Shown: positions 1 through 64,000 of the stretch, piece after piece
Layout of the letters: each line of letters starts with the position of its first letter
Position numbering within the stretch: position 1 is the first letter of the stretch
The notes under the pieces: generated by a model
Told to the model about the DNA's origin: nothing
Seen by the model: the letters and a program-made list of their open reading frames with translations, nothing else
Databases searched by the model: none
Made by a program: the position numbers and the translations under genes
Origin: a candidate division WOR-3 bacterium
Lineage (GTDB): Bacteria; Hydrothermota; Tepidihabitantia; Tepidihabitantales; Tepidihabitantaceae
Length of the DNA stretch: 64,000 nucleotides
Direction: 5' to 3'
Assembly: GCA_039801085.1 (NCBI GenBank)
Contig: JBDRTY010000001.1
Span: forward strand, 62,001 to 126,000

Positions 1-1048
1 TTCCCCAGGTGCGGATCAGTCCGAGCAGGGCAAAAAGCAGCGGCAGGATGCCCAGATACTCACTGTGCAGTTTGAACGGGTTTCTGCTCCAGTAGTTTTC
101 CAGTCCACCCGAGAAGCGGGGAGTCAGCAGGTCAAAAATCTCGGCAATCGGCATTGACCAGGAGGTTGCAAACTCATAGCCCCGTTCCGCTCCACGGGCG
201 CCATAAGGCAGGTTACCGTAGATCGGCAGATACTGGACCGCTGCCAAGCCGAAGGCGAAGAGCATGGCCAGCACAAAGTATCCGGCAAGGCGCACACCGA
301 GCCCGGTATTTTTCTCCTGACGGAGGGTGCGGATAAAGCAGAAAATAAACCAGGCGAGGAGGATCAAGCCCGTGTAATAGACCTTCTGAATGTGGCCGGA
401 GAGCAGTTGCAGTCCGAGGGTCATGCCGGTGAGGGCGAACCAGATAAGCTGGCGCCGGTTGATGCCGCGGGTGATGAAAAAGAGCGCCAGCGGCATCAGT
501 GAGGAGCCAATCAGTCTGCCGTCATGGCCGGCAAGGGCAAGGGTGAGCAGTGAGCCGGAGAACATATAGGCGACACCGGCGAGGAAGGCGGCAAGGGTGT
601 GCAGTTTCAGTTCCCGGAGGAACAGGTAGGTGCCGAGTCCGGCAATGAAGGTCTGGAGGAAGAAGGTCCAAGCCCAGACCACATGGACCGGCAGCAAGAG
701 CCGCAGGAGCATCGTGGGATAGAACAGGTCACCAAAGAAGGCGGCAACCGTGGGCTGGCCTGAGAGAATCTGAGGCTGCCAGAAGGCGACGGTCAGATGT
801 TTGCGGATGTATTCTGCCATGAACTGGTGAGCGGCATAGCCACCACCGCCGATGAAGTCGGTGCCAAACATCATCACCGTGCCGAAGAGGAATCTGCCGA
901 AAAAGACCAGCGGCAGAATAAAAAGGAGGGCGACCGCATAACGGTGCAGCCGGTTTTCCGGGACCGGCCCGGAGCGGTTCCGGTCCGCACCTCCTGCGGG
1001 CGTTTTCCCGGGCGGTGTAACTTTCTGCGGATGGTGCTTCTTTGCCAT
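1..1048 (-). CDS. YfhO-like polytopic membrane protein, 3' part outside window
   Basis: The frame is open from an ATG at 1048 to the window edge (349 codons), so the C-terminus is missing. A clear Shine-Dalgarno GGAGG lies at 1056-1060 inside the end of the upstream gene. After a basic, Pro-rich cytosolic start come many hydrophobic segments. The region around residues 75-100 reads FWQPQILSGQP then FYPTMLL, the WxPxxxxGxP-type motif of the YfhO family (PF09586), which is linked to glycosylation of envelope polymers and resembles GT-C glycosyltransferases. It is the last gene of a unit with a GT4 glycosyltransferase and a flippase-like protein, so a role in polysaccharide or lipid glycosylation is likely. 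Exact substrate unknown. Confidence 0.75.
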   Translation of the reverse strand, partial: MAKKHHPQKVTPPGKTPAGGADRNRSGPVPENRLHRYAVALLFILPLVFFGRFLFGTVMMFGTDFIGGGGYAAHQFMAEYIRKHLTVAFWQPQILSGQPTVAAFFGDLFYPTMLLRLLLPVHVVWAWTFFLQTFIAGLGTYLFLRELKLHTLAAFLAGVAYMFSGSLLTLALAGHDGRLIGSSLMPLALFFITRGINRRQLIWFALTGMTLGLQLLSGHIQKVYYTGLILLAWFIFCFIRTLRQEKNTGLGVRLAGYFVLAMLFAFGLAAVQYLPIYGNLPYGARGAERGYEFATSWSMPIAEIFDLLTPRFSGGLENYWSRNPFKLHSEYLGILPLLFALLGLIRTWG

Positions 1049-1052
1049 TTGA

Positions 1053-2021
1053 TTACCTCCGGTGTTTATCCGTTTTCTCATCCTTCAATCTGCGGCTCAG
1101 AACCGGCAGACAGAGAAGTGCCATTGCCAGTTCGGCGGTGCTCATCCAGATTCTGGTGATCAACGCTGATATGATAGCAACTGTTTCCGGCATTACCAGT
1201 TTGAGTATGTAAGTATAGATGCCTTCGCGGATGCCGAGTCCGGCCGGGGCAATCAGGATGACAAATCCCAGAATCCAGGAGATGGCGTACCCGCCCAGCA
1301 GAATCGGCAGCCGGGAAAAGGGGAGGGGATAAAAGGAGTTGAAGAGCACAAAGCAGCCCAGCCCCTGAACAAACCAGTCCAGGACATAGACGCCAAGAAT
1401 AAGCAGTAACCGGGGATAGGAAATTCGGAGTTCAAAGAGGGGCTGCCGGAACAGCCGGAGCAGCGGTTTGAGGATGCGGTTGAGAATCGGGGGATAGGTG
1501 ACCAGCAGAGTGAGGGGAGCAAGGAGGAATGAGTAATAAATGGTGCGGGGAACGACGGTGCGGGGCAGGAGCAAGATGGCAAAGGCGAACAGGAATACCG
1601 CGGCGAGCAGGAGAAAACCGGTTTCAATGACCACACTGGCGAGGCTTCGGGCTTCCGGAACACCTTCCCGGCGGGCAAAGGACATTCTGCCGAGCGTGAA
1701 CCAGACCTTGCCGGGTGCATATTTTCCCAGCTGGGTGACAGTGAGAATGGCGAGTGCCCGTCCGAACGGGAGCCGGGCGTCCAGACCGGCAAGGAGCAGC
1801 TGCCAGCCCCAGGCACCGAGCGGGAAATGAAACAGCAGCAGGATGAGATAGGAGAGAATCAGGAGTCCGGGCTGAAAGCGGATACGGTCAAATGGAATCT
1901 GGTGCCAGTCGCGGATGAGCCGGCTGAGGAGAAAATAGAATGAGACAACGACGATGAGCGTGCCCAGGGTATATCGGAGCCAGTTGAGCTTTTTCTGCGG
2001 GCGGTCCGGACCGGGGTTCAT
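1053..2021 (-). CDS. Lysylphosphatidylglycerol synthase TM-region / UPF0104 family membrane protein
   Basis: A 322-residue protein with about eight hydrophobic segments and a basic C-terminal tail. The pattern of an early RDW-containing loop, LTVTQLGKYAPGKVW in the first third and PAGLGIREG in the last third is typical of the LPG_synthase_TM family (PF03706, also called AglD/UPF0104). Members are stand-alone flippase-like domains, often beside glycosyltransferases. The C-terminal catalytic domain that makes lysyl-phosphatidylglycerol is absent, so transport or flipping of a lipid-linked substrate is more likely than aminoacylation. The ATG overlaps the stop of the upstream glycosyltransferase as ATGA, and its own stop overlaps the ribosome site of the next gene. 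Confidence 0.8.
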   Translation of the reverse strand: MNPGPDRPQKKLNWLRYTLGTLIVVVSFYFLLSRLIRDWHQIPFDRIRFQPGLLILSYLILLLFHFPLGAWGWQLLLAGLDARLPFGRALAILTVTQLGKYAPGKVWFTLGRMSFARREGVPEARSLASVVIETGFLLLAAVFLFAFAILLLPRTVVPRTIYYSFLLAPLTLLVTYPPILNRILKPLLRLFRQPLFELRISYPRLLLILGVYVLDWFVQGLGCFVLFNSFYPLPFSRLPILLGGYAISWILGFVILIAPAGLGIREGIYTYILKLVMPETVAIISALITRIWMSTAELAMALLCLPVLSRRLKDEKTDKHRR

Positions 2022-3217
2022 TTTTCCGAGCCGGCGGGCTGAAGCTGGTGATAAAGGTTGATGAGCCGGTCAATGATCGCATGCCAGGAGTAGTTGCGCT
2101 GGATGTGTTCGTAGCCGCCCTCTGCCAGGTTACGGGCAAGTCCGGGATTTTCCAGCAGGCGGGCAATTGCCCGGGCAAGCGCCTCCGGGTCCGCAGGCGG
2201 TACCGTCAGTCCGGTTTTGCCGTCAATTACCAGATCGGTGATCCCGCCCACTGCCGAGGCAATTACCGGTTTTTTACAGGTCATCGCCTCAATGAGCACA
2301 ACCCCCAGCCCTTCAGTGTCGCCCTTGGCATCAATTACCGCCGGCAGAACAAACAGATCACAGCGGGCATACAGTTCCTCCAGCTGTGCCTGCGGTACTG
2401 AGCCGTGAAACCGGACCGTCCCTTCCAGTCCCAGTTCGGCGGTCAGTTTCCGGAGTGCGGCAAGCTCGGGACCGGAGCCGACAATGTCAATGATCACCGG
2501 CTGTTTTTGCCGGAGGAGTGCTGCCGCCTGAATCAGATACCGGACACCCTTGCGCTCAACCAGCCTGCCGACAAACAGAACATGTTTTTCACCGTTGACA
2601 CCAGGTTCAGACGAACGGGCCGGTTCCCCCACCGTGGCGCCGAACGGGATGATGTCCACCTGCCGGTTAAAGATTTCCTGGATCGCCCGGACCGTATGGG
2701 TGGAGTTGGCGGTTACCCGGTCTGCCCGGCTGATCGCCCAGCGCAGAAACGGACGCAGGATTCTGAACTTGTGCCGGACCGCCATCAGCTCGGCACCGTG
2801 AAAGCTGATCACAATCGGCGCACCGCAGGCTTTTGCCCCTGCCCAGCCGAAAAGAAAGTGGGGCAGGGGCCAGTGGACATGGATGATGTCAAATTTCTCC
2901 TTCCGGCAGAGCCGCCAGCACGCAATCGTGCCGAAGAAAAGATAAAAGACCGCCAGCAGTTTGTTTAAGAGCCCCTTCTGCACCCGGTCAATTGCGGTCT
3001 CATCGTGAGTCAATCTTTCCCAGCGGGCGAAAAAGTAACGGAAACGTTTGACCGGTGTGCCGAAGATGATCTGATCACCCAGACCGGCATAGGCGGAGGT
3101 GAACATCGTGATCTGCAGGCCGGCGGACTGCAGGCGCCGGACCGTCTCCACGAGCCAGGGTGTTATGATATCCTGTTCCGAGCGCGGGTAGGCGGTGGCG
3201 ATGTATAATATCTTCAT
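2018..3217 (-). CDS. GT4-family glycosyltransferase (group 1)
   Basis: A 399-residue GT-B glycosyltransferase. The start MKILYIATAYPRS is the usual first strand. The N-terminal half carries a DIIHVHWPLPHF stretch and an ISFHGAE strand-turn. The C-terminal Rossmann half has LFVGRLVERKG and the donor-binding segment DTEGLGVVLIEAMTCKKPVIAS, which holds the E(x)7E motif of the GT4 family. I place the start at the ATG 3217, not at an upstream TTG, because AGGGATGG sits in front of it. It is co-directional with the tRNA-Phe/rpsT unit (46-base gap) and coupled by ATGA to the flippase-like gene. The sugar donor cannot be told from sequence. Confidence 0.85.
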   Translation of the reverse strand: MKILYIATAYPRSEQDIITPWLVETVRRLQSAGLQITMFTSAYAGLGDQIIFGTPVKRFRYFFARWERLTHDETAIDRVQKGLLNKLLAVFYLFFGTIACWRLCRKEKFDIIHVHWPLPHFLFGWAGAKACGAPIVISFHGAELMAVRHKFRILRPFLRWAISRADRVTANSTHTVRAIQEIFNRQVDIIPFGATVGEPARSSEPGVNGEKHVLFVGRLVERKGVRYLIQAAALLRQKQPVIIDIVGSGPELAALRKLTAELGLEGTVRFHGSVPQAQLEELYARCDLFVLPAVIDAKGDTEGLGVVLIEAMTCKKPVIASAVGGITDLVIDGKTGLTVPPADPEALARAIARLLENPGLARNLAEGGYEHIQRNYSWHAIIDRLINLYHQLQPAGSEK

Positions 3218-3262
3218 CTGCCATCCCTGCCGCAAGCCGGAGTGCGGGCGCCTGTGAGTCGG

Positions 3263-3520
3263 TTAACGGAGATATGAGATCGCCTTCATCAGGCGCGACT
3301 TGAGCCGGCTGGCGGTATTCGGGTGAATGATGCGGTTCTTGGCAGAACGGTCAATTACCGACTGAGCGGTGATGAACGCCTTCAGCGCCTCCTCTTTCGT
3401 CCGGGCAGAACGAACCGCCTTGACCGCCTTTTTCAGTGCCAGGCGGCGGGTGCGGTTGAGCTGCCGGCGCCGCTCATTTTTCCTCGCCTGTCTCAGAACC
3501 GAAATGCTTCTTTTTGCCAA
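3263..3520 (-). CDS. rpsT: 30S ribosomal protein S20
   Basis: An 85-residue basic protein beginning LAKRSISVLRQARKNE and ending with the KNRIIHPNTASRLKSRL helix, both diagnostic of S20, which binds the 5' domain of 16S rRNA. The start is a TTG at 3520: GGAGG lies at 3527-3531 and the length fits the family (about 85-90). A longer reading from further upstream would run into the tRNA and adds unrelated residues. S20 with a UUG start is known in other bacteria, where it limits translation and supports autoregulation; that it does so here is inference. It follows tRNA-Phe by 30 bases and is probably in the same transcript. Confidence 0.95.
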   Translation of the reverse strand: MAKRSISVLRQARKNERRRQLNRTRRLALKKAVKAVRSARTKEEALKAFITAQSVIDRSAKNRIIHPNTASRLKSRLMKAISYLR

Positions 3521-3550
3521 ACAGCCTCCATTTGTGTTAAACAAAACTAA

Positions 3551-3623
3551 TGCCGGGACACAGAATCGAACTGTGGACACCAGGATTTTCAGTCCTGTGC
3601 TCTACCAACTGAGCTATCCCGGC
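3551..3623 (-). tRNA. tRNA-Phe (GAA)
   Basis: Read on the minus strand, the 73 bases fold as a canonical cloverleaf. The acceptor GCCGGGA pairs with TCCCGGC, the D arm has GCTC/GAGC, the anticodon loop CTGAAAATC carries GAA, and the T arm has the TTCGATTC signature. The discriminator base is A. No CCA is encoded. A promoter sits just upstream and rpsT follows. Confidence 0.96.
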
Positions 3624-3633
3624 ACGCACTCAA

Positions 3634-3661
3634 ATTTTAAGCATCAGAAACCGCTTGTCAA
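3634..3661 (-). promoter_or_regulatory. Promoter of the tRNA-Phe/rpsT unit
   Basis: TTGACA (3656-3661), 16-base spacer, TAAAAT (3634-3639), with predicted transcription start about 4 bases before the tRNA 5' end. It gives an internal standard for the promoter form in this genome, because the tRNA end is fixed. Confidence 0.8.
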
Positions 3662-4022
3662 TTCTGGAGCCGGTGGCAGCAGAAATCATGGCCGGTCGGC
3701 AGAAGCCGGCAGTTGATGATGAGGAACGCCGGTGCCGGCACTGGCAACTGCAGGGTCGGATGCGGTCGCCGAATGAGCACGGGGCAGGGAGGTAAAGGCA
3801 TATCCGGTATCAGAATCGGCATGAGGGTGATAAATGTTATCCTGCACAGCGTAAAGGATACGGTCAGGGGAACTGCCCCGGGACCAGAGAAAAAATGGGT
3901 AATAACTCCGTAACCATTTATAAAACAGTTAGTTAGGTTATTGAGCATAAAAACGGGTGTGAATTTTTCTTTTTTCCAGACTCTAATTTAATATGGAGTG
4001 CAGGATGGTGCGGTCTTAGCGC
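3662..4022. other. Intergenic gap, no gene recognised
   Basis: About 360 bases lie between the tRNA promoter and the promoter of the next plus-strand gene. Short open frames exist on both strands (plus 3713-3913, minus 3658-3948) but have no ribosome site, no recognisable protein pattern and unconvincing composition. The right half is AT-richer than its surroundings. I see no RNA gene or repeat here. Confidence 0.5.
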
Positions 4023-4050
4023 TTGACTCCGGGCGGTAATAAACTATTTT
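4023..4050 (+). promoter_or_regulatory. Leaderless-type promoter of the TVP38 gene
   Basis: TTGACT (4023-4028), 16-base spacer, TATTTT (4045-4050). The ATG at 4057 starts only 6 bases after the -10, so transcription should begin at or next to the start codon. No Shine-Dalgarno is present. Confidence 0.65.
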
Positions 4051-4056
4051 AAGCGG

Positions 4057-4749
4057 ATGAACAGGCGACAGCGCAGAGCAGTTTTTCTGCTTTTAACCGG
4101 GCTGGTGCTGGTGGCTGTGATTCTGGTGCTGGTGGTGAGGCGCTGGGGTTATATATTCAGCAGTCCGGAAGAGCTGCGCCGGCTGGTTCACTCCTGGGGA
4201 GTCTGGGCACCGCTGGGCACGATTCTGCTCCAGCTGGTGCAGATTGTGCTGGCACCCCTGCCGGGAAACCTGCTGGCGTTTGCTGCCGGTTATGCCCTGG
4301 GTTTCTGGCCCACGATTGTCTGGCTCATGATCGGGGTGCTGGGCGGTGCTACTATCACCTTTCTGCTCAGCCGGGCGCTGGGCAGAAGGCTGCTCAGGGT
4401 TTTTGTGCCCGGACCGGCGCTGGAACGGTTTGACCGCCAGGTGATTGAACGGGGCACATTTTACCTTTTTCTTCTTCTGCTGGTGCCGAATCCGATCGGC
4501 GACTGGGTTTACTATCTTGCCGGGCTGACCCGTATTCCCCTGCCCTTTTTTCTCCTGCTGGTTCTGCTTGCCCGGCTGCCGAGTAACATCATTGAGTGCG
4601 GGATTGGTGCCAGCGCAATCCGGTTCGGACTCCGGGAATGGCTGATTTTCGGTCTGGTGGTTGTTCTGCTTACCGCCGGCTACCTGCTCAATCAGCACCG
4701 GATTGAACATTTGCTTTTGCGGCTTGCCCGGCTCCGGGATGGTAATTGA
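4057..4749 (+). CDS. TVP38/TMEM64 (DedA/VTT superfamily) membrane protein
   Basis: A 230-residue inner-membrane protein with five or six hydrophobic segments. The central region APLPGNLLAFAAGYALGFW, a Gly-rich GVLGGATITFLLSRALGR helix, then LVPNPIGDWVYYLAGLTRI match the VTT domain. Related DedA/TVP38 proteins act in lipid-carrier or phospholipid scrambling and in envelope homeostasis; the substrate here is unknown. The ATG at 4057 is chosen because the promoter -10 ends six bases before it. It stands alone in its transcription unit or runs into accC after 33 bases. Confidence 0.8.
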   Translation: MNRRQRRAVFLLLTGLVLVAVILVLVVRRWGYIFSSPEELRRLVHSWGVWAPLGTILLQLVQIVLAPLPGNLLAFAAGYALGFWPTIVWLMIGVLGGATITFLLSRALGRRLLRVFVPGPALERFDRQVIERGTFYLFLLLLVPNPIGDWVYYLAGLTRIPLPFFLLLVLLARLPSNIIECGIGASAIRFGLREWLIFGLVVVLLTAGYLLNQHRIEHLLLRLARLRDGN

Positions 4750-4782
4750 CAGTGCTGGGGGAGCCGATATCCTGAATGAACA

Positions 4783-6120
4783 ATGTTGAAAAAGGTGCTG
4801 GTTGCCAACCGTGGTGAGATTGCCCTGAGAATCATCCGGGCGTGCCGGGATCTGGGGGTCAGGTCGGTGAGCGCCTATTCGGAGGCGGACCGGGATTCGC
4901 TGCCGGTAAAGCTGGCGGATGAGCGGGTATGTATCGGTCCGGCGCCGGCCCAGCTTTCCTATCTCAATGTCTCCCGGGTGATTGCGGCGGCTCTGGTCAA
5001 AGGGTGTGATGCGGTTCATCCCGGCTACGGATTTCTCTCCGAGAATGCCGATTTTGCCGAGGCGGTAACTGAATCGGGATTGATATTCATCGGTCCGAAA
5101 CCGGAGACGATCCGGCTCTTGGGCGACAAGGTGACCGCCCGGGCGCGGATGCAGGCTGCCGGTGTGCCGGTGGTACCCGGGTCGGAGGGGGTAATTGACA
5201 ATGTCAAGGATGCGGCAAGAATCGCCCGGGAGATCGGTTATCCGGTGATCCTGAAGGCGGCGGCTGGTGGCGGCGGCAAGGGAATGCGGGTGATCCGGGA
5301 GGAGGCGGAGCTGGAAACCGGCTGGAACCTGTGTCAGGCTGAGGCGCACCGCTCGTTTGATGACAGCCGGCTCTATCTGGAAAAGTATATCGCCGCTGCC
5401 CGGCACATTGAGGTCCAGATTCTGGCAGACTCAAAAGGGAACTGCATCAGCCTGGGGGAGCGGGACTGTTCAGCCCAGCGCCGGCACCAGAAGTTATTGG
5501 AGGAGAGTCCGGCACCAGGAATCAGTGCCGAGCTGCGTGCCCGGCTTTCCCAATGGGCAAAATCGGCAGCCCGGGCAGCCGGTTATCTGAATGCCGGGAC
5601 CGTGGAGTTCATCTGTGACCGGGAGGGGAACTGTTACTTCATGGAGATGAACGCAAGGCTGCAGGTTGAGCATCCGGTTACCGAACTGGTTACCGGTGTG
5701 GACATCGTTTGTGAGCAGTTGAAGATCGCCGGGGGCGAAAGGCTGGAGATCAGGGAAAATCCGGACTGGCCCTGGGGCCATGCGCTGGAATGCCGGATTT
5801 ATGCCGAGGACCCGGAGAATGATTTTCAGCCTTCACCGGGCATGATTACTGATCTCTTTCTTCCTGCCGGACAGGGGGTCAGGATTGACACCTATATCTA
5901 TCCCGGCTACCGGGTCCCGCCCAATTATGACCCGCTGATTGCCAAGTTCGTTACCTGGGGCAGGGATCGGGACGAGGCGCTCCGCCGGATGGAGCGGGCG
6001 CTGTATGAGACGACCATCGCCGGCATTGCGACCACGATTGACTTTCACCGCCGGCTGTTGTCCAGTCCCCGCTTCCGCCGTGCCGATCTGACTACTACCC
6101 TGCTCGATGAGGTCTGGTAG
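4783..6120 (+). CDS. accC: Biotin carboxylase subunit (acetyl-/propionyl-CoA or pyruvate carboxylase)
   Basis: A 445-residue ATP-grasp enzyme that carboxylates the biotin of a carrier protein using ATP and bicarbonate. Visible parts are the N-terminal KVLVANRGEIALRIIRACR strand-helix, HPGYGFLSEN, the glycine-rich ATP lid KAAAGGGGKGM near residue 160, the active site EMNARLQVEHPVTE near residue 290, and ECRIYAEDP. Length equals AccC. No carrier protein or carboxyltransferase gene lies nearby, so sequence alone cannot decide between acetyl-CoA, propionyl-CoA or pyruvate carboxylase. The methylmalonyl-CoA mutase block about 28 kb away makes propionyl-CoA possible. No strong Shine-Dalgarno is visible. 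Confidence 0.9.
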   Translation: MLKKVLVANRGEIALRIIRACRDLGVRSVSAYSEADRDSLPVKLADERVCIGPAPAQLSYLNVSRVIAAALVKGCDAVHPGYGFLSENADFAEAVTESGLIFIGPKPETIRLLGDKVTARARMQAAGVPVVPGSEGVIDNVKDAARIAREIGYPVILKAAAGGGGKGMRVIREEAELETGWNLCQAEAHRSFDDSRLYLEKYIAAARHIEVQILADSKGNCISLGERDCSAQRRHQKLLEESPAPGISAELRARLSQWAKSAARAAGYLNAGTVEFICDREGNCYFMEMNARLQVEHPVTELVTGVDIVCEQLKIAGGERLEIRENPDWPWGHALECRIYAEDPENDFQPSPGMITDLFLPAGQGVRIDTYIYPGYRVPPNYDPLIAKFVTWGRDRDEALRRMERALYETTIAGIATTIDFHRRLLSSPRFRRADLTTTLLDEVW

Positions 6121-6163
6121 CGGGCGGGCTCGGGAACGGATTGACGGCACGCGGCTTTGGTTC

Positions 6164-6191
6164 TTGACCACCGGGATGCGATTTCTATAAT
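6164..6191 (+). promoter_or_regulatory. Leaderless-type promoter of valS
   Basis: TTGACC (6164-6169), 16-base spacer, perfect TATAAT (6186-6191). Seven bases then separate the -10 from the ATG at 6199, so the predicted mRNA 5' end is the start codon itself. Confidence 0.8.
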
Positions 6192-6198
6192 TTGAGCA

Positions 6199-8826
6199 AT
6201 GATTGAAAATTACCATTCCGATTTTCCCACCCGTTATGACCCAAAGCCGGTTGAGGAGAAGTGGTACCGGTTCTGGGAGGAGAAGGGGTATCATATTGCC
6301 AATCCGGAATCGCCGAAGCCGAAGTTTTCAATTGTAATCCCGCCGCCCAATGTCACCGGTTCACTCCACATGGGCCATGCGCTGGACAATACCCTGCCCG
6401 ATATCATTATCCGGCGCAAGAAGATGCAGGGTTATGAGACGCTCTGGCTCCCCGGGACCGACCATGCGGGTATCGGCACTCAGGTAAAGGTGGAGCAGAT
6501 GCTTGCCAAGGAGGGCAAGACCCGGTTTGACCTGGGACGGGAGGGATTTCTCAGGCGGGCATGGGAGTGGAAGGAGAAATACGGCAATCAGATTGTGGGT
6601 CAGTTGCGCCGGCTCGGCTGTCTGCTGGACTGGAGCCGGTTCCGGTTTACGCTGGATGAGGTGTGTGCCCGGGCGGTGCGGGAGGCGTTTGTCCGGTATT
6701 ACGAAGCCGGGCTGATTTATCGCGGGCTGCGGATTGTCAACTGGTGCCCGCGCTGCCGGACCGCCCTTTCTGATCTGGAGGTGAAGGATGTGCCGGAGCA
6801 GTCTCATCTCTGGTATATCCGTTATCCGTTCGCGGATGAGCCGGAACGGTTCTTAGTGGTGGCGACCACCAGGCCGGAGACGATGCTTGGTGACACCGCG
6901 GTCGCGGTCAATCCCGAGGACGAGCGTTATCAGACACTGGTCGGCAGGATGCTGGAACTGCCCCTGACCGGCAGAAAGATTCCGGTGATTGGTGATCCGG
7001 CGGTGGAGATGGATTTCGGCACCGGAGCGGTCAAGGTGACACCGGCACATGACCCGGCAGACTTTGAGATCGGCGAACGGCACGGGCTGGAGCGGCTCAA
7101 GGTGATCGGTGAGGACGGAAGAATGACCGGTGCCGTGCCGGAGAAGTACCGGGGTCTGACGGTTGCCGAGTGCCGGCAGGCGGTGGTTGAGGATCTGAAG
7201 GCGCAGGGGCTGCTGGAGAAGATTGAGGATTATCAGCATGCGGTCGGGACCTGTGACCGGTGCGGAACGGTGATTGAGCCGCTGGCAAGTGAACAGTGGT
7301 TTGTCCGGATGAAGCCGCTGGCGGAGCCGGCGATCAAGGTGGTGGAACAGGGCAAGGTGCGGTTCTTTCCCGAGCGCTGGAACAAGGTCTATCTGGAGTG
7401 GATGCGGGGGGTCCGGGACTGGTGCATCTCCCGCCAGCTCTGGTGGGGACACCGGATTCCGGTCTGGTACTGCGGGTGCGGTGAGATTATCGTCAGTCGG
7501 CAGGACCCGGACCGCTGTCCGAAGTGCGGTTCGAGCAGTCTGCGCCAGGATGAGGATGTGCTGGACACCTGGTTCTCCTCTGCCCTCTGGCCCTTTGCCA
7601 CCATGGGCTGGCCTGAGGAGACGATTGACTACCGGACATTTTTCCCGACCAACTTCCTGACTACCGATCCGGACATCATCTTCCGCTGGGAGGCGCGGAT
7701 GATCTTCTCCAGCATCTTCTTCACCGGCAGGATTCCGTTCCGGGATGTTTACATCCATTCCACTGTGCTGGATAAGACCGGTGCCCGGATGAGCCGGTCC
7801 AAGGGGATCGGGGTTGACCCGCTGGAGATCATTGAGCAGTACGGAACCGATGCCTGCCGGTTTACGATCGCCTATCTGGAAAGCCAGTCGCAGAGCTACC
7901 GGCTCTGGAATGAACGGTTTGAGCTGGGGAGAAATTTCTGCAACAAGCTCTGGAACGCCTGCCGGCTGGTGGCACCGCACATTTCCGGAGTTGGCGGGGA
8001 ACTGACAGCATCCGGTCTGGCACCGGTGGACAACTGGATCATCGCCCGGTTTAATCAGGCGCTGGAGCGGGTGAACCGTGGTATTGACGGCTACAATTTT
8101 GCTGCGGCGGCACAGGCGGTCTATGAGTTCTTCTGGCATGACCTGTGTGACTGGTATCTGGAGTTTGCCAAACCGCGGCTGAGGACCGGTGAGCCCGGGG
8201 TGAGGACGGTGCTTTACCATCTGTTCCGCCACACCCTTCAGCTGCTCCATCCGTTCATGCCCTTTATCACTGAAGAGCTCTGGCACCGGCTGGGACTGGG
8301 CACCGGCTCAATTCTGGATTCAGTCTGGCCCGGTCCGCTGCCAGGAGATGAGGCAGAAGTGGCGCTGGTGGAGCGGTTGCAGGAGCTGATAACCGGAATC
8401 CGGCAGGTGCGGGCAGAGATGCGGGTGCCGGCAAAGAGCCAGGTGGAATGTGTGGTCAATACCGGTGATGAGGAGTTTCGGCGATTTCTGACTGAAAATG
8501 AGGGGCTGGTTGCTGAGCTGGCAAAGGTTTCCCGGCTCAGCTTCAGCCCGGTCCGGCCGGCGGCTTCGTCAGTGGTGGTGCTCAAGGAGGGCGAGGCGTT
8601 CATTCCGCTGGCAGGAATTGTTGATGTTCAGAAGGAGCTGGCACGACTGAAGAAGGAGGCAGCGGAACTGGAGCGGCTGATTGCGGAGATTGACCGGCGT
8701 CTGAACAGCCCTGATTTTCTTGAACGGGCGAAGCTGGAGGTGATTGAGCGGGAGCAGGAACGACGGCAGGAGTTTCAATCCCGCCGGGAACGGATTCTGC
8801 GCCAGCTGGAGGCATATCAGGAATGA
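6199..8826 (+). CDS. valS: Valyl-tRNA synthetase
   Basis: An 875-residue class Ia synthetase charging tRNA-Val. The HIGH-type signature appears as PPPNVTGSLHMGHALD near residue 50. The editing domain follows (TTRPETMLGDTAVAVNP), with two zinc-type Cys pairs: CDRCG, and CGCGEI with CPKCG further on. The second signature reads RMSRSKG near residue 535 instead of the usual KMSKS, so both lysines are Arg. The C-terminal 65 residues form the tRNA-binding coiled coil (KELARLKKEAAELERL). The start is fixed by the promoter seven bases upstream and by YDPKPVEEKW shortly after. It overlaps the next gene by four bases (ATGA). Confidence 0.96.
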   Translation: MIENYHSDFPTRYDPKPVEEKWYRFWEEKGYHIANPESPKPKFSIVIPPPNVTGSLHMGHALDNTLPDIIIRRKKMQGYETLWLPGTDHAGIGTQVKVEQMLAKEGKTRFDLGREGFLRRAWEWKEKYGNQIVGQLRRLGCLLDWSRFRFTLDEVCARAVREAFVRYYEAGLIYRGLRIVNWCPRCRTALSDLEVKDVPEQSHLWYIRYPFADEPERFLVVATTRPETMLGDTAVAVNPEDERYQTLVGRMLELPLTGRKIPVIGDPAVEMDFGTGAVKVTPAHDPADFEIGERHGLERLKVIGEDGRMTGAVPEKYRGLTVAECRQAVVEDLKAQGLLEKIEDYQHAVGTCDRCGTVIEPLASEQWFVRMKPLAEPAIKVVEQGKVRFFPERWNKVYLEWMRGVRDWCISRQLWWGHRIPVWYCGCGEIIVSRQDPDRCPKCGSSSLRQDEDVLDTWFSSALWPFATMGWPEETIDYRTFFPTNFLTTDPDIIFRWEARMIFSSIFFTGRIPFRDVYIHSTVLDKTGARMSRSKGIGVDPLEIIEQYGTDACRFTIAYLESQSQSYRLWNERFELGRNFCNKLWNACRLVAPHISGVGGELTASGLAPVDNWIIARFNQALERVNRGIDGYNFAAAAQAVYEFFWHDLCDWYLEFAKPRLRTGEPGVRTVLYHLFRHTLQLLHPFMPFITEELWHRLGLGTGSILDSVWPGPLPGDEAEVALVERLQELITGIRQVRAEMRVPAKSQVECVVNTGDEEFRRFLTENEGLVAELAKVSRLSFSPVRPAASSVVVLKEGEAFIPLAGIVDVQKELARLKKEAAELERLIAEIDRRLNSPDFLERAKLEVIEREQERRQEFQSRRERILRQLEAYQE

Positions 8827-9365
8827 AGGGGTTTATAAGCAGTTTAGGCTGGATACTGTTTCTACTGGCAGTGGGTGCCGGGCTGGTGTTTTATAATTTT
8901 TCCTATCTGCCACTTGCTTCCCGGGCGTTCAGACTGGAAAGGGAAGTCGGAATGTGGACCGGCCGGGTGGATGAGCTGGCGGACAGTCTGAAACTGTTTA
9001 AAACTCAGGACACGCTCTTCAGTGTGAGTTACCGGTTTGACGAGCTGTTTGTGGCACCGGAAAGTCTGCGGCTTTCGGCTGCCGGTGAAAACATCCTGCG
9101 CACAATTGTGCCCCAGCTTGGTTCAGGTCCGGTGGTGGAGGTGATTGCGAGCTGCGACCGCCAGTTACCGAAAGGGGCATGGCAGAATTCCTGGGAGTAT
9201 TCAGCGCTGGCAGCTGCTGCAGTCGCCCGCAGGCTTGTCAGTCTGGGGGTATCAGCAGAGAAGGTCCGGGTTGTGGCGCTGGGTGATACCCGGATGCCCC
9301 AGCGGCGCGAAGCCGAGGCGGCACTGCTGAACCGCCGGATTCAGATTGCGGTCCGGCCCAGATAA
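8823..9365 (+). CDS. Membrane-anchored OmpA/MotB-like protein
   Basis: A 180-residue protein with one N-terminal membrane helix (residues 6-28), a short coiled linker, then an OmpA/MotB-like domain. It has an IVPQL helix, VEVIASCD in place of the usual VEGHTD strand, SALAAAAVARRL, VRVVALGDTRM and the closing LLNRRIQIAV, matching the xNRRVEI end of peptidoglycan-binding OmpA domains. The usual peptidoglycan-binding Asp is hard to place, so wall binding is likely but not certain. It is translationally coupled to valS by ATGA and followed three bases later by another envelope gene. Confidence 0.7.
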   Translation: MKGFISSLGWILFLLAVGAGLVFYNFSYLPLASRAFRLEREVGMWTGRVDELADSLKLFKTQDTLFSVSYRFDELFVAPESLRLSAAGENILRTIVPQLGSGPVVEVIASCDRQLPKGAWQNSWEYSALAAAAVARRLVSLGVSAEKVRVVALGDTRMPQRREAEAALLNRRIQIAVRPR

Positions 9366-9368
9366 TTA

Positions 9369-9791
9369 ATGGGTGTTTTTATTCTTTTGGTTGGGGTAAG
9401 TTTGCTTCCGCCCGGGGGCGATTCTGCATTGCGAACTCTGCCAGTAAAATCACCCGGCAGAGCGGTGCTTTTTTCGCTGCTTTTCCCCGGCGGCGGTCAG
9501 CTGTATACCGGAAGATACTGGAAGGCGGCGGTGATTGCACCCGCCGAGCTCGGGCTCGGCTATCTGAGCTATCAGGAGCATCTGCGGGCAGAGCAGGCGC
9601 GGGCAGAAGCAGATACCGCCAAATACCGTTATTACCGGGACCGGCGCACAACCTTTCTCTGGTGGACCGCAGCCACCGTGGTTTTTTCCATGGCAGATGC
9701 TTATGTCTCAGCGCAGATGTTCGGGTTCGAACAGGAACTCCGGCTGGATGTGGGACCGGACCGGTTCGGAGTCAGAGTAGCAATCAGATAG
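9369..9791 (+). CDS. DUF5683-like small membrane protein
   Basis: A 140-residue protein with a short N-terminal hydrophobic stretch and a core SPGRAVLFSLLFPGGGQLYTGRYWKA, the pattern of DUF5683 proteins (Pro-Gly-x-Gly-Gln-xx-Asn/Thr-Gly between helices). A charged linker rich in Glu, Arg and Tyr and a second hydrophobic segment WWTAATVVFSMADAYVSA follow. Such proteins are common in FCB envelopes but have no assigned role. It lies between an OmpA-like gene and the amidotransferase-like gene in the valS transcript. Confidence 0.6.
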   Translation: MGVFILLVGVSLLPPGGDSALRTLPVKSPGRAVLFSLLFPGGGQLYTGRYWKAAVIAPAELGLGYLSYQEHLRAEQARAEADTAKYRYYRDRRTTFLWWTAATVVFSMADAYVSAQMFGFEQELRLDVGPDRFGVRVAIR

Positions 9792-9797
9792 TATCTG

Positions 9798-10496
9798 ATG
9801 AGCAGATTTTTTGCTGCTGCCGGCAGGTTCAAGATGGAATGGTTTCTGGCGGCGGTATTTGGAGACGGGGCAAGGCTGGTTGAGGATCAGCAGCTTGCTG
9901 GGGAATGGGGGCTGGGTTACTGTCATGGCAACCGGCTGGAACTGGTGCGTTCGCCCGGGAGGAAAGGCGAGCCCGGTCTGCTTAAGGCGCTCTTGGAGCT
10001 GAAGACTGATATGGCGGTTATTTATCAGCATGAGCTGTTGCCGGACTCTACTCCAGCAGGGCGTATTCCCCCCTATATCCACTATGAGCAGGGGCGACAC
10101 TGGATGTTCTGTCATGCCGGCAGAGTTACCCGGGCCGAAGCACTTTTTGGCAGCTGGCAGCGCACCTCCGGCGGTCTGACCGCAGCTGAGCTGCTGTTTG
10201 CCTATGTTTTTGACCGATTTAATTCGGAGCAGCCACAGGAATCATTGAATGGACTGTTGACTCAGCTTGCCGGTGAACCGGAGCTGGCGTTCTGCATGAT
10301 GTCGGCAGATATGCTGGCGTTTGTCTGCCGGACCGATGGCCGGGAGGACAATCCGGCGCGGCTCTGGCTGGGCAGAGGCGAGCTGATCCGGGTAATCTGT
10401 TCCGGAAGGGTGGTTAATCTGCCCGGAATCAGCTGGGAACCGATTCCTGCCGAACAGGTAATTTTTATCCGGCGTCAGCGCTGGGCAGTGGTTTAA
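9798..10496 (+). CDS. Class II glutamine amidotransferase-like (Ntn fold) protein with Ser2
   Basis: A 232-residue protein. The start MSRFFAAAGRF, the EWGLGY segment at 36-41, the QHEL strand near 78 and the FCHAGRV segment at 104-110 follow the order of a YafJ/EgtC-type class II glutamine amidotransferase. There the nucleophile is Cys2, a DGWG motif follows, and HNG supplies the oxyanion-hole Asn. Here residue 2 is Ser and HNG has become HAG. Ntn hydrolases can use Ser, so it may be a hydrolase of another kind or an inactive relative. Last gene of the valS transcript; six bases after its neighbour. Fold assignment by pattern only. Confidence 0.5.
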   Translation: MSRFFAAAGRFKMEWFLAAVFGDGARLVEDQQLAGEWGLGYCHGNRLELVRSPGRKGEPGLLKALLELKTDMAVIYQHELLPDSTPAGRIPPYIHYEQGRHWMFCHAGRVTRAEALFGSWQRTSGGLTAAELLFAYVFDRFNSEQPQESLNGLLTQLAGEPELAFCMMSADMLAFVCRTDGREDNPARLWLGRGELIRVICSGRVVNLPGISWEPIPAEQVIFIRRQRWAVV

Positions 10497-10567
10497 CCGC
10501 CCGGGCAAAAATTACCCTTCAGGGAAATCTGAGCGTAACCCTAACCTCTGACTTCACCTGCGGCGTT

Positions 10568-11674
10568 TCAGTGCCGCCGCATCTTGCTGCCGAACTCAAC
10601 CAGTTCGCGGAAGCCCTTCGGATCAAATGCGGATGCGATCGCGGTTTCGTAGGTGACCTTACCCGCCCGATACAGCTCTGCCAGATAGGCATCAAATGTC
10701 ATACTGCCTTCTGAGGAGCCGGTCTGAATTGCTGAGTACAGGTGTTCAATTTTGCGTTCGCGGATCAGATTGCGCACTGCAGGAGTGGCGATCATGATTT
10801 CGTAACAGCCGATTCTGCCCTTGCCTTCTGCCCGCAGGAGCAGCCGCTGGGAGAAGACCGCGAGCAGCGAGATTGAGAACTGGATTCGGATCTGGTCACG
10901 GATTTCCGGTGGGAAGATGTCGATGAAGCGGGTGACCGTTTCCGGTGCGTTAGTGGTATGCAGGGTGCCGATCACCAGGTGTCCGGATTCCGCCGCCCAG
11001 ATGGTGGCTTCAGCGGTCGCCAGATCCCGGATCTCGGCAACGAGAATGACATTCGGGTTGGAACGCAACCCTTTCATAATCGCTTCACGGAAACTGGATA
11101 CATCAACGCCAACTTCGCGCTGGGTTACCAGACCTTTCTTGTGGTCGTGGACGAACTCGATCGGGTCTTCAATTGTGAGCACATGCCGCGGGCTTTCCAG
11201 GATATAGTCAACAAAGGTCGCCTGAGTAGTGGTCTTGCCCATTCCGGTCGGACCGGTAACGAGAATCAGTCCGTGGGGCCGGTCAAGGAGCGATTTGATC
11301 CGCGGAATGAGGTGGGTCGGGACAAAGAGTTCCTCAAAGGAAAGGATACGGCGGGGAATGAGTCGCAGTGCCAGTCCGAAATAGCCTTTCTGCTTGTAGA
11401 CCGCAACCCGGAAACGTGCCATGTTCTTGAAGTTGAGGGCAAAGTCACCACCGCCGCCGTTGTCAATCTGGGCACGGAGGTGGCGCAAGTCCTTGGTGGC
11501 GATGTTCTTGAAGCTTTCGGTTTTGTCCGGGGTCAGGACCGGGCAGTGTTCAATCGGCTGGAGTAACCCGTCGACGCGCAGTGTTGGCGGACGTCCGACT
11601 GTTAAATGAAGGTCAGAGGCGTTGCGACGAATGCACTCGGCTAAGAGTGACTCAAAATATTCTTCGTCAGACAT
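10568..11674 (-). CDS. pilT: PilT/PilU-type twitching motility ATPase
   Basis: A 368-residue type IV pilus retraction-type ATPase of the secretion ATPase superfamily. The N-terminal PAS-like domain contains NASDLHLTVGRPPTLRVDG. The motor has Walker A GPTGMGKTTT, an Asp box IEDPIEFVH, a Walker B region with AEIRDLATAEATIWAAESGH and the His box GTLHTTNAPETVTRFID. The usual PilT AIRNLIREGK helix appears as AVRNLIRERK. No other pilus gene is in the window. The start is the ATG at 11674: the -10 ends eight bases before it, and the TTG one codon upstream is the alternative. Confidence 0.9.
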   Translation of the reverse strand: MSDEEYFESLLAECIRRNASDLHLTVGRPPTLRVDGLLQPIEHCPVLTPDKTESFKNIATKDLRHLRAQIDNGGGGDFALNFKNMARFRVAVYKQKGYFGLALRLIPRRILSFEELFVPTHLIPRIKSLLDRPHGLILVTGPTGMGKTTTQATFVDYILESPRHVLTIEDPIEFVHDHKKGLVTQREVGVDVSSFREAIMKGLRSNPNVILVAEIRDLATAEATIWAAESGHLVIGTLHTTNAPETVTRFIDIFPPEIRDQIRIQFSISLLAVFSQRLLLRAEGKGRIGCYEIMIATPAVRNLIRERKIEHLYSAIQTGSSEGSMTFDAYLAELYRAGKVTYETAIASAFDPKGFRELVEFGSKMRRH

Positions 11675-11682
11675 CAATTTGA

Positions 11683-11710
11683 ATTATAACCCCCGGTTTT
11701 ATGCTGTCAA
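11683..11710 (-). promoter_or_regulatory. Leaderless-type promoter of pilT
   Basis: A near-perfect sigma-70 promoter: TTGACA (11705-11710), 16-base spacer, TATAAT (11683-11688). Eight bases separate the -10 from the ATG at 11674. No Shine-Dalgarno is present. Confidence 0.85.
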
Positions 11711-11736
11711 GCGGTTCAGGTTTTAAAATTGCGTTA

Positions 11737-13875
11737 TCAGATGCCGGAAATCAGTTCGCTCAGTTTGAACCCCAGTGACCAGCGGAAGGCGAGATGCCTT
11801 TCTCCGGGTTCCGGGGTGCTTTTCCAGAAGGGGAAATCTGCATAGAGAGGGCCAAGTTTCAGTCGGACGCCGGCATCAAAGACCGGTCTCAGGACCTGCA
11901 GTCGGAGCGTGTCGGCGACATTGCCGAAATCAAGGAAGGGCTGAATTGCGGATAGGGGGAAGCGCCAGGCGGTCCGGGGGAGCAGATGGATGTTAACACC
12001 CCAGCCAAACCTGCCGGAGCGGTAAAGTCCATAATAGCCACGGCAGTTGGCATCACCGTCATAGTGCCAGTGCTCCTGACCTGATGCCATACCTTCATAA
12101 GCCCAGGAGACCGGTTCTTCCGGGGTGTAACTCAGTCCGCCGGAGAGATAGAATTTTTCCTGCAGCGGGACCAATCCGGTAACAGCTCCCGCAAAGATGC
12201 GGATTGAAACGGGCAGAAGGTTGACCGGGGTAATGGTAATATTTTCTATCAGGCTGATCCGGGTGTAAGTGTATTGAGAAAGAAACGGTTTCAAACCCTG
12301 AGCGCAGAGCAGTTCGTGCTGAACCGTAAGCACCGGAGTTTTGTGCGTGCGATAGAGCCGGGATCTGATTTCGGCAATCCGCGCCCGATTCCAGGCGCGC
12401 GGGTCTCTGCCGGTGGTGTCAATGAGCTCATAGAGGCGATAGCCAACCTGGAGCTCGGTGCGGGGCAGGCGGAAGGGGCTGCTGAATTCCGAGGTCAGGT
12501 AGAGTTTGACACCCCGATCGCGGAAGGAGTTGTCGCCCGCAAGATAGAGCCGGAGCCGCACCGGATAAAATATAATCGGTGTCTGGTAGCTGATTCCGGT
12601 ATGCCAGTCCGATTTTTTTGAGGCGTAATTCTGAATCAGGGTCCAGTTATGGGCGCCCCGCACCGGACCGGCATCAATGAACCTTCGGCCCTGAAACCAG
12701 ATACCGGGCTGGAATCCCCGGTAGTTGTCATACCAGAACCATGGTCCATAAAAAAGCTGGTAGGATTCAAACTCAGGCAGGGCGAAGAGGAAACGGGTGC
12801 TGAGCTGAGGGGGGTAGATGTTATTCCAGCGGTCCGGCTCCAGAACTGATGTATCCGGATCAAGCGTTATCCGGCGGACAGTTCTCACCGCGGGAATTGA
12901 AAGGGTTGCTGAGGGGTTCAGCAGGACGGTGTCAATCCGGACCGTCCGGTCGGTAAACTCGGTTTTTACCCGGACCGGCAGGTTCAGCGGATAGCGGGCA
13001 GAAAGGTCAATATACAGATTCTGATCCTGACGGCGCAGGCGACAAATTTTCAGATCGTTTTTCCCATTCTGGTTAAAGAGTGTATTGATCAGAACCTCCT
13101 GTTTCGGTCCGGCGACTGCAGTCAGACAGGCAAGAAAGGCGGGAAGTCCGGCAGAACCATTATTATTCAAGTAACGCTGGCGGAATTGCCGGATGGCGGA
13201 ATCTACAAGAGCGGTGCCCATCCTTTTTTCCAGTGCTCTCAAGACGAGGGCAGTCTGAGCCCGGAGTACCGCATCGGTGAGAAAAGATTCGGTATCGGGC
13301 TGAGGTTCAGTAACCGGGAAGGTGAGGTTGTTGGTGGCGGCAATGTAATAATAAACCCGGTGGAGATAGTGTTCTGATATGCCGGAAAGGAAAGCGGAGG
13401 CGCCAGGGATGTCGAGCAGGTTGCTGGTTCCATAAACCGCTTCCAGATAACGGGCGGTGGCATAGGCAGGGAGTCCATACATTAACAGAGGCTCGGACAG
13501 CCGTCCGGCAGTAAACCAGTAACGGGCGATCCCCAGTGCCAGTTCTCGTTCCAGGAGTCGGACAAAGGGAACGGGTGAGAACTTAACCGGAATCTGGCAT
13601 CCGGCAGAACCAGAAGAGCCTTCCGGACCATCGGTGATCGTGAGTATACCTGCAGAATCAGGTGGTGGTCCGAACCAGCGGGAATACAATGAGCAGATAT
13701 TTTGAGCTTCGGCAGCAATACGGTTTTGATCAGGATTCAGACGGGTCAGATTGAGCCGGATATTGATGTTGCTGCCTGCTGGTGTATCGCCGGCACCGGT
13801 TAACGAGTACAACCGGTCCGGTGTTATTCCGGTTATAAGTATCAGAATCAGACGAGCGATGACAGGATGCTTCAT
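11737..13875 (-). CDS. Secreted M1-peptidase-like domain without zinc ligands, fused to an outer-membrane barrel
   Basis: A 712-residue exported protein with an N-terminal signal peptide. Around residues 107-135 it reads RELALGIARYWF then YGLPAYA, which matches the M1 family HELAHQWF ... NEGFA block. Both zinc His are replaced (Arg, Leu) and the third ligand Glu is Tyr; the general-base Glu remains. So it is probably a non-catalytic relative of M1. From about residue 360 the sequence has alternating aromatic strands (YGPWFWYDNYRGFQPGIWF and on) ending in a strand-like FRWSLGFKLSEL, typical of an outer-membrane beta-barrel. Its ATG overlaps the stop of the XRE regulator by four bases, so the two are co-translated. 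Confidence 0.65.
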   Translation of the reverse strand: MKHPVIARLILILITGITPDRLYSLTGAGDTPAGSNINIRLNLTRLNPDQNRIAAEAQNICSLYSRWFGPPPDSAGILTITDGPEGSSGSAGCQIPVKFSPVPFVRLLERELALGIARYWFTAGRLSEPLLMYGLPAYATARYLEAVYGTSNLLDIPGASAFLSGISEHYLHRVYYYIAATNNLTFPVTEPQPDTESFLTDAVLRAQTALVLRALEKRMGTALVDSAIRQFRQRYLNNNGSAGLPAFLACLTAVAGPKQEVLINTLFNQNGKNDLKICRLRRQDQNLYIDLSARYPLNLPVRVKTEFTDRTVRIDTVLLNPSATLSIPAVRTVRRITLDPDTSVLEPDRWNNIYPPQLSTRFLFALPEFESYQLFYGPWFWYDNYRGFQPGIWFQGRRFIDAGPVRGAHNWTLIQNYASKKSDWHTGISYQTPIIFYPVRLRLYLAGDNSFRDRGVKLYLTSEFSSPFRLPRTELQVGYRLYELIDTTGRDPRAWNRARIAEIRSRLYRTHKTPVLTVQHELLCAQGLKPFLSQYTYTRISLIENITITPVNLLPVSIRIFAGAVTGLVPLQEKFYLSGGLSYTPEEPVSWAYEGMASGQEHWHYDGDANCRGYYGLYRSGRFGWGVNIHLLPRTAWRFPLSAIQPFLDFGNVADTLRLQVLRPVFDAGVRLKLGPLYADFPFWKSTPEPGERHLAFRWSLGFKLSELISGI

Positions 13876-14519
13876 TTTCCGGTCTTGAATACCTCAAGAC
13901 AGATGTTCTGCAGTCGGAGCAGAAGGTCCGGTTCCAGCCCCTGGCGGGTGGTGAGTTCAATCAGATGTTCGAGCTGGGAGTTCAGCGATTCTCGCGGGGA
14001 GAGGGCAATCAGGCGGCAAACCGAACGGATATAGGTGAATATGGTGCGCCAGGTAACAGGTGAAGGGTTGGGAACGAACAGTTGAGTGCGTGCGCGGTCA
14101 ACAGCCTGGTCCACGAGCTGCCAGAATTTTTCCTGGGCAAGCTCCGATGTGGAGGGAAGGACGGACGGGGTGGCAGCGGGCAGGGGAGCTGATTCGGCTA
14201 ATGGAGGTGTTGCGGTTAATGATGGTTTTCCCTTTTGCTGTTCTTCGTGACCGCGGGCTGCAAGCCTGATTTTTGTGATGATATCGGCGATATCCTGCCA
14301 GCCGGCATTGCAGGCTTGGAGATACCCGGTTATCGTGCGGAGTGTGGGGTTGGGGACAAGGCCCTTTTCCAGCCTTAGGATGTACTTATACCCGTGAGTG
14401 GGGTTGAGCCCGAGGATTTCAGCCAGTTTCATCTGCGAAATGCCCGCATTAAGGCGCAATTGTCTGAGCTTTGAGCCCAGTTCTGCAAGGCCCTCAAGAC
14501 GCGGTTTACTCTTCGCCAT
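13872..14519 (-). CDS. XRE-family transcriptional regulator
   Basis: A 215-residue protein with a Cro/C1-type helix-turn-helix at about residues 12-65 (LGSKLRQLRLNAGISQMKLA then LEKGLVPNPTLRTITGYLQA). A Pro/Ala-rich linker follows at 98-125, then a helical domain of unknown type. The linker and the C-terminal part suggest a sensing or partner-binding region. It is the first gene of a two-gene unit with the barrel protein, sharing ATGA. That coupling suggests it controls this unit or reports on the barrel protein. Its promoter sits immediately next to the terminator of the upstream gene. Confidence 0.75.
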   Translation of the reverse strand: MAKSKPRLEGLAELGSKLRQLRLNAGISQMKLAEILGLNPTHGYKYILRLEKGLVPNPTLRTITGYLQACNAGWQDIADIITKIRLAARGHEEQQKGKPSLTATPPLAESAPLPAATPSVLPSTSELAQEKFWQLVDQAVDRARTQLFVPNPSPVTWRTIFTYIRSVCRLIALSPRESLNSQLEHLIELTTRQGLEPDLLLRLQNICLEVFKTGK

Positions 14520-14534
14520 TCAAATATCTAATTA

Positions 14535-14562
14535 AGAATAGATATAACCTGCATGAGGTCAA
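14535..14562 (-). promoter_or_regulatory. Promoter of the XRE/barrel unit
   Basis: TTGACC (14557-14562), 16-base spacer, TATTCT (14535-14540). The ATG at 14519 follows 15 bases after the -10, giving a leader of only about 8 bases with no Shine-Dalgarno. Confidence 0.65.
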
Positions 14563-14589
14563 GAAAAAAGGGGTGTCAACGACACCCCT
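14563..14589 (-). terminator. Rho-independent terminator of the C25-like gene
   Basis: On the minus strand a 9-bp stem AGGGGTGTC/GACACCCCT with a GTT loop (14569-14589) is followed by TTTTTTC (14563-14569 region). It lies 17 bases after the stop of the C25-like gene and abuts the -35 of the XRE promoter. Confidence 0.85.
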
Positions 14590-14606
14590 GGGAATTCGTC
14601 GCAGTT

Positions 14607-16232
14607 TTATTTCAGTTTTAAAAGTTTGATTGTGGTTGCGGGTGAGATGCTGAGCCGGCAGAGATAGATACCTGCAGGACATTTTCTGCCATTCCGGTCG
14701 GTGCCATCCCAGTTAACTCCACTGCGGGCATGAATGATTTCGGTTACCGGTCTGCCGCTCGCATCATAGATGGTGATATCGGTTGGAAGTTCTGCTGGTG
14801 ACCAGAAAAAGCGGGTACCGGTGATAAATGTGCCGGGGATGGCGGTCAGGTTGACGGTTCTGAAAGCTGGGGGCTGTTCGGTAACAGCGGTGAGCCGGAC
14901 CGGTATCAGCGTGTCATAGGGATAAAGGTTGTGCCCGGTAACCACCAGCCGCAGACTGCCGGTGTCGGGCGGGTTGATGTTGAATACCACCAGTCCGGAG
15001 TTGTCGGTATAGCCATATTCATATACCGTTGTGTCCATTGAGACGCAGACCAGGGCGTTCCTGACCGGCTGGCTGTTGAGATAAACGAAAACCGGGAACT
15101 CCTGAGGTCCAGGCGGGATTTCTGCCGGATGCTCCACCAGCGGATGGCGCGGGGTATCGGTCCAGATGTCCAGCGCCGGATCACCCAGGAGATTGAAACC
15201 GCGGTATTCCGCCACATCGGCAAATGCCCGGTAGAGTGAATCCTTTGCCCGAATCATCGCCTTGCCCAGGATATAGTTGTTTTCCTGAAACACCGTCTTG
15301 AAAAATGCCCGGGCGACCGCACTTCTTTTGCGCACGGTGAGATTACTGGATGCGAGCGAGTGCGTGTTACCGAAGAATGCGACCGCACCCTTGAGGCTGG
15401 CGGGTGTGCCTGCCTTGACCCAGGCATCACCGACCATTGATTCGCCGGGCGCCAGCGTCATTGTTTCACAGGTAATGGAAAGGATAATCGGCAGTTTGCT
15501 GCCGTTGCTGGTTAATGCCGGATTGACCGCAAATGGTTCATACCAGTTACTGACTCCGGTACCCCGATAAAGCACCATGGCGGTGCCGTTGGTAACTGAG
15601 TTTACGACATCGTTGGCATTGTTACCACGCAAGTAAGACAGTGAATCGCAACTGACAAAGTTGTTACTGCCGGCAAGACTGGCAGCAATTCTGATGTCAT
15701 TCCAGTAAATCGTATCATCTGAATCCTGGTTTTCTCGGATGACGGTGGTTAATCTGCGCATCCACAGGCTGTCGGTCAGGTCCGGGCTTTTTTCATAGGC
15801 AAGGGTTTTGAAGACCATGACACTGCACTGCCGGGCAGACTTTGCGGGAAACCTGCCGACCGGAATGTCCATATAAAGGTCGCTGTTGATATCACCATAG
15901 ATATTGTCGGAATAGTAACCGTACTGTTGCTGGATGCGGTAGAATCGTGCCGGCAGGGCGCTGGGCGAACCAACGAGCAGGACATACTCGGGCCGGACCG
16001 GCCAGTTGTTGTAGGCGTTGCGGATGTAGGTTTTTATTGCATTCGTATCCGCGCCGCCGATTTCTGACAGTTTTACTACCTTGCACTGCATTCCGGAATA
16101 GTGCTTCCATTCAGCCAGCGGTTGAACGATTGGAGCAAGGGCGTCAGTGGCAATAATCAGATACCTTGCCCCCTCATCGGCAAAAGCCAGGGCGGTAAGG
16201 GTCAGGCTGAGGAAAAACAGATACTTTTTCAT
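14607..16232 (-). CDS. Secreted C25 (gingipain)-like protein with type IX-like C-terminal tail
   Basis: A 541-residue exported protein with a signal peptide (MKKYLFFLSLTLTALAFA). The region at 21-370 matches peptidase C25: ARYLIIATD, a WKHYSGM helix, EYVLLVGSP, SDNIYGDINSDLYMDIPVGRFPA, and the catalytic block. The nucleophile Cys is present (C255 in LSITCETM), but the catalytic His of the YxGHG motif is Thr here (T225 in LYRGTGVSNW). It may therefore be inactive or use another base. An Ig-like domain and a FlgD-like tail (GVNWDGTDRNGRKCPAGIYLCRL, basic end) follow, the sorting form seen in FCB secreted proteins. Shine-Dalgarno AAAGGAG precedes the ATG. Confidence 0.8.
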   Translation of the reverse strand: MKKYLFFLSLTLTALAFADEGARYLIIATDALAPIVQPLAEWKHYSGMQCKVVKLSEIGGADTNAIKTYIRNAYNNWPVRPEYVLLVGSPSALPARFYRIQQQYGYYSDNIYGDINSDLYMDIPVGRFPAKSARQCSVMVFKTLAYEKSPDLTDSLWMRRLTTVIRENQDSDDTIYWNDIRIAASLAGSNNFVSCDSLSYLRGNNANDVVNSVTNGTAMVLYRGTGVSNWYEPFAVNPALTSNGSKLPIILSITCETMTLAPGESMVGDAWVKAGTPASLKGAVAFFGNTHSLASSNLTVRKRSAVARAFFKTVFQENNYILGKAMIRAKDSLYRAFADVAEYRGFNLLGDPALDIWTDTPRHPLVEHPAEIPPGPQEFPVFVYLNSQPVRNALVCVSMDTTVYEYGYTDNSGLVVFNINPPDTGSLRLVVTGHNLYPYDTLIPVRLTAVTEQPPAFRTVNLTAIPGTFITGTRFFWSPAELPTDITIYDASGRPVTEIIHARSGVNWDGTDRNGRKCPAGIYLCRLSISPATTIKLLKLK

Positions 16233-16267
16233 TTCGGGACTCCTTTCAACCGAGCCATTTGTATAAA

Positions 16268-16296
16268 ATTATACTTTCTTGCCAAACGGATGTCAA
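16268..16296 (-). promoter_or_regulatory. Promoter of the C25-like gene
   Basis: TTGACA (16291-16296), 17-base spacer, TATAAT (16268-16273). The predicted leader is about 28 bases and contains the AAAGGAG ribosome site at about 16240-16246. It overlaps the divergent promoter of the DUF2520 gene. Confidence 0.8.
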
Positions 16297-16307
16297 ATCG
16301 GTATTAT
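16279..16307 (+). promoter_or_regulatory. Promoter of the DUF2520 gene, overlapping the divergent promoter
   Basis: TTGCCA (16279-16284), 17-base spacer, TATTAT (16302-16307). The ATG at 16317 follows nine bases after the -10. Its -35 lies in the spacer of the minus-strand promoter, so the two should exclude each other. Confidence 0.6.
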
Positions 16308-16316
16308 CTGAGGGAT

Positions 16317-17189
16317 ATGCCGCAGAAGATTCGGAAGAGGGCGCAGGTTGAGCGTCTCGGTTTCATCGGCGTCGGGAAGGTAGGCGCTACTCTGCTGTTT
16401 CACTGTCTGCGTTCCGGTTATCGCATCAGTGGCATTTATGACATTAATGGTCAACGGGTGCGCATTATCGCCCGGAGAATGAAGGTCAAAGTTGCCCGGA
16501 TGCCCGAAGAAGTGGTTCTGGGAAGCGATGTGCTTTTTTTTACCGTTCCGGATCAGGAGATTACCCGGATTTACCGGCAGGTGAGGAGTAAAATCAGACC
16601 GGGCACAGTTCTGGTGCACTGTGCCGGTGCATTCGGCAGGGAGCTTTTTGCCGGTGCCGAGGAGCTGGGGCTGGAAACCCTTGCTCTGCATCCGGTTCAG
16701 ACCTTTGTCAGTGATGAGCAGGTGGTCCGTAGTCTGCCAGGCAGTTTTTTTGCCCTTGATGGCAGTGCGGGCGGATTAAGTTTCGGCCGGAGCCTGGTGC
16801 GGGCGCTGAAGGGGAAATGGTTTATTGTTGAGGGGCAGAACCGGCCGCTTTATCATGCGATGTGCGTGTTCAGCTCTAATTTTCTCAATGCCCTTCTCTA
16901 TGCTGCTGAACAGATAGGCAGTAGGGTTGGTCTTGCTCCCGCAGCAGCGCGCCGGATTCTGCAACCGCTGGTTCAAACGACGCTGAATAATATTTTCACT
17001 CATGGTCCTTATTCCAGTCTGACCGGACCGGTGCGTCGGGGTGATCAGAGTACAATTCGCACCCATATCCGGATGCTGAAACAGCATCTGCCCGAAGCGG
17101 TTCCGGTCTACCGGATTCTGACCTCATGGCTCAGGCAGATGCTCAGGGCGGAGCAAGAGAAAAAGCGCGGTGGAAAAAAAGGAGGGTGA
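16317..17189 (+). CDS. DUF2520/Rossmann-fold NAD(P)-binding protein
   Basis: A 290-residue protein. The N-terminal Rossmann domain has RLGFIGVGKVGATLLFHCL (GxGxxG) and a VLFFTVPDQEI strand. The C-terminal DUF2520 domain includes LALHPVQTFVSD, YHAMCVFSSNFLNALLYAAEQIG and a GPVRRGDQSTIRTH helix. The fold is that of the 6-phosphogluconate dehydrogenase/ProC class, but the substrate of DUF2520 proteins is not established. An upstream in-frame extension to 16101 runs through the divergent promoter and is rejected; the MPQKIRKR start fits the promoter. The stop overlaps the ribosome site of the lipoprotein gene. Confidence 0.75.
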   Translation: MPQKIRKRAQVERLGFIGVGKVGATLLFHCLRSGYRISGIYDINGQRVRIIARRMKVKVARMPEEVVLGSDVLFFTVPDQEITRIYRQVRSKIRPGTVLVHCAGAFGRELFAGAEELGLETLALHPVQTFVSDEQVVRSLPGSFFALDGSAGGLSFGRSLVRALKGKWFIVEGQNRPLYHAMCVFSSNFLNALLYAAEQIGSRVGLAPAAARRILQPLVQTTLNNIFTHGPYSSLTGPVRRGDQSTIRTHIRMLKQHLPEAVPVYRILTSWLRQMLRAEQEKKRGGKKGG

Positions 17190-17190
17190 A

Positions 17191-18159
17191 ATGAGATGTT
17201 CTGTGGTTTTGGCACTGCTGGTTCTCGTTACCTCAAACTGTGCGAAGAAGATGCTTCCGCCCAGTCCGGACCGGTTTCCGCCCCGGCTGGTGGAGGTGGA
17301 TGCGCGGAGCCGGGTGCAGGTGGAGCTGATTTTTGATGAGGATATTGACCCGGCACGGTTTCAGCCGGAAAGTATCAGCATTTCCGGTCTCAGGGTCAGA
17401 GGTGTGTCTGTCGGCAGACAGCGGTCCAGTGTGCTGATCTGGACCGAACCTCAGCGGTCAGCAAATTATCTGCTCAGGGGTGTAATCTGGGATGCAGCGG
17501 GTAATCCAGGCCGGTTTCGTGCCAGTTTCCGGGGGTCAAACCGGATTGACACCATTCCGCCGCAGGTAGTTGCGGTCCAGCCGGCACCGGAATCAAAGGG
17601 GATGTTGCGCTTGGTCCGGATTGCGGTCCGGTTCAGCGAACCGGTGGATACTACCGCACCGGTAAATTATCTGATTGTGCCCCGGGTTGCGGAAACGCTG
17701 TTTGTCAAGTCATGGGAGCCGAGCTGGCAGGAGTTCCGGCTGGTCTGCCGGGAGTCCCTGCCCGGTAACGAGTTTTATTTTCTTCTCCTGCCTGGAATTC
17801 CGGATCTGGAGAGTAATTCCTGCCGGATGTCTGCCTGGACCGCCTGGAGTGCAGAGACGGTGTTTGCCGGCGTCAGGGTCCGGGGGCGGGCGGTTTTTAA
17901 TGGTCAACCGGTTCGTTCCGGAGCGGTTTTTTTTAACCAGGGTGAAACGCGGGCGCTGGCACCGATTCTCGCCGATGGTTCCTTCGGTGTGAAACTCCGA
18001 GCCGGAGTTTATTCGGTATTTGCTGCCGGTGATACCGATTATAACGGCAGGGCAGAGCTTATTTCCCCTGAAATCCAGTTTAATACTGAAGGCGAGAGTC
18101 TGGAACTGATGATGTTGCCGGAAAGTCTGCCCCGGATGATCAATGAGTATTGCCGTTAG
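17191..18159 (+). CDS. Putative lipoprotein with Big_5-type Ig-like domains
   Basis: A 322-residue exported protein. The start ATG at 17191 has AAAGGAGGG upstream. The signal peptide VVLALLVLVTSNC gives a possible, not ideal, lipobox with Cys as the acylated residue. Two Ig-like segments follow: PPRLVEVDARSRVQVELIFDEDID and PPQVVAVQPAPESKG ... IAVRFSEPVDTT, the Big_5 pattern (phrases like "F(D/S)E(D/P)(I/V)D"). The last third resembles a carboxypeptidase-regulatory-like domain with DTDYNGRAE. Such proteins are common surface lipoproteins in FCB phyla; no enzyme activity is indicated. It overlaps the next gene by 17 bases. Confidence 0.7.
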   Translation: MRCSVVLALLVLVTSNCAKKMLPPSPDRFPPRLVEVDARSRVQVELIFDEDIDPARFQPESISISGLRVRGVSVGRQRSSVLIWTEPQRSANYLLRGVIWDAAGNPGRFRASFRGSNRIDTIPPQVVAVQPAPESKGMLRLVRIAVRFSEPVDTTAPVNYLIVPRVAETLFVKSWEPSWQEFRLVCRESLPGNEFYFLLLPGIPDLESNSCRMSAWTAWSAETVFAGVRVRGRAVFNGQPVRSGAVFFNQGETRALAPILADGSFGVKLRAGVYSVFAAGDTDYNGRAELISPEIQFNTEGESLELMMLPESLPRMINEYCR

Positions 18160-20116
18160 TATCATACTTCTGGTTCTGGTGCTGTTTGCCTATCGGGGGC
18201 TGCTGCATCCGAGAGGTGAGCCGGGACTTTTTGTTTTACGGCTGGGGGTGCTGGTGATGTTTTTGCTGATAGCCACCGGCCAGATTGTCAGTTTCGCCTG
18301 GCAGGAGCGGCCGCACCGGGTGGCGGTTCTGGTTGATCGTTCCAAGAGTATGCAGGCGGTCAGGGCAGACAGCCAGGCGCTGGAGATTGCCGGGCAGATA
18401 GGTTCATTCCTGCCCCGGGGTCTGAAACCGCAGTTCTGGAGCTTTGGCGACAGTGTCTATGCCGGGATCGATCCCAATAGAATATATGAGCACACCAGGC
18501 TGGGCCGGGCGCTGGAACTGGTTTTTAACTCCAGACCGGCAGCAGTGCTGCTGCTGAGTGACGGTCAGGACAACGGCGACCTGAGTCCGATGGCGGTGGT
18601 GAAACAGGCGCAGGTGCCGGTTTATGTGGTAGGGTTCGGTCAATATGCCGGTTACAATCTCAGTGTCCGGGATTTGGAGTTGCCGGGTCTTGTTTATGCC
18701 GGAGATACGGTGCACATCCGAATCCATCTGCTCAGTTCCGGACTGCGGGAAAATCTGCCGGTGCGGGTTGAGGTCGCCGGACAGGAGCGGATAGTTATCG
18801 CCGGTGCCGGTTTCTCAGAGCAGGAGCTGGAGTTTCCGGTGGTTTTCAACCAGCCCGGGAAAAAAGTGATCCCGGTCCGGGTGGAAAGTTTGCCCGGAGA
18901 AATAACCTTTGGGGATAACCGGGCGCAGGCGCTGGTTCAGGTGCAGCCGGCACGGGTCCGGGTAGTTTACTTTACAAATAACCCGGGACCCAATACCAGG
19001 TTTATTCTTGCCCTGCTCCGGCAGAATCCCAGGGTAAGTCTGGAGACAGTGATTTCCCTTACCGGCAGTCTTGATACCGGAAAGGAGCCAGCAGGCGATG
19101 TTTATTTGCTTGACGGGGTCAGCGAAAAGGAGCCGGACCGGGTCTGGTGGCAGTGGCTGGAATCACAGATCAGAGATGGTGCCGGTCTTCTTTTTGTCGC
19201 GGGGGTAGATAATGCTATCGGACCGGTGCTGAGCCGGATGTTACCAGTATCGCAATGGACGGTGTTGAAGGGCAGTTTCACACCGGTGTCCACCAGTGAT
19301 GCCGAGATTGCCGGGATTTTTGGACCCGGCGGAATTGATTTTAATCTTCTGCCGCCGTTCAGCACTCTGATCACCGGGGTTCCGGATGCGGGTGCTGTGG
19401 TCTGGCTTCAGGCAGGGGAGAACGGCAAGCCGGTGGTTGTCGCCGGCAAGCGGGGCAGGGGCAGAGTGGTTTATTTTGGTGGTTATCCGCTCTGGCGCTG
19501 GGGTTTTCTGCCGGAAATTTCCTTTGGTCGTGAGTCACCGCTGGCGGTATTTCTTGACCGGGTGAGCCGTTATCTGGCGGAACGGGATACGAACCGGTTT
19601 GTGTTGGAAACCGACCGCATGAGCTATCTGGCGGGCGAACCGGTGCGGTTGCAACTGCGGGCGCGGCGTCCGGGGGGAGACTGCTGGGAGGGACTGGATG
19701 TGCGGATCCGGGTTAATACTGGTGGTATCTGGGTGCCGATGGTAGAACGGGGAGCAGGGATATATCAGGCGACGATCCAGGGTTCTGCTCCGGGCAGTCA
19801 CCATGCGGTTGCCGAGGTGCGTCAGGAGGGGGTGGTTCTGGGCACTGCCGGGGTTGACTGGGGTGTTGATGAGCAGGGTGTAGAGCTGGTCCGGCTCGGC
19901 CTGAACCGCGGTTTGCTGGAGCGGATCGCTCAGGCAGGGAACGGCTGGTTTGTTCCGGCGGAAAGTCTGGCTCCCGAGCTGATAAAAGGGATCAGGACCC
20001 GGGGTTATCAGCGCCGGCTGGTCCTGGACCCGAGAAGTCTGCCTTGGTGGTTCGGGCTGATGGCGGTGCTGTTCGGGGTTGAGCTTTTACTAAGACGCAG
20101 AAAGGGGTTGTATTAG
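18143..20116 (+). CDS. Membrane protein with VWA domain and class I GATase-like domain
   Basis: A 657-residue protein with two N-terminal membrane helices (about 3-20 and 30-50) and one C-terminal helix before RRRKG. A von Willebrand A domain follows: VAVLVDRSKSMQ supplies the DxSxS metal site and LLLSDGQDNGD the second Asp. Residues about 270-480 resemble the class I glutamine amidotransferase-like fold found in such proteins, with RGRGRVVYFGGYPLWRWGF. The layout (TM-VWA-GATase-like-TM) is widespread in Bacteroidetes and Planctomycetes next to BatA-like genes, function undefined. It is followed without a gap by the small export protein. Confidence 0.75.
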   Translation: MSIAVSIILLVLVLFAYRGLLHPRGEPGLFVLRLGVLVMFLLIATGQIVSFAWQERPHRVAVLVDRSKSMQAVRADSQALEIAGQIGSFLPRGLKPQFWSFGDSVYAGIDPNRIYEHTRLGRALELVFNSRPAAVLLLSDGQDNGDLSPMAVVKQAQVPVYVVGFGQYAGYNLSVRDLELPGLVYAGDTVHIRIHLLSSGLRENLPVRVEVAGQERIVIAGAGFSEQELEFPVVFNQPGKKVIPVRVESLPGEITFGDNRAQALVQVQPARVRVVYFTNNPGPNTRFILALLRQNPRVSLETVISLTGSLDTGKEPAGDVYLLDGVSEKEPDRVWWQWLESQIRDGAGLLFVAGVDNAIGPVLSRMLPVSQWTVLKGSFTPVSTSDAEIAGIFGPGGIDFNLLPPFSTLITGVPDAGAVVWLQAGENGKPVVVAGKRGRGRVVYFGGYPLWRWGFLPEISFGRESPLAVFLDRVSRYLAERDTNRFVLETDRMSYLAGEPVRLQLRARRPGGDCWEGLDVRIRVNTGGIWVPMVERGAGIYQATIQGSAPGSHHAVAEVRQEGVVLGTAGVDWGVDEQGVELVRLGLNRGLLERIAQAGNGWFVPAESLAPELIKGIRTRGYQRRLVLDPRSLPWWFGLMAVLFGVELLLRRRKGLY

Positions 20117-20806
20117 ATGAGCATGGTTCAGGGGTTGAAGAGCGGATCGGAGCTGAAAACGGGGTGCAGGAGACTGTTTGGGATTCTGTTGCTGATGGCT
20201 GTTCCGGCGCTGGTTTATGCTGGCAGCGGGGAGCGGATTGCGGAGTGGCTGGGAGCGCGGGGGTTGAGTCCCCAGCTGGTGGTATTACTCGTTTCAATGC
20301 TGCCGATAGTGGAGCTGCGGGGGGCGGTGCCGATCGGCAACAACCTTTTCGGACTGCCGTTGTGGCAGACACTCCTGCTGGCAATCGGTGGCAATATGCT
20401 GCCGATTTTTCTGGTGGTGCTTCTGCTGGAAAAGGCGGTGGAGTGGCTCGGGCATATTGCTGTTTTCCGGCGGTTCTTTGACTGGCTGTTTCAGCGGACA
20501 AGAAAACGGAGCGGAGTGATTGAACGGTTTGAGTTCTGGGGGCTGGTGATCTTTGTGGGCATACCTTTGCCGATGACCGGTGCCTGGACCGGTTCAGTAG
20601 CAGCGGTGCTGCTGGGAATGTCCTATTTCCGGGCACTGCTGGGTATCTTTCTCGGGGTGCTGATGGCAGCGGTCATTGTCACCGCGCTGTCCTTGCTCAG
20701 GTGGTGGGGTGCGGCGGTTGCGGCATTATTGATTTTAATAATTACTCTTCAGCAGTTTCTTTCCGCACGCCGCCGGTCAGAAAAGTTCAGGACCGGAGAT
20801 CAGTAG
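20117..20806 (+). CDS. Small multidrug-export family (PF06695) membrane protein
   Basis: A 229-residue protein with about five membrane helices. The core MLPIVELRGAVPIGN near residue 65, then GNMLPIFLVVLLLE and VGIPLPMTGAWTGSVAA are the signatures of the Sm_multidrug_ex family. Despite the name, the transport role of the family is weakly supported. AAAGGGG precedes the ATG, which directly follows the stop of the VWA gene. The 3' end overlaps the convergent DUF2723 gene by 7 bases. Confidence 0.8.
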   Translation: MSMVQGLKSGSELKTGCRRLFGILLLMAVPALVYAGSGERIAEWLGARGLSPQLVVLLVSMLPIVELRGAVPIGNNLFGLPLWQTLLLAIGGNMLPIFLVVLLLEKAVEWLGHIAVFRRFFDWLFQRTRKRSGVIERFEFWGLVIFVGIPLPMTGAWTGSVAAVLLGMSYFRALLGIFLGVLMAAVIVTALSLLRWWGAAVAALLILIITLQQFLSARRRSEKFRTGDQ

Positions 20807-22695
20807 CTGCCGAGCCGGCCAAGGATCAGTTTCACCTTTTCTCTTTCGGGCGAGTTCGGTTCCAGTTCGAGAAAACGGCGGAGATAGTGCCGGGCGCTGT
20901 CCGGTTTGCCCTCAAAGGCAAACACCAGACCCTTGTTTTCAATTGCTGCCGGATAGTCCGGATAATACTGAAGACTCCGGTTGAAATCGGCAATTGCACC
21001 GCCAGCATCGCCCCGGGCATATTTCAGCATACCCCGGCGGTTCACCGTGGCAGCAAAGCGCCGGCAGAGATCAACGGTTAACGGGTCGTAAAACCGGGAG
21101 GTCTGATACCGCTCCGGTCCGGGCAGGTGCAGCGATTCCGGCGGTGCGGGCAGAGTGTCGTTTGCGGGCAGAAATTCATAGGTCAAGCCGTTAAATTTAA
21201 CCCGCCAGCCCTGCCAGTTTTCCAGGAGGGTGGTGAAGTTCTGAGAGAAGAAAAATGCCCTTTTTCCCTTCAGACCCGAGATGAGGTCTGCCATGATTTC
21301 CTCCGCAGTCCGGCGGGCAGTCTCACCAAACCGGATGTCACTGGTCCGGACCGGAGCGGTCCAGAGGTTTTCAGCAGCCGCAACCGCTGCCTCGGGCACA
21401 GGCAGATTCCGCATAAGTTGTCTGAGATACCAGGGCAGGGTCAGGTGATACTGGCTGACGACCAAAATCCGGTCTTCAGGTCTGGATTTGAGGTTGAGCC
21501 AGTTGATACCGTGGAAAAGACTGTAGTCATCAGTGAACAGGACCGCGTTCTCTGGCAGTTCCGCATTTACCGTCTGTGCAAGGTCGGTGAGGCTGGTGAG
21601 GTGCGAGCGGTCCTGGCGCGGGTAGAAGTAAACCGTCTGGGCAACGGTCAGGATTGCGATGGTAATGGTGACCGGGATCGGTTTTACCCGCGAAAGACCG
21701 TGGATGCCGTAACCGATGAGCAAAGCACAGACAAACCAGACCGGCAGAAAGTAACCCTCTTTGTCCGGAATGTTGTAAAGCAGGACCGCAGGTCCGGCAG
21801 TCAGAATTCCTGTAAAAAAGCCCCATAACAGTCGCCGGTGGGATTTGAGCATGCCGATGATACCGGGGATGAGCAAAAGCCAGAAGACAGTGAACTGCTG
21901 GAGGAGCATTTTCGGCAGATCGCGCAGCTGAGTGGCAAGGTAACCGGTGCCACCGGCAAGAAACCGGTAGCGGTAAATCCGGGCGGTAACATAAACCAGC
22001 AGGTCACTGAGGCTGTGAACTCCTGCCCAGCCGGGCAGGTCCTGAGCACGGAAGAGCAGGCTGAAATAGAGCAGCGGGCCGAGCAGCAGGAGTGCAATAC
22101 CCGCAGGAAGGGAGCGGAGGAGCGGACGTTTGGGACCGGTAATGGCGATGACCATCAGGCTCGGAATCCAGAAGATGATGAAGAGGTGGTGGGCGATGCC
22201 CAGTCCGAGAAGGAAAAAGATTAAAAGCAGACTCCGGATTGAACCGGTCTGAGCATGGACAGTTGCCAGGAGCAGAAGCAGGGCAATCAGCAGGGTGTGG
22301 AGACTGTAGACCTCAATTGCGGTTGCCTGCTGCCACAACTCCCAGGATACCGCCCAGACCAGTGCGCCCAGCAGGGAGGCGACAGGATTACGGGTCAGCC
22401 GGTCCAGCAACAGAAAAAGAATGAGGCAGGAACCGGCAGCAAACAGGCTGGAGATCAGGTTGAGGCGGAAGGGCAGGGACAGAACCGGTATCAGGGAAGC
22501 AGCTTTTAATATCCATAAAAGTAATGGATACCCGGGTGGATGTGCCAGACCGTTGACTGCGGTTACGACCACAAACTCGGCTGAATCCAGCCAGAAGATA
22601 TCACGGGCAGTGGTGGCAAAATACAGCGCAAAGGGCAGAAGGAAGGCAGAAAGGGGCAGAAGATAACGGCGGAGTAAGATGCCGGTCTTCAGCAC
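20800..22695 (-). CDS. DUF2723 family membrane protein with C-terminal TPR
   Basis: A protein of 631 residues if it starts at the GTG 22695. Its N-terminal half has about ten membrane helices with DIFWLDSAEFVVVTAVNGLAHPPGYPL, the DUF2723 hallmark of GT-C type protein O-mannosyltransferase-like enzymes, where the Asp-Ser-Ala-Glu loop holds the acidic active-site residues. The C-terminus has TPR helices (GMLKYARGDAGGAIADFNRSLQYYPDYPAAIENKG). It probably glycosylates exported proteins or lipids using a lipid-linked sugar. The GTG is preferred over an upstream ATG at 22740 because that ATG lies upstream of the -35, and the -10 ends five bases before the GTG. Confidence 0.8.
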   Translation of the reverse strand: MLKTGILLRRYLLPLSAFLLPFALYFATTARDIFWLDSAEFVVVTAVNGLAHPPGYPLLLWILKAASLIPVLSLPFRLNLISSLFAAGSCLILFLLLDRLTRNPVASLLGALVWAVSWELWQQATAIEVYSLHTLLIALLLLLATVHAQTGSIRSLLLIFFLLGLGIAHHLFIIFWIPSLMVIAITGPKRPLLRSLPAGIALLLLGPLLYFSLLFRAQDLPGWAGVHSLSDLLVYVTARIYRYRFLAGGTGYLATQLRDLPKMLLQQFTVFWLLLIPGIIGMLKSHRRLLWGFFTGILTAGPAVLLYNIPDKEGYFLPVWFVCALLIGYGIHGLSRVKPIPVTITIAILTVAQTVYFYPRQDRSHLTSLTDLAQTVNAELPENAVLFTDDYSLFHGINWLNLKSRPEDRILVVSQYHLTLPWYLRQLMRNLPVPEAAVAAAENLWTAPVRTSDIRFGETARRTAEEIMADLISGLKGKRAFFFSQNFTTLLENWQGWRVKFNGLTYEFLPANDTLPAPPESLHLPGPERYQTSRFYDPLTVDLCRRFAATVNRRGMLKYARGDAGGAIADFNRSLQYYPDYPAAIENKGLVFAFEGKPDSARHYLRRFLELEPNSPEREKVKLILGRLGSY

Positions 22696-22700
22696 AAGGA

Positions 22701-22728
22701 AGTTTAGCCGGGGGGCGCCCGATGTCAA
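22701..22728 (-). promoter_or_regulatory. Leaderless-type promoter of the DUF2723 gene
   Basis: TTGACA (22723-22728), 16-base spacer, TAAACT (22701-22706). The GTG start at 22695 follows after five bases. This promoter would fall inside the coding region if the ATG at 22740 were the start. Confidence 0.65.
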
Positions 22729-22955
22729 CGGGAAAGCCATTCGGATAGTTGGCTTCTGGTCTGGAGACAGACCGGGCGGAGATTAAGACACCGGTGCTGA
22801 CCTGACAGCAATACCCACCCCTGCCCGGGGCTAGCCCCCCTTGACGGGGGTGTATGGCATAACTGGTTGAAAATTAAAAAGATGTGAAATTAACCCCATC
22901 AGGAACCAATAAAAACGAGGTGGAAAGACAGATCTGCTGTTTGGTGGTACTATCC

Positions 22956-22983
22956 TTGACATCGGGGGAAAACCGGATATAAG
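22956..22983 (+). promoter_or_regulatory. Promoter of the polysaccharide gene set
   Basis: TTGACA (22956-22961), 16-base spacer, TATAAG (22978-22983). The TTG start at 22994 follows ten bases later. AAGGTGAT at 22981-22988 could act as a ribosome site only if transcription starts further upstream. The rest of the 22741-22955 gap has GC-rich palindromes (GGGGCTAGCCCC at about 22827) and no gene. Confidence 0.55.
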
Positions 22984-22993
22984 GTGATATATA

Positions 22994-24292
22994 TTGAAGG
23001 TTAATCCCGAAACCAGACTTCTGTTTTTGATTACTGGTGCAGCTCTGCTCATCCGGTTGCTCGTGGGTCTGGGGTATAAAAACCGGATGACGCCGGGAGA
23101 GCCGGTGCAAAAGGCAAGGTCCGAAGCGGAGTATCTCCGGGAGCCGTATCTGGAGCTGGGTGATTCCCAGCAGTATCTGCTGCTGGCAGAAAATCTCCGG
23201 ACGCGCGGAAGGTTCAGCTGGAATGGAGGACCGGTGACATTCCGGCTGCCGGGTTATCCGCTGCTGCTGGCATTAATTAATAATAATCTTATTGTGATGA
23301 CGGTCCTGCAGGCAGTGCTTTCGGCGATGAGTGTGCTGTTTGCCGGTCGGGCAGGGATGAAGGTTTTCGGTCCGGTTGCCGGGCTGGTGGGTGCGGGGTT
23401 GCTGGCGATTGACATTCCCAATATCGCCCATTGCGGAATGGTGATGAGTGAACCGCTGTTTGTTTTTCTGGTTACCGGCGCACTGCTGGCGTTGAGTTAT
23501 GGTCGGGAGTGGCTCTGTGGAACAATGCTCGGAATGGCGGCAATGACCAGGCCGATCGGGGTTTTCCTCTTTCTGCCGGTGGCAGTTTTTCTCGTCTGGA
23601 AAAGGGTGCGGTGGCAGCGGGTGGCGGTGTTTCTCGTGTGTTTCGGCCTTCTGCCCGGGTGCTGGGTAGTCCGGAACTGGCGGGTTTGGGGCAGGCCCGG
23701 GTTCAGTTCCAACGGTGGCTACAATCTGTTTTATGCTGGTGCTGCTGAGGTGGTGGCGGATAAACTTCAGGTGCCGCTTGCTCACGCCCGGGTGTATCTG
23801 GTGGAGCGGTACCAGCAGGAGCTGGAGGGAGATAATCCCCTTGAGCTCGGCGAACGGCTGGGCAGAATCGGGATGAGGGTTATTGTCCAGGAGCCGGTGC
23901 GGTTTCTGAAGGTCTATCTGCGGAGTGCAGGGAAGATTATTTTCGGGACCAAGGCGGATGACCTGGTGCTGAGGCTGGTGGCACCTGAGCTGCGACTGGC
24001 AAGACTGGGCGCACTGCCGGAGGTGCTACCGGTCGGGGTCAGAATGGTGATTTTTCTCCTGAGCGGACTGGAGCTGGTGCTGATGGGCGGAACCATCTTT
24101 TTTCTTTTCCGGGCGCTGCTCCGGGCGCAGCCGCGGTCATGGGTCTGGCTGTTGCTGACACTGGGAGTTTATTTTATCCTGCTTGCGGCACCGCTCGGCG
24201 ACGGCCGGTTCCGGGTGCCGGCGATGCCTTTCTTTACCGCACTGGCGGGTGCCGGCTGGTCCGGGCTGCTGGCGAAGCGCAGGGGTGGTTAA
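22994..24292 (+). CDS. GT39/ArnT-like membrane glycosyltransferase
   Basis: A 432-residue polytopic protein with a TTG start. It has about ten hydrophobic segments. A first periplasmic loop holds SEAEYLREPYLELGDSQQYL, in the place of the acidic DxxxY motif of GT-C enzymes, and the FRLPGYPLLLALI and MTRPIGVFLFLPVAVFLVWK phrases are typical of GT39/PMT_2-type proteins. The family moves a sugar from a polyprenyl phosphate carrier to an acceptor on the outer face of the inner membrane. The stop and the next ATG share a base (TAATG), so it is coupled to the GT2 gene. Confidence 0.75.
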   Translation: MKVNPETRLLFLITGAALLIRLLVGLGYKNRMTPGEPVQKARSEAEYLREPYLELGDSQQYLLLAENLRTRGRFSWNGGPVTFRLPGYPLLLALINNNLIVMTVLQAVLSAMSVLFAGRAGMKVFGPVAGLVGAGLLAIDIPNIAHCGMVMSEPLFVFLVTGALLALSYGREWLCGTMLGMAAMTRPIGVFLFLPVAVFLVWKRVRWQRVAVFLVCFGLLPGCWVVRNWRVWGRPGFSSNGGYNLFYAGAAEVVADKLQVPLAHARVYLVERYQQELEGDNPLELGERLGRIGMRVIVQEPVRFLKVYLRSAGKIIFGTKADDLVLRLVAPELRLARLGALPEVLPVGVRMVIFLLSGLELVLMGGTIFFLFRALLRAQPRSWVWLLLTLGVYFILLAAPLGDGRFRVPAMPFFTALAGAGWSGLLAKRRGG

Positions 24293-25224
24293 TGGGAGAA
24301 CCGGAGCTGGCGCTGGTGTTTGTCAATTACGATTCTGCCCGGTGGCTGAGAACCGCGCTGGCAAGTGTGAAGCAGGCAGCGGAAAATCTGGAGGTGGAGC
24401 TGGTAGTGGTGGACAACTTCAGCCCGGGTGAGAAGGAGCGGGAGCGGTTGCGGGAGGTTGGCGATGAATTTGGCGCCCGCATTCTGCTTCTCGGGAAAAA
24501 TCTCGGTTATGGAGCGGCTGCCAATCGGGGAGTTGCGCATACCCGGGCTGAACTGGTGGCGGTGTGCAATCCGGATGTCCGGTTTACTGCCCAGAGTCTG
24601 AGCCGGCTGGTGGAGTTTATCAGGTCCCAGCCCGATGCCGGGGCGGTTTCCCCTCAGCTTTACTATCCGGACAGAACCCCCCAGCCCTCCTGTCGCCGGT
24701 TACCAAGACTGCGCTATCTGTTCTGGGGAAGACGCTCACCGCTTGTCCGGATGTTTCCCCGGCAGGCACCGGCACGGGAGTTTCTCTATCTGGATCTGTG
24801 GCGGAGCACGCAACCGGTGGAGGTGGAGGCGGTGATCGGCACAGTGATGGTATTCCGGCGCAGCGCCTTTACTGCTGTCGGCGGTTTTGATGAAGGGTAT
24901 TTCATGTTTGCTGAGGATCTGGATATCTGCGACCGGCTGCGGCGGCAGGGGTGGCGGGTGTTTCTTGAACCGCGGGCAAGGGTGATCCATTATTACGGTG
25001 CGGTGCGCCGCCGCTGGCGCCGCTGGACCGAGTATCAGCGGGTGCGGGGGTTGCACCGGTTCTTTGTTCAGCGCAGCGGGTTGCCGGGTTCACTGCTTTT
25101 GTCAGCACTGTTTGCCGGCTATTACTTCAGCTTGGAGGCAATGGCGGTTGCGGGGCTGGGGGAGTTTGAATATTCCTGGCAGAAGAGGAGCGCGAAGACA
25201 GGAGGCAGGATTGCACCGGCTTAA
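24292..25224 (+). CDS. GT2-family glycosyltransferase (rhamnosyltransferase-like)
   Basis: A 310-residue inverting GT-A glycosyltransferase. It begins ELALVFVNYDSARWLRTALAS and contains VELVVVDNFSPGE, NLGYGAAANRGVAH, the metal-binding region ELVAVCNPDVRFT (DxD-like), and GGFDEGYFMFAEDLDICDRLRRQGW, the conserved acceptor/base block with ED. This pattern matches WbbL-like rhamnosyltransferases, although the sugar cannot be proven. The ATG at 24292 overlaps the preceding stop; a longer reading into the upstream gene is rejected. The 3' end overlaps the WbaP-like gene by 14 bases. Confidence 0.85.
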   Translation: MGEPELALVFVNYDSARWLRTALASVKQAAENLEVELVVVDNFSPGEKERERLREVGDEFGARILLLGKNLGYGAAANRGVAHTRAELVAVCNPDVRFTAQSLSRLVEFIRSQPDAGAVSPQLYYPDRTPQPSCRRLPRLRYLFWGRRSPLVRMFPRQAPAREFLYLDLWRSTQPVEVEAVIGTVMVFRRSAFTAVGGFDEGYFMFAEDLDICDRLRRQGWRVFLEPRARVIHYYGAVRRRWRRWTEYQRVRGLHRFFVQRSGLPGSLLLSALFAGYYFSLEAMAVAGLGEFEYSWQKRSAKTGGRIAPA

Positions 25225-26578
25225 GGGGCTGATAGTTATCGCGCTGCTGGTCGCCGGGGATCTGGCCGGGGTGCTGTTGAGCTATATTCTGGGCTATTTT
25301 GTCCGTTCATGGTGGTCCGGGGGCGAAACCTTCACCGGCAGCCTGTTGAGCCGGGCATATCTCCTGCTCGTCTTTCCGTTTGTGTTCGCCTATGAGGGGT
25401 TGTACACGAGAAGGCTAACTGAATGGGAGGAAAGACGCCGGTGTGTGCGCGGGGTAGTAATCGGCAGTGCACTTTTGACTATTCTGCTGTTTATGGTGCG
25501 GTTGTGGATTGTGTCACGGCTGGTGGTGGTGCTGAGTGCGCTGTTCAGTGCGGTGCTCGTGCCTGCTATTCGCACATTGCTGAAGCGGTTGCTGGTGCGG
25601 TTACAACTGCTGGATCAGCCGCTGGTGATCTTCGGCTATGGCAGTGCCGCCCGGCTTTTTGAGGCGGAGCTGAATAAGCACCGGACCATGGGTTACCGGG
25701 TCGTAGCGCGGATTGAGCGGCCGGCAGACAATGAGCCGCTGGGAGCACTAATTTCCCGGGCAGAAATTCCCTCCGGGTCGCTGGTGGTGGTGCTGGCAGA
25801 CTGTTTCCGCGAACCGGAACTGAAGCAGATCTTTGAGTATGCGGAGCAGAGTTTCGCCGAGATGATGATTCTGCCCAATCTCAGTCTTCTGACCACCTCC
25901 ACCGCTGCGGTAGAGCAGATCGGAAGTCTGCTGGTTCTGAAATACCGTTATAATCTGCTCCGGCCGATGAACCTCTGGACAAAACAGGTGCTGGAGTTTG
26001 TGCTGAGTCTGGTGCTGACGATTGTACTGCTGCCGGTGTTTGCGGTGCTGGCGCTGCTGGTGAAACTGTCTTCACCCGGGCCGGTCTTTTTCCGGCAGCC
26101 GCGCATCGGCCGGGGCGGGAGGGTGTTTACCTGTCTGAAGTTCCGGACAATGTATCAGGACGCTGAAGCCCGGCTTGAGGAGATTCTGAGGCGGGATCCG
26201 GCGGTGCGGGCGGAGTGGGAAAGATATGCCCGGATTACCGGTGATCCGAGGGTGACCCGGATCGGTCGGTGGCTGCGCCGGTTCAGTCTTGATGAACTGC
26301 CCCAGCTGTTAAATGTGCTTAAGGGCGAGATGGCACTGGTGGGTCCCAGGCCTTATCTGGTGAGCGAACTGGAGCGGGTGGGAAAATATCTGAAGACAAT
26401 TGTGCGCGTTCGTCCCGGACTTACCGGTCTGTGGCAGGTTTCCGGTCGTGCGGAACTGCCGTTTGAGGAGCGGATGCTGCTGGATGAGTATTATATCCGC
26501 AACTGGTCGCTGTGGCTGGATTTTTCCATCCTGGTGCGCACAATCAGGGCGGTGCTGACCGGTCGCGGCGCTTATTGA
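25211..26578 (+). CDS. Undecaprenyl-phosphate sugar phosphotransferase (WbaP/WcaJ-like)
   Basis: A 455-residue polyisoprenyl-phosphate hexose-1-phosphate transferase that starts a surface-polysaccharide repeat unit on undecaprenyl phosphate. Four N-terminal membrane helices, a Rossmann-like middle domain (PLVIFGYGSAARLFEAEL) and a fifth hydrophobic segment precede the catalytic bac_transf domain. That domain has VFFRQPRIGRGG, FTCLKFRTMYQDAE, SLDELPQLLNVLKGEMALVGPRP (the DE and PRP motifs) and VRPGLTGLWQVSGR. The TTG at 25211 is chosen because GGAGG lies at 25201-25205, and upstream sequence is the other gene. Confidence 0.9.
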   Translation: MHRLKGLIVIALLVAGDLAGVLLSYILGYFVRSWWSGGETFTGSLLSRAYLLLVFPFVFAYEGLYTRRLTEWEERRRCVRGVVIGSALLTILLFMVRLWIVSRLVVVLSALFSAVLVPAIRTLLKRLLVRLQLLDQPLVIFGYGSAARLFEAELNKHRTMGYRVVARIERPADNEPLGALISRAEIPSGSLVVVLADCFREPELKQIFEYAEQSFAEMMILPNLSLLTTSTAAVEQIGSLLVLKYRYNLLRPMNLWTKQVLEFVLSLVLTIVLLPVFAVLALLVKLSSPGPVFFRQPRIGRGGRVFTCLKFRTMYQDAEARLEEILRRDPAVRAEWERYARITGDPRVTRIGRWLRRFSLDELPQLLNVLKGEMALVGPRPYLVSELERVGKYLKTIVRVRPGLTGLWQVSGRAELPFEERMLLDEYYIRNWSLWLDFSILVRTIRAVLTGRGAY

Positions 26579-26594
26579 TTCCCGAGAGGCAGGG

Positions 26595-26622
26595 TTGATT
26601 TTCACTTCATTTTCCTTATTAT
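26595..26622 (+). promoter_or_regulatory. Leaderless-type promoter of the propeller gene
   Basis: TTGATT (26595-26600), 16-base spacer, TATTAT (26617-26622). Two ATG codons follow at 26627 and 26630. The second lies 7 bases after the -10, the same distance as in valS and lolA. Confidence 0.65.
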
Positions 26623-26626
26623 CAGC

Positions 26627-28747
26627 ATGATGAGTCTGGCGATTCTGTTTCTGCTGGCCGCTGCACCTGGTGGCTGGCAGACATTTACCAACAGTAATTT
26701 TATCGCGGATCTGTGCGGTGACGATTCGGTACTGGATGCGGCAACCCTAGGCGGGGTGGTAATTCTGGAGACAAAACCGGAGATCCGGGTCCGGCACCAT
26801 TTCTACCATACAGACGGGCTGGGGGTGAATCGCTGTCTCTGTATTGCCCGGGATCCGGAGGGTAATCTCTGGGTCGGAACCGATGGCGCCGGACTGGCGG
26901 TCATCCCTGCCGATTCGGGCCGTGCCCGGCTGTATCGCGCCGGCGAACTGCCACTGCGGATCCGGACGTTGGTGGTTGATTCCGGGCGGGTTCTGCTCGG
27001 CACTGAGCAGGGCGTGTATGTTGTTGAGCTGCGGGGTTCACCGTTGAATTTTGATGACGACCGGGTTGAGCATTACAGTTTTGCCCGGGTGCGGGAGCTT
27101 TTGAGTGACCGGGTGCTGGCGATTGCGGTCAGCCCTGCCGGTTACTGGATTGGAACTAATCAGGGATTGACCCGGGTTGACCAAGAGTTCAGCCGCTGGC
27201 GTGCCTTTCGCCGGCCGCTGGGGGATTCGGTGAGTGCAATTGCCCTGCTGTCCGATGGCCGGATTGTTGCCGGCACCGAGCTGGGGCTGGTGGTTGGCGA
27301 TACCGGGGGACTGGTGCCGATAGTGACATTTGCGCAGGCAAAGGCGGTCCGGGATCTGGCAGTAACGGGCAGCAGTATCTATCTTGCAACCGCGGATACG
27401 CTGTTTCAGGTTGACAGCGCCGGGACGATGGTACCGCTGCTTTTGGGTGACATTCGTTCTCTGTTTGCCGGTGCGGTTTTGTGGGCCGGGCTGGGAGGAA
27501 ATGATGAGTGGGGGCTGGGGTTGCGTTATCTGCGGAGCGGTCAGTCCTGGGAAAGTTACTATTTTAACGGCGTTGCTTCGGGAATGGTGAGTGACTGTGT
27601 CCTGGGAAAAGATGGAAGTATCTATGTCGGGCACCACAGTTCCTACATCTCCCGGATTAAGCCGGACAGTGCGGTGCAGCTGATCGTTTCCCCCCTGAGC
27701 TGGGCGGTGCAGGTGCGGTGCGATTCGCGGGGAAGGCTTTGGTTCAGCCATTTCTATCCGGGCGGGTTGAGTGTTTATGATCCCGCGGCTGATACCTGGG
27801 GGAGTCGCCAGCTGGGGTCCGGGGATCGGAATGTGGTTCAGGCGTTCGGGCTGGACCGGCATGATACCAAATGGGTATTTAACAAAAGCGGTTCAGTTGT
27901 CGCGATTGATTCGCTGGGCAGAGAGGCGGAGTTTTATCTGCCGGAGCTGGTGCCGCCACCAGGGGGTAATTATGAGTTTGCCTTTGATTCCCGGAATCGG
28001 GTGTGGGTCGGTTTGACCAACGGGCTTGAGGAGTTTGACTATAATGGAACGCTGTTTTATCCCGGAGATGACCGGCATGCGCTGCACAGCGAGGGGTTGC
28101 CGGCAAGTGAGGTGCGGTCAGTTGCGGTTGACCCTCAGGACCGGGTATGGGTGGCAACACCGCAAGGGGGAGCAATGTGGGACGGGAGCAGGTTTCAGGT
28201 TTATACCACAAGTAACAGCCGGTTGTTGTCCAATAATCTTTACCGGGTGCGGGTTGACGGCGGGGGCCGGGTGTGGTTTCTATCTGACCAGGGGCTGTCA
28301 ATCTTTGATGTTGCAACCGGGAGCTGGACAAATTATACCTCCCAGAACAGCGGTCTGATACCCAACTCCCAGAGTCTGACCGGCTTTTATACCGCACTTG
28401 CCCTTGATGATGAGCAGGGGGTTGCGGTGATCGGGACCGCCCGGGGTGTCTCAGTTTTTTCTTATGCACCGGAGCCGGACTCAGGTGCCAGGGGGTTGAA
28501 GATTTTCCCGAATCCGTTTATTTTCGGGGTTCACCGGGGAGTGGTAGTTGCCGGTCTGCCCAGCGATGCACGGGTAAGGGTTTACACCTTGAGCGGCATG
28601 CCGGTAGCAGAGCTGCCGGTGAGTCCGGGGTTGGGTAGAGCATACTGGGTCCCGGATAGGACAGGAAGTGGTATTTATCTGGTGGTGGCAAGCAGTCGGC
28701 AGGGGATTATTACCGAGCGGCTGGCAGTGGTGAACCGGGGTCAGTAG
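26627..28747 (+). CDS. Secreted beta-propeller protein with type IX-like C-terminal tail
   Basis: A protein of about 705 residues with a signal peptide (MSLAILFLLAAAPGG). It has at least ten repeats of the two-component-regulator propeller type, each like NLWVGTDGAGLAVI, YWIGTNQGLTRVD, RVWVATPQGGAMWDG and RVWFLSDQGLSIFD. Such repeats form one or two seven-bladed propellers and usually sit in front of sensor kinases, but no kinase follows here. The C-terminal 85 residues (KIFPNPFIFG ... TLSGMPVAEL ... GSGIYLVVAS) are a type IX-like sorting domain. So it is a secreted or surface-bound repeat protein. Either of two adjacent ATGs could start it; promoter spacing favours 26630. Confidence 0.8.
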   Translation: MMSLAILFLLAAAPGGWQTFTNSNFIADLCGDDSVLDAATLGGVVILETKPEIRVRHHFYHTDGLGVNRCLCIARDPEGNLWVGTDGAGLAVIPADSGRARLYRAGELPLRIRTLVVDSGRVLLGTEQGVYVVELRGSPLNFDDDRVEHYSFARVRELLSDRVLAIAVSPAGYWIGTNQGLTRVDQEFSRWRAFRRPLGDSVSAIALLSDGRIVAGTELGLVVGDTGGLVPIVTFAQAKAVRDLAVTGSSIYLATADTLFQVDSAGTMVPLLLGDIRSLFAGAVLWAGLGGNDEWGLGLRYLRSGQSWESYYFNGVASGMVSDCVLGKDGSIYVGHHSSYISRIKPDSAVQLIVSPLSWAVQVRCDSRGRLWFSHFYPGGLSVYDPAADTWGSRQLGSGDRNVVQAFGLDRHDTKWVFNKSGSVVAIDSLGREAEFYLPELVPPPGGNYEFAFDSRNRVWVGLTNGLEEFDYNGTLFYPGDDRHALHSEGLPASEVRSVAVDPQDRVWVATPQGGAMWDGSRFQVYTTSNSRLLSNNLYRVRVDGGGRVWFLSDQGLSIFDVATGSWTNYTSQNSGLIPNSQSLTGFYTALALDDEQGVAVIGTARGVSVFSYAPEPDSGARGLKIFPNPFIFGVHRGVVVAGLPSDARVRVYTLSGMPVAELPVSPGLGRAYWVPDRTGSGIYLVVASSRQGIITERLAVVNRGQ

Positions 28748-28755
28748 CGGGCCGG

Positions 28756-28920
28756 CTATTTTCCAGAGCGGCGGTTTACCGGACGACGCTGACGGCTGTC
28801 ACCCGGGTCCGGTTCTTCCATACAGGAGTCAAAATACTGGCACTGGGGACAGCAGTCGTCATCCTTTACCCTGCCTCGGGTACGGCAGATTTCATAGCCG
28901 GCACAGGCACGACAGCACAT
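28756..28920 (-). CDS. 54-residue Cys-rich protein, unknown function
   Basis: A small gene with a clear Shine-Dalgarno GGAGG (28930-28934) nine bases before its ATG. It encodes MCCRACAGYEICRT, a charged turn KDDDCCPQCQYFDSCMEE and a basic tail. Its eight Cys (2, 3, 6, 12, 23, 24, 27, 33) include two CxxC pairs, each followed by a single Cys six residues on. This suggests a zinc ribbon or an iron-sulfur site. No signal peptide is present, so it is cytosolic. It follows the agmatinase gene by 27 bases on the same strand and should be co-transcribed. I do not recognise a named family. Confidence 0.75.
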   Translation of the reverse strand: MCCRACAGYEICRTRGRVKDDDCCPQCQYFDSCMEEPDPGDSRQRRPVNRRSGK

Positions 28921-28947
28921 AAAGGTTAGCCTCCGTAGTAGCTGTTT

Positions 28948-29787
28948 TTATACCTTGGTTTCAATGCTGAGCAGCAGAATAAGTTCCCGAATCAGTTCGG
29001 CGACGGTGGCAGCGGCAGCGGTGGCGGTGTGGTTCCGCGGGCAGAATTCCACCAGGTCGGCACCGATGATGTTGAGACCCTGGAGTCCGGCGAGGGCGCG
29101 CACCAGTTCCGAATAGGAGCAGCCGCCAGGCTGGGGGGTCTGGACTTCAGGCATGACCCCGGTGTCCAGGACATCGATATCGAGAGTGATGTAAAGGGGA
29201 CGAGTGCCGATTTTTTCCCGCACGATGGCAAGCGGTGCCAGGACTTCAAACGGAAAGAGATTGGAGAGCCCCAGTTCATCCGGATGGGAGAAGGAGCGGA
29301 TTCCGAGCTGAAACAGGTTTTCCCGGGGAATGTAATCCAGGACCCGTTTCATGGCGGTTGCATGGCTGTTCGGTTCGCCGAGGAATTCATCTCTGAGATC
29401 GGAATGAGCATCAAATTGCAGGACGCACAGGTCCGGAAACCGCTGGTAAAGTTCGGCGATGATGAACGGGGTGATGGAATGTTCACCACCGATTGCCAGC
29501 TGTTTCTTTCCTGCGCGGTAGGTCGCCGCAGTGTTTTTCCGGATGAGCGTCTCCGGGGCGGCGGGTTCTTCAAATGTGAACTCCAGGTCCCCCGCATCAA
29601 ACACGCGGACCGCACTGACATCCCGGCGCAGATAGGGGCTGAAGGATTCGATGTTGGCAGTACCGAGACGGGCGACCGCCGGACCGAAACGGGTGCCGGG
29701 GATGTAGGAACTGGTGCGGTCAAGCGGCATGCCGATGACCACCACCTGAGCATCCGGAAGTGGGGAGCTGGCAAAAAAGTTTGCCAT
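28948..29787 (-). CDS. speB: Agmatinase-like ureohydrolase
   Basis: A 279-residue member of the arginase/agmatinase family, a binuclear manganese hydrolase. The metal ligands are visible: GGEH at 100-103 (usually GGDH), DAHSD at 126-130, and DIDVLDTGVMPEVQTPQPGG at 203 onward, matching the family SxDxDxxDP...GTPxPGG block. Agmatinase (agmatine to putrescine and urea) is the best guess, giving putrescine for polyamines, but guanidine- or formimino-substrates are possible in this family. GTRFGP and HSDLR are conserved too. A promoter precedes it and the 54-residue Cys-rich gene follows. Confidence 0.85.
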   Translation of the reverse strand: MANFFASSPLPDAQVVVIGMPLDRTSSYIPGTRFGPAVARLGTANIESFSPYLRRDVSAVRVFDAGDLEFTFEEPAAPETLIRKNTAATYRAGKKQLAIGGEHSITPFIIAELYQRFPDLCVLQFDAHSDLRDEFLGEPNSHATAMKRVLDYIPRENLFQLGIRSFSHPDELGLSNLFPFEVLAPLAIVREKIGTRPLYITLDIDVLDTGVMPEVQTPQPGGCSYSELVRALAGLQGLNIIGADLVEFCPRNHTATAAAATVAELIRELILLLSIETKV

Positions 29788-29798
29788 CAGCGGATATT

Positions 29799-29826
29799 AG
29801 CATAAGGATTAGATGTTGGCTGTCAA
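29799..29826 (-). promoter_or_regulatory. Promoter of the agmatinase unit
   Basis: TTGACA (29821-29826), 16-base spacer, TATGCT (29799-29804). The ATG at 29787 follows 11 bases later with no Shine-Dalgarno, so the leader is about four bases at most. Confidence 0.65.
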
Positions 29827-29870
29827 TAATTGCACAAGCCGGTGCCGGATTGGAAATATGGAGGTCTGGC

Positions 29871-29898
29871 TTGACATCAGGGCACTGATGATTAAACT
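29871..29898 (+). promoter_or_regulatory. Promoter of the large secreted protein
   Basis: TTGACA (29871-29876), 16-base spacer, TAAACT (29893-29898). The leader is about 55 bases and ends in a strong GGAGG before the ATG at 29959, unlike the leaderless genes nearby. Confidence 0.65.
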
Positions 29899-29958
29899 CA
29901 AACTGTCGGTCAGAAGAGAGTTAATGTTGACAGTTAAAAACCAAAGAAGGAGGTAATT

Positions 29959-32061
29959 ATGAAGCTGTTGTTGGTCGTCACCGGTCTGGCAGTAGTTACT
30001 GCACTTGCCTGGGGTGCGCTGCCGGCGACGCAGGCCGGGCCGGGTTCGCTTCTGAGCCGGTCGGAGGAGGTGCTGACACCGGCGGTGAGTGACAACGGAT
30101 TGCCAGCGGTTGACTTCTTTGCTGATGAAACGCTGCATTTCGACGGTGTACCTTATACCGGTGTCGGGCTGACCAGTGGCGGTACCTTCTATTCAGCGGC
30201 GCGGTTTACCCCGACAAGTGCCTGCACGCTGAAGGCGATTCTCTTCTATCAGTGGCACAACTCCAGCAACGATTACGCATATATTTTTGCTGAAGGTAAT
30301 GATACTACTCCCGGGGCAGTGCTGGAGTCGGTTCCCTACAGTGGTGCTGATTCGATGCGCTGGAAGCGGATTGATCTCAATCCGCCGCTGGTACTGCCGG
30401 CAGGGAGCGATTTCTGGGCCTGTGTGCGGTTGACACATACGGCAGGGAGGTATCCGATCGGATGCGATGCCGGTCCGATGGTGCGCAACCGGGGCGGATT
30501 CCTCTCCAATAATCGCACATCCTGGCGACAGCTGGCAGACCAGGGGTTGGATTACAACTGGAATATCCGGGCGGTAATCAGCCGGATTCCCGGTCTGGCG
30601 CATGATGTGGGCGTGTCCAGAATTCTGGTGCCGGAGCCGAATGTTGGTCCGGGTAGTTATCAGCCAGTTGCCCGGGTAGTTAATTATGGCACGAATGCGG
30701 AAAATAATTTTCAGGTTTACTGCTGGATCGATTCCGGGGCGGTGCGGGTGTATAATCAGAGTGTAACCGTAACGAGTGCAATTCAGCCCGGTTCCCGGAC
30801 TGATGTAACTTTTCCGGCGTGGCATACCGGTCCTGGAGGTGCAAGCTATACGGTCACGATGTTTACTGATCTGAGTGGGGATCTCAACCGGGCGAATGAC
30901 ACCGCACGGCAGACGACGAGTATTGCCAATGTGTTTGCGCTGATGGATCATGATACCGGTTACTGCCGGCTGACTGTGTCTTGTTTCGGTCCGCTGGGGT
31001 ATGATGCCCCGGCTGATGCCGGTTCGGGGTTCCGCTATCCGAAGACCGCCGCCAGCGCCCTCTATTACGGCTCGTTTGCTATGGGGACCGATACCGGTTA
31101 TGTTGCAGACTGGTATTATGGCCGGCCGGCAAGCCAGATTAATTCGGATCTGGTGGCGGTGGAGTCGCTGCGGGCGATTGTGCCGCCGGGTATCGGTGAT
31201 GAGCATTTTTACGCCAGCTTCTCTGATGCGGCTCATCCCCGTCCCAAGAGTCTGCGGGTAGTTCAGCACAGCTATATGAGTGCCGACCCGTCGTACGATG
31301 ACTTTATTATCATTGTCTATGACATCCAGAATCAGGGTTCCAGTGCGGTTAACGGGCTGTATGCCGGTCTGTTCATGGATTTTGATATCGGCTCTTCACC
31401 AACGACCAATCAGGGTGCCTCCGATACCGTGCGCCGCCTGGTGTATATGCGGCAGGCGTCAGGTGCCAATCCCACTGTTGGGGTCAGAATTCTTGAGCCT
31501 GCCAGTTTCCGGAATCTCAGTCTGGTGGATCATGCGATCTATGTCTATCCGGATACCGCAATGACCGAAAATATGAAGTGGCGTTTTCTGAACGGCACAA
31601 TCGTCCAGCGCAGTTCCAACCGGCCTTATGACTGGTCAATCGTTGCCTCTGCCGGGCCGTTTGATATCAATCCGGGCGGAACTGCCCGGCTGGCGGTGGC
31701 GGTGGTAGGTGGCAGTGATGAGAACGGGTTGCGGGCAAATGCGGATGCGGCGCAGGTGTGGTATAATACCAATGTGGGGCTGGCGGAGGTACCGGCGGTA
31801 GTAGAACCGTTGAAGTTCCGGGTTTCTCCCAATCCGTTTGCACAACGGACCCGGGTATATTATCATGCGGGAGTTGCAGGCAGGATGAGACTTGAGGCTT
31901 TTGACGCAGCCGGCCGGCGGGTTGAGCAGGTGGAGTTTGATGTTGCACCGGGAAGCGGCAGTTATTTGTGGAAGCCTCAGGGTTTGAATTGTGGTGTCTA
32001 CTTTCTGAGGGTTGTTACTCCGGATGGCATAGTCGAGACAAAGGTTCTGCGGCTGGATTAG
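29959..32061 (+). CDS. Large secreted protein with CARDB-like domain and type IX-like tail
   Basis: A 700-residue exported protein with a signal peptide (MKLLLVVTGLAVVTALAWG). After a jelly-roll-like N-terminal part come a CARDB-like segment (HDVGVSRILVPEPNVGPGSYQPVARVVNYGT ... DLNRANDT) and a long region without a family I recognise. The C-terminus (SPNPFAQRTRVYYHAG ... DAAGRRVEQ ... CGVYFLRV, then VLRLD) is a type IX-like sorting domain. It is therefore a cell-surface or secreted protein of unknown role. Shine-Dalgarno AAGGAGG precedes the ATG. A strong terminator follows, so it is transcribed alone. Confidence 0.75.
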   Translation: MKLLLVVTGLAVVTALAWGALPATQAGPGSLLSRSEEVLTPAVSDNGLPAVDFFADETLHFDGVPYTGVGLTSGGTFYSAARFTPTSACTLKAILFYQWHNSSNDYAYIFAEGNDTTPGAVLESVPYSGADSMRWKRIDLNPPLVLPAGSDFWACVRLTHTAGRYPIGCDAGPMVRNRGGFLSNNRTSWRQLADQGLDYNWNIRAVISRIPGLAHDVGVSRILVPEPNVGPGSYQPVARVVNYGTNAENNFQVYCWIDSGAVRVYNQSVTVTSAIQPGSRTDVTFPAWHTGPGGASYTVTMFTDLSGDLNRANDTARQTTSIANVFALMDHDTGYCRLTVSCFGPLGYDAPADAGSGFRYPKTAASALYYGSFAMGTDTGYVADWYYGRPASQINSDLVAVESLRAIVPPGIGDEHFYASFSDAAHPRPKSLRVVQHSYMSADPSYDDFIIIVYDIQNQGSSAVNGLYAGLFMDFDIGSSPTTNQGASDTVRRLVYMRQASGANPTVGVRILEPASFRNLSLVDHAIYVYPDTAMTENMKWRFLNGTIVQRSSNRPYDWSIVASAGPFDINPGGTARLAVAVVGGSDENGLRANADAAQVWYNTNVGLAEVPAVVEPLKFRVSPNPFAQRTRVYYHAGVAGRMRLEAFDAAGRRVEQVEFDVAPGSGSYLWKPQGLNCGVYFLRVVTPDGIVETKVLRLD

Positions 32062-32078
32062 AGACTGGAGTAGGGAGC

Positions 32079-32110
32079 GGGGCGTCCGTTTGCGGACGCC
32101 CCGTTTTGTT
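32079..32110 (+). terminator. Rho-independent terminator
   Basis: A perfect 10-bp stem GGGGCGTCCG/CGGACGCCCC with a four-base loop, followed by GTTTTGTTT. It ends the transcript of the large secreted protein. Confidence 0.9.
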
Positions 32111-32184
32111 TCTGGGGTGAGGCGTTCCGGTTGACAGGCGGGCGGTTTTGAGTAGAAGTATTATAATAAAAGGAGGTCAGGTTT

Positions 32185-32481
32185 ATGCCTGTTTATGAGT
32201 TCTGTTGTGACGAGTGCGAGAAGAAGTTTGATATTGTCGCAACGCTCCAGGAGAAGGAGGCCGGGCTGAAGCCGGTATGTCCCCATTGCGGGAGCAGCAG
32301 TGTGCATCAGGTGTTCGGACGGTTTACCGTGATTGGCGGTTCCAAGGATGATACCGATATTGATCTGCCGGATGTGGATGAGGATTACGGTGCGGGCGCC
32401 GATGAGGAGTTCGGGGATGAGGGAATGGAAGGGATTGATGATCTGGACGAGGATCTGGATGAGGATGTGGAGCTGGATTAG
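32185..32481 (+). CDS. FmdB-type zinc-ribbon protein
   Basis: A 98-residue protein. It starts MPVYEFCCDECEKKFDI and has CPHCGSSSVHQVFGRF, the two-CxxC zinc ribbon of the FmdB/CxxC_CxxC_SSSS regulatory family. The tail is very acidic (residues 56-98 are mostly Asp and Glu). FmdB proteins are small putative regulators without a firm function. A strong Shine-Dalgarno AAAAGGAGG precedes the ATG. A TTGACA at 32131 has no -10 at standard spacing (TATTAT lies 22 bases on), so the promoter is uncertain. It is followed by a CvpA-like gene after 11 bases. Confidence 0.85.
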   Translation: MPVYEFCCDECEKKFDIVATLQEKEAGLKPVCPHCGSSSVHQVFGRFTVIGGSKDDTDIDLPDVDEDYGAGADEEFGDEGMEGIDDLDEDLDEDVELD

Positions 32482-32492
32482 GAGGAGCGGAG

Positions 32493-32999
32493 ATGTTCTG
32501 GTTTGACTGGATGAGTCTGGGTATTGTAGTGGGAGTGGCGATTATTCAGACCGTCCGGACAGGCAAAGCCGGAGGAATGGGGCTGACTCTGTTTGAGGCG
32601 GCAGGGCTGATTGCAGCAGCGGTGGGCGCCAACAGTCTGGCGGGTAATCTTGCTCAGGCAATCGGTGTGCAGCCGGTGGTGATGCTGATTGTGCTTTTTC
32701 TCATTTTTGCGGTTCTGGCTTTTATCTTCGCCCACTGGCTTTTCGGTGTGACCGGCTGGTCGTTCGAGTCGCTGGACGGGCTGCTGGGATTTTTCTGGGG
32801 GGTGGCTGCGGGCTGGGTGATCGCCCATATGGTACTGCGGATTGTCATCATGTCGCAGGGTGAGAACGGAGCGGTTGCCGAAGTAATGGCAAATGCCCCG
32901 ATCGCCCGTGAGGTTTATTCCTTCCGGACCTGGAATGCGCTGATGGCGCTGCTGTTTAAAGCCAGACTGGGACCGGAGTTCAATCCGGATGTAAATTAG
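32493..32999 (+). CDS. CvpA-like membrane protein
   Basis: A 168-residue protein with four hydrophobic segments. The start FDWMSLGIVVGVAIIQTVRTGKAGG resembles the CvpA pattern (LDxxxxxxxxxxxxxGxxxG), followed by LFEAAGLIAAAVGANSLAGNLA and LDGLLGFFWGVAAGWV, which matches the DRxxGxxxG region with changes. CvpA proteins affect envelope functions and colicin V production; exact role not known. The C-terminal 45 residues are cytosolic. Shares TAGTGATG with the next gene. Confidence 0.6.
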   Translation: MFWFDWMSLGIVVGVAIIQTVRTGKAGGMGLTLFEAAGLIAAAVGANSLAGNLAQAIGVQPVVMLIVLFLIFAVLAFIFAHWLFGVTGWSFESLDGLLGFFWGVAAGWVIAHMVLRIVIMSQGENGAVAEVMANAPIAREVYSFRTWNALMALLFKARLGPEFNPDVN

Positions 33000-33001
33000 T
33001 G

Positions 33002-33511
33002 ATGATCCAGGTTTATACGGGCGAGGGTAAGGGGAAGACGACTGCGGCGTTCGGGCTGGCAATGCGCGCCCTTGGTCATGGCTGGCGGGTGCTGGTGGTG
33101 CAGTTTATGAAGGGGGATGATCAGTATGGTGAGGTCAGGACCGCGAAGCGATTAGCCAATCTGGAGGTGCGACAGTTCGGACTTAAGACTTTTGTTCAGC
33201 GGGGTAATCCGGGTGCGGATGATGTCCGTCTTGCCCAAGATGGTCTTGAGTTCGCACGGAAGGCGATTCAGTCTGGAAACTACCAGCTGGTGATCTTGGA
33301 TGAGCTCAATTGTGCGGTGGATTACGGGCTGGTGCCGTTGAGCGAGGTGATCAGGCTGGTTCAGGAGTGTCCAGCCGGAGTAGAACTGGTGATTACCGGC
33401 AGGAATGCGCAGCCGGAGTTGATCAAACTGGCAGATCTGGTGAGTGAGGTCAGGGAGATCAAGCACCCGTATCAGAAGGGTATTGTCAATCGTGTTGGAA
33501 TCGACCGTTGA
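33002..33511 (+). CDS. cobO: Cob(I)alamin adenosyltransferase (CobO/BtuR type)
   Basis: A 169-residue ATP:corrinoid adenosyltransferase. Features are the P-loop GEGKGKTTAAFGLAMRA at the N-terminus, VLVVQFMKG, LVILDELNCAVDYGLVP and VELVITGRNAQPELIKLADLVSE, all diagnostic of CobA/CobO/BtuR. It makes adenosylcobalamin, the cofactor of methylmalonyl-CoA mutase, whose genes follow directly. So the block supplies its own coenzyme. A GTG one codon upstream overlaps the previous stop; the ATG at 33002 is the more likely start. Its 3' end overlaps meaB by about 20 bases. Confidence 0.93.
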   Translation: MIQVYTGEGKGKTTAAFGLAMRALGHGWRVLVVQFMKGDDQYGEVRTAKRLANLEVRQFGLKTFVQRGNPGADDVRLAQDGLEFARKAIQSGNYQLVILDELNCAVDYGLVPLSEVIRLVQECPAGVELVITGRNAQPELIKLADLVSEVREIKHPYQKGIVNRVGIDR

Positions 33512-34454
33512 GGAGTTACTGGAGCGATTCGCCCAGGGCGACCGGCGTGCCTGCGGTCAGGTGATTTCTCTGGTGGAGAATGAGTCTGCCCGGGCAAAGC
33601 TGATTCTGAATAAACTCTATCCGCAGATGGGCAGGGCGTATCGGGTGGGAGTAACCGGTCCGCCCGGAGCCGGAAAGAGCACACTGGTGGAGAAGCTTGC
33701 CAGGCAGTTGCGGGAGTATAATTACCGGGTGGGAATTGTGGCCGTTGATCCGAGTTCCCCATTTTCCGGCGGTGCGGTTCTGGGGGACCGGGTGCGGATG
33801 GCGGCACTTTTTACGGATCCCGGAGTGTATATCCGTTCAATGGCAACCCGTGGCAGTCTGGGCGGACTGGCAAGACGCACGCGGGAGGTTTGCGATATTC
33901 TGGATGCCTTTGGCAGTGATTACATTCTCATTGAGACCGTGGGGGTAGGCCAGATGGAGCTGGATATTGCGGAAGCAGCTGATTCTACGGTGGTGGTGCT
34001 GGTGCCCGAATCCGGGGATTCAATTCAGGCGCTGAAGGCAGGATTGATGGAGATCGGAGAGATTTTCTGCGTCAACAAGTGTGATCGGGACGGGGCGGAC
34101 CGGATGGTGCTGGAGATTCAGACGATGCTGGAGCTGCGACCGAAAAATGATTCCTGGATACCGCCGGTGGTGAAGACCGCTGCAATTTCGGGTCTTGGGA
34201 TTGAGGAACTTTATGAAAGAATTTCTGCTCACCGCCGGTATCTGGAAACCAGCAGTATCCTTGAGGAGCGCCGGCGCCGGGCGGTCAGAGCGGAGATCGA
34301 ACGCCGGCTCAGCGAGAAGCTGCAGAGCTGGCTCTGGCGCCGGGACGGTTTTAAGGAGCGGGTGGAGGAGCTGGTTGAGGCGGTTATGAGCCGCCGGATT
34401 TCGCCCTACGAGGCGGTGGACCTGCTGTTTAAGGAAAGGGGGTTTGATGAATGA
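33492..34454 (+). CDS. meaB: Methylmalonyl-CoA mutase-associated GTPase MeaB
   Basis: A 320-residue G3E-family GTPase that loads adenosylcobalamin and protects methylmalonyl-CoA mutase. Visible motifs are Walker [37 protein letters not shown], the switch element [42 protein letters not shown], and the guanine motif NKCD. The start is uncertain: GTG 33492 (AAGGG about 12 bases upstream) or TTG 33495. Longer readings lie inside cobO. It overlaps the mutase gene by eight bases, in the standard order with its client enzyme. Confidence 0.93.
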
Positions 34455-36099
34455 ACTGGAGCGGATTCAGAAGGAACGGGAAAGGTGGGAAGGATGTGTG
34501 AGCAAGGGTGACCCGGAGCGGTTTGTAACCGTTTCCGGTCTGCCCGTGGATATCATTTATACACCAGCTGACCTGCCAGGGTTTGATTATCTGCGGGATC
34601 TGGGTTTTCCCGGTGAGTATCCGTTTACCCGTGGTATCCGGCACAACATGTACCGTGGTCGGCTCTGGACGATGCGTCAGTTTTCCGGGTTCGGCACTGC
34701 CCGGGACACCAATGCCCGCTACAAGTTTCTGCTTGCCCATGGTGAGACCGGGCTTTCAGTGGCGTTTGATTTTCCCACACTTTACGGCCGTGATTCGGAT
34801 GATCCGATGGCGCGGGGTGAAGTGGGAAAATGCGGGGTGGCGATATCTTCGCTTGAGGATATGGAGACGCTGTTTGATGGTATTCCGCTAAGCGAGGTGT
34901 CGACATCAATGACGATCAATGGTCCGGCAGCGGTGCTGTGGGCGTTCTATATCGTTACTGCCGAAAAACAGGGGGTATCAAGCGAGAAACTGCGGGGGAC
35001 GATTCAGAATGACATTTTAAAGGAGTATATCGCCCAGAAGTCCTGGCTGTTTCCGCCCGAACCGTCGATGCGGATTATTACCGATATCATGGCATTCGGT
35101 GCGCGACATGTGCCGAAATGGAACACAATTTCCATCTCCGGATATCACATCCGGGAGGCCGGTTCCACTGCAGCGCAGGAGCTGGCGTTCACCCTGAAGG
35201 ACGGAATGACCTATGTTGAGGCGGGGATCAGGGCAGGACTGGATGTCGACGAGTTTGCCCCCCGGTTATCATTTTTCTTTAATTCCCATCTGGATTTTTT
35301 TGAGGAGATTGCCAAGTTCCGGGCGGCAAGGCGAATCTGGGCCCGGGAGATGCGGGAAACATTCAAGGCAAAAAAACCTGAGTCCTGGCTCTTGCGTTTT
35401 CATACTCAGACCGCGGGCTGTACCCTGACCGCTCAGCAGCCGGAGAATAATATCGTCAGGACCGCATTTCAGGCGCTGGCGGCAGTACTGGGCGGAACTC
35501 AGAGTCTGCATACCAATTCGATGGATGAGACCTGGGCGTTGCCGACTGAAAAGGCGGTGCTGATTGCACTCCGCACCCAGCAGCTGATTGCGGAGGAGAC
35601 AGGAGTAATCAATGTTATTGACCCCCTGGGAGGTTCCTATTATGTAGAGGCGCTGACCAATCGGCTGGAAGAGCAGGCATACGAATATTTTGCGAAGATC
35701 GACGCCCTGGGCGGTATGATCAAGGCAATTGAGCAAGGTTATCCGCAGCGTGAGATCGCTGAGGCGGCTTATCGTTATCAGAAGGCGGTTGACGAAGGGA
35801 GGAGAACTGTTGTCGGGGTGAACAAGTATGTGCTGGAAGGCGAGAGGCTGGAAATTCCGATACTGAAGATTGATCCGCAGGTGGAGGTGGAGCAGTGTGA
35901 AAGACTGCGGCGGTTGCGACAGCGCCGGGACGATGCGAAGGTGCGTCGCACCCTTGATGATCTGAAAGCCGCCTGTGCGGGCCGGGATAATGTAATGTAT
36001 CCGATTCTGGAGGCGGTTCGCGCCTATGCCACACTCGGGGAAATCTGCGGAGCAATGAAGGAGGTCTTCGGCACCTATGCCGAGCCACCGATGTTTTAG
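34447..36099 (+). CDS. Methylmalonyl-CoA mutase, large (substrate-binding) subunit
   Basis: A 550-residue TIM-barrel subunit that interconverts methylmalonyl-CoA and succinyl-CoA. Recognisable are YTRGI-type segment [57 protein letters not shown]-type segment, [51 protein letters not shown], and [39 protein letters not shown]. The cobalamin-binding domain is absent and encoded by the next gene, as in archaeal and many bacterial two-subunit mutases. Start ATG 34447 with AAGGAAAGGGGG upstream. Confidence 0.95.
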
Positions 36100-36108
36100 G
36101 AGGTGAAG

Positions 36109-36507
36109 ATGAAGAAACTGAGAATTCTCATTGCCAAGCCCGGGCTGGATGGCCATGACCGGGGCGCAAAAGTGGTTGCCCGGGCGCTGCGGGATGCCGG
36201 GTTCGAGGTGATCTACACCGGATTGCACCAGACACCGGAGATGATTGTGGAGACGGCAATTCAGGAGGATGTGGATGCGGTCGGCCTCTCAATTCTCTCC
36301 GGCGCGCATATGACGCTGATTCCGGAGGTGATGCGGTTGCTGAAGGAAAGGGGTGCGGGCGATATCCTCGTTTTCGGTGGCGGCATAATTCCCAAGGAGG
36401 ATATGGAGGAACTCTACCGGATGGGCTGTGGCCGACTGTTCGGTCCCGGAACACCGACTCAGGAGATCGTTGATTATCTGAAGGAGAAATTTCCGGACCG
36501 GGTCTAG
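36109..36507 (+). CDS. Methylmalonyl-CoA mutase, small (cobalamin-binding) subunit
   Basis: A 132-residue flavodoxin-fold B12-binding protein. The base-off/His-on motif is [14 protein letters not shown] (DxHxxG) near residue 15, followed by the nucleotide-tail contacts SILSGAHM and VFGGGIIP. It pairs with the large subunit encoded nine bases upstream. AGGAGG lies five bases before the ATG at 36109; a GTG two codons earlier is the poorer choice. Confidence 0.95.
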
Positions 36508-36517
36508 CCAGCTGTGC

Positions 36518-36546
36518 TTGACAACAGTCAATCGAAGATTATTTTA
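36518..36546 (+). promoter_or_regulatory. Possible promoter of the AICARFT gene
   Basis: TTGACA (36518-36523) and, at 17 bases, ATTTTA (36541-36546); a better TATAAC at 36545-36550 has a 21-base spacer. With the first choice the TTG start at 36553 lies six bases after the -10. Confidence 0.4.
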
Positions 36547-36552
36547 TAACCC

Positions 36553-37722
36553 TTGGACGAAATCCGTCTGCGCTACGGGACCAATCCTCATCAGAAGAAT
36601 GCCCGGGTTTATGTGGCAGAGGGCAAACTGCCGATCGAGGTGCTTAATGGTATGCCCGGATATATCAACTTGGTGGATGCATTGAACTCCTGGCAGCTGG
36701 TGAAGGAGTTGCGCGCGCTTGCGGGGATGCCGGCGGCTGCCAGCTTCAAACACACCAGTCCGGCGGGAGCGGCGATCGGCCGGGAGCTGGATGATAAGCT
36801 GAAAAAGTCACTGTTTGTGCCCGAAGGCGAGCTTTCGCCCCTTGCCTGTGCCTATGCCCGGGCCCGTGGGGCCGACCGGATGGCAACCTTCGGAGACTGG
36901 GCGGCATTTTCTGATCCGGTTGACGAAGCCACGGCGCTTCTTTTGTCCCGGGAGATTTCTGACGGCTGCATTGCTCCGGAATATGAGCCCGCGGCGCTGG
37001 AAATTCTTAAAAACAAGAAGAATGGCACCTATCCGGTTCTCCGGATCGACCCGGAATGGACCCCGCCTCCGGTAGAGGTCCGACAGCTGTTCGGTCTGTT
37101 TCTCGAGCAGGAGCGAAATGACGCCCGGATTGACCACAAGCTGCTGGAGAATGTGGTTACGGTTAAGAAGGTGATTCCTGACAGTGTAAAGCTGGATCTC
37201 CTGCTTGCCTATCTGACATTGAAATACACCCAGTCCAATTCGGTCTGTCTGGCGTATGACGGACAGGTGATCGGAGTGGGGGCAGGGCAGCAGTCCCGGA
37301 TTCACTGCACCAGGCTTGCCTGCGCAAAGGCAGACAAGTGGTTTCTGCGTCTGCATCCGAAGGTCCTGGGGTTGAAGTTCAAAAAGGGTATCAGCCGGGG
37401 GGAGAAGGCAACCGCAATTGATATTTTTCTGGAGGAGAACGCTACACCTGAGGAGGTACACACCTGGTCCAGACTGTTTGCTGATTCGCCTGCGCCGCTG
37501 ACGCGGGAGGAACGCTGGCAGTGGATTGCTCAGTTTAACGGTATCTGTCTGGCTTCCGACGGGTTTATTCCTTTCCGGGACAATCTTGACCGTGCAGCCC
37601 GGAGTAATGTTCAGTTTGTGATTCAGCCCGGCGGTTCAACCCGGGATGAGGGGATTATCCGTGCTGCCGATGAATATGGCATGGTGATGGTGTTTACCGG
37701 ACTGCGGTTGTTTTATCATTAA
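36553..37722 (+). CDS. AICAR transformylase-only PurH-like protein
   Basis: A 389-residue protein covering only the formyltransferase half of PurH, which formylates AICAR in purine synthesis. It starts IRLRYGTNPHQKNARVYV and contains LNGMPGYINLVDALNSWQLVKEL, AASFKHTSPAGAA (the Lys-His catalytic pair), ALLLSREISDGCIAPEYEP, and QPGGSTRDEGIIRAADEYGMVMVFTG. The IMP cyclohydrolase (MGS) domain at the N-terminus of bifunctional PurH is missing, so cyclohydrolase must come from another gene. Similar single-domain forms occur in Bacteroidetes. The start is a TTG without a ribosome site. Confidence 0.9.
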   Translation: MDEIRLRYGTNPHQKNARVYVAEGKLPIEVLNGMPGYINLVDALNSWQLVKELRALAGMPAAASFKHTSPAGAAIGRELDDKLKKSLFVPEGELSPLACAYARARGADRMATFGDWAAFSDPVDEATALLLSREISDGCIAPEYEPAALEILKNKKNGTYPVLRIDPEWTPPPVEVRQLFGLFLEQERNDARIDHKLLENVVTVKKVIPDSVKLDLLLAYLTLKYTQSNSVCLAYDGQVIGVGAGQQSRIHCTRLACAKADKWFLRLHPKVLGLKFKKGISRGEKATAIDIFLEENATPEEVHTWSRLFADSPAPLTREERWQWIAQFNGICLASDGFIPFRDNLDRAARSNVQFVIQPGGSTRDEGIIRAADEYGMVMVFTGLRLFYH

Positions 37723-37729
37723 AAAGAAA

Positions 37730-37764
37730 GCGGGGCGACTTTCAATCGCCCCGCCTGTTTTTCT
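37730..37764. terminator. Bidirectional terminator between convergent genes
   Basis: A perfect 9-bp stem GCGGGGCGA/TCGCCCCGC with a 7-base loop (37730-37754). T-rich sequence follows on the plus side (CTGTTTTTCT), and the minus strand reads CTTTCTTTTT after the stem. It serves the AICARFT gene and the minus-strand UGA-containing gene. Confidence 0.85.
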
Positions 37765-37769
37765 GATTA

Positions 37770-38792
37770 TTAATCAGTGACGATCAGCTTTCCGTTGAAC
37801 TCAGTCCCGTTAACCTTAAGCCGGTAGAGGTAGATGCCGCGGTGGAGCCGGCTGCTGACATTAATTCTGCTGTCGCCCGCTATTGTGCCATTTTGAGTAT
37901 GGGATATCCGGCCGTCAACAGTGTAGATGTAAAGCTGATACTGGGCTCCGGAACTGGCGGTGACGGTAAAAACGGGCCGGCCTGAAGCCGGATTGGTAAG
38001 GGGTCTTACCTGTGCCGGCATGCACTCAGCCGGTTTTCCTTCACCGACGCCGACGAGGTCTAGAATCGCAATCTCTGCTCCCTGGTAGGCAGGATAGGAG
38101 GAGTCGGATGGTACCATAGTAGTACTCTGGGCATAAACCACAATTTTGCAGCGTTGTTCATTCCAGGTACTGGCGATCGTAAAGGGTTGAATTACTGAAT
38201 CAATACCCCCAGCAGGGACGGTAATTACCGTACCATACTGATTAGGAATGTAATCGCGGCAGACATGATTGTGCCACTGGTCACCGTTGGGCGCGGAGTA
38301 GTAAATTGAGTCTTCAGTCACTACAACCGAAACACGCATTGTCAGGTCATCGGTCGAATCGTTCTGAATCAGCGTTTTGATTGTGCCCTCGCGGGTGGTC
38401 TGGTTGTAATTACCGGTCAGGCTAATCTGGACCGGAGTCGGCACGCCGATCTGCGCCGCAACATAGCTTGCCCAGAGGTTATAGTTGTAACCGCGCTGCC
38501 GGCCGTCAACCCAGAGCCAAGGGGTCGCATAGGAACCGCTGTAGGGCCCGGGGTACATGTACCATTTGCCCCGCGCTTCGGCAGAGTAAAGCGGATATGA
38601 GGATGATACATGCCATTCGACGGCAACAACATAACCGGCATAATCGTAGGTGATCTGGTCAACTGCCCGACTGGCAGGTGCGCAGCTGGCTCAACCTTCA
38701 GAATAGGCTTCTTCCAGGACGACGATTCGCTGGTAGCCCACTGTAATAGTTGCAGTGAGCACCAGGGAAAGGACGATCAGTTGCTTGAGCAC
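37770..38792 (-). CDS. Putative selenoprotein: Omp28/thioredoxin-like secreted protein with UASC motif
   Basis: A 340-residue protein if the TGA at 38693-38691 is read through as residue 34. The GTG start at 38792 has AGGAGG five bases upstream and its own promoter. A signal peptide (MLKQLIVLSLVLTATITVG) leads into RIVVLEEAYSEG-U-ASCAPASRAVDQ. In Omp28-like and TlpA-like proteins the same place holds the first Cys of a WCxxC redox site, so UxxC is the expected selenocysteine form. The frame is intact on both sides (YVVAVEWH, then TPWLWVDGR, the cis-Pro/product-site region). The C-terminus (VDGRISHTQ ... RGIYLYRLKV ... LIVTD) is a type IX-like tail. If not read through, only a 33-residue peptide results. 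No selenium genes are in the window. Confidence 0.8.
38655..38685 (-). promoter_or_regulatory. bSECIS-like hairpin downstream of the UGA (gene at 38792)
   Basis: Counting U of UGA as 1, CUGCC (17-21) pairs with GGCAG (27-31) around an AGUCG loop (22-26). After a mismatch two further pairs (14-15 with 33-34) and a lower CUG/CAG stem (9-11 with 37-39) extend it. The loop starts 18 bases after the UGA and has G at its second position, matching the bacterial SECIS model. The G-U at 23-24 falls where E. coli fdhF has its GGUC loop. Confidence 0.65.
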
Positions 38793-38810
38793 GATTGCCT
38801 CCTTTTGTTT

Positions 38811-38838
38811 ATTATAGTTATCGAGCCCAGTGTGTCAA
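38811..38838 (-). promoter_or_regulatory. Promoter of the UASC selenoprotein gene
   Basis: Consensus TTGACA (38833-38838), 16-base spacer, TATAAT (38811-38816), inside and just after the end of the MFS gene. The leader is about 12 bases and carries AGGAGG (38798-38803). Confidence 0.8.
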
Positions 38839-40202
38839 TCCTGATTTCTGATTCCCAGCGCCTGCAGCAGAACATCCTTACCGGCATTCAAACGCCACAG
38901 TGCCAGATTGGTCAGTTCTCGAATTGTATGCCGCACCGGCTTGCTGCCCGGTTCCCGGACCTTAAGCAGTAGTGGCAGGCAGGCGAACCGGGCGATGCCG
39001 GCAGCAAGGAACATGACGTCGTAATTATAAAAATCGATGCCAAGGATTTTCAGATGAAAGCTGGAGATCAGCTGGGCGATGGTACCGGCAATCAGGGAGG
39101 CAATAAAGGCACCGAGACCGGTGACGACACTGTAGATCGCAAAGTAGCTTTCCTTGCGGGCAGGGTTATCGGCAAGGTCAAGCAGCAGGTTCCATAGTCC
39201 GAGACTGGCTCCGGTCCAGACCGCGCCGTTGAGGACGCCATCAATCCAGATTGGCAGGCGGAAGCGGGGGGTGGCGAAGAGCCAGAGAAAAGGCATTATT
39301 CCCACGAGGGCAAAGTTGAGGACTGTAACTGGTCGGGAGCCGAATCGGTCGATTGCGCGGCCCCAGAACAGTTGGAACAGGACGCCGATTACTCCGCCAA
39401 TCATGGAATAAATTGCCACTTCGGTAAAGCTGAAACGGAGATTTTTCAAGAGATGGACGAGGTAAAATGGTGATGCGAGTGTGCCGGTGAGAAACCAGAT
39501 TGCGAGGAAGATTGTCAGCCGCCGGAACTGCGGTTCCTGGAGCGGGCCGAAAAGAATTTCCCGGAATGCCGGTGCCGGCAGGAGTTTCGGTTCGGGTTCA
39601 GGCTGCCGGCGCAGGAGCAGTGTTGAAACCACACCGAACAGTACTGCGAGTGTAAACGCCAGCAGGTAGCCGGTGGTTTCGTTCCCCCGGGCTTTCAGAT
39701 AGTCCATACCCCGTCCCGCCCCAAATGCAACCAGCACACCGCTGACATTGAGAATTGCATTCCGGACACCGAAGAAACGGCCCCGGCGTTCCTCAGGCAC
39801 GAGGTCACTGATCCAGGATGTCCAGACCGTGCCGGCGATTGCCATCAGCACTGCGGAAATGCCGACGATCAGCAGGAAAAGTTCAATCCGCAGCCGGATG
39901 CGGAGCAGCAGGGCGATGACGATCAGTACATAGACTGACCGGCCGGTACCCGCGGTCCAGAGTACCAGCGATTTTCGGTTACCGACCCGGCGCACCAGGT
40001 AGCCGGAGAGAAAGCTGAAACCACTGACCAGTGCGGGGATGGCAGACAGAAGCGCAATCTGAAATGAATTTGCCCCGAGGTGCAGTGCCAGTCCGGCAAG
40101 AAACATACCGCCGGCAAGGGTTGTGTAGAGGGTGGCAAAGGTGCCTTCAATGATCGAGATTTCCAATCCTTTTTCGATTTCGCGGGGGGAGAGACGGTTC
40201 AA
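38835..40202 (-). CDS. Major facilitator superfamily transporter
   Basis: A 455-residue MFS permease with about twelve membrane helices. The family loop motif between helices 2 and 3 reads GYLVRRVGNRKSLV, and the second-half equivalent GRAIDRFGSRPV; VPEERRGRFFGVRNAI is also typical. Substrate not predictable. The TTG start overlaps the lipA stop as TTGA, so it is translationally coupled as the last gene of the redox operon. The promoter of the following UASC gene overlaps its 3' end. Confidence 0.8.
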   Translation of the reverse strand: MNRLSPREIEKGLEISIIEGTFATLYTTLAGGMFLAGLALHLGANSFQIALLSAIPALVSGFSFLSGYLVRRVGNRKSLVLWTAGTGRSVYVLIVIALLLRIRLRIELFLLIVGISAVLMAIAGTVWTSWISDLVPEERRGRFFGVRNAILNVSGVLVAFGAGRGMDYLKARGNETTGYLLAFTLAVLFGVVSTLLLRRQPEPEPKLLPAPAFREILFGPLQEPQFRRLTIFLAIWFLTGTLASPFYLVHLLKNLRFSFTEVAIYSMIGGVIGVLFQLFWGRAIDRFGSRPVTVLNFALVGIMPFLWLFATPRFRLPIWIDGVLNGAVWTGASLGLWNLLLDLADNPARKESYFAIYSVVTGLGAFIASLIAGTIAQLISSFHLKILGIDFYNYDVMFLAAGIARFACLPLLLKVREPGSKPVRHTIRELTNLALWRLNAGKDVLLQALGIRNQD

Positions 40203-41077
40203 ATCAGTGGAGGGTCGGGGTTGATATCTGTCCTGAGCAGTTCCTCAGCCAGATATGAGCTTCGGACCAGCGGGGCAGCAATGGTTCGCGGGATGCCGAT
40301 GGCGCGGGCATGCGCTGACAGCTTCTGAAGTTCCTCCCGGGTGTAGTAACGCGCAACTGGCAGGCAGCGCCGGTCCGGCTGGAGATACTGGCCAATGGTT
40401 ACAATATCACATCCTGCTGATTTCAGGTCAGCGAGTGTCTGGATGACCTCCTCCTCGGTTTCCCCCAGTCCGACCATCAGACCGCTTTTGGTTCTGACTG
40501 CCGGTGCCAGCATTTTTGCCAGCTGCAGAGTAGAAAGCGACTGGCAGTAATCTGCCCGCCGGTCACGGACAGCCGGGGTCAGCCGCTCCACGGTCTCAAG
40601 ATTGTGGGCAAAAACATCCGGACCGGCAGCAAGTACCTGCTGAATCAGTTCTCTTTTTCCATGGAAATCCGGAACCAGCACTTCAACAGCGATTCCCGGA
40701 TTTGATTTTTTCAGCAGCTGCACGGTGCGGGTAAAGATACCGGCACCGAGGTCAGGCAGGTCATCACGATCGACCGAAGTCAGGACGACATATTTAAGAC
40801 CCAGTTCCAGAATTGCCTCTGTCACCCGTTCGGGTTCAGAATTATCTACCTGACCGCGCGGGTTGCCGGTGGTAACAGCGCAGAAGCGGCAGTGTCGGGT
40901 GCAGGTGTTGCCGAGAAGCAGAACTGTTGCCGTCCCCCGATTCCAGCATTCAGCAAGGTTCGGACAGCGGGCTGAGCTGCAGACGGTATTCAGGTTATAT
41001 TTCCGGAGAATCTGATTTACCCGGATAAATTCCGGGCCGGCGGGCAGCCGGAATCTGAGCCATTCTGGTTTACGCAC
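40199..41077 (-). CDS. lipA: Lipoyl synthase
   Basis: A 292-residue radical-SAM enzyme that inserts two sulfurs into octanoyl groups of lipoyl domains. The auxiliary 4Fe-4S cluster motif is CSSARCPNLAEC, the radical-SAM motif CTRHCRFCAV, and the C-terminal RSSY motif VRSSYLAEEL supplies the serine ligand. GTTEEEV-like GETEEEV and QYLQPDR are also conserved. GTG start, seven bases past the NapH-like stop region. No lipB or lipoylated enzyme is near; its place in a thiol-redox operon is unexpected. Confidence 0.95.
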   Translation of the reverse strand: MRKPEWLRFRLPAGPEFIRVNQILRKYNLNTVCSSARCPNLAECWNRGTATVLLLGNTCTRHCRFCAVTTGNPRGQVDNSEPERVTEAILELGLKYVVLTSVDRDDLPDLGAGIFTRTVQLLKKSNPGIAVEVLVPDFHGKRELIQQVLAAGPDVFAHNLETVERLTPAVRDRRADYCQSLSTLQLAKMLAPAVRTKSGLMVGLGETEEEVIQTLADLKSAGCDIVTIGQYLQPDRRCLPVARYYTREELQKLSAHARAIGIPRTIAAPLVRSSYLAEELLRTDINPDPPLI

Positions 41078-41078
41078 T

Positions 41079-42359
41079 TCAGAAAGTAATTTTCAAGGAT
41101 TTTGGTGGACAGTTCCAGACACACTGAAAACACCGGATACATTCTGCCTGATTCGGGTCCTGGAACGGCTCAATGTCCATGGGGCAGACCCGGCGGCAGG
41201 CTCCGCACTTACTGCAGGTCTGTCCGTTCAGCTCCATCCGCATCATACTGGCTTTGTTGAACAGGGCATAAATCGCACCAATCGGGCATACCATGCGGCA
41301 GAAGGGGCGTTTTACCGTGATTGATGCCCAGAAGACGAATAAAAGAATGGCAACTTTCAGATAAAAGAGCCAGCCGACAAGTGCCCGCAGACCCTGAACC
41401 GGGTCCCACAGCACAAGCGGGATACCAGCTTCCAAGGTGCCCTGAGGGCACAGTTTGCAGAACCAGGGTTCGGCAGTGAAGTAGGCAGCGACGCCTGCAA
41501 CGATGAGCAGAAAGGAATATTTGAGAGCAGTCGCAGGGAGGTAAAGTTTAAGTCTGCCTTCCAGAAGCAGAACGTTTAAAACCGCAAACAGAATAAAAAG
41601 GAGGCCGATTTCCCCGCCTGAAAACGGACCAATTCCTACTGATTTGCCGTTAAGGCTGATGATAAAACCGGCTGGGACGGCGATGAACAGTGACCGTTTC
41701 CCACCAAGCAGGCTGAAGGCAGCCATGCTGACTACGCCAGTTGCGATGCCGGAGCTGGCCTCATGTTTGAATATGATTAGCAGGCCCAGAACAATTCCCA
41801 GGAGCATGCCGGCAACCGAGAATCGCTGGGGAAGTGCGAGTTTTCCCTTGATCGTACTGTAGAGCAGCAACGCCATAAACGGCAGCCACCCGAATAGCAG
41901 TCCTTTCCAGAATGAGATTTTGATGAAGGTGGCAAGCAGAATTACGGTTAGGATGCCGGTTCCGGCAATAGTCAGGAAGGTAACCCAGCGGTTCAGATTT
42001 GCCCGGGGTCCGATTTTAATCTTGTAAAGCAAGTCCTGCCACAGACCGAAGGGGCATATCCAGCCGCACGCCGCCCGGCCGACAAATGCGCCGATTATCA
42101 TGAACAGTCCCAGAATCACCCAAGGCACATTCTGCCACCAGGTAACCCCTTTCATGCCGATGATTTGCTGAAAAGAGCCAAGCGGGCAGGCAAATACCGA
42201 AAGGGGACCGCCGTAACAGTTGAGTACGGGTTCAGGTACCGATTTGAGTATTCCGGAGTAAAGGACTTTATTCTGAAGATAGGCAAGGATATAACCGTTC
42301 AGGAGCACGGTGCCGATAATCTGACCGATGCGATGTGGGGCAATGCGCCGTTTCGCCAT
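41079..42359 (-). CDS. NapH/MauN-like membrane protein with 4Fe-4S ferredoxin domain
   Basis: A 426-residue inner-membrane iron-sulfur protein. It has about nine membrane helices, the membrane Cys motifs ACPLGSFQQ (C58) and CGWICPFGLWQD (C98, C102), later CKLCPQGTLE and CRMVCPIGAIY, and ends with two 4Fe-4S clusters (CSKCGACRRVCPMD and CIRCFQCVWNCPP). NapH/NosR/CcoG-like proteins pass electrons between quinols or cytosolic donors and periplasmic partners. Here the neighbours are exported thiol/selenol proteins, suggesting it feeds or drains them. I start at ATG 42359 (MAKRRIAPHR); a TTG at 42413 inside the previous small gene is less likely. No clear Shine-Dalgarno. Confidence 0.8.
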   Translation of the reverse strand: MAKRRIAPHRIGQIIGTVLLNGYILAYLQNKVLYSGILKSVPEPVLNCYGGPLSVFACPLGSFQQIIGMKGVTWWQNVPWVILGLFMIIGAFVGRAACGWICPFGLWQDLLYKIKIGPRANLNRWVTFLTIAGTGILTVILLATFIKISFWKGLLFGWLPFMALLLYSTIKGKLALPQRFSVAGMLLGIVLGLLIIFKHEASSGIATGVVSMAAFSLLGGKRSLFIAVPAGFIISLNGKSVGIGPFSGGEIGLLFILFAVLNVLLLEGRLKLYLPATALKYSFLLIVAGVAAYFTAEPWFCKLCPQGTLEAGIPLVLWDPVQGLRALVGWLFYLKVAILLFVFWASITVKRPFCRMVCPIGAIYALFNKASMMRMELNGQTCSKCGACRRVCPMDIEPFQDPNQAECIRCFQCVWNCPPKSLKITF

Positions 42360-42396
42360 TTTACTTACAGGTCTACCCGAGACCCATACAGCCAAG

Positions 42397-42510
42397 TCAT
42401 ATCTGGGAAGCAAAGCCGTGAATGATTGAGAGCATGCCCAGTCCGATACCCAGCACTAAGAGTACGATTCCGCCGATTGCCAGCAAAACAAAGACCAGTT
42501 TCCGCCTCAT
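42397..42510 (-). CDS. 37-residue single-pass membrane peptide
   Basis: A small gene whose ATG overlaps the stop of the upstream barrel gene as ATGA, arguing that it is translated. It encodes MRRKLVFVLLAIGG, a continuous hydrophobic span of about 25 residues rich in Ile, Val, Leu and Gly, then SIIHGFASQI. The positive N-terminus predicts a cytosolic start. A glycine-zipper-like GIGLGM pattern suggests helix packing, perhaps with the NapH-like protein encoded 38 bases downstream. No named family recognised. Confidence 0.65.
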   Translation of the reverse strand: MRRKLVFVLLAIGGIVLLVLGIGLGMLSIIHGFASQI

Positions 42511-43967
42511 ATCCGGCTGATCAGTTGCAGTTTCATACCCCGGAATGGTGCCTCATATCGGCACACGCCACCTGAGCAGGTATAACCACCCTTTTCTGCT
42601 CCGATGCGGAGCCGCAGAACATTCCGTTCATTAAGATTATAGACAGTTTCAAACACAGGCCAGGAGATCTGGTTATCGTAGCGCTTGAGTGAATCTTTGT
42701 CCACACCCTGCCAGCCGATGGTAAAAAGCCATTTTTCACCCAGTCCGTAACTTACAGAAATCAGGGGTTCGTGATACCGCCAGTGGCTGCCATGAGTGGT
42801 ATCAGTGGGCAGTTCGGTTACCCAGCCCAGTTCTGCCTCGAGAGTAAAGGTATGGGGTCCGGTGAGGTAGTTCACCAGGATTGTCGGACGGTCGGTGGTC
42901 CGTTCGTAGGTTCCCAGTTCGATGTTTCTCTGGAGCATATGGTTGAATTTGAGTTCAAATGTCCAGTTCGTTCCCAGTGATTGCCGGGTTTTAAGTTCTC
43001 CCTCAAGGACACCGGCGCTGGTGTCGTCATGGACAAAAAGACGGGCCAAATCGGCTTCAAGGTAGAGCCCGTTAGGTATCGTTCCTGAGATCTGAACTCC
43101 GAATCCCTGTTCATCCACGCCCCGGTTAATCGAGACGCCGGATTTAATCGGAGTGGGGGGATCGTTATAGTGATAAGTACCCTGAGGAAAACCGAGCCGG
43201 AGGTAGTTTACATACTGGGCGATGATGGAAAAACCGGCAAGTGCGGTGCTCAGATTCAGGATGTAGCCCGTGCCGGTTTCCCGGCCGCCGATTCCCGGTT
43301 TTGTCCCCAGCCGCCAGGCAAATTCCGCTCCGGCAGAGACAGGTCCGATATCCAGCCGGCAGTCACCTCCAAAGAGCTCGGTGAACGCCTGTGCGGTCGG
43401 ATCGACCTCCCGGTTAATGCGGACATAACGGGTGCCCAGACCGAAAAGCTGGATCGGTCGAATAGTCAGATCAGCACCCAGTACTTGGTCAGTTGTATCC
43501 AGTTCGTTCATTACCTTGTAGGTGTTTTCCTGAAAAAAGACATCCCGGAGCCTGCCGCCGAGTAGTGTTACCTCACTGCTCAGTGGCAGTTTAAGTCTGC
43601 CGAACAGGCCGTGGAGGCTCTTGTAATGCCGGAAGTCATCATCGGCACCACTGCTCAATGTCAGTCCCTGGCCAAAGGTGGCGTAGAATCTGCCGAGCCG
43701 GACTTCAAGTTCTTCCGGGTTATAACCGATAGCGTAGTCCAGCAGATGGAGCGGTTTGCGCACTGCCGGTCCGTGCTTGGACGGTTCAAACCACAGCACG
43801 CCCAGTTCGGCATCAAAATCGCTGTAGCGGGCACTGAGCTCAAGCTTGTCCTCATAATGGGTTGCCCAGTCCTGCTGGTAAGCCCAGAATTCTGCCCGGT
43901 TGACCCCCTGGATTGTCAGGTTGGCACCGAAGACCAAGCTCAGAACCAAGAAACTGCCTATGCTCAC
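42507..43967 (-). CDS. DUF6029-like outer-membrane beta-barrel protein
   Basis: A 486-residue exported protein with a GTG start and signal peptide (MSIGSFLVLSLVFGA). The mature part has alternating beta-strands throughout and ends in a strand MKLQLISRI typical of barrels. The block VRLGRFYATFGQGLTLSSGADDDFRHYKSLHGLFGRLKL followed by LLGGRLRD resembles the GN-FYEQFG-G-LLR region of DUF6029 proteins of Bacteroidetes. Two Cys near the C-terminus (CSGGVC) are the only CxxxxC pair. It lies between tlpA-like and napH-like genes, so it may be an outer-membrane channel or scaffold for the redox proteins. Confidence 0.65.
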   Translation of the reverse strand: MSIGSFLVLSLVFGANLTIQGVNRAEFWAYQQDWATHYEDKLELSARYSDFDAELGVLWFEPSKHGPAVRKPLHLLDYAIGYNPEELEVRLGRFYATFGQGLTLSSGADDDFRHYKSLHGLFGRLKLPLSSEVTLLGGRLRDVFFQENTYKVMNELDTTDQVLGADLTIRPIQLFGLGTRYVRINREVDPTAQAFTELFGGDCRLDIGPVSAGAEFAWRLGTKPGIGGRETGTGYILNLSTALAGFSIIAQYVNYLRLGFPQGTYHYNDPPTPIKSGVSINRGVDEQGFGVQISGTIPNGLYLEADLARLFVHDDTSAGVLEGELKTRQSLGTNWTFELKFNHMLQRNIELGTYERTTDRPTILVNYLTGPHTFTLEAELGWVTELPTDTTHGSHWRYHEPLISVSYGLGEKWLFTIGWQGVDKDSLKRYDNQISWPVFETVYNLNERNVLRLRIGAEKGGYTCSGGVCRYEAPFRGMKLQLISRI

Positions 43968-43978
43968 TTTTTACCCGC

Positions 43979-44512
43979 CTATTTTTCCTGAGGGGGTTGC
44001 TCAGGTGGAACTGAGTCTTGGGGCGGCAGCCATCTTACCATTTCCTCAGCAATCCTTTTTTCGTCGCCCTTCTTGTAGCCGATGTGGGTGTAGACAATTT
44101 CGCCGTTCATGTTGATGAGGTAGGCGGTAGGTTTGATGATGATGTTGTATGCCTTTTTTACCCGCTGCTGCTGATCAAGCAGGACGATATAGGGCCATTT
44201 CTTGGCGCGAACAAATGCCCGGACCCGGTTCTCGTCTGCCGGCTTATCCACTGAAAGGGCTACAATCTGCAGTCCCCGGTCTTTCAATGAATCATATACC
44301 GGCAGCAGGGCATCAAGTTCGGCAATGCAGTTGACGCAGGGCAGATCCCAGCATTCTAGATAAACCGGGCCGTGTTTCAGGAGATCGTGAAGTGTTACTT
44401 CATTGCCATTAATATCTCTGAGGGTAAAATCCGGCGCCGGTTCGTACTTTTTCCCGGCACCGAAGGCAGTAAATAACAGAAAGGCAACTACAAAAGGAAG
44501 GACTTTTTTCAT
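43979..44512 (-). CDS. TlpA/ResA-like thioredoxin-fold protein
   Basis: A 177-residue exported thioredoxin-like protein. The signal peptide is MKKVLPFVVAFLLFTAFGAG. It continues APDFTLRDINGNEVTLHDL, then YLECWDLPCVNCIAELDALLP with the redox pair CVNC near residue 70, and IIKPTAYLINMNGEIVYTHIG with the cis-Pro. The aromatic Trp before CxxC is replaced by Pro, and the CWDLPC arrangement adds a third Cys. The tail is Pro-rich. AGGAGG precedes the ATG, which shares one base with the stop of the UAYC gene (TGATG). That coupling and the shared fold make it the natural partner of the selenoprotein. Confidence 0.9.
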   Translation of the reverse strand: MKKVLPFVVAFLLFTAFGAGKKYEPAPDFTLRDINGNEVTLHDLLKHGPVYLECWDLPCVNCIAELDALLPVYDSLKDRGLQIVALSVDKPADENRVRAFVRAKKWPYIVLLDQQQRVKKAYNIIIKPTAYLINMNGEIVYTHIGYKKGDEKRIAEEMVRWLPPQDSVPPEQPPQEK

Positions 44513-45297
44513 CAATCCTCCTGGTTTATTCGCCATTTGACAGCGGTTTGTAGCACAGCCCGGCTGGCAAGATTCTGGACAGTTACCGCAATGCCGGTGC
44601 GGTTCGGGTTCCAGTCCGGAACCGGTGTGCTGAGAACGGTATCAAAATCCTGTCCGAACCTGACACGGAGCGGGATGCCGAAGCTGTCACCAATGACGGT
44701 GCGGACGGTCATTGGTGAATAGAAGGTGTCGGCTCTCAGGACTGAATAATAGGGTATGCTGTCTTCAAAGGCGATTGCCACCAGGCGCAGAGTTGTAATT
44801 GTGTCGGCAGAAGAATCGGTGGGGGTGATTACGAGTCGCACTGTGAGCCGGGAGGAGTCGATGACGGCGCTGTCGATTCTCATTTCCAGCATCGTTTTTC
44901 TGGTTCGGGCAGCATCAATCATATCCCGGTAAACCGGATAAAAGGAGTCGGGCAGTGTAATCTGGGGTGAGCGGATGGTGCCGTCAAAAAATGCCAGGGG
45001 GCGTTCCCCACCCGCGCCGTACCACTCCGCTCGGGCCTTGCCCGCCGGTGAGGAAAGTTGAGGCAGAAGTTCCGAATCGTAGTAAATCACAAAAGCCATT
45101 GAATCACCATAGATTTCCCTGAGGCTGTCCAGCGCCCGCGCCGCGGACGCACAGTAGGCTCATTCATCGACGGGAGTAGAAAACAGTTCCACGAGCACAA
45201 TCCGGTTTGCCGCACGTTCAATCAGGGGTGCATCGGAGCAGGATAAAAGCAGACCGCCGGCAGCCAGCACGGTTAATATCACAGGCGTATGTTTCAT
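44512..45297 (-). CDS. Putative selenoprotein: thioredoxin-like lipoprotein with UAYC motif
   Basis: A 261-residue protein if the TGA at 45162-45160 is read as residue 46. The N-terminus is a lipoprotein signal (AAGGLLLSC, acylated C20). RIVLVELFSTPVDE-U-AYCASAARALDSL follows, which aligns with the other UGA gene as R-I-V-x-x-E ... U-A-x-C-A-x-A-x-R-A-x-D. The frame continues intact (MAFVIYYD, then RPLAFFDGTI, the thioredoxin cis-Pro strand-turn). UxxC replaces the usual CxxC. The C-terminal half is beta-rich. The second of two ATGs (45297) is seven bases from the -10. It is the first gene of the redox operon, coupled to tlpA. Without readthrough only a 45-residue lipopeptide would form. Confidence 0.8.
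45132..45150 (-). promoter_or_regulatory. bSECIS-like hairpin downstream of the UGA (gene at 45297)
   Basis: With U of UGA as 1, GCGUCCGC (13-20) pairs with GCGGGCGC (24-31), eight consecutive pairs with one G-U, around a GGC loop (21-23). The loop begins 17 bases after the UGA and its first two bases are G, as in the bacterial SECIS model. The region is very GC-rich, so alternative folds exist. Confidence 0.6.
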
Positions 45298-45304
45298 CAT
45301 ATCA

Positions 45305-45332
45305 ATTTTAGAAAGCCGATATTACCAGTCAA
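45305..45332 (-). promoter_or_regulatory. Leaderless-type promoter of the redox operon
   Basis: TTGACT (45327-45332), 16-base spacer, TAAAAT (45305-45310). ATGATG follows after four bases, the second ATG seven bases from the -10. The -35 lies 5 bases past the rimO stop. Confidence 0.75.
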
Positions 45333-45336
45333 TTTT

Positions 45337-46617
45337 TTACTTTAGAGGTTCGGGAGCAGCTTGAAGGGCATAAAGGTCATGGGTGCCCGTTTTTGTCACC
45401 AGACAGCGGTAGAACCTGCCCGGTAAAAGCGGAGCGGGAAATTTGACCACGCCGTCAATTTCCGGTGCGTCCCATTCGGTTCTGCCCTGCCGGGGAAAAT
45501 CGGCAATGATGATCAGCTCCCGATTTGCAAGCCGGCGCAGTTTGCGCCGTGAGATTGCTGCCTGAATTCGCATGATGGTTTTGAGCCGCTGGCGGGCGGT
45601 TGCGGGGCGGACCGGCGGTTTCATGGCTGCCGCCGGCGTGCCGGGTTCAGGTGAGAAGACATAGCCTGCCAGCCGGTCAAATTCAGCAGACCGGATGAAG
45701 TCCACCAGTTCCCGAAACTCCTTGCGGGTTTCGCCCGGAAAGCCGGTAATGACGGTGGTTCGGATGCACATGTCCGGTATCTGTTTCAGTCGTTCCAACA
45801 ATCTTGCAACATCATTCCGGGAATAATGGCGGTTCATCAGCTTAAGCAGCCGGTCGCTGATGTGCTGTATTGGCAGATCGATATAGCGGCAGAGCTTCGG
45901 ATTGGTGCCGAACTGCTCAATGACATCTTCGGACAGGTGTGCGGGATGCGCATACATCAGCCGTAACCAGGTAATCTCTTTTATCCGGCTCAGCCGGTTG
46001 AAGAGCCGGGCAAGTGACGGTTTACCATAGAGGTCAGTTCCGTAGGCGGTGGTGTCTTGGGCAATGAGGATTAGTTCCCTGACCCCCACAGCGGCAAGGT
46101 GTTGTGCTTCGTCTTCGAGCTCTGAGAGTGGACGGGAACGGAACGGTCCTCGGATTTTGGGAATCAGGCAGTAACTGCAGTGGTTGTTACAGCCATCGGC
46201 AATTTTGAGATAGGCATAATGGAACGGTGTGGAAATCAGCCGGCAGCCAGGTCCGGTTTTTCTGCCAAGCAGTTCGGGGATGGAGGTCAGCTGGTCCATT
46301 TTTATCCAGTGATCAACCGCAGGGAATTTCCGGTTCAGAGTGCTGCCAAACCGCTGAACCAGACAGCCGGCGACAAGCAGTTTCATGCCCGGATGCCGAT
46401 GTTTGAGCCGGCTGAGTCTTTGGATCAGCGCAAATGATTCTTCGACCGCCGGTTTGATAAAGGCACAGGTGGTGAGAATGACAGTATCCGCTGTTTCCGG
46501 TTCTGCAGTCAGCTCATATCCGGCTTCAGCCAGTGCACCAAGCAGGTATTCGGAGTCCACCCGGTTTTTCGGACAGCCGAGCGCAATGACCGCTGCCCGT
46601 TCGGGTCTGACCTTCAA
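45337..46617 (-). CDS. rimO: Ribosomal protein S12 methylthiotransferase RimO
   Basis: A 426-residue radical-SAM methylthiotransferase that modifies Asp of ribosomal protein S12. The N-terminal cluster domain begins VIALGCPKNRVDSEYLLGAL, the form that separates RimO from MiaB, with TTCAFIKPAVEES and AGCLVQRF. The radical-SAM motif is CNNHCSYCLIP. The C-terminal TRAM-like domain is present (GRTEWDAPEIDGVV). The start is TTG 46617, whose TTGA overlaps the stop of the thioesterase; longer readings run through that gene in another frame. Confidence 0.92.
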   Translation of the reverse strand: MKVRPERAAVIALGCPKNRVDSEYLLGALAEAGYELTAEPETADTVILTTCAFIKPAVEESFALIQRLSRLKHRHPGMKLLVAGCLVQRFGSTLNRKFPAVDHWIKMDQLTSIPELLGRKTGPGCRLISTPFHYAYLKIADGCNNHCSYCLIPKIRGPFRSRPLSELEDEAQHLAAVGVRELILIAQDTTAYGTDLYGKPSLARLFNRLSRIKEITWLRLMYAHPAHLSEDVIEQFGTNPKLCRYIDLPIQHISDRLLKLMNRHYSRNDVARLLERLKQIPDMCIRTTVITGFPGETRKEFRELVDFIRSAEFDRLAGYVFSPEPGTPAAAMKPPVRPATARQRLKTIMRIQAAISRRKLRRLANRELIIIADFPRQGRTEWDAPEIDGVVKFPAPLLPGRFYRCLVTKTGTHDLYALQAAPEPLK

Positions 46618-47033
46618 TGCCGTTCTGAGACTTTCCAGAGTTTGCCGGTTGCCTCGGCAAGGATGGTGCCTTCGGCATCGGTCAGGCGGCTGGCAGCGAG
46701 CACCAGTCTGCCCTGTTCTGCGGTTATCCAGCCCTGGCCGTAAATCTTCCGTCCAACCGGCACCGGTTTGCGGAACCGGACATTCATTTCGGCTGTGACT
46801 GTGCTGTAGCCGCGGGTTTTCGTTGACCATGCCATCAGTTCATCAAGCAGTGTGGCAACAATGCCGCCATGAGCGATGCCGTGCCAGCCCTGATAATGTT
46901 CAGGAATCACATACTCAAAATGGGCGCCCTGCTCTTCAGCCACAATTGGCAGCCTGAGTCCGGAGGGGTTGGATCTGCCGCAGACAAAGCAGGTGTCTCT
47001 GTCCTGCAGTTCGAGCCTGTTACTGGAACTCAA
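46614..47033 (-). CDS. PaaI-type hotdog thioesterase
   Basis: A 139-residue hotdog-fold acyl-CoA thioesterase. After CFVCGRSNPSGLRL (a four-base-motif CxxCGxxNPxGL seen in a PaaI subgroup) comes YQGWHGIAHGGIVATLLDELMAW, the HGGxxxxLxDE catalytic helix, then VRFRKPVPVG. Substrate unknown. TTG start at 47033 with AAGGGG about seven bases upstream, overlapping lolA by 14 bases. It links an envelope gene to a ribosome-modifying gene in one transcript. Confidence 0.85.
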   Translation of the reverse strand: MSSSNRLELQDRDTCFVCGRSNPSGLRLPIVAEEQGAHFEYVIPEHYQGWHGIAHGGIVATLLDELMAWSTKTRGYSTVTAEMNVRFRKPVPVGRKIYGQGWITAEQGRLVLAASRLTDAEGTILAEATGKLWKVSERH

Positions 47034-47634
47034 CGGTAACCCCTTTCGGCGGAGTGAACCGGAAACTTTTCCGGCTGACCGGTGGATTCCAGCGCTGACG
47101 GGTGAGCAGAAACCGGCACTGGTTGCCCATTTCGTCGGTAAAGGAAAGTCCGGTAACTGTTGTGCCGGTGGGATCCAGTTCCAGACGCAAGGGGGAAAGG
47201 AAACTGTTGTCATTCTCAATCAGAATTATTCCGGTTCCCTCCTCGGTGATCCGGCTACTGGTATCCAGGAGCGGTTCCACGAAGGCAAGCAGTGGGACAG
47301 GCTGATTTCTCTGCTGTCGTACTGCCCGTTGCTCATCAGGAAAATAGAACCAGACTACCGAATCGTTGCCGACAATCGTCTGGCGGACCGGTTCCTGCAC
47401 CTCAAGCCGGAAGTTGTGGGGGAGCTGAAAGAGAAAGCTGCCTTTGAAGATTAGAGGTTCCTGTCCGATGTTCTCAGCCGGTCTGATCGTTTCCGTAAAA
47501 CTGCCCGCAAGCGACTTGAGCCCCAGATACCGGTTGCGCAGTGCCTGCCACCGGTCGGCTGGTGAGCCCAACCCGAGCGCAGCAGCAAGAATAACCGGTA
47601 GAACAGTTTGTCGAAAATGTCCGGTATGTTTCAT
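47020..47634 (-). CDS. lolA: LolA-like periplasmic lipoprotein carrier
   Basis: A 204-residue exported protein with a signal peptide (VLPVILAAALGLGSPA). LKSLAGSFTETIRP matches the opening of LolA, then GSFLFQLPHNFRLEVQEPVRQTIVGNDSVVWFYFPDEQR, the G-x-W-Y-P-x-x-x-Q region, and the closing FRFTPPKGVTVEFQ. LolA carries lipoproteins from the inner to the outer membrane; the window has several lipoproteins as clients. The ATG is placed by the promoter seven bases upstream. Confidence 0.8.
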   Translation of the reverse strand: MKHTGHFRQTVLPVILAAALGLGSPADRWQALRNRYLGLKSLAGSFTETIRPAENIGQEPLIFKGSFLFQLPHNFRLEVQEPVRQTIVGNDSVVWFYFPDEQRAVRQQRNQPVPLLAFVEPLLDTSSRITEEGTGIILIENDNSFLSPLRLELDPTGTTVTGLSFTDEMGNQCRFLLTRQRWNPPVSRKSFRFTPPKGVTVEFQ

Positions 47635-47641
47635 TTAATCA

Positions 47642-47669
47642 AGTTTAGCAACTTCTCTGAGGCTGTCAA
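47642..47669 (-). promoter_or_regulatory. Leaderless-type promoter of lolA
   Basis: TTGACA (47664-47669), 16-base spacer, TAAACT (47642-47647), then exactly seven bases to the ATG at 47634. No ribosome site. Confidence 0.8.
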
Positions 47670-48028
47670 ATGAACATAGCCCAAAGTTTCCTCAGGCATG
47701 CTTGTGCTGGCATAATGAAAACAGCAGGGTTGAAAAACACCCGGTCCGACCGAACCGTTTCACCATGCTTTCAATTTGCTTCGGTAATATCGATGTCGGA
47801 TTAAATGGCATGCGGTGCCCCTTGCAGTTAGAGTACTATCCAAGAGGGAAATTAACATCAGATCACTGCGAAATTTGGCTGTTTTTTGTTAAGTCACACG
47901 CAGACAATCAGTTATAGATCTAATGACGGGCAGAGGAGAAATTATAGGGGGTCCACTCCGGGGTGGATATCAGGGTCCGGGGGTGTTTGGTGGGGAGGTT
48001 CGATTCTAAACTTGCAAAGTGTTAAAAT
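47670..48028. other. Intergenic gap before the first pst operon, no gene recognised
   Basis: About 360 bases, AT-richer than the genes on either side. A plus-strand frame at 47702-47917 has no ribosome site or family pattern and is not called. A small CCAC/GTGG hairpin lies near 47953-47967. TAAACT at 48007 and TAAAAT at 48023 are possible -10 elements for pstS, but neither has a good -35. The pst promoter and any regulator sites should be here. Confidence 0.5.
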
Positions 48029-48850
48029 ATGATTAATATTTTGCACCCGGTGTCTGAGGAAATTTTTCGAGTAATCATCCTTCTGTGTTCAGTTCTATTT
48101 CTGTTGCCCGGCTGCCGGAGCAGTAGCAAGAAAGCGCTCGTGCTTGCCGGTTCTACCTCAGTCCAGCCGTTTGCCGAACTGCTGGCAGAACTTTATCAGC
48201 AACGGCATCCCGGAGTTGAAATTAATGTTCAGGGGGGTGGATCAACTGCCGGAGTCAGAGCGGTGCAGGACCGTATCTGTGATATCGGGATGTGTTCCCG
48301 ACATCTCAATGCTGATGAATCCGGATTGACCGCAATTCCGATTGCGGTTGATGGCATTGTGCTAGTGGTCCATCCGACTAATCCGGTAGTGAGTTTGACC
48401 CGTGAGCAGGTCCGGGCGATTTTTTCCGGGGCGGTCCGGAACTGGCGGGAGTTAGGGGGGGCAAATCTGAGGATTACAGTAATTACTAGGGAGGAGGGTT
48501 CGGGGACAAGAACCAGTTTTGAGGAGAAGGTGATGGCGGGAGACCATTTTGCCTCCGATGCCTTGGTTCAAGATTCCAATGGTGCGGTGCGGGAGATCGT
48601 TGCCAACGATCCGGGTGCAATCGGATACATTTCGTTCGGGCTGGTGGACAGGCGGGTGAAGACCTTGGCAATTGATGGTGTCCAGCCGACCGAGGAAACC
48701 ATCCGGACTCATCAGTATCCGCTGGCACGGGATTTTCTGTTTATTGTCGCCGGCGACAGTAATCCGCTCGCCCGGTCATTCATCGATTTCGTGCTGAGTC
48801 CGGAGGGTCAGGCGGCACTGGCCGAAGAGGGGTTAATCCGGGTGCGCTGA
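48029..48850 (+). CDS. pstS: Phosphate-binding lipoprotein PstS (system 1)
   Basis: A 273-residue periplasmic phosphate-binding protein, here a lipoprotein (FLLPGC, acylated C29). Phosphate-contact segments are visible: LVLAGSTSVQPFAELLAE (GSTS loop), VNVQGGGSTAGVRAVQ-like VQGGGSTAGVR, DIGMCSRHL, TREEGSGTRTSFEE and YISFGLVD. Length is short for PstS but complete to the C-terminal SPEGQ helix. The start is uncertain: ATG 48029 has no ribosome site, and later TTG or GTG codons at 48041 and 48050 are possible. It is joined to pstC by TGATG. Confidence 0.9.
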   Translation: MINILHPVSEEIFRVIILLCSVLFLLPGCRSSSKKALVLAGSTSVQPFAELLAELYQQRHPGVEINVQGGGSTAGVRAVQDRICDIGMCSRHLNADESGLTAIPIAVDGIVLVVHPTNPVVSLTREQVRAIFSGAVRNWRELGGANLRITVITREEGSGTRTSFEEKVMAGDHFASDALVQDSNGAVREIVANDPGAIGYISFGLVDRRVKTLAIDGVQPTEETIRTHQYPLARDFLFIVAGDSNPLARSFIDFVLSPEGQAALAEEGLIRVR

Positions 48851-49689
48851 TGAAAGAGAAGCTGATTGAGAAGGGACTGCTGGTAGTTGCCCTGTCTGCG
48901 CTCGGTTCACTGCTGCTGATTGCGCTGTTCATCTTCATTGAGGGAATGCCGCTGATTGTCAAGGTTGGTCTGAAAAATTTCATTGCCTCGACACACTGGG
49001 AGCCAACCCGGGGAAGTTTCGGGATTCTGCCGATGATTGCCGGTTCGCTGACAGTAACCTTGCTGGCACTGGTTTTCGGTGGAGGGCTCGGGCTCGCAGG
49101 CACAATGTTTCTTGCGGAGTTTGCTCCCCGGTGGAGTGTCAGAATCCTGAAGCCGCTGATTGAACTGCTTGCCGGGATTCCTTCGGTAGTTTACGGGTTC
49201 ATGGGTGTGGTGGTGCTTGTGCCCTGGATTCGCCAGACATTCGGCGGTCCCGGCTTCTCGGTGCTTGCTGCCGGGATTATTCTGGGGATTATGATTCTGC
49301 CGACAGTGATCGCTATTTCGCTCGATGCGCTGAATGCGGTGCCCCTGAGTTACAAGGAGGGTTCGCTTGCACTCGGTGCGACCCGGTGGCAGACGCTTTA
49401 CCGGGTGCAGTTCCGGGCGGCAAGGAGCGGGATTATCGCCAGTCTGATTCTGGCAATGGGCCGGGCAGTTGGCGAAACGATGGCGGTGATTATGGTTGCG
49501 GGTAATGCACTGCTGATTCCGACTTCACCGCTGGCGCCGGTGCGGACACTGACCTCCAACATCGCGCTGGAGATGGGTTATGCAGCCGGAGACCACCAGC
49601 GGGCGCTGTTTGCAACGGGCGTGGTGCTGTTTGTGATCATAGCGCTGTTGAATACGATCGCACTGCTGACGATGCGGGAGCGGAAGTGA
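48850..49689 (+). CDS. pstC: Phosphate ABC transporter permease PstC (system 1)
   Basis: A 279-residue permease with six membrane helices. Typical features are an extended N-terminal helix, the GILPMIAGSLTVTLLALVFGGGLG segment, ELLAGIPSVVYGFMGV and the coupling loop SYKEGSLALGATRWQTLYRV (EAA motif). GRAVGETMAVIMVAGN closes the pattern. It pairs with PstA, encoded directly after with a GTGA overlap. Confidence 0.93.
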   Translation: MKEKLIEKGLLVVALSALGSLLLIALFIFIEGMPLIVKVGLKNFIASTHWEPTRGSFGILPMIAGSLTVTLLALVFGGGLGLAGTMFLAEFAPRWSVRILKPLIELLAGIPSVVYGFMGVVVLVPWIRQTFGGPGFSVLAAGIILGIMILPTVIAISLDALNAVPLSYKEGSLALGATRWQTLYRVQFRAARSGIIASLILAMGRAVGETMAVIMVAGNALLIPTSPLAPVRTLTSNIALEMGYAAGDHQRALFATGVVLFVIIALLNTIALLTMRERK

Positions 49690-50522
49690 TTTCCCGGCCT
49701 CTGGTTGTTCAGCGCATGGTCTGGCTGATTCTGGCATTGCTGACGCTGTTTACGCTGGCAATTCTCATTTTTATTCTCGCTTTCATCAGTGCCCGGGGTG
49801 CAAAGGTGATTACTCCGGAATTCCTCTTTTCCCTGCCTGAACGGATGGGGAAGGAGGGCGGAATTCTGCCGACGCTGATTGCGACAATTTATATTGCGGT
49901 CGTGGCAATAGTGGTAGCAACACCGTTCGGAGTGGGCACGGCGGTTTATCTGACCGAATATACCCGGGAGTCCGCTCTTACCCGGATTATCCGGTTCGGA
50001 GCAGATGCGCTGGCAGGAGTGCCATCGATTATCTTCGGGCTGTTCGGTTTTATTCTGTTTGTCATTCGGCTGAAGATGGGCTGGTCAATTCTCGCCGGCG
50101 GGTTGACGCTGGCGGTGATGATCCTGCCGACGATTATCCGGACGAGCGAGGAGGCGATCCGGGCAATTCCTTATCAGCTGCGGGAGGTAAGTTATTCGCT
50201 GGGCGGAACCAGATCTCAGACCATCATGCGGGTAGTCCTGCCCAATGCCCTGCCCGGAATTCTTACCGGAGTGATTCTCGGGCTGGGCAGAAGTGTTGCC
50301 GAGACGGCGGCGGTTATTTTTACCGCTGGTTCATCGCTCAGGATGCCGCGGACGATTCTGGATTCGGGCCGGACGATGGCGGTGCATTTTTACATTCTGG
50401 CACGGGAAGGGTTGTCAATGGAACGGGCATACGGGACGGCATTTCTACTGATTGTGGTAATTCTGCTGATTAACACCATTGCTTATCTTTTAATGTTCCG
50501 ACTTACAAGGAGGCTGAAGTAA
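49686..50522 (+). CDS. pstA: Phosphate ABC transporter permease PstA (system 1)
   Basis: A 278-residue permease with six helices, GTG start overlapping the pstC stop. It shows GGILPTLIATIYIAVVAIVVATPFGVGTAVYLTEYT, ADALAGVPSIIFGLFGF, the coupling loop REVSYSLGGTRSQTIMRV and GRSVAETAAVIFTAG. AAGGAGG in its last codons serves the next ATPase gene. Confidence 0.93.
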   Translation: MISRPLVVQRMVWLILALLTLFTLAILIFILAFISARGAKVITPEFLFSLPERMGKEGGILPTLIATIYIAVVAIVVATPFGVGTAVYLTEYTRESALTRIIRFGADALAGVPSIIFGLFGFILFVIRLKMGWSILAGGLTLAVMILPTIIRTSEEAIRAIPYQLREVSYSLGGTRSQTIMRVVLPNALPGILTGVILGLGRSVAETAAVIFTAGSSLRMPRTILDSGRTMAVHFYILAREGLSMERAYGTAFLLIVVILLINTIAYLLMFRLTRRLK

Positions 50523-51271
50523 TACCGGAGAAGATTACTGCACGGAGTTTGAATGTTGCGGTTCATGGCCGTCCGGTGCTGCGCGATATCAGTCTGAGCG
50601 TGATGGCAAATGAGATTCTGGCAATTATCGGACCGGCACATTCCGGCAAGACCACCTTCCTGCGCTGCATTAATCGCCTGATTGAAAATCAACCAGGTTT
50701 TGTCCGAACCGGCGAACTGCTCTTGGATAACCGGGATGTGCGGCAGTGGGATATTGATACGCTGAGGCGCCGGGTCGGGATGATTTTTGCTACACCGATA
50801 CCCCTGCCCGGGACGATCTTTGACAATGTGGCATACGGTCCGCGCCTGAAGGGGATCCGGAATATGCGCCGTCTCGCAGAAATTGTGGAGAGGAGCCTGC
50901 GTGCCGCTTTTCTCTGGGATGAGGTGAAAGACCGGCTGTTCAGTTCGGCACTGCGCCTTTCCGGCGGGCAGCAGCAGCGACTCTGCATTGCCCGTACGCT
51001 GGCGGTGGAACCGGAGGTAGTGATGATGGATGAGCCCTGTTCCGGCTTGGACCCGATCTCCACCGCTCAGATTGAACAGGCAATGCGCGAATTGAAGCAA
51101 GGCTATACATTTATTCTGGTAACCAACAATGTGAAACAGGCGGCCCGGGTTTCGGACCGGACTGCATTCTTTCTGAGCGGAGAACTAGTTGAACTGGGAC
51201 CGACCGCCCAGATTTTCACCGCCCCCAAGGACAAAAGGACTGATGACTATGTCTCCGGCAGAATCGGTTAA
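50522..51271 (+). CDS. PstB-like ATPase, subunit with altered Q-loop and H-switch
   Basis: A 249-residue ABC ATPase of the phosphate transporter. Walker A is GPAHSGKTT (PstB usually has GPSGCGKST), the signature LSGGQQQRL is perfect and Walker B is MMDEPCSGLD. But the Q-loop Gln is Ala (MIFATPIPLPG, others MVFQxPN), and the switch His is Asn (LVTNNVKQAA, others VTHNMQQAA). AAGGAGG at 50507-50513 lies eight bases before an ATA codon at 50522. Starting there restores the family N-terminus (PEKITARSLNV), while the first standard start is TTG 50549. An AUA start is therefore proposed. It overlaps the next ATPase gene by 23 bases. Confidence 0.85.
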   Translation: MPEKITARSLNVAVHGRPVLRDISLSVMANEILAIIGPAHSGKTTFLRCINRLIENQPGFVRTGELLLDNRDVRQWDIDTLRRRVGMIFATPIPLPGTIFDNVAYGPRLKGIRNMRRLAEIVERSLRAAFLWDEVKDRLFSSALRLSGGQQQRLCIARTLAVEPEVVMMDEPCSGLDPISTAQIEQAMRELKQGYTFILVTNNVKQAARVSDRTAFFLSGELVELGPTAQIFTAPKDKRTDDYVSGRIG

Positions 51272-52022
51272 TTCTCCGGTGAAGCTGGCGACGAAAAATC
51301 TCAGTGTATTTTACGGCAGTTTTCAGGCGGTAATTGATGTCAGTATCGAATTTCCTGCCTGCGGAATTACGGCGATCATCGGTCCTTCCGGATGCGGCAA
51401 ATCTACTCTCCTGCGGAGTCTGAACCGGATGAATGAGCTGATTGAGGGAGCAAAAATCCGGGGCGAGATTCTGCTTGACGGTAAAAACATCTATCAGCTG
51501 AATGTGTTGGAACTGCGCAAGCGGGTGGGTATGGTTTTTCAGCGGCCGAATGCGTTTCCCCTTTCAGTATTTGACAATATTGCCTATGGGCCCAGGGTGC
51601 ACGGAATCAACCGGCGACAGAAGCTGGCGGAGATTGTCGAGTGGAGTTTGAAGGCGGTCCGACTCTGGGAAGAACTGCAGGGACGGCTTGACCAGAATGC
51701 GCTCAGTCTCACGGACGAACAGCGCCAGCGGCTGTGTATTGCCCGCATGCTGGCGGTGGAGCCGGAGGTACTGCTCCTTGATGAGCCCTGTTCGGCACTG
51801 GATCCGATTGCGACGTTGCACATTGAAGACCTGCTCCGGCAGCTCAAGGAAAAATACACGATTGTAATTGTCACTCATAACATGCAGCAGGCGGCCCGGG
51901 TTTCTGATTTTACCGGTTTCATGTTTCTGGGAAAACTGATTGAATTTGGGGCCACATCCCAGATTTTTACCCGGCCCCGGCATCCGGAAACCGAGAATTA
52001 TATCTCGGGCCGGTTCGGTTAA
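51249..52022 (+). CDS. PstB-like ATPase, subunit with altered signature motif
   Basis: A 257-residue ABC ATPase. Walker [11 protein letters not shown]-loop MVFQRPNAFP, Walker B LLLDEPCSALD and H-switch [11 protein letters not shown] are all standard. The ABC signature, normally LSGGQ, is LTDEQ (residues SLTDEQRQRL). Opposite losses in its partner mean one ATP site of a heterodimer would be complete and the other degenerate. ATG 51249 is preferred because AAAAGGA lies nine bases upstream; another ATG two codons earlier is possible. Confidence 0.88.
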   Translation: MSPAESVNSPVKLATKNLSVFYGSFQAVIDVSIEFPACGITAIIGPSGCGKSTLLRSLNRMNELIEGAKIRGEILLDGKNIYQLNVLELRKRVGMVFQRPNAFPLSVFDNIAYGPRVHGINRRQKLAEIVEWSLKAVRLWEELQGRLDQNALSLTDEQRQRLCIARMLAVEPEVLLLDEPCSALDPIATLHIEDLLRQLKEKYTIVIVTHNMQQAARVSDFTGFMFLGKLIEFGATSQIFTRPRHPETENYISGRFG

Positions 52023-52041
52023 TTCCTTTAGAGACATACAG

Positions 52042-52124
52042 TTAACTAATCAAGTCTCATCTTCAGTTCTGTTAACCAGAATTTAACAATTAATTTATCA
52101 GGCATTTATTTTAACAGCTTAACA
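52042..52124 (+). promoter_or_regulatory. Putative Pho box: TTAAC-type direct repeats
   Basis: TTAAC-like units at 52072 and 52083, then TTTATC at 52094 and TTTATT at 52105, have an 11-base period, and TTAACA occurs at 52111 and 52119; another TTAACT lies at 52042. PhoB/PhoP operators are direct repeats with 11-base spacing. The array precedes the porin-pstS2 operon and the local PhoB homologue is encoded downstream. No TTGACA is present, fitting an activator-dependent promoter. Confidence 0.55.
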
Positions 52125-52166
52125 TTTTCCCGCATGTTTAAGCAAAAACAAAAGAAAGGAGCTGTC

Positions 52167-53354
52167 TTGAGTCGCAAAAAGCTGGTTGTAATCTTGGCGT
52201 TAATCGCCGTCGTCGGTCTCGCACTGGAGCCGGGCGAGACCGAATTTGAGCATAATGGCTGGTTCCGCTATACCAATCAGTCAACCGCCTTCAAGGTCGC
52301 TGAACCGAGTGTAAGCCGGTTAAGTCTGGAACGGGGCTATATCCGGCTTTCTCATCAGTGGGCACCATCCTTTTTTACCAAGATGACGGTGGATATCTTT
52401 TCATCGGATAAATACCCGGAGGGAGCGACGGTGCGGTTGAAGGAGGCATATGCGGATCTGGCGGCACCGTTCCTTCGCGACTTCAATATCACTGCCGGAC
52501 TCCAGAAGCATTACTTCGGGCTGATTTACTCCTGGGATTATACTCATCCGGAGAAGGAGCTGGCAGATGAACAGGGAATATGTGGCTCAGCCGACTACGG
52601 TGTTACCTTGAACGGGTTTCTGCCGGCAGGGCTGGGGGAGTTGCAGTTCGGGGTTTACAATGGTGAAGGCTACAAGTATGCGGGCAAGTATGTCAACACC
52701 TCACCGGAATTGCTGGGTAATCTAAGAATTACCTCCCTTCCCGGGATTACACTTGGTGCCTCGATATTTACCAACAGTGCTGACATCTCCCATTACAAGA
52801 ATGATCGCAAGGGCAGAGTTACTGAAGGTGGCAATATCTATTTTATGAATGCCGATACCGCGAATATCAACCGTCTGGCTTATGCCCCGATGTTCAAACT
52901 GGCGTTCGGGCCGTTTTCTCTTCTGGGTGAGTATCTGGGTTACAGCTATACGAGGAGGTTCAGCTACTATCAAATTAATCGGGACACGCTCGGTAATATT
53001 GTTGATTCAACTCTGGTGGTGAAAAAGAAGGATTACCGGATGAATGGAGTGGATTTGGTTCCGGTGGTGACACTGCCCGGTAGAACGGTGGAAATTTTTG
53101 GCCGGTTTTCAATCTGGGACCGGCGGGAGCAGAGTGGTGATTCAATGATGCTTAACCGGGATAAGAGTTTCATCCGTTATGGTACCGGATTCAATTATCA
53201 TTTTGTGCGTCGGGAAAAGGGCAAGCCGGGGCTTGAGTTTCAGTTTGCCTGGACCCGGACTCAGCCGAAAAACAGTGCGCTGCAGCCGACCGATGTGCTC
53301 TTGGCACAGGTGCGGTTTGAGTGGAGTGCACTTGTTCCCAAGCCGCAGATGTAA
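52167..53354 (+). CDS. Phosphate-selective porin-like outer-membrane protein
   Basis: A 395-residue barrel protein. Start TTG 52167 has AAAGGAG seven bases upstream and gives a signal peptide (MSRKKLVVILALIAVVGLALE); the ATG at 52134 adds a basic, non-signal stretch. The mature part begins FEHNGWFRYTNQ and has alternating strands, e.g. GYIRLSHQWAPSFFTKMTVDIF and ITAGLQKHYFGLIYSW, similar in layout to OprO/OprP porins. The last strand VRFEWSALVPKPQ ends the barrel. It heads the second pst operon under the repeat array, so uptake of phosphate across the outer membrane is the likely job. Confidence 0.75.
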   Translation: MSRKKLVVILALIAVVGLALEPGETEFEHNGWFRYTNQSTAFKVAEPSVSRLSLERGYIRLSHQWAPSFFTKMTVDIFSSDKYPEGATVRLKEAYADLAAPFLRDFNITAGLQKHYFGLIYSWDYTHPEKELADEQGICGSADYGVTLNGFLPAGLGELQFGVYNGEGYKYAGKYVNTSPELLGNLRITSLPGITLGASIFTNSADISHYKNDRKGRVTEGGNIYFMNADTANINRLAYAPMFKLAFGPFSLLGEYLGYSYTRRFSYYQINRDTLGNIVDSTLVVKKKDYRMNGVDLVPVVTLPGRTVEIFGRFSIWDRREQSGDSMMLNRDKSFIRYGTGFNYHFVRREKGKPGLEFQFAWTRTQPKNSALQPTDVLLAQVRFEWSALVPKPQM

Positions 53355-53384
53355 GATAAGCGTTGAAGAATAAAGGAGGATAGA

Positions 53385-54242
53385 ATGAAGAAGTTGTTTA
53401 CCGTGGCAACTCTAATCAGCACCATGCTCTTTGGTGCTGAGATCATTGTCAAGGGTTCGGATACGATGCTGAATCTGACTCAGCGTCTTGCCGAGGCTTT
53501 TTCCGCAGTCCGCCCCGATGTGACCGTCTCCATTACCGGTGGTGGTTCGGGTGTCGGTATCAATGCGATCATCAACCGCGAGGTTGATATCGCCAATGCC
53601 TCCCGAAAGATCAAGTCCAAGGAAATATCATCGGCGCGCTCCAACGGCGTCAATCCGGTTGAGATTGTGATTGCACTTGACGGATTGTCGGTGATCGTGA
53701 ACGGCAAGAATCCGGTCAGTCAGCTCACGGTTGAGCAGATTGGAGCCATCTACCGGGGTGAGATCACCAACTGGAATCAACTCGGCGGGCCGAACAAAAA
53801 GATCGTGCTTTATGGCCGTCAGCCCAATTCCGGTACCTTTGTTTTCTTCCGCGAAGAGGTGGTAAAAGGAGAATATTCACCGGCGATGCGGCAGATGAAT
53901 GGTAATGCCCAGATTGTGGAAGGGGTCAAGGCGGATGAGGGCGGTATCGGCTATGTCGGTCTTGGTTACATCAAGGGGATAGAGGGGATCAAGCCGGTGG
54001 CAGTGGCAAGAAAGGCGGGCGAGGCATATGTCGCGCCGACTGATGAAGCCAAGGTGCGCAGTGGTGCCTATCCATTGACGCGGCCGCTCTATCAGTACAC
54101 CAACGGCCGGCCAAAGGGCATCGTCCGGGACTTTATCCTCTTCGAGCTCGGTCCTCAGGGGCAGAAGATTGTGGAGGAAGAGGGTTTTGTGCCGGTAACC
54201 CAGAACTACAGCGAGCGCAATAACCAGATTCTGCAGCAATAG
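53385..54242 (+). CDS. pstS: Phosphate-binding protein PstS (system 2)
   Basis: A 285-residue periplasmic protein with a type I signal (MKKLFTVATLISTMLFGAE), unlike the lipoprotein of system 1. Phosphate contacts are IIVKGSDTMLNLTQRLAE, VSITGGGSGVGINAI, DIANASRKIK, GRQPNSGTFVFFREE and GGIGYVGLGYI. KEGG-like assignment to PstS family (PBP superfamily) is by these motifs. GGAGG precedes the ATG; 24 bases separate it from pstC2. Confidence 0.92.
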   Translation: MKKLFTVATLISTMLFGAEIIVKGSDTMLNLTQRLAEAFSAVRPDVTVSITGGGSGVGINAIINREVDIANASRKIKSKEISSARSNGVNPVEIVIALDGLSVIVNGKNPVSQLTVEQIGAIYRGEITNWNQLGGPNKKIVLYGRQPNSGTFVFFREEVVKGEYSPAMRQMNGNAQIVEGVKADEGGIGYVGLGYIKGIEGIKPVAVARKAGEAYVAPTDEAKVRSGAYPLTRPLYQYTNGRPKGIVRDFILFELGPQGQKIVEEEGFVPVTQNYSERNNQILQQ

Positions 54243-54266
54243 CGGGGCAGATGGCAGGTTGATCAT

Positions 54267-55193
54267 ATGAAGCGACGTAGAATCGCCGACAAAGGCGTCC
54301 GGGTTCTGTTTTCTGTCAATGCGGTGCTGGCAGCGGCAGTCCTGCTCGGAATCCTGATTTTTCTGCTTGTCTACGGCATTCGGGCATTCATCCCGGCCGG
54401 TGCGGTTGACCCCGAGGATCCGAGCACGCAGCCATTGACGCTGGGCGGTTTCCTATTCGGTACCTCCTGGAATCCGGACGCCTATGGTCAGCCTAAGTAC
54501 GGAATTGTGCCGCTGCTGCTGGGCAGTCTGATCACTACCGTGCTGGCACTGCTGATTGCAATTCCCATGGGTATTGCCGGTGCGGTTTTTATTGCGGAAC
54601 GGCTAAAGGGCGGTGTGCGGGTGGCAGTGAAAATGGCGGTTGAGCTTTTCGCCGGTTTTCCTTCGGTGGTCATCGGTTTCTTCGGCTTGATCGTTCTCGG
54701 ACCTGCTCTTGCCCGGTTTTTTAATGTTCCCTCAGGGCTCAATGTGCTCAACGCCTCGGTGCTGCTGGCGCTGATGTCACTGCCGACGATCATTTCGGTT
54801 TCGGATGACGCGCTCCGGGTAGTCCCTCATTCCTACCGCGAGGCGGCTTATGCGCTCGGGGCATCACCCTGGACGACTGCTATCCGAGTGATTCTGCCCG
54901 CTGCCCGTTCCGGTATCATGGCGGCGGTGATGCTCGGCTTTGGCCGGGCGGTTGGCGAGACCATGGCGGTACTGATGGTAGCAGGGAATGCGCCGATCAT
55001 TCCCCGTTCACTTTTTGATCCGGTGCGGACTATCACGACTACGATTGCAATTGAACTCGGGGAGTCTGCGTTCAATTCAATTCACTTTTTTGCGTTATTT
55101 GCACTAGGTTTCATTCTCTTTCTGATTGCACTGGTTACCAATCTGATTGCTGAGTCAATGATTCGAAGAGAAAAGAGGAGTTTTACGCTATGA
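54267..55193 (+). CDS. pstC: Phosphate ABC transporter permease PstC (system 2)
   Basis: A 308-residue permease with six helices and a longer periplasmic loop after helix 1 (GTSWNPDAYGQPKYGIVPLLLGSL, the classic PstC loop). ELFAGFPSVVIGFFGLIVLGP, the coupling loop SYREAAYALGASPWTTAIRV and GRAVGETMAVLMVAGN are standard. ATGA overlap with pstA2. Confidence 0.94.
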   Translation: MKRRRIADKGVRVLFSVNAVLAAAVLLGILIFLLVYGIRAFIPAGAVDPEDPSTQPLTLGGFLFGTSWNPDAYGQPKYGIVPLLLGSLITTVLALLIAIPMGIAGAVFIAERLKGGVRVAVKMAVELFAGFPSVVIGFFGLIVLGPALARFFNVPSGLNVLNASVLLALMSLPTIISVSDDALRVVPHSYREAAYALGASPWTTAIRVILPAARSGIMAAVMLGFGRAVGETMAVLMVAGNAPIIPRSLFDPVRTITTTIAIELGESAFNSIHFFALFALGFILFLIALVTNLIAESMIRREKRSFTL

Positions 55194-56074
55194 ACTCCTT
55201 GCCTGCCGGCAGACGGCGCAGAAAATACTTTCTGAGTAATGTTTACTTTTTATTTCTGGCGGTTCCGGTGATACTTTTCCTCGTCTTCGTTGCCTACATG
55301 GTTTTTTATCTTTTCCGCAACGGTATCAATGTCATCTCCTGGGAGTTTATTACCCGTCCGCCGGAACGGGGTATGACTGCCGGCGGTATCATGCCCTGTA
55401 TTGTCGGTACCCTGTATGTGACCTTGGTCTCACTAATCTTCTCGATTCCGATCGGCGTTTTCGCTGCCATTTATCTGGCAGAATATGCTCCTAACAATCT
55501 GCTGACCCGGATGATCCGTTCGGCGGTCCGTTCGCTTGCCGGTATTCCCTCAATTGTCTACGGTCTTTTCGGTGTTGCCCTGTTTGTCCGGGGAATCCAG
55601 CTCGGACTGTCGGTTCTGGCTTCGGGTTTGACGCTCGGCCTGATGAACCTGCCCTGGGTTATTGCCACTGCTGAAGAGGCACTCAGTTCCATTCCCGGCT
55701 CGTTCCGCGAAGGGGCACTGGCGGTCGGGGCAACGAAATGGGAAGCGATCCGGCACAATGTTCTGCCATTTGCCTTTCCCGGGATCCTAACCGGAATTCT
55801 GCTGGCGCTCGCCCGGACAATGGGAGAGACCGCTCCGATCCTTTTTACCGGTGTCACCTATTTTACCCGGGAACTACCCCGTTCACCACTGCAGAAGTTC
55901 ATGGCTTTGCCCTATCATCTTTTTGCACTTGCAACTCAGCACGATCAGCTGATGAAAGCCCGGCCGATTGCCTTCGGAACCGCTGCAGTGCTGCTGATTC
56001 TGGTATTGATGTTTGATGGTGTTGCTTTCTTGCTCCGGATGCGGATTGCAACTGCCAACAAGTGGCAGGTTTGA
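55190..56074 (+). CDS. pstA: Phosphate ABC transporter permease PstA (system 2)
   Basis: A 294-residue permease with six helices. [58 protein letters not shown], coupling loop [19 protein letters not shown] and [14 protein letters not shown] match PstA. It is followed after 14 bases by pstB. Confidence 0.94.
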
Positions 56075-56088
56075 TTGACAGGAGGAAT

Positions 56089-56847
56089 ATGGAAAAGGGG
56101 AGAATAGAGATTCAGCAGTTAAATCTCTGGTTTGGAACGAATCATGTGCTCCGGGATATTTCGCTCGGCATTCCGGCTAGGGCAGTAACTGCCATCATGG
56201 GACCCTCAGGGTGCGGTAAGTCAACACTCCTGCGGTGCATAAACCGTATGAATGACCTGATCAGTGATACCAGAATTACGGGCGGGATTCTGATTGACGG
56301 CCGGGATATTTTCAGTCCGGAAACCGATGTGATTGAGCTGCGCAAGCGGGTAGGAATGGTATTTCAGAAGCCAAACCCGTTTCCCAAATCAATTTTTGAA
56401 AATATCGCCTTCGGCATCAGAATTCACCGGCTGGCACAAGGCCGCGAACTCAAGGAGCAGGTCGAAAGGGCACTTCGCCAGGCAAATCTTTGGGAAGAGG
56501 TTAAGGACCGCCTGCATGACAATGCCTTCTCCCTCTCCGGGGGGCAGCAGCAGCGGCTCTGTCTTGCCCGTTGTCTGGCGGTAGAACCGGAAATCATACT
56601 GCTCGATGAACCGGCATCGGCGCTGGACCCCCATTCTACCGCCCGACTGGAGGAGTTGATCATTCAGCTGAAAAATGAGTACACGATTGTTATTGTGACC
56701 CACAACATGCAGCAGGCAGCACGCGTTTCCGATTACTGCGCCTTCGTGATGCTCGGGGAGCTGGTGGAGTTTAACCGGACGGAGCGGGTCTTTACTAACC
56801 CCAATGACCGCAGAACCGAAGATTTCCTCGGAGGCAAGTTTGGTTGA
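56089..56847 (+). CDS. pstB: Phosphate ABC transporter ATPase PstB (system 2)
   Basis: A 252-residue ATPase with every motif intact: Walker [11 protein letters not shown]-loop [12 protein letters not shown], signature LSGGQQQRL, Walker [13 protein letters not shown] and H-switch [11 protein letters not shown]. It should act as the usual homodimer, and is the internal control for the altered pair in system 1. ATG 56089 has AGGAGG six bases upstream. Confidence 0.96.
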
Positions 56848-56872
56848 CGCTTGTCAATGATTTTGTTATCAT
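56844..56872 (+). promoter_or_regulatory. Possible promoter of phoU
   Basis: TTGACG (56844-56849), 17-base spacer, TATCAT (56867-56872), starting at the pstB stop. AAAGGAG then precedes the phoU ATG. Would allow phoU-phoB-phoR expression apart from pst. Confidence 0.4.
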
Positions 56873-56889
56873 AAACTAAAGGAGTTGTC

Positions 56890-57558
56890 ATGACGATTCT
56901 GGAACAGAAGGTCAGTGAGTTGAAGGAGAAGCTGCTGACGATGGCAGGCAGGGTTGAGGAGATGGTGAGAGCAAGTATTCAGGCACTGGTCAAAAGGGAC
57001 ACCAGCGCCGCGGAGCGGGTGATTCAGGAACTTGAAGAACAGGTCAACAGTTCAGAAATTGAAATTGAGGATCTGGCAATTAATCTCGTTGCACTTTATC
57101 AGCCTGAAGCCTCCAATCTCCGGACGATTACCATGGTGATCAAGATTAACAACGACTTGGAACGGATCGGTGACCATGCGGTTAATATTGCCGAGGCGGC
57201 GCTGTTTCTCATTCCCCGCCCGCCGGTGAAGCCTCTGATTGATCTACCCCGCATGGCAGAGGCGGCGGTCAACATGCTTCACGACAGTCTTGATGCCTTC
57301 ACGCGCAGTGATGCCGAGCTGGCACGCGCCGTCTGTGCCCGGGATTCGATTGTCGATTCGTTGAAGGATCAGATTAATCGGGAACTGATTACCTATATGA
57401 CCTCTGATGCCAGCACAATTGACCGGGCACTGAAGCTGATGCTGATTTCACTCAATCTGGAACGGATCGCAGACCTCGCCACGAATATTTCAGAAGATGT
57501 GATCTATGCCGTTAAGGGCGAGGTCATCAAACATGGCAAGTGCGAGTCAGCCGGTTGA
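56890..57558 (+). CDS. phoU: Phosphate signalling protein PhoU
   Basis: A 222-residue all-helical protein of two PhoU repeats, each with the E/D-rich metal motif: EIEIEDLAINLVALYQPEASNLRTITMVIKINNDLERIGDHAVNIAE in the first half, and SLNLERIADLATNISEDVIY in the second. PhoU links Pst transport to PhoR and lowers the Pho response in phosphate-rich cells. It lies between pstB and phoB with Shine-Dalgarno AAAGGAG, and overlaps phoB by 26 bases. Confidence 0.95.
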   Translation: MTILEQKVSELKEKLLTMAGRVEEMVRASIQALVKRDTSAAERVIQELEEQVNSSEIEIEDLAINLVALYQPEASNLRTITMVIKINNDLERIGDHAVNIAEAALFLIPRPPVKPLIDLPRMAEAAVNMLHDSLDAFTRSDAELARAVCARDSIVDSLKDQINRELITYMTSDASTIDRALKLMLISLNLERIADLATNISEDVIYAVKGEVIKHGKCESAG

Positions 57559-58243
57559 ATTCCGGCAGCGGCTCATCGCTGTCGTTGATGATGAACACGA
57601 CATTCTGGAACTGGTATCGCTTCATCTTAACCGGACCGGCTTTCAGACTGAAACCTTTGTTAACGCCGCCAGTTTTTACGAGTTTCTAAAGAGGCGCATT
57701 CCGGATCTGATTATACTTGATCTGATGCTGCCGGATGTGGATGGGGTTGATGTCTGCCGTTTTCTAAAAAGTCAGCCTGATTATTCAAGGATTCCGGTCA
57801 TCATGCTTACGGCACGGACCGACGAGGCGGACCGGGTGCTGGGTTTGGAGCTCGGTGCTGATGATTACATCACCAAGCCGTTTTCACCCCGGGAGCTGGT
57901 AGCAAGGGTACGTTCGGTGCTCCGTCGGGGCGAAATCAGCAGCGATGAAGAACAGATCACAGTGGGAGGGATTCTTACCATTCATCCCCGGCGTCATGAG
58001 GTGGTGGTCGATGGGAGGAAGGTTCCGCTGACGGGCACTGAATTCCGATTGCTCTGGGCACTGGCAAAAAGGCCGGGCTGGGTATTCAGCCGGGACCAGC
58101 TTCTTAACGAAATCTGGGGGGAGGAGAAGGCGGTAATTGACCGGACGATTGATGTTCACATCAGTCATCTGCGGGTAAAGCTCGGGCAGGCAGGCGAGCT
58201 GATCAAAAATGTCCGGGGCGTGGGCTACAAAATTGAAGCCTAA
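57533..58243 (+). CDS. phoB: Response regulator PhoB
   Basis: A 236-residue OmpR/PhoB-type regulator. Receiver: acidic pair VVDDEHD, phosphorylated Asp in LIILDLMLPDVDG, Thr in MLTART, Lys in ITKPFSPRELVARV. The C-terminal winged helix has LTGTEFRLLWALAKRPGWVFSRDQLLNEIWG and RTIDVHISHLRVKLG. ATG 57533 lies inside the end of phoU. The repeats upstream of the porin gene are a candidate target. Confidence 0.93.
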   Translation: MASASQPVEFRQRLIAVVDDEHDILELVSLHLNRTGFQTETFVNAASFYEFLKRRIPDLIILDLMLPDVDGVDVCRFLKSQPDYSRIPVIMLTARTDEADRVLGLELGADDYITKPFSPRELVARVRSVLRRGEISSDEEQITVGGILTIHPRRHEVVVDGRKVPLTGTEFRLLWALAKRPGWVFSRDQLLNEIWGEEKAVIDRTIDVHISHLRVKLGQAGELIKNVRGVGYKIEA

Positions 58244-59606
58244 ACTGCTGATACCGGATTTACGGGGGACCGTATACCGTTCAGTGGTCCGGCTGCTGGT
58301 GGTAGGAATTGTGCTAGGTATTTCTACTTATGCGTTGCTGGTTGCCTACCGACCGCCGGAGGAATTTTCGGACTATGTCCTTTGGGGGCTGATTGCCCTT
58401 GCTGCCGGACTGTTACCAGCCGGACTGCTTAACTGGATGCTGTATCGTTCACTGCGGCATTCCGTTGATGAGGTCGTCCTTGCCTGTCGGAAAATTGTCA
58501 ATGGAGCTTATCAGTTTCGATTTACCCCGAGCAGATTTGATGAGTTTAACCGTCTGTTTATCGCCATCGGGGAGCTGGGGGAGACGATCCGGGTTAATTC
58601 TCGGGAACTCCGGCAGAAGCAGAGCTGGCTGGAGGCGGTCCTGAATTCAATTCAGGACGGACTGATAGTACTCGATGACCGCGGAATGATTCTGATTGCC
58701 AACCGCAGTTTCGGGCAGATTGCAGGGGCAGGGGATTTTTCAGGAAAATATTACTGGCAGGCGATCCGTCATCCGGTATTAAGCGAGATTGTTACGGTTC
58801 TGAAAGATGAACGCGGGCCGGTGAGCCAGCGGATTGATATTGCTGACCGGCATTTTCTAATTAATGCTGCCCGTTCAGCAACAGGTGAAAAGGTGATTAC
58901 ATTCAGTGATATTTCGGAGATAGTCCGGACGGCAGAGATGAAGCGTGATTTCATCCAGAATGTCTCCCATGAACTGCGAACTCCGCTTACCGCGATCAAA
59001 GGGTATGTTGAGACACTGAGCGAGACGGTTACCGATCAGGAACAGAACTATCTGAATATCATAAAACGGCATACAGACCGGCTGATCCGGATCGTTCAGG
59101 ATCTTATGACCCTTTCCCGGCTGGAAACGGACCGGCTGGTACTTGAAAAGGAGAAGACAAGCGTTCGGGAGCTGATAACCGATGCGGTTACCGCCTGCAG
59201 ACCGCTGCTGGAGAATAAAGGGCTGGAACTGAAGCTTGACCTGCCGGAACCGGATGTCAGCATTTGGGGTGATCGGCTGTATCTGGAACAGGCACTGGTT
59301 AATCTGCTCGATAATGCGGTGCGGTATACCGAAAAGGGGGGGATTAAGGTCAGCGGCCGGTTTGAAAATAATGATCTGTATCTGACGGTCGAGGATACTG
59401 GAATCGGGATACCGGCTGAGCACCTGCCGAGAATTTTTGAACGCTTCTATGTTGTGGACCGGGGACGGTCACGGCAGACCGGTGGAACCGGGCTGGGGCT
59501 GGCGATCGTCAAGCATATTGTCAATCTGCACAAGGGAGAGATCCGGGTTGAAAGTACCCCGGGTGCCGGTTCCAGATTTACCCTGATACTGCCGGTTGGA
59601 AAATGA
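58233..59606 (+). CDS. phoR: Sensor histidine kinase PhoR
   Basis: A 457-residue kinase. Two membrane helices at about 15-37 and 50-73 are joined by a very short outer loop, so like E. coli PhoR it cannot sense phosphate directly and must rely on Pst/PhoU. A HAMP-like linker and PAS domain (VLNSIQDGLIVLDDRGMILIANRSF) follow. HisKA has the phosphorylated His in QNVSHELRTPLTAIKG; ATPase boxes are NLLDNAVRYT, VEDTGIGIP and GTGLGLAIVK. TTG start at 58233 overlaps phoB by 11 bases; a longer frame at 58209 is the alternative. Confidence 0.92.
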   Translation: MKPKLLIPDLRGTVYRSVVRLLVVGIVLGISTYALLVAYRPPEEFSDYVLWGLIALAAGLLPAGLLNWMLYRSLRHSVDEVVLACRKIVNGAYQFRFTPSRFDEFNRLFIAIGELGETIRVNSRELRQKQSWLEAVLNSIQDGLIVLDDRGMILIANRSFGQIAGAGDFSGKYYWQAIRHPVLSEIVTVLKDERGPVSQRIDIADRHFLINAARSATGEKVITFSDISEIVRTAEMKRDFIQNVSHELRTPLTAIKGYVETLSETVTDQEQNYLNIIKRHTDRLIRIVQDLMTLSRLETDRLVLEKEKTSVRELITDAVTACRPLLENKGLELKLDLPEPDVSIWGDRLYLEQALVNLLDNAVRYTEKGGIKVSGRFENNDLYLTVEDTGIGIPAEHLPRIFERFYVVDRGRSRQTGGTGLGLAIVKHIVNLHKGEIRVESTPGAGSRFTLILPVGK

Positions 59607-60466
59607 GTGCAGTTTGCCGGCTGGTTCATCTTTCAGATCTGCACCTGGGCGGCGGCTACTTTGTAGAGGGATGGGGAAGGCAGGTGGTGGATACTATAAG
59701 TATGCTGAACCCAGATCTTCTTATAATTACTGGTGATCTGACGACCGAGGGGCATGTCCATGAATATGAACAGGTAATTGAGTATTTAGGAAAATTTTCA
59801 GTTGCCCGCAGGCTGATTGTACCCGGAAATCACGATGCCCGCAATGAGGGGTACATGATTTTTGAGGAACTGTTCGGTACCCGTTATCCGTTTTTTGAGG
59901 ATGGAAAAATTACTGTTCTGGGGCTTGATTCCAGTCAGCCGGATATTGATGATGGTCACATCGGGCGGTCAAATTACCTGATGATTGCGCACCGGTTTCA
60001 GGACCGATCAGGGCTGAAAATTGTCTGCCTCCACCATCATCTGGTGCCCATTCCCGGAACCGGCCGGGAGCGGCACATCTCCACCGATGCCGGCGATGTG
60101 CTGAAACTGCTGGTGGAGCTCGACGTCAGAATCGCCCTTTCCGGTCATAAACATCTGCCCTGGGTCTGGCATATTGAAAACACCTGGCTTATTACCGGCG
60201 GAACCGCAACATCCCGGAGGTTGAAAGGGAGAAGTTACCCCTCGTTCAATTTGCTGATGATTGGAGAGAGGGAGTTTGAGCTGGTGGAGATCAATGTGGC
60301 TACCGGTGAACACATTCGGAAAACTGGTGGCGCCGGTTTAAGATTATCTGATCTTGATGATTTTATGCGTCACCGGTTTCCCACCTTGGTCAGAATGGAT
60401 GATGAAATAAACACCGCAGTGGAGGTGCCGGTTCCGGACGATCCGTCCGGTTGCATCATAAATTAG
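59603..60466 (+). CDS. Calcineurin-like metallophosphoesterase
   Basis: A 287-residue binuclear metallophosphoesterase of CpdA type. Metal ligands are all visible: LVHLSDLHLGG (DxH), LIITGDLTTEG (GD), VPGNHD (GNHD), CLHHHLVP, and SGHKHLP (GHxH). It is cytosolic, coupled to phoR by ATGA, so it belongs to the phosphate regulon and may release phosphate from nucleotides or phosphodiesters. The last 41 residues overlap the opposite-strand kelch gene in 123 bases and look unlike the family, so they may be an extension acquired when the two genes converged. Confidence 0.88.
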   Translation: MSAVCRLVHLSDLHLGGGYFVEGWGRQVVDTISMLNPDLLIITGDLTTEGHVHEYEQVIEYLGKFSVARRLIVPGNHDARNEGYMIFEELFGTRYPFFEDGKITVLGLDSSQPDIDDGHIGRSNYLMIAHRFQDRSGLKIVCLHHHLVPIPGTGRERHISTDAGDVLKLLVELDVRIALSGHKHLPWVWHIENTWLITGGTATSRRLKGRSYPSFNLLMIGEREFELVEINVATGEHIRKTGGAGLRLSDLDDFMRHRFPTLVRMDDEINTAVEVPVPDDPSGCIIN

Positions 60467-63400
60467 TGGCTGGTCAAGGACCGGCTTCTTTCCGGAATTT
60501 AAAGCCAAAGTGGGACTGTCGCACCTGGTGAGCTGTTCCGCAGAAACAGGAAAGGGACTGCGCCTCGGGCAGATGGCAGCGGTAGTTTCGTAACACCAGA
60601 ATTCTCTGGTGCCTCCGCCTTTGAAGGCATAAATCCGGCCATTGAGAAAGGCGAGCGCACCGCCTGCTCCGATCCGGCGCCATCGGATGCCCAGCGGGAT
60701 ATCTTGAAGTCGTTCCCAGCTGTCCGAGACCGCGTCATAGCGCCAGAATTCGGTGGTTTTCCCGCCCTTGAAGGCATAAATGTAACGGCGGTTGTCGCTG
60801 GTCAGAGCGGTGCCGCTGCGGCACTTTTTCAGTGTGCCGGCGGAAGTTAGGGGCAGGGCAGAGCAGGTGCGCCAGCTGTCGCGCTCAGTAATGTATTCAT
60901 AGAACTCGTTCGTTGCACCCTTGAGCACAAATACCCGCTTACCCAGCCCGGTCATAGCACTGCCGGACTTTACCGGTTTATCGGACGGTCCCTTCGGAAC
61001 CGGGCGACGGGCATGCCATTCCCGCTGTTTTACCCAGTAGACAAGAAATTCGTTTGTATTGCTGCCCTTCAGACAGTAAAGTTTACCGGTATCCTGGGGT
61101 GGGACATACGCCAGACCGGAACCGAACCGGACACCAGGAGTGAAGTCCGGCAGGGCAGGAAGGGAAAGCCAGGTGTCATCGGGAATGTAATAACACCAGA
61201 ATTCGCGGGTGTTGTTACCCTTCAATGCGTAAATCCGGCTTCCCCCATCCCAGCACAGTGCCGAGCCGTTCCGGATTTTCCGGCCGCGTTCCCCATCGGG
61301 CAGCGATGCTCTTGCCATCCAGGAACGGCTGGACGGCTCATACTCCCAGAATTCATTGCTTCCGCCGCCCTTAAAGGCAAACAGCCTTGAGCCCGTTGCC
61401 ACCAGTGAACCGCCCGCCCGTACCGGTTTGTTATGCGGTCCGGGCGGAATTGACAGGAGCTCCCGCCAGTGCCGGGCTGAGATTGAGTCGACAAAACATA
61501 TTAAACCGGTGCTGTCATTGGCCGGGTTTTCATCCCCTTCAAGTCTGACCCGGGCAAGCACAAGATAAGAGCCGGGTTCAGCCTGCCACTGATTGAAGTC
61601 AAGCCGGGCAGAGTCCCCGCTTGCCAGCCGGACCGGAAGAGATTCGGCGTAGACCGGGGTGGTATCAGGTAAAGATGCGAAGATATAAAGAGAGGAATTA
61701 AATTCTGCTGTTTCTTCTCCGGGGTTGTGAACCACAATTACCGGTGTTACCGCCTCAGCCAGTATTGTTTCAGCCGGGGCGGCAATTCTGAGTACCGCAG
61801 CATCCCGGCGGGTAACACGAAATAATTTGGTCAGGGTGTCGTTTGCCGGTTGCATGTCGGCAACAAGACTGGTGCGTGCCGATGCCCGGTAACTGCCACC
61901 AGTTGCCTGCCAGAGGGAAAAGCAAAGCAGTGATTCCTGTTCCGGTTCAAGTCCCGCAAGTAACAGGGAATCGGCATATATCCGGCTTCCGGCACTGTCA
62001 TAGATTGAGAGATAAACCGGCAGGTTTGACGGTCGGTTGCCAAAGTTCCTGACCTGAATCTGGGGAACAATTTCCCGCCGGCTGTTTATTGATTCAGGTT
62101 TCGGTATCGCCACCACTCCGGCATCAAGCACCTGCACGAACAGACTGGTGCTCATCGTGTCATTGGTGGGGTTCCGGTCACCAGGGCATGATAATGAACA
62201 GAATACCGTCTGATGGTTTCGTGCCCTTGCCTGCCAGATGTTAAACCGGGTTATTACCGAATCTCCTGATGCAATGGCAATAAAAACGCTGTCCTGATAG
62301 GTGTTACCAATAATAATCTTGGCTTTGACCGTTGCGGTATCATCGCCGTAATTTTTAATCAGTATCTGCGGCGGTCCGGCGGTTCCTGAGTCAACTATAC
62401 CGGTGGGCCAGATGATTGCACTGACCCCGGCATCCTGGTTAACGACACGGAAACAGCGGCTGGCGGTGTCGTTTTCCGGATGCAGATCACCGTTCAGATT
62501 TAACCGGAAGCGGGCATAGTAATTACCAGTATCAGTTTCCCAGACCGGGAAAGCGGTGTCGCGCCTAACCCCTCGTCCCAGTCTTAAATTTATCATGCTG
62601 GTGTAAACCGGCTGTTGACGGGCAAGGGAAATGATCGAACAGCAGGCGGTGAAACTGGCGTCGACATTTCCGGCATTCCAAATCCGGATCCGAGGCTGGA
62701 CCGTGAGTTCGTAAATCCGGTTCCGGGGTGCGATGATACTTTCCAGGACAATGTCCTGCACCCGGACAAAGATGTTTTTCCGGACGGAATTGTTGTTACG
62801 AATGGCATCATTCCGGAAAAGGGTTGAGCAGACCGCGGTTGCATTTCCCCGGGTGTGCACCGGCAGGCTGGCAAATACAACAACAGTTGACTCATTGACA
62901 CCCAGTTGGTCAATGAACGAGCTCCGGCTGGAATCGGCAAGATGGAAAAATACGAGGATTGATTCTGCAGCCAGATCACCGGTGTTTTTGATTACCGCCA
63001 TCGGCGTGACCACTGCCGCCGAATCGATCGTATCACCAGGGTGAGTAATCCTTAAAATCGCAACATCACTCAGTTGTTCGTAACGGAGGAGCCGGACTTG
63101 GGATACGGATGCTCCCAAAATGTCGGTCCAGGCGATCTGAACCGTGCCCTGCCGGGCAGAGATGGAGAGGCGCTCCCGGTCGATACTTGCATTAGCCGGC
63201 TTTAAAACCTGAACCGTATCCCAGTCACCGGCAGCGGTGCGCTTGCGGTAACAGATCTGCTTTGTTCCATTGACCGGTTCCCCGTCAATCCAGGCGCAGT
63301 GCAGATTGCCAGAATCGTCGCAGATTATTGATGGTTCTGATTTGCCCCTGCTCCACTGGTTCAACCGGCAGGTGTCACCCCAGCCACCTTCGCCCCGGGC

Positions 63401-64000
63401 ACGATAGAGAACTGACTGGGCGCTCTGAGAACCGCTTACCCAGATAACATGGAATGAGTCGGCATCCGCACAGACGGCAGGCTGGGAACTGGTCCGGTAA
63501 CTGTAAACAGTTTCAATTTCTGCCCAGCCAGTGGCAAGCCGGAGCCGGGCGGCGACGATGTAGGGATTTGGAGGCTGCTTCCAAGTAACCATGACCGTTC
63601 CTGACGGCGAGCAGGCGACTGCCGGTCTAACTGGTTCGTAGTTTGTTATAAAGGCTACGGTTTCACCATGGCTCCAGCCGGTATCGGAACGGTAGGTGTA
63701 CAGAAGCAGAGCGTTGCCTGTCGGGGTTTTGCGATTCCAACAGCAGTGATGGTGCTGAAATTGATCGATGGTAAGTGCGACAGCTATGTCACTCAGATCA
63801 CCACTTAAACTGTCAATGAGTTCCCATTCTCTGGTAATAAAACTACGCCGTTTCAGCCAGAGTAACCCGTTGGCAGGCCAGACGACATAGATGTTGCCAC
63901 CAGAGTCGCAGGCAATTGCAGGCTCACCCGCACTGCGAGTGCCGTGGTAGATGATGGTGTCGCTGTTCCATTGCCGGCGTGCGTGATCCCAGCTGGAGTA
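60344..64000 (-). CDS. Very large secreted kelch/CARDB-like protein, 5' end outside window
   Basis: The frame is open from the stop at 60344 to the window edge (over 1200 residues), so the N-terminus is missing; an internal ATG at 63592 is not the start. From the edge inward there are repeats like PAIACDSGGNIYVVW and QPAVCADADSFHVIWVSG, then five or six CARDB-type Ig domains (DAGVVAIPKPESI ... NDT). About six kelch-type repeats follow (NEFWEYEPSSRSW, REFWCYYIPDDTW, NEFYEYITERDSW, TEFWRYDAVSDSW). It ends with DATGRIVRNR ... CGVYFIIH ... KIIKIR, a type IX-like tail. Likely a cell-surface adhesin or large secreted protein; no enzyme domain seen. Confidence 0.8.
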   Translation of the reverse strand, partial: YSSWDHARRQWNSDTIIYHGTRSAGEPAIACDSGGNIYVVWPANGLLWLKRRSFITREWELIDSLSGDLSDIAVALTIDQFQHHHCCWNRKTPTGNALLLYTYRSDTGWSHGETVAFITNYEPVRPAVACSPSGTVMVTWKQPPNPYIVAARLRLATGWAEIETVYSYRTSSQPAVCADADSFHVIWVSGSQSAQSVLYRARGEGGWGDTCRLNQWSRGKSEPSIICDDSGNLHCAWIDGEPVNGTKQICYRKRTAAGDWDTVQVLKPANASIDRERLSISARQGTVQIAWTDILGASVSQVRLLRYEQLSDVAILRITHPGDTIDSAAVVTPMAVIKNTGDLAAESILVFFHLADSSRSSFIDQLGVNESTVVVFASLPVHTRGNATAVCSTLFRNDAIRNNNSVRKNIFVRVQDIVLESIIAPRNRIYELTVQPRIRIWNAGNVDASFTACCSIISLARQQPVYTSMINLRLGRGVRRDTAFPVWETDTGNYYARFRLNLNGDLHPENDTASRCFRVVNQDAGVSAIIWPTGIVDSGTAGPPQILIKNYGDDTATVKAKIIIGNTYQDSVFIAIASGDSVITRFNIWQARARNHQTVFCSLSCPGDRNPTNDTMSTSLFVQVLDAGVVAIPKPESINSRREIVPQIQVRNFGNRPSNLPVYLSIYDSAGSRIYADSLLLAGLEPEQESLLCFSLWQATGGSYRASARTSLVADMQPANDTLTKLFRVTRRDAAVLRIAAPAETILAEAVTPVIVVHNPGEETAEFNSSLYIFASLPDTTPVYAESLPVRLASGDSARLDFNQWQAEPGSYLVLARVRLEGDENPANDSTGLICFVDSISARHWRELLSIPPGPHNKPVRAGGSLVATGSRLFAFKGGGSNEFWEYEPSSRSWMARASLPDGERGRKIRNGSALCWDGGSRIYALKGNNTREFWCYYIPDDTWLSLPALPDFTPGVRFGSGLAYVPPQDTGKLYCLKGSNTNEFLVYWVKQREWHARRPVPKGPSDKPVKSGSAMTGLGKRVFVLKGATNEFYEYITERDSWRTCSALPLTSAGTLKKCRSGTALTSDNRRYIYAFKGGKTTEFWRYDAVSDSWERLQDIPLGIRWRRIGAGGALAFLNGRIYAFKGGGTREFWCYETTAAICPRRSPFPVSAEQLTRCDSPTLALNSGKKPVLDQPLIYDATGRIVRNRHLHCGVYFIIHSDQGGKPVTHKIIKIR

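Follow-up and report, generated by a model that had tools for sequence, protein, structure and literature searches.

GOS_C, a UxxC selenoprotein with a thioredoxin-like fold, was described from 74 sequences in a 2008 ocean survey, together with a SECIS-like hairpin (PMC2398784), and appears as a hypothetical protein under the model NF045500 in Table 1 of a 2026 review (PMC13188914); statements on these and the other papers cited here refer to the excerpts available to us. NCBIfam names NF045500 Omp28-related selenoprotein and, with GOS_C and NF045500 catalogued, this kind of selenoprotein is thus already known. HBP35 of Porphyromonas gingivalis, which carries Cys48/Cys51 and no Sec, needs both cysteines for its thioredoxin activity; one form is found on the cell surface, its gene is cited for complementation of a dsbA mutant of E. 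coli, and hemin is bound by the part of the protein from residue 135 on (PMC2907840). The excerpt of a 2025 selenoprotein prediction paper reports nine new families and shows none of an Omp28-like kind (PMC12013277). The open-licence literature searched yields no paper joining selenoprotein or selenocysteine with Omp28, nor WOR-3 with selenoprotein; in the excerpts returned, WOR-3 with selenocysteine leads only to formate dehydrogenase, glycine reductase and ATP synthase topics, type IX secretion with selenoprotein to nothing related (by title and start of abstract), and Omp28 with thioredoxin to no paper about selenoproteins (by title).

Here we analyse a window of 64,000 nucleotides from a candidate division WOR-3 bacterium, whose minus strand carries two genes that each run through an in-frame TGA (Table 1). 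The Sec gene, with product P0001, opens with ATG at 45297 and past codon 46 stays open up to a normal TGA stop (44514-44512) that overlaps the start of the TlpA-like gene. Its translation reads MKHTPVILTVLAAGGLLLSC-SDAPLIERAANRIVLVELFSTPVDE-[TGA]-AYCASAARALDSL..., with a single internal TGA that supplies, in the motif PVDE-U-AYC, the first residue of UxxC, just as the first-pass annotation had described. That annotation had also pointed to a homologous gene with TGA at the same redox position; we recover this sister gene, with product P0002, its TGA at 38693 (-) within YSEG-U-ASC, and BLASTP aligns the two products at E 5e-12 with 27% identity over 218 positions. Annotation by standard rules, with TGA read as stop, would truncate Sec genes of this type. 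We find that codon 46 is almost certainly read as selenocysteine, and that P0001 is very probably an exported selenium-containing thioredoxin-like protein whose gene is intact despite its apparent break by a stop codon.

Table 1. Features of the Sec gene locus, in window coordinates.
Feature	Position	Strand	Remarks
Sec-containing Omp28/HBP35-like gene, probable lipoprotein	44512..45297	(-)	261 aa, Sec46 and Cys49
Sec-encoding TGA, codon 46	45160..45162	(-)	family column U, C or (once) S
Lipobox-like cysteine codon (Cys20, LLLSC-SDAP)	45238..45240	(-)	from sequence; C[SGA]xAP in 36/57 TGA forms
SECIS hairpin, 8 pairs, loop GGC (45142-45140)	45132..45150	(-)	fits published bacterial SECIS model
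Second Sec gene (sister gene), Omp28/HBP35-like, putative T9SS-type sorting tail	37770..38792	(-)	Sec TGA 38693-38691
TlpA/ResA-like thiol-disulfide protein, WDLPCVNC	43979..44536	(-)	AhpC-TSA 74.5 bits; start overlaps Sec gene end
DUF6029 protein	42507..43967	(-)	C-terminal CxGGxC
NapH-like membrane polyferredoxin	41079..42413	(-)	56.7 bits, below NapH model cut-off 213
Lipoyl synthase, neighbour	40199..41077	(-)	
MFS transporter, neighbour	38835..40202	(-)	
Radical SAM protein, RimO/MiaB type, upstream neighbour	45337..46830	(-)	

P0001 shares with NF045500 and GOS_C an Omp28-type domain, a Sec as first residue of UxxC in a thioredoxin-like domain, Cys homologs and a SECIS-like hairpin; it differs from NF045500 in length (261 aa against 377 model positions) and from GOS_C in a linkage to TlpA and DUF6029 genes that is known for the genes here alone. 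It is not filed as NF045500 because it scores 15.6 bits against a cut-off of 200 bits, which P0002 (43.8 bits) also falls below. The model of the Omp28 family outer membrane lipoprotein, NF033782, gives P0001 19 bits (cut-off 150), and PF11551 (gathering cut-off 34.9) shows no match to it at E 1 or 1e-3; P0002 reaches 48.4 bits with PF11551. Across 71 members scanned at E 1e-3, a subset of those collected that comprises the two window genes, 53 other TGA forms and 16 Cys forms, NF045500 matches 63, NF033782 66 and PF11551 37. By model score, P0001 is a diverged Sec branch of the superfamily of NF045500. The Omp28/HBP35-like identity, the catalogued Sec form (NF045500 / GOS_C) and a longer conserved gene cluster go beyond the first-pass annotation.

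Relatives of P0001 were sought in 61 genomes, its own and 60 others that are assemblies of one class (the named ones metagenome-assembled), with matches in 51, and a family profile was built from the loci covering the listed matches, giving 126 domain rows with both window genes included. In these rows the Sec column reads U in 58, C in 57 and S in 1, and the other 10, all fragments, lack it; at least two of the C rows are second copies of genes already counted, because loci overlap, one additional TGA form read in a neighbourhood of genome G053 enters no count, and the relatives share ancestry, so that the counts are not independent events. With the sister gene left out, Cys is found at +3 in 114 of 115 rows, the exception being the Ser row, and none of the 115 rows has a further in-frame TGA inside the domain. 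A genome-wide reassignment of TGA to an ordinary amino acid, for which nothing speaks beyond the in-frame TGA itself, is vanishingly improbable against this background: TGA is an ordinary stop in the window, where it ends 21 of 46 mechanically picked, non-overlapping ORFs of at least 200 aa, the domain holds no second TGA, and the residue exchanged for U is Cys, once Ser, and never Trp or Gly. The earlier view that the code is not reassigned overall stands on these same counts.

Use of TGA as an ordinary stop in this genome would also suit a reading in which codon 46 is a true stop and the remainder a pseudogene or a sequencing error. We regard this as highly improbable, given that the codon 46 TGA is kept in 11 orthologs from the same family of genomes (L023-L033, 93% to 42% identical), that dN/dS, measured on the nearest species, falls from 0.58 ahead of the TGA to 0.07 behind it, the latter a mark of strong purifying selection, and that a covarying hairpin is found only in TGA forms. 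Equally slight is the chance that translation yields two products, one an exported peptide of 45 residues and the other a protein begun anew at ATG 45099 (codon 67): this ATG does open a 195-aa ORF, but its product would lack the signal peptide and UxxC, and the fold model places the first strand and first long helix in the missing part as well; the 20 codons from the TGA to ATG 45099 show 0 nonsynonymous changes against G001.

Some family members stand out individually. The sole Ser member (L111 in G038, 256-258) also lacks the second Cys and comes from a genome where neither SelA nor SelB exceeds its cut-off; one ortholog (L027 in G003) is split across two frames near residue 205, probably by a frameshift in the gene or the assembly; and in L091 (G053, 1248-3660) the Sec-bearing Omp28-like domain runs in frame into a subtilase (Peptidase_S8, E 8e-25), a junction that may be a real fusion or an assembly effect. 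A scan of viral contigs found no relatives of the family.

Published rules for bacterial SECIS elements give a loop of 3-9 nt, a stem of 4-16 bp, G in loop position 1 or 2, a spacing of 16-37 nt and an energy of -7.5 kcal/mol or better (PMC13188914). The eight-pair, GGC-loop hairpin that had been noted some 10 bases 3' of the TGA is present and lies within all of these limits, with bases +10 to +17 paired to +21 to +28, a 3-nt loop at +18 to +20, a TGA-to-loop spacing of 17 nt and an energy of -13.5 kcal/mol. As background, the window holds 2383 TGA triplets over its two strands, of which 104 are followed by a rule-conforming hairpin at -7.5 kcal/mol, and 12 by one at -13.5 kcal/mol or lower, that of the Sec gene counted in. 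Under a strict rule, our own coding of the published ones with an unbroken stem and -7.5 kcal/mol or better, a hairpin is found in 46 of the 57 TGA forms with enough sequence versus 2 of 56 Cys forms; the other 11 TGA forms miss it, and the hairpin of the sister gene, which stands outside the 57, is weaker than the published limit at -6.6 kcal/mol. A looser rule based on the minimum-energy fold separates the two less well (52/57 versus 38/56). When the 600-aa subfamily is left out, at least seven of the eight pairs form in the register of the Sec gene in 34 of 41 TGA forms versus none of 30 Cys forms, and 300 synonymous recodings give a mean of 3.9 and a highest value of 10. Folding of 48 nt relative to synonymous shuffles gives a mean z of -0.94 for TGA forms and -0.20 for Cys forms (p 3e-4).

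The pairing is also supported by covariation. In an alignment of 36 TGA rows (34 distinct), which are the 41 minus 5 of a third subfamily, 93.4% of cells are paired, changes occur on both sides in 6 of 8 pairs, and covariation reaches 0.559, compared to 0.216 for shuffles and no more than 0.194 for slid versions of the alignment; since the rows are related, the shuffle counts are not probabilities, and better controls come from the slid versions and from the Cys rows. At these columns, 29 Cys rows (of 31 candidates, the Ser row and one second copy were left out) are 34.8% paired, with a shuffle-like covariation of 0.096. The 600-aa subfamily has its hairpin in a different register (+17 to +34), present in 11 of 16 TGA forms versus 0 of 26 Cys forms; its covariation is weak, with 8 double-change cells and a -3 slide scoring equally high, and we therefore base the covariation claim on the 36-row alignment only. 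Rfam at gathering threshold matches only a tRNA in the whole window. SelB and Sec-tRNA would use the hairpin, 10-28 nt 3' of the TGA, and the ribosome would then continue to the TGA at 44512. For the reasons given above with each of these readings, we reject pseudogene, sequencing error, global reassignment and restart.

A tree built without the Sec column contains 7 changes between U and C, 6 of which are forced by well supported branches; it was made by a quick method with SH-aLRT support only, and drew warnings on long branches and letter make-up. One TGA form (L041 in G057, 2122-2124) is placed among Cys forms and lacks the usual hairpin register; it has a predicted hairpin with loop GGAU at about +30 and no TlpA on its stretch, and it suggests a separate Cys to Sec change.

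The genome itself (1.9 Mb, 7 contigs) encodes the machinery for selenocysteine, all above cut-off: a tRNA-Sec with anticodon tca (74 bits, cut-off 47), SelB (374 bits), SelA (570) and two SelD (348.5 and 332.6). One SelD lies directly after selB and has its own in-frame TGA, at SCAG-U-ASK, where the other has Cys; the two types have different neighbours and sit on different contigs, and the Cys-type selD forms one run with two Cys paralogs of the family and a small protein (L136, C2:400000-416000, 7098-11296). The first-pass annotation had proposed the selenocysteine reading and named Sec machinery, conservation of U or C at codon 46 and covariation in the hairpin among the ways to check it; these three, examined in silico, all support it, with the machinery in place, the column all but uniformly U or C, and covariation seen in TGA forms and absent from Cys forms. 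These recoding signals, the machinery and the conservation, like the fold model and gene linkage described below, are direct results of computation.

SelB is over cut-off in 45 of the 61 genomes, as is SelA. In the 51 genomes with a typed family member, a TGA form is present in 38 of the 42 in which SelA or SelB exceeds its cut-off versus 1 of the 9 in which neither does (Fisher p 6e-6). This one is G029, where only a fragment of SelB is seen, at the edge of a contig, and the remaining four Sec-equipped genomes have Cys members only. Five of the six single-contig genomes with a family member hold one within 13 kb of selA or selB, compared to a mean of 0.15 and a maximum of 3 in 20,000 random draws, where the 13 kb limit was chosen after the distances had been seen and a single genus accounts for four of the six genomes. 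A single run in G053 (L131, 2100-14599) contains TGA and Cys family members, a Sec-type selD, a double-cubane-cluster reductase, its activase, selA and selB.

An AlphaFold2 model of P0001 built from 8 sequences (pLDDT 83.9, pTM 0.81; residues 1-29 unsure) shows a thioredoxin-like domain followed by a beta-sandwich from about residue 137. Sec46 and Cys49 lie at the start of helix 47-66, the first long helix, and the thioredoxin-type Pro is kept, with Pro100 preceding strand 101-104 and aligned with the Pro of thioredoxin. The best PDB match of the model is HBP35 (5y1a; Foldseek E 1.3e-8), and the two superimpose over thioredoxin domain and beta-sandwich in one alignment (Z 22.8, rmsd 2.8, 220 aligned), followed by 2axo (Z 18.0) and the Omp28 domain 2r2c (Z 12.1). 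The likeness to HBP35 extends to the two-domain fold, to the Sec column, which the family profile aligns with Cys48, and, for P0002, to a putative T9SS-type tail; the differences are the Cys pair in place of Sec and an identity to P0001 of 12%. Against PDB sequences, phmmer finds nothing for P0001 at E 1, whereas the family profile does match. The model of P0002 is poor (pLDDT 50.2) and was left unused.

The product of the Sec gene would be an exported, probably lipid-anchored protein of the Omp28/HBP35 kind, with a thioredoxin-like domain and a C-terminal beta-sandwich. Its LLLSC (Cys20) presumably fits a loose lipobox pattern, and a hydrophobic start with CSDAP is typical of its subfamily; upstream of the Sec column, C[SGA]xAP occurs in 36 of 57 TGA forms versus 15 of 56 Cys forms. 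The proposal that P0001 is a lipoprotein thus holds as likely, judged from sequence, and is less clear for its relatives, because the residue before the Cys is the canonical G, A or S in just 15 of the 36. P0002 has a candidate sorting tail that TIGR04183 scores at 31.1 (cut-off 23) and Pfam PF18962 at 25.4, below its cut-off of 27. A PorU-like protein (G000:C1:595179-598307; 404 bits, cut-off 420), together with several matches to the model's tail part, hints at type IX secretion in the genome. A LolA-type lipoprotein carrier (47020-47634; PF03548 61.4 bits, over 23.6; TIGR00547 89.2, under 112) is encoded two genes upstream of the Sec gene.

The coupling of the Sec gene to a TlpA-like protein, as noted before, is widely kept. 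Among 36 lipoprotein-like TGA forms, the window gene included, a TlpA-like gene is found at 34, DUF6029 at 33 and selD at none; the matching Cys forms (15 rows, 13 genes) have neither TlpA-like nor DUF6029 neighbours, and selD at 7. Stretches read were mostly about 3.5 kb and some ended at contig edges, so that a missing neighbour is no proof of absence. With such different neighbours, the lipoprotein-like TGA and Cys forms look like paralogs with different partners and not like simple exchanges. TlpA and DUF6029 genes occur together with the Sec gene in 18 of 19 picked loci. All 40 rows of the TlpA-like protein retain CxxC, including 3 from genes unlinked to a TGA form. Sec-containing thioredoxin and TlpA-type selenoproteins (PMC13188914) resemble P0001 in having UxxC, or UGC, in a thioredoxin-type fold, the difference being that Sec here resides in the Omp28-like protein and the TlpA-like neighbour has CxxC. 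CxGGxC is found near the C-terminus of DUF6029 proteins in the window and in 9 of 9 homologs (10/10 sequences), and a polyferredoxin lies beyond DUF6029 in 8 of 9 loci of these homologs, two of the matches being partial. That the DUF6029 protein is an outer-membrane barrel is our guess.

In thioredoxins, the first residue of the pair is the attacking one. By analogy, Sec46 would be the attacking residue of Sec46-x-x-Cys49, and the TlpA-like protein would be its likely partner for electron exchange. We favour P0001 as an envelope thiol-disulfide oxidoreductase, a redox role suggested with reasonable confidence by fold, motif and neighbours; its location, anchor, redox partner, direction of electron flow and substrate are all inferred. 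Granted that codon 46 encodes Sec, an alternative for the role would be that the protein mainly handles selenium, metal or heme at the envelope. HBP35 binds hemin with the part from residue 135 on (PMC2907840), and other members of the family are found next to selD or close to selA/selB; against this, the genes linked to lipoprotein-like TGA forms are TlpA and DUF6029, with selD at 0 of 36 loci, and both UxxC and the thioredoxin-type Pro are kept, which makes a handling role rather unlikely.

If P0001 is indeed an oxidoreductase, a selenium-based disulfide relay in the envelope can be sketched, which we offer as a tentative and, taken as a whole, doubtful scheme. The NapH-like polyferredoxin would carry electrons through the inner membrane and hand them to the TlpA-like protein, which would reduce the Sec protein, which in turn would act on the C-terminal CxGGxC pair of the DUF6029 protein; the sister gene would supply a surface selenoprotein via type IX secretion. 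The entry of reducing power by way of the polyferredoxin, and its end point at the DUF6029 Cys pair, are guessed from gene linkage and the conservation of motifs.

These analyses add a new selenoprotein branch that keeps the same redox and membrane genes around it. The TGA and Cys forms of the family, in which the hairpin is present and covarying or else absent, provide a natural test set for bacterial SECIS models. All 33 of the lipoprotein-like members with DUF6029 on their stretch are TGA forms, though several of the same genomes hold Cys paralogs, and why an exported protein stays Sec in these bacteria is now a testable question.
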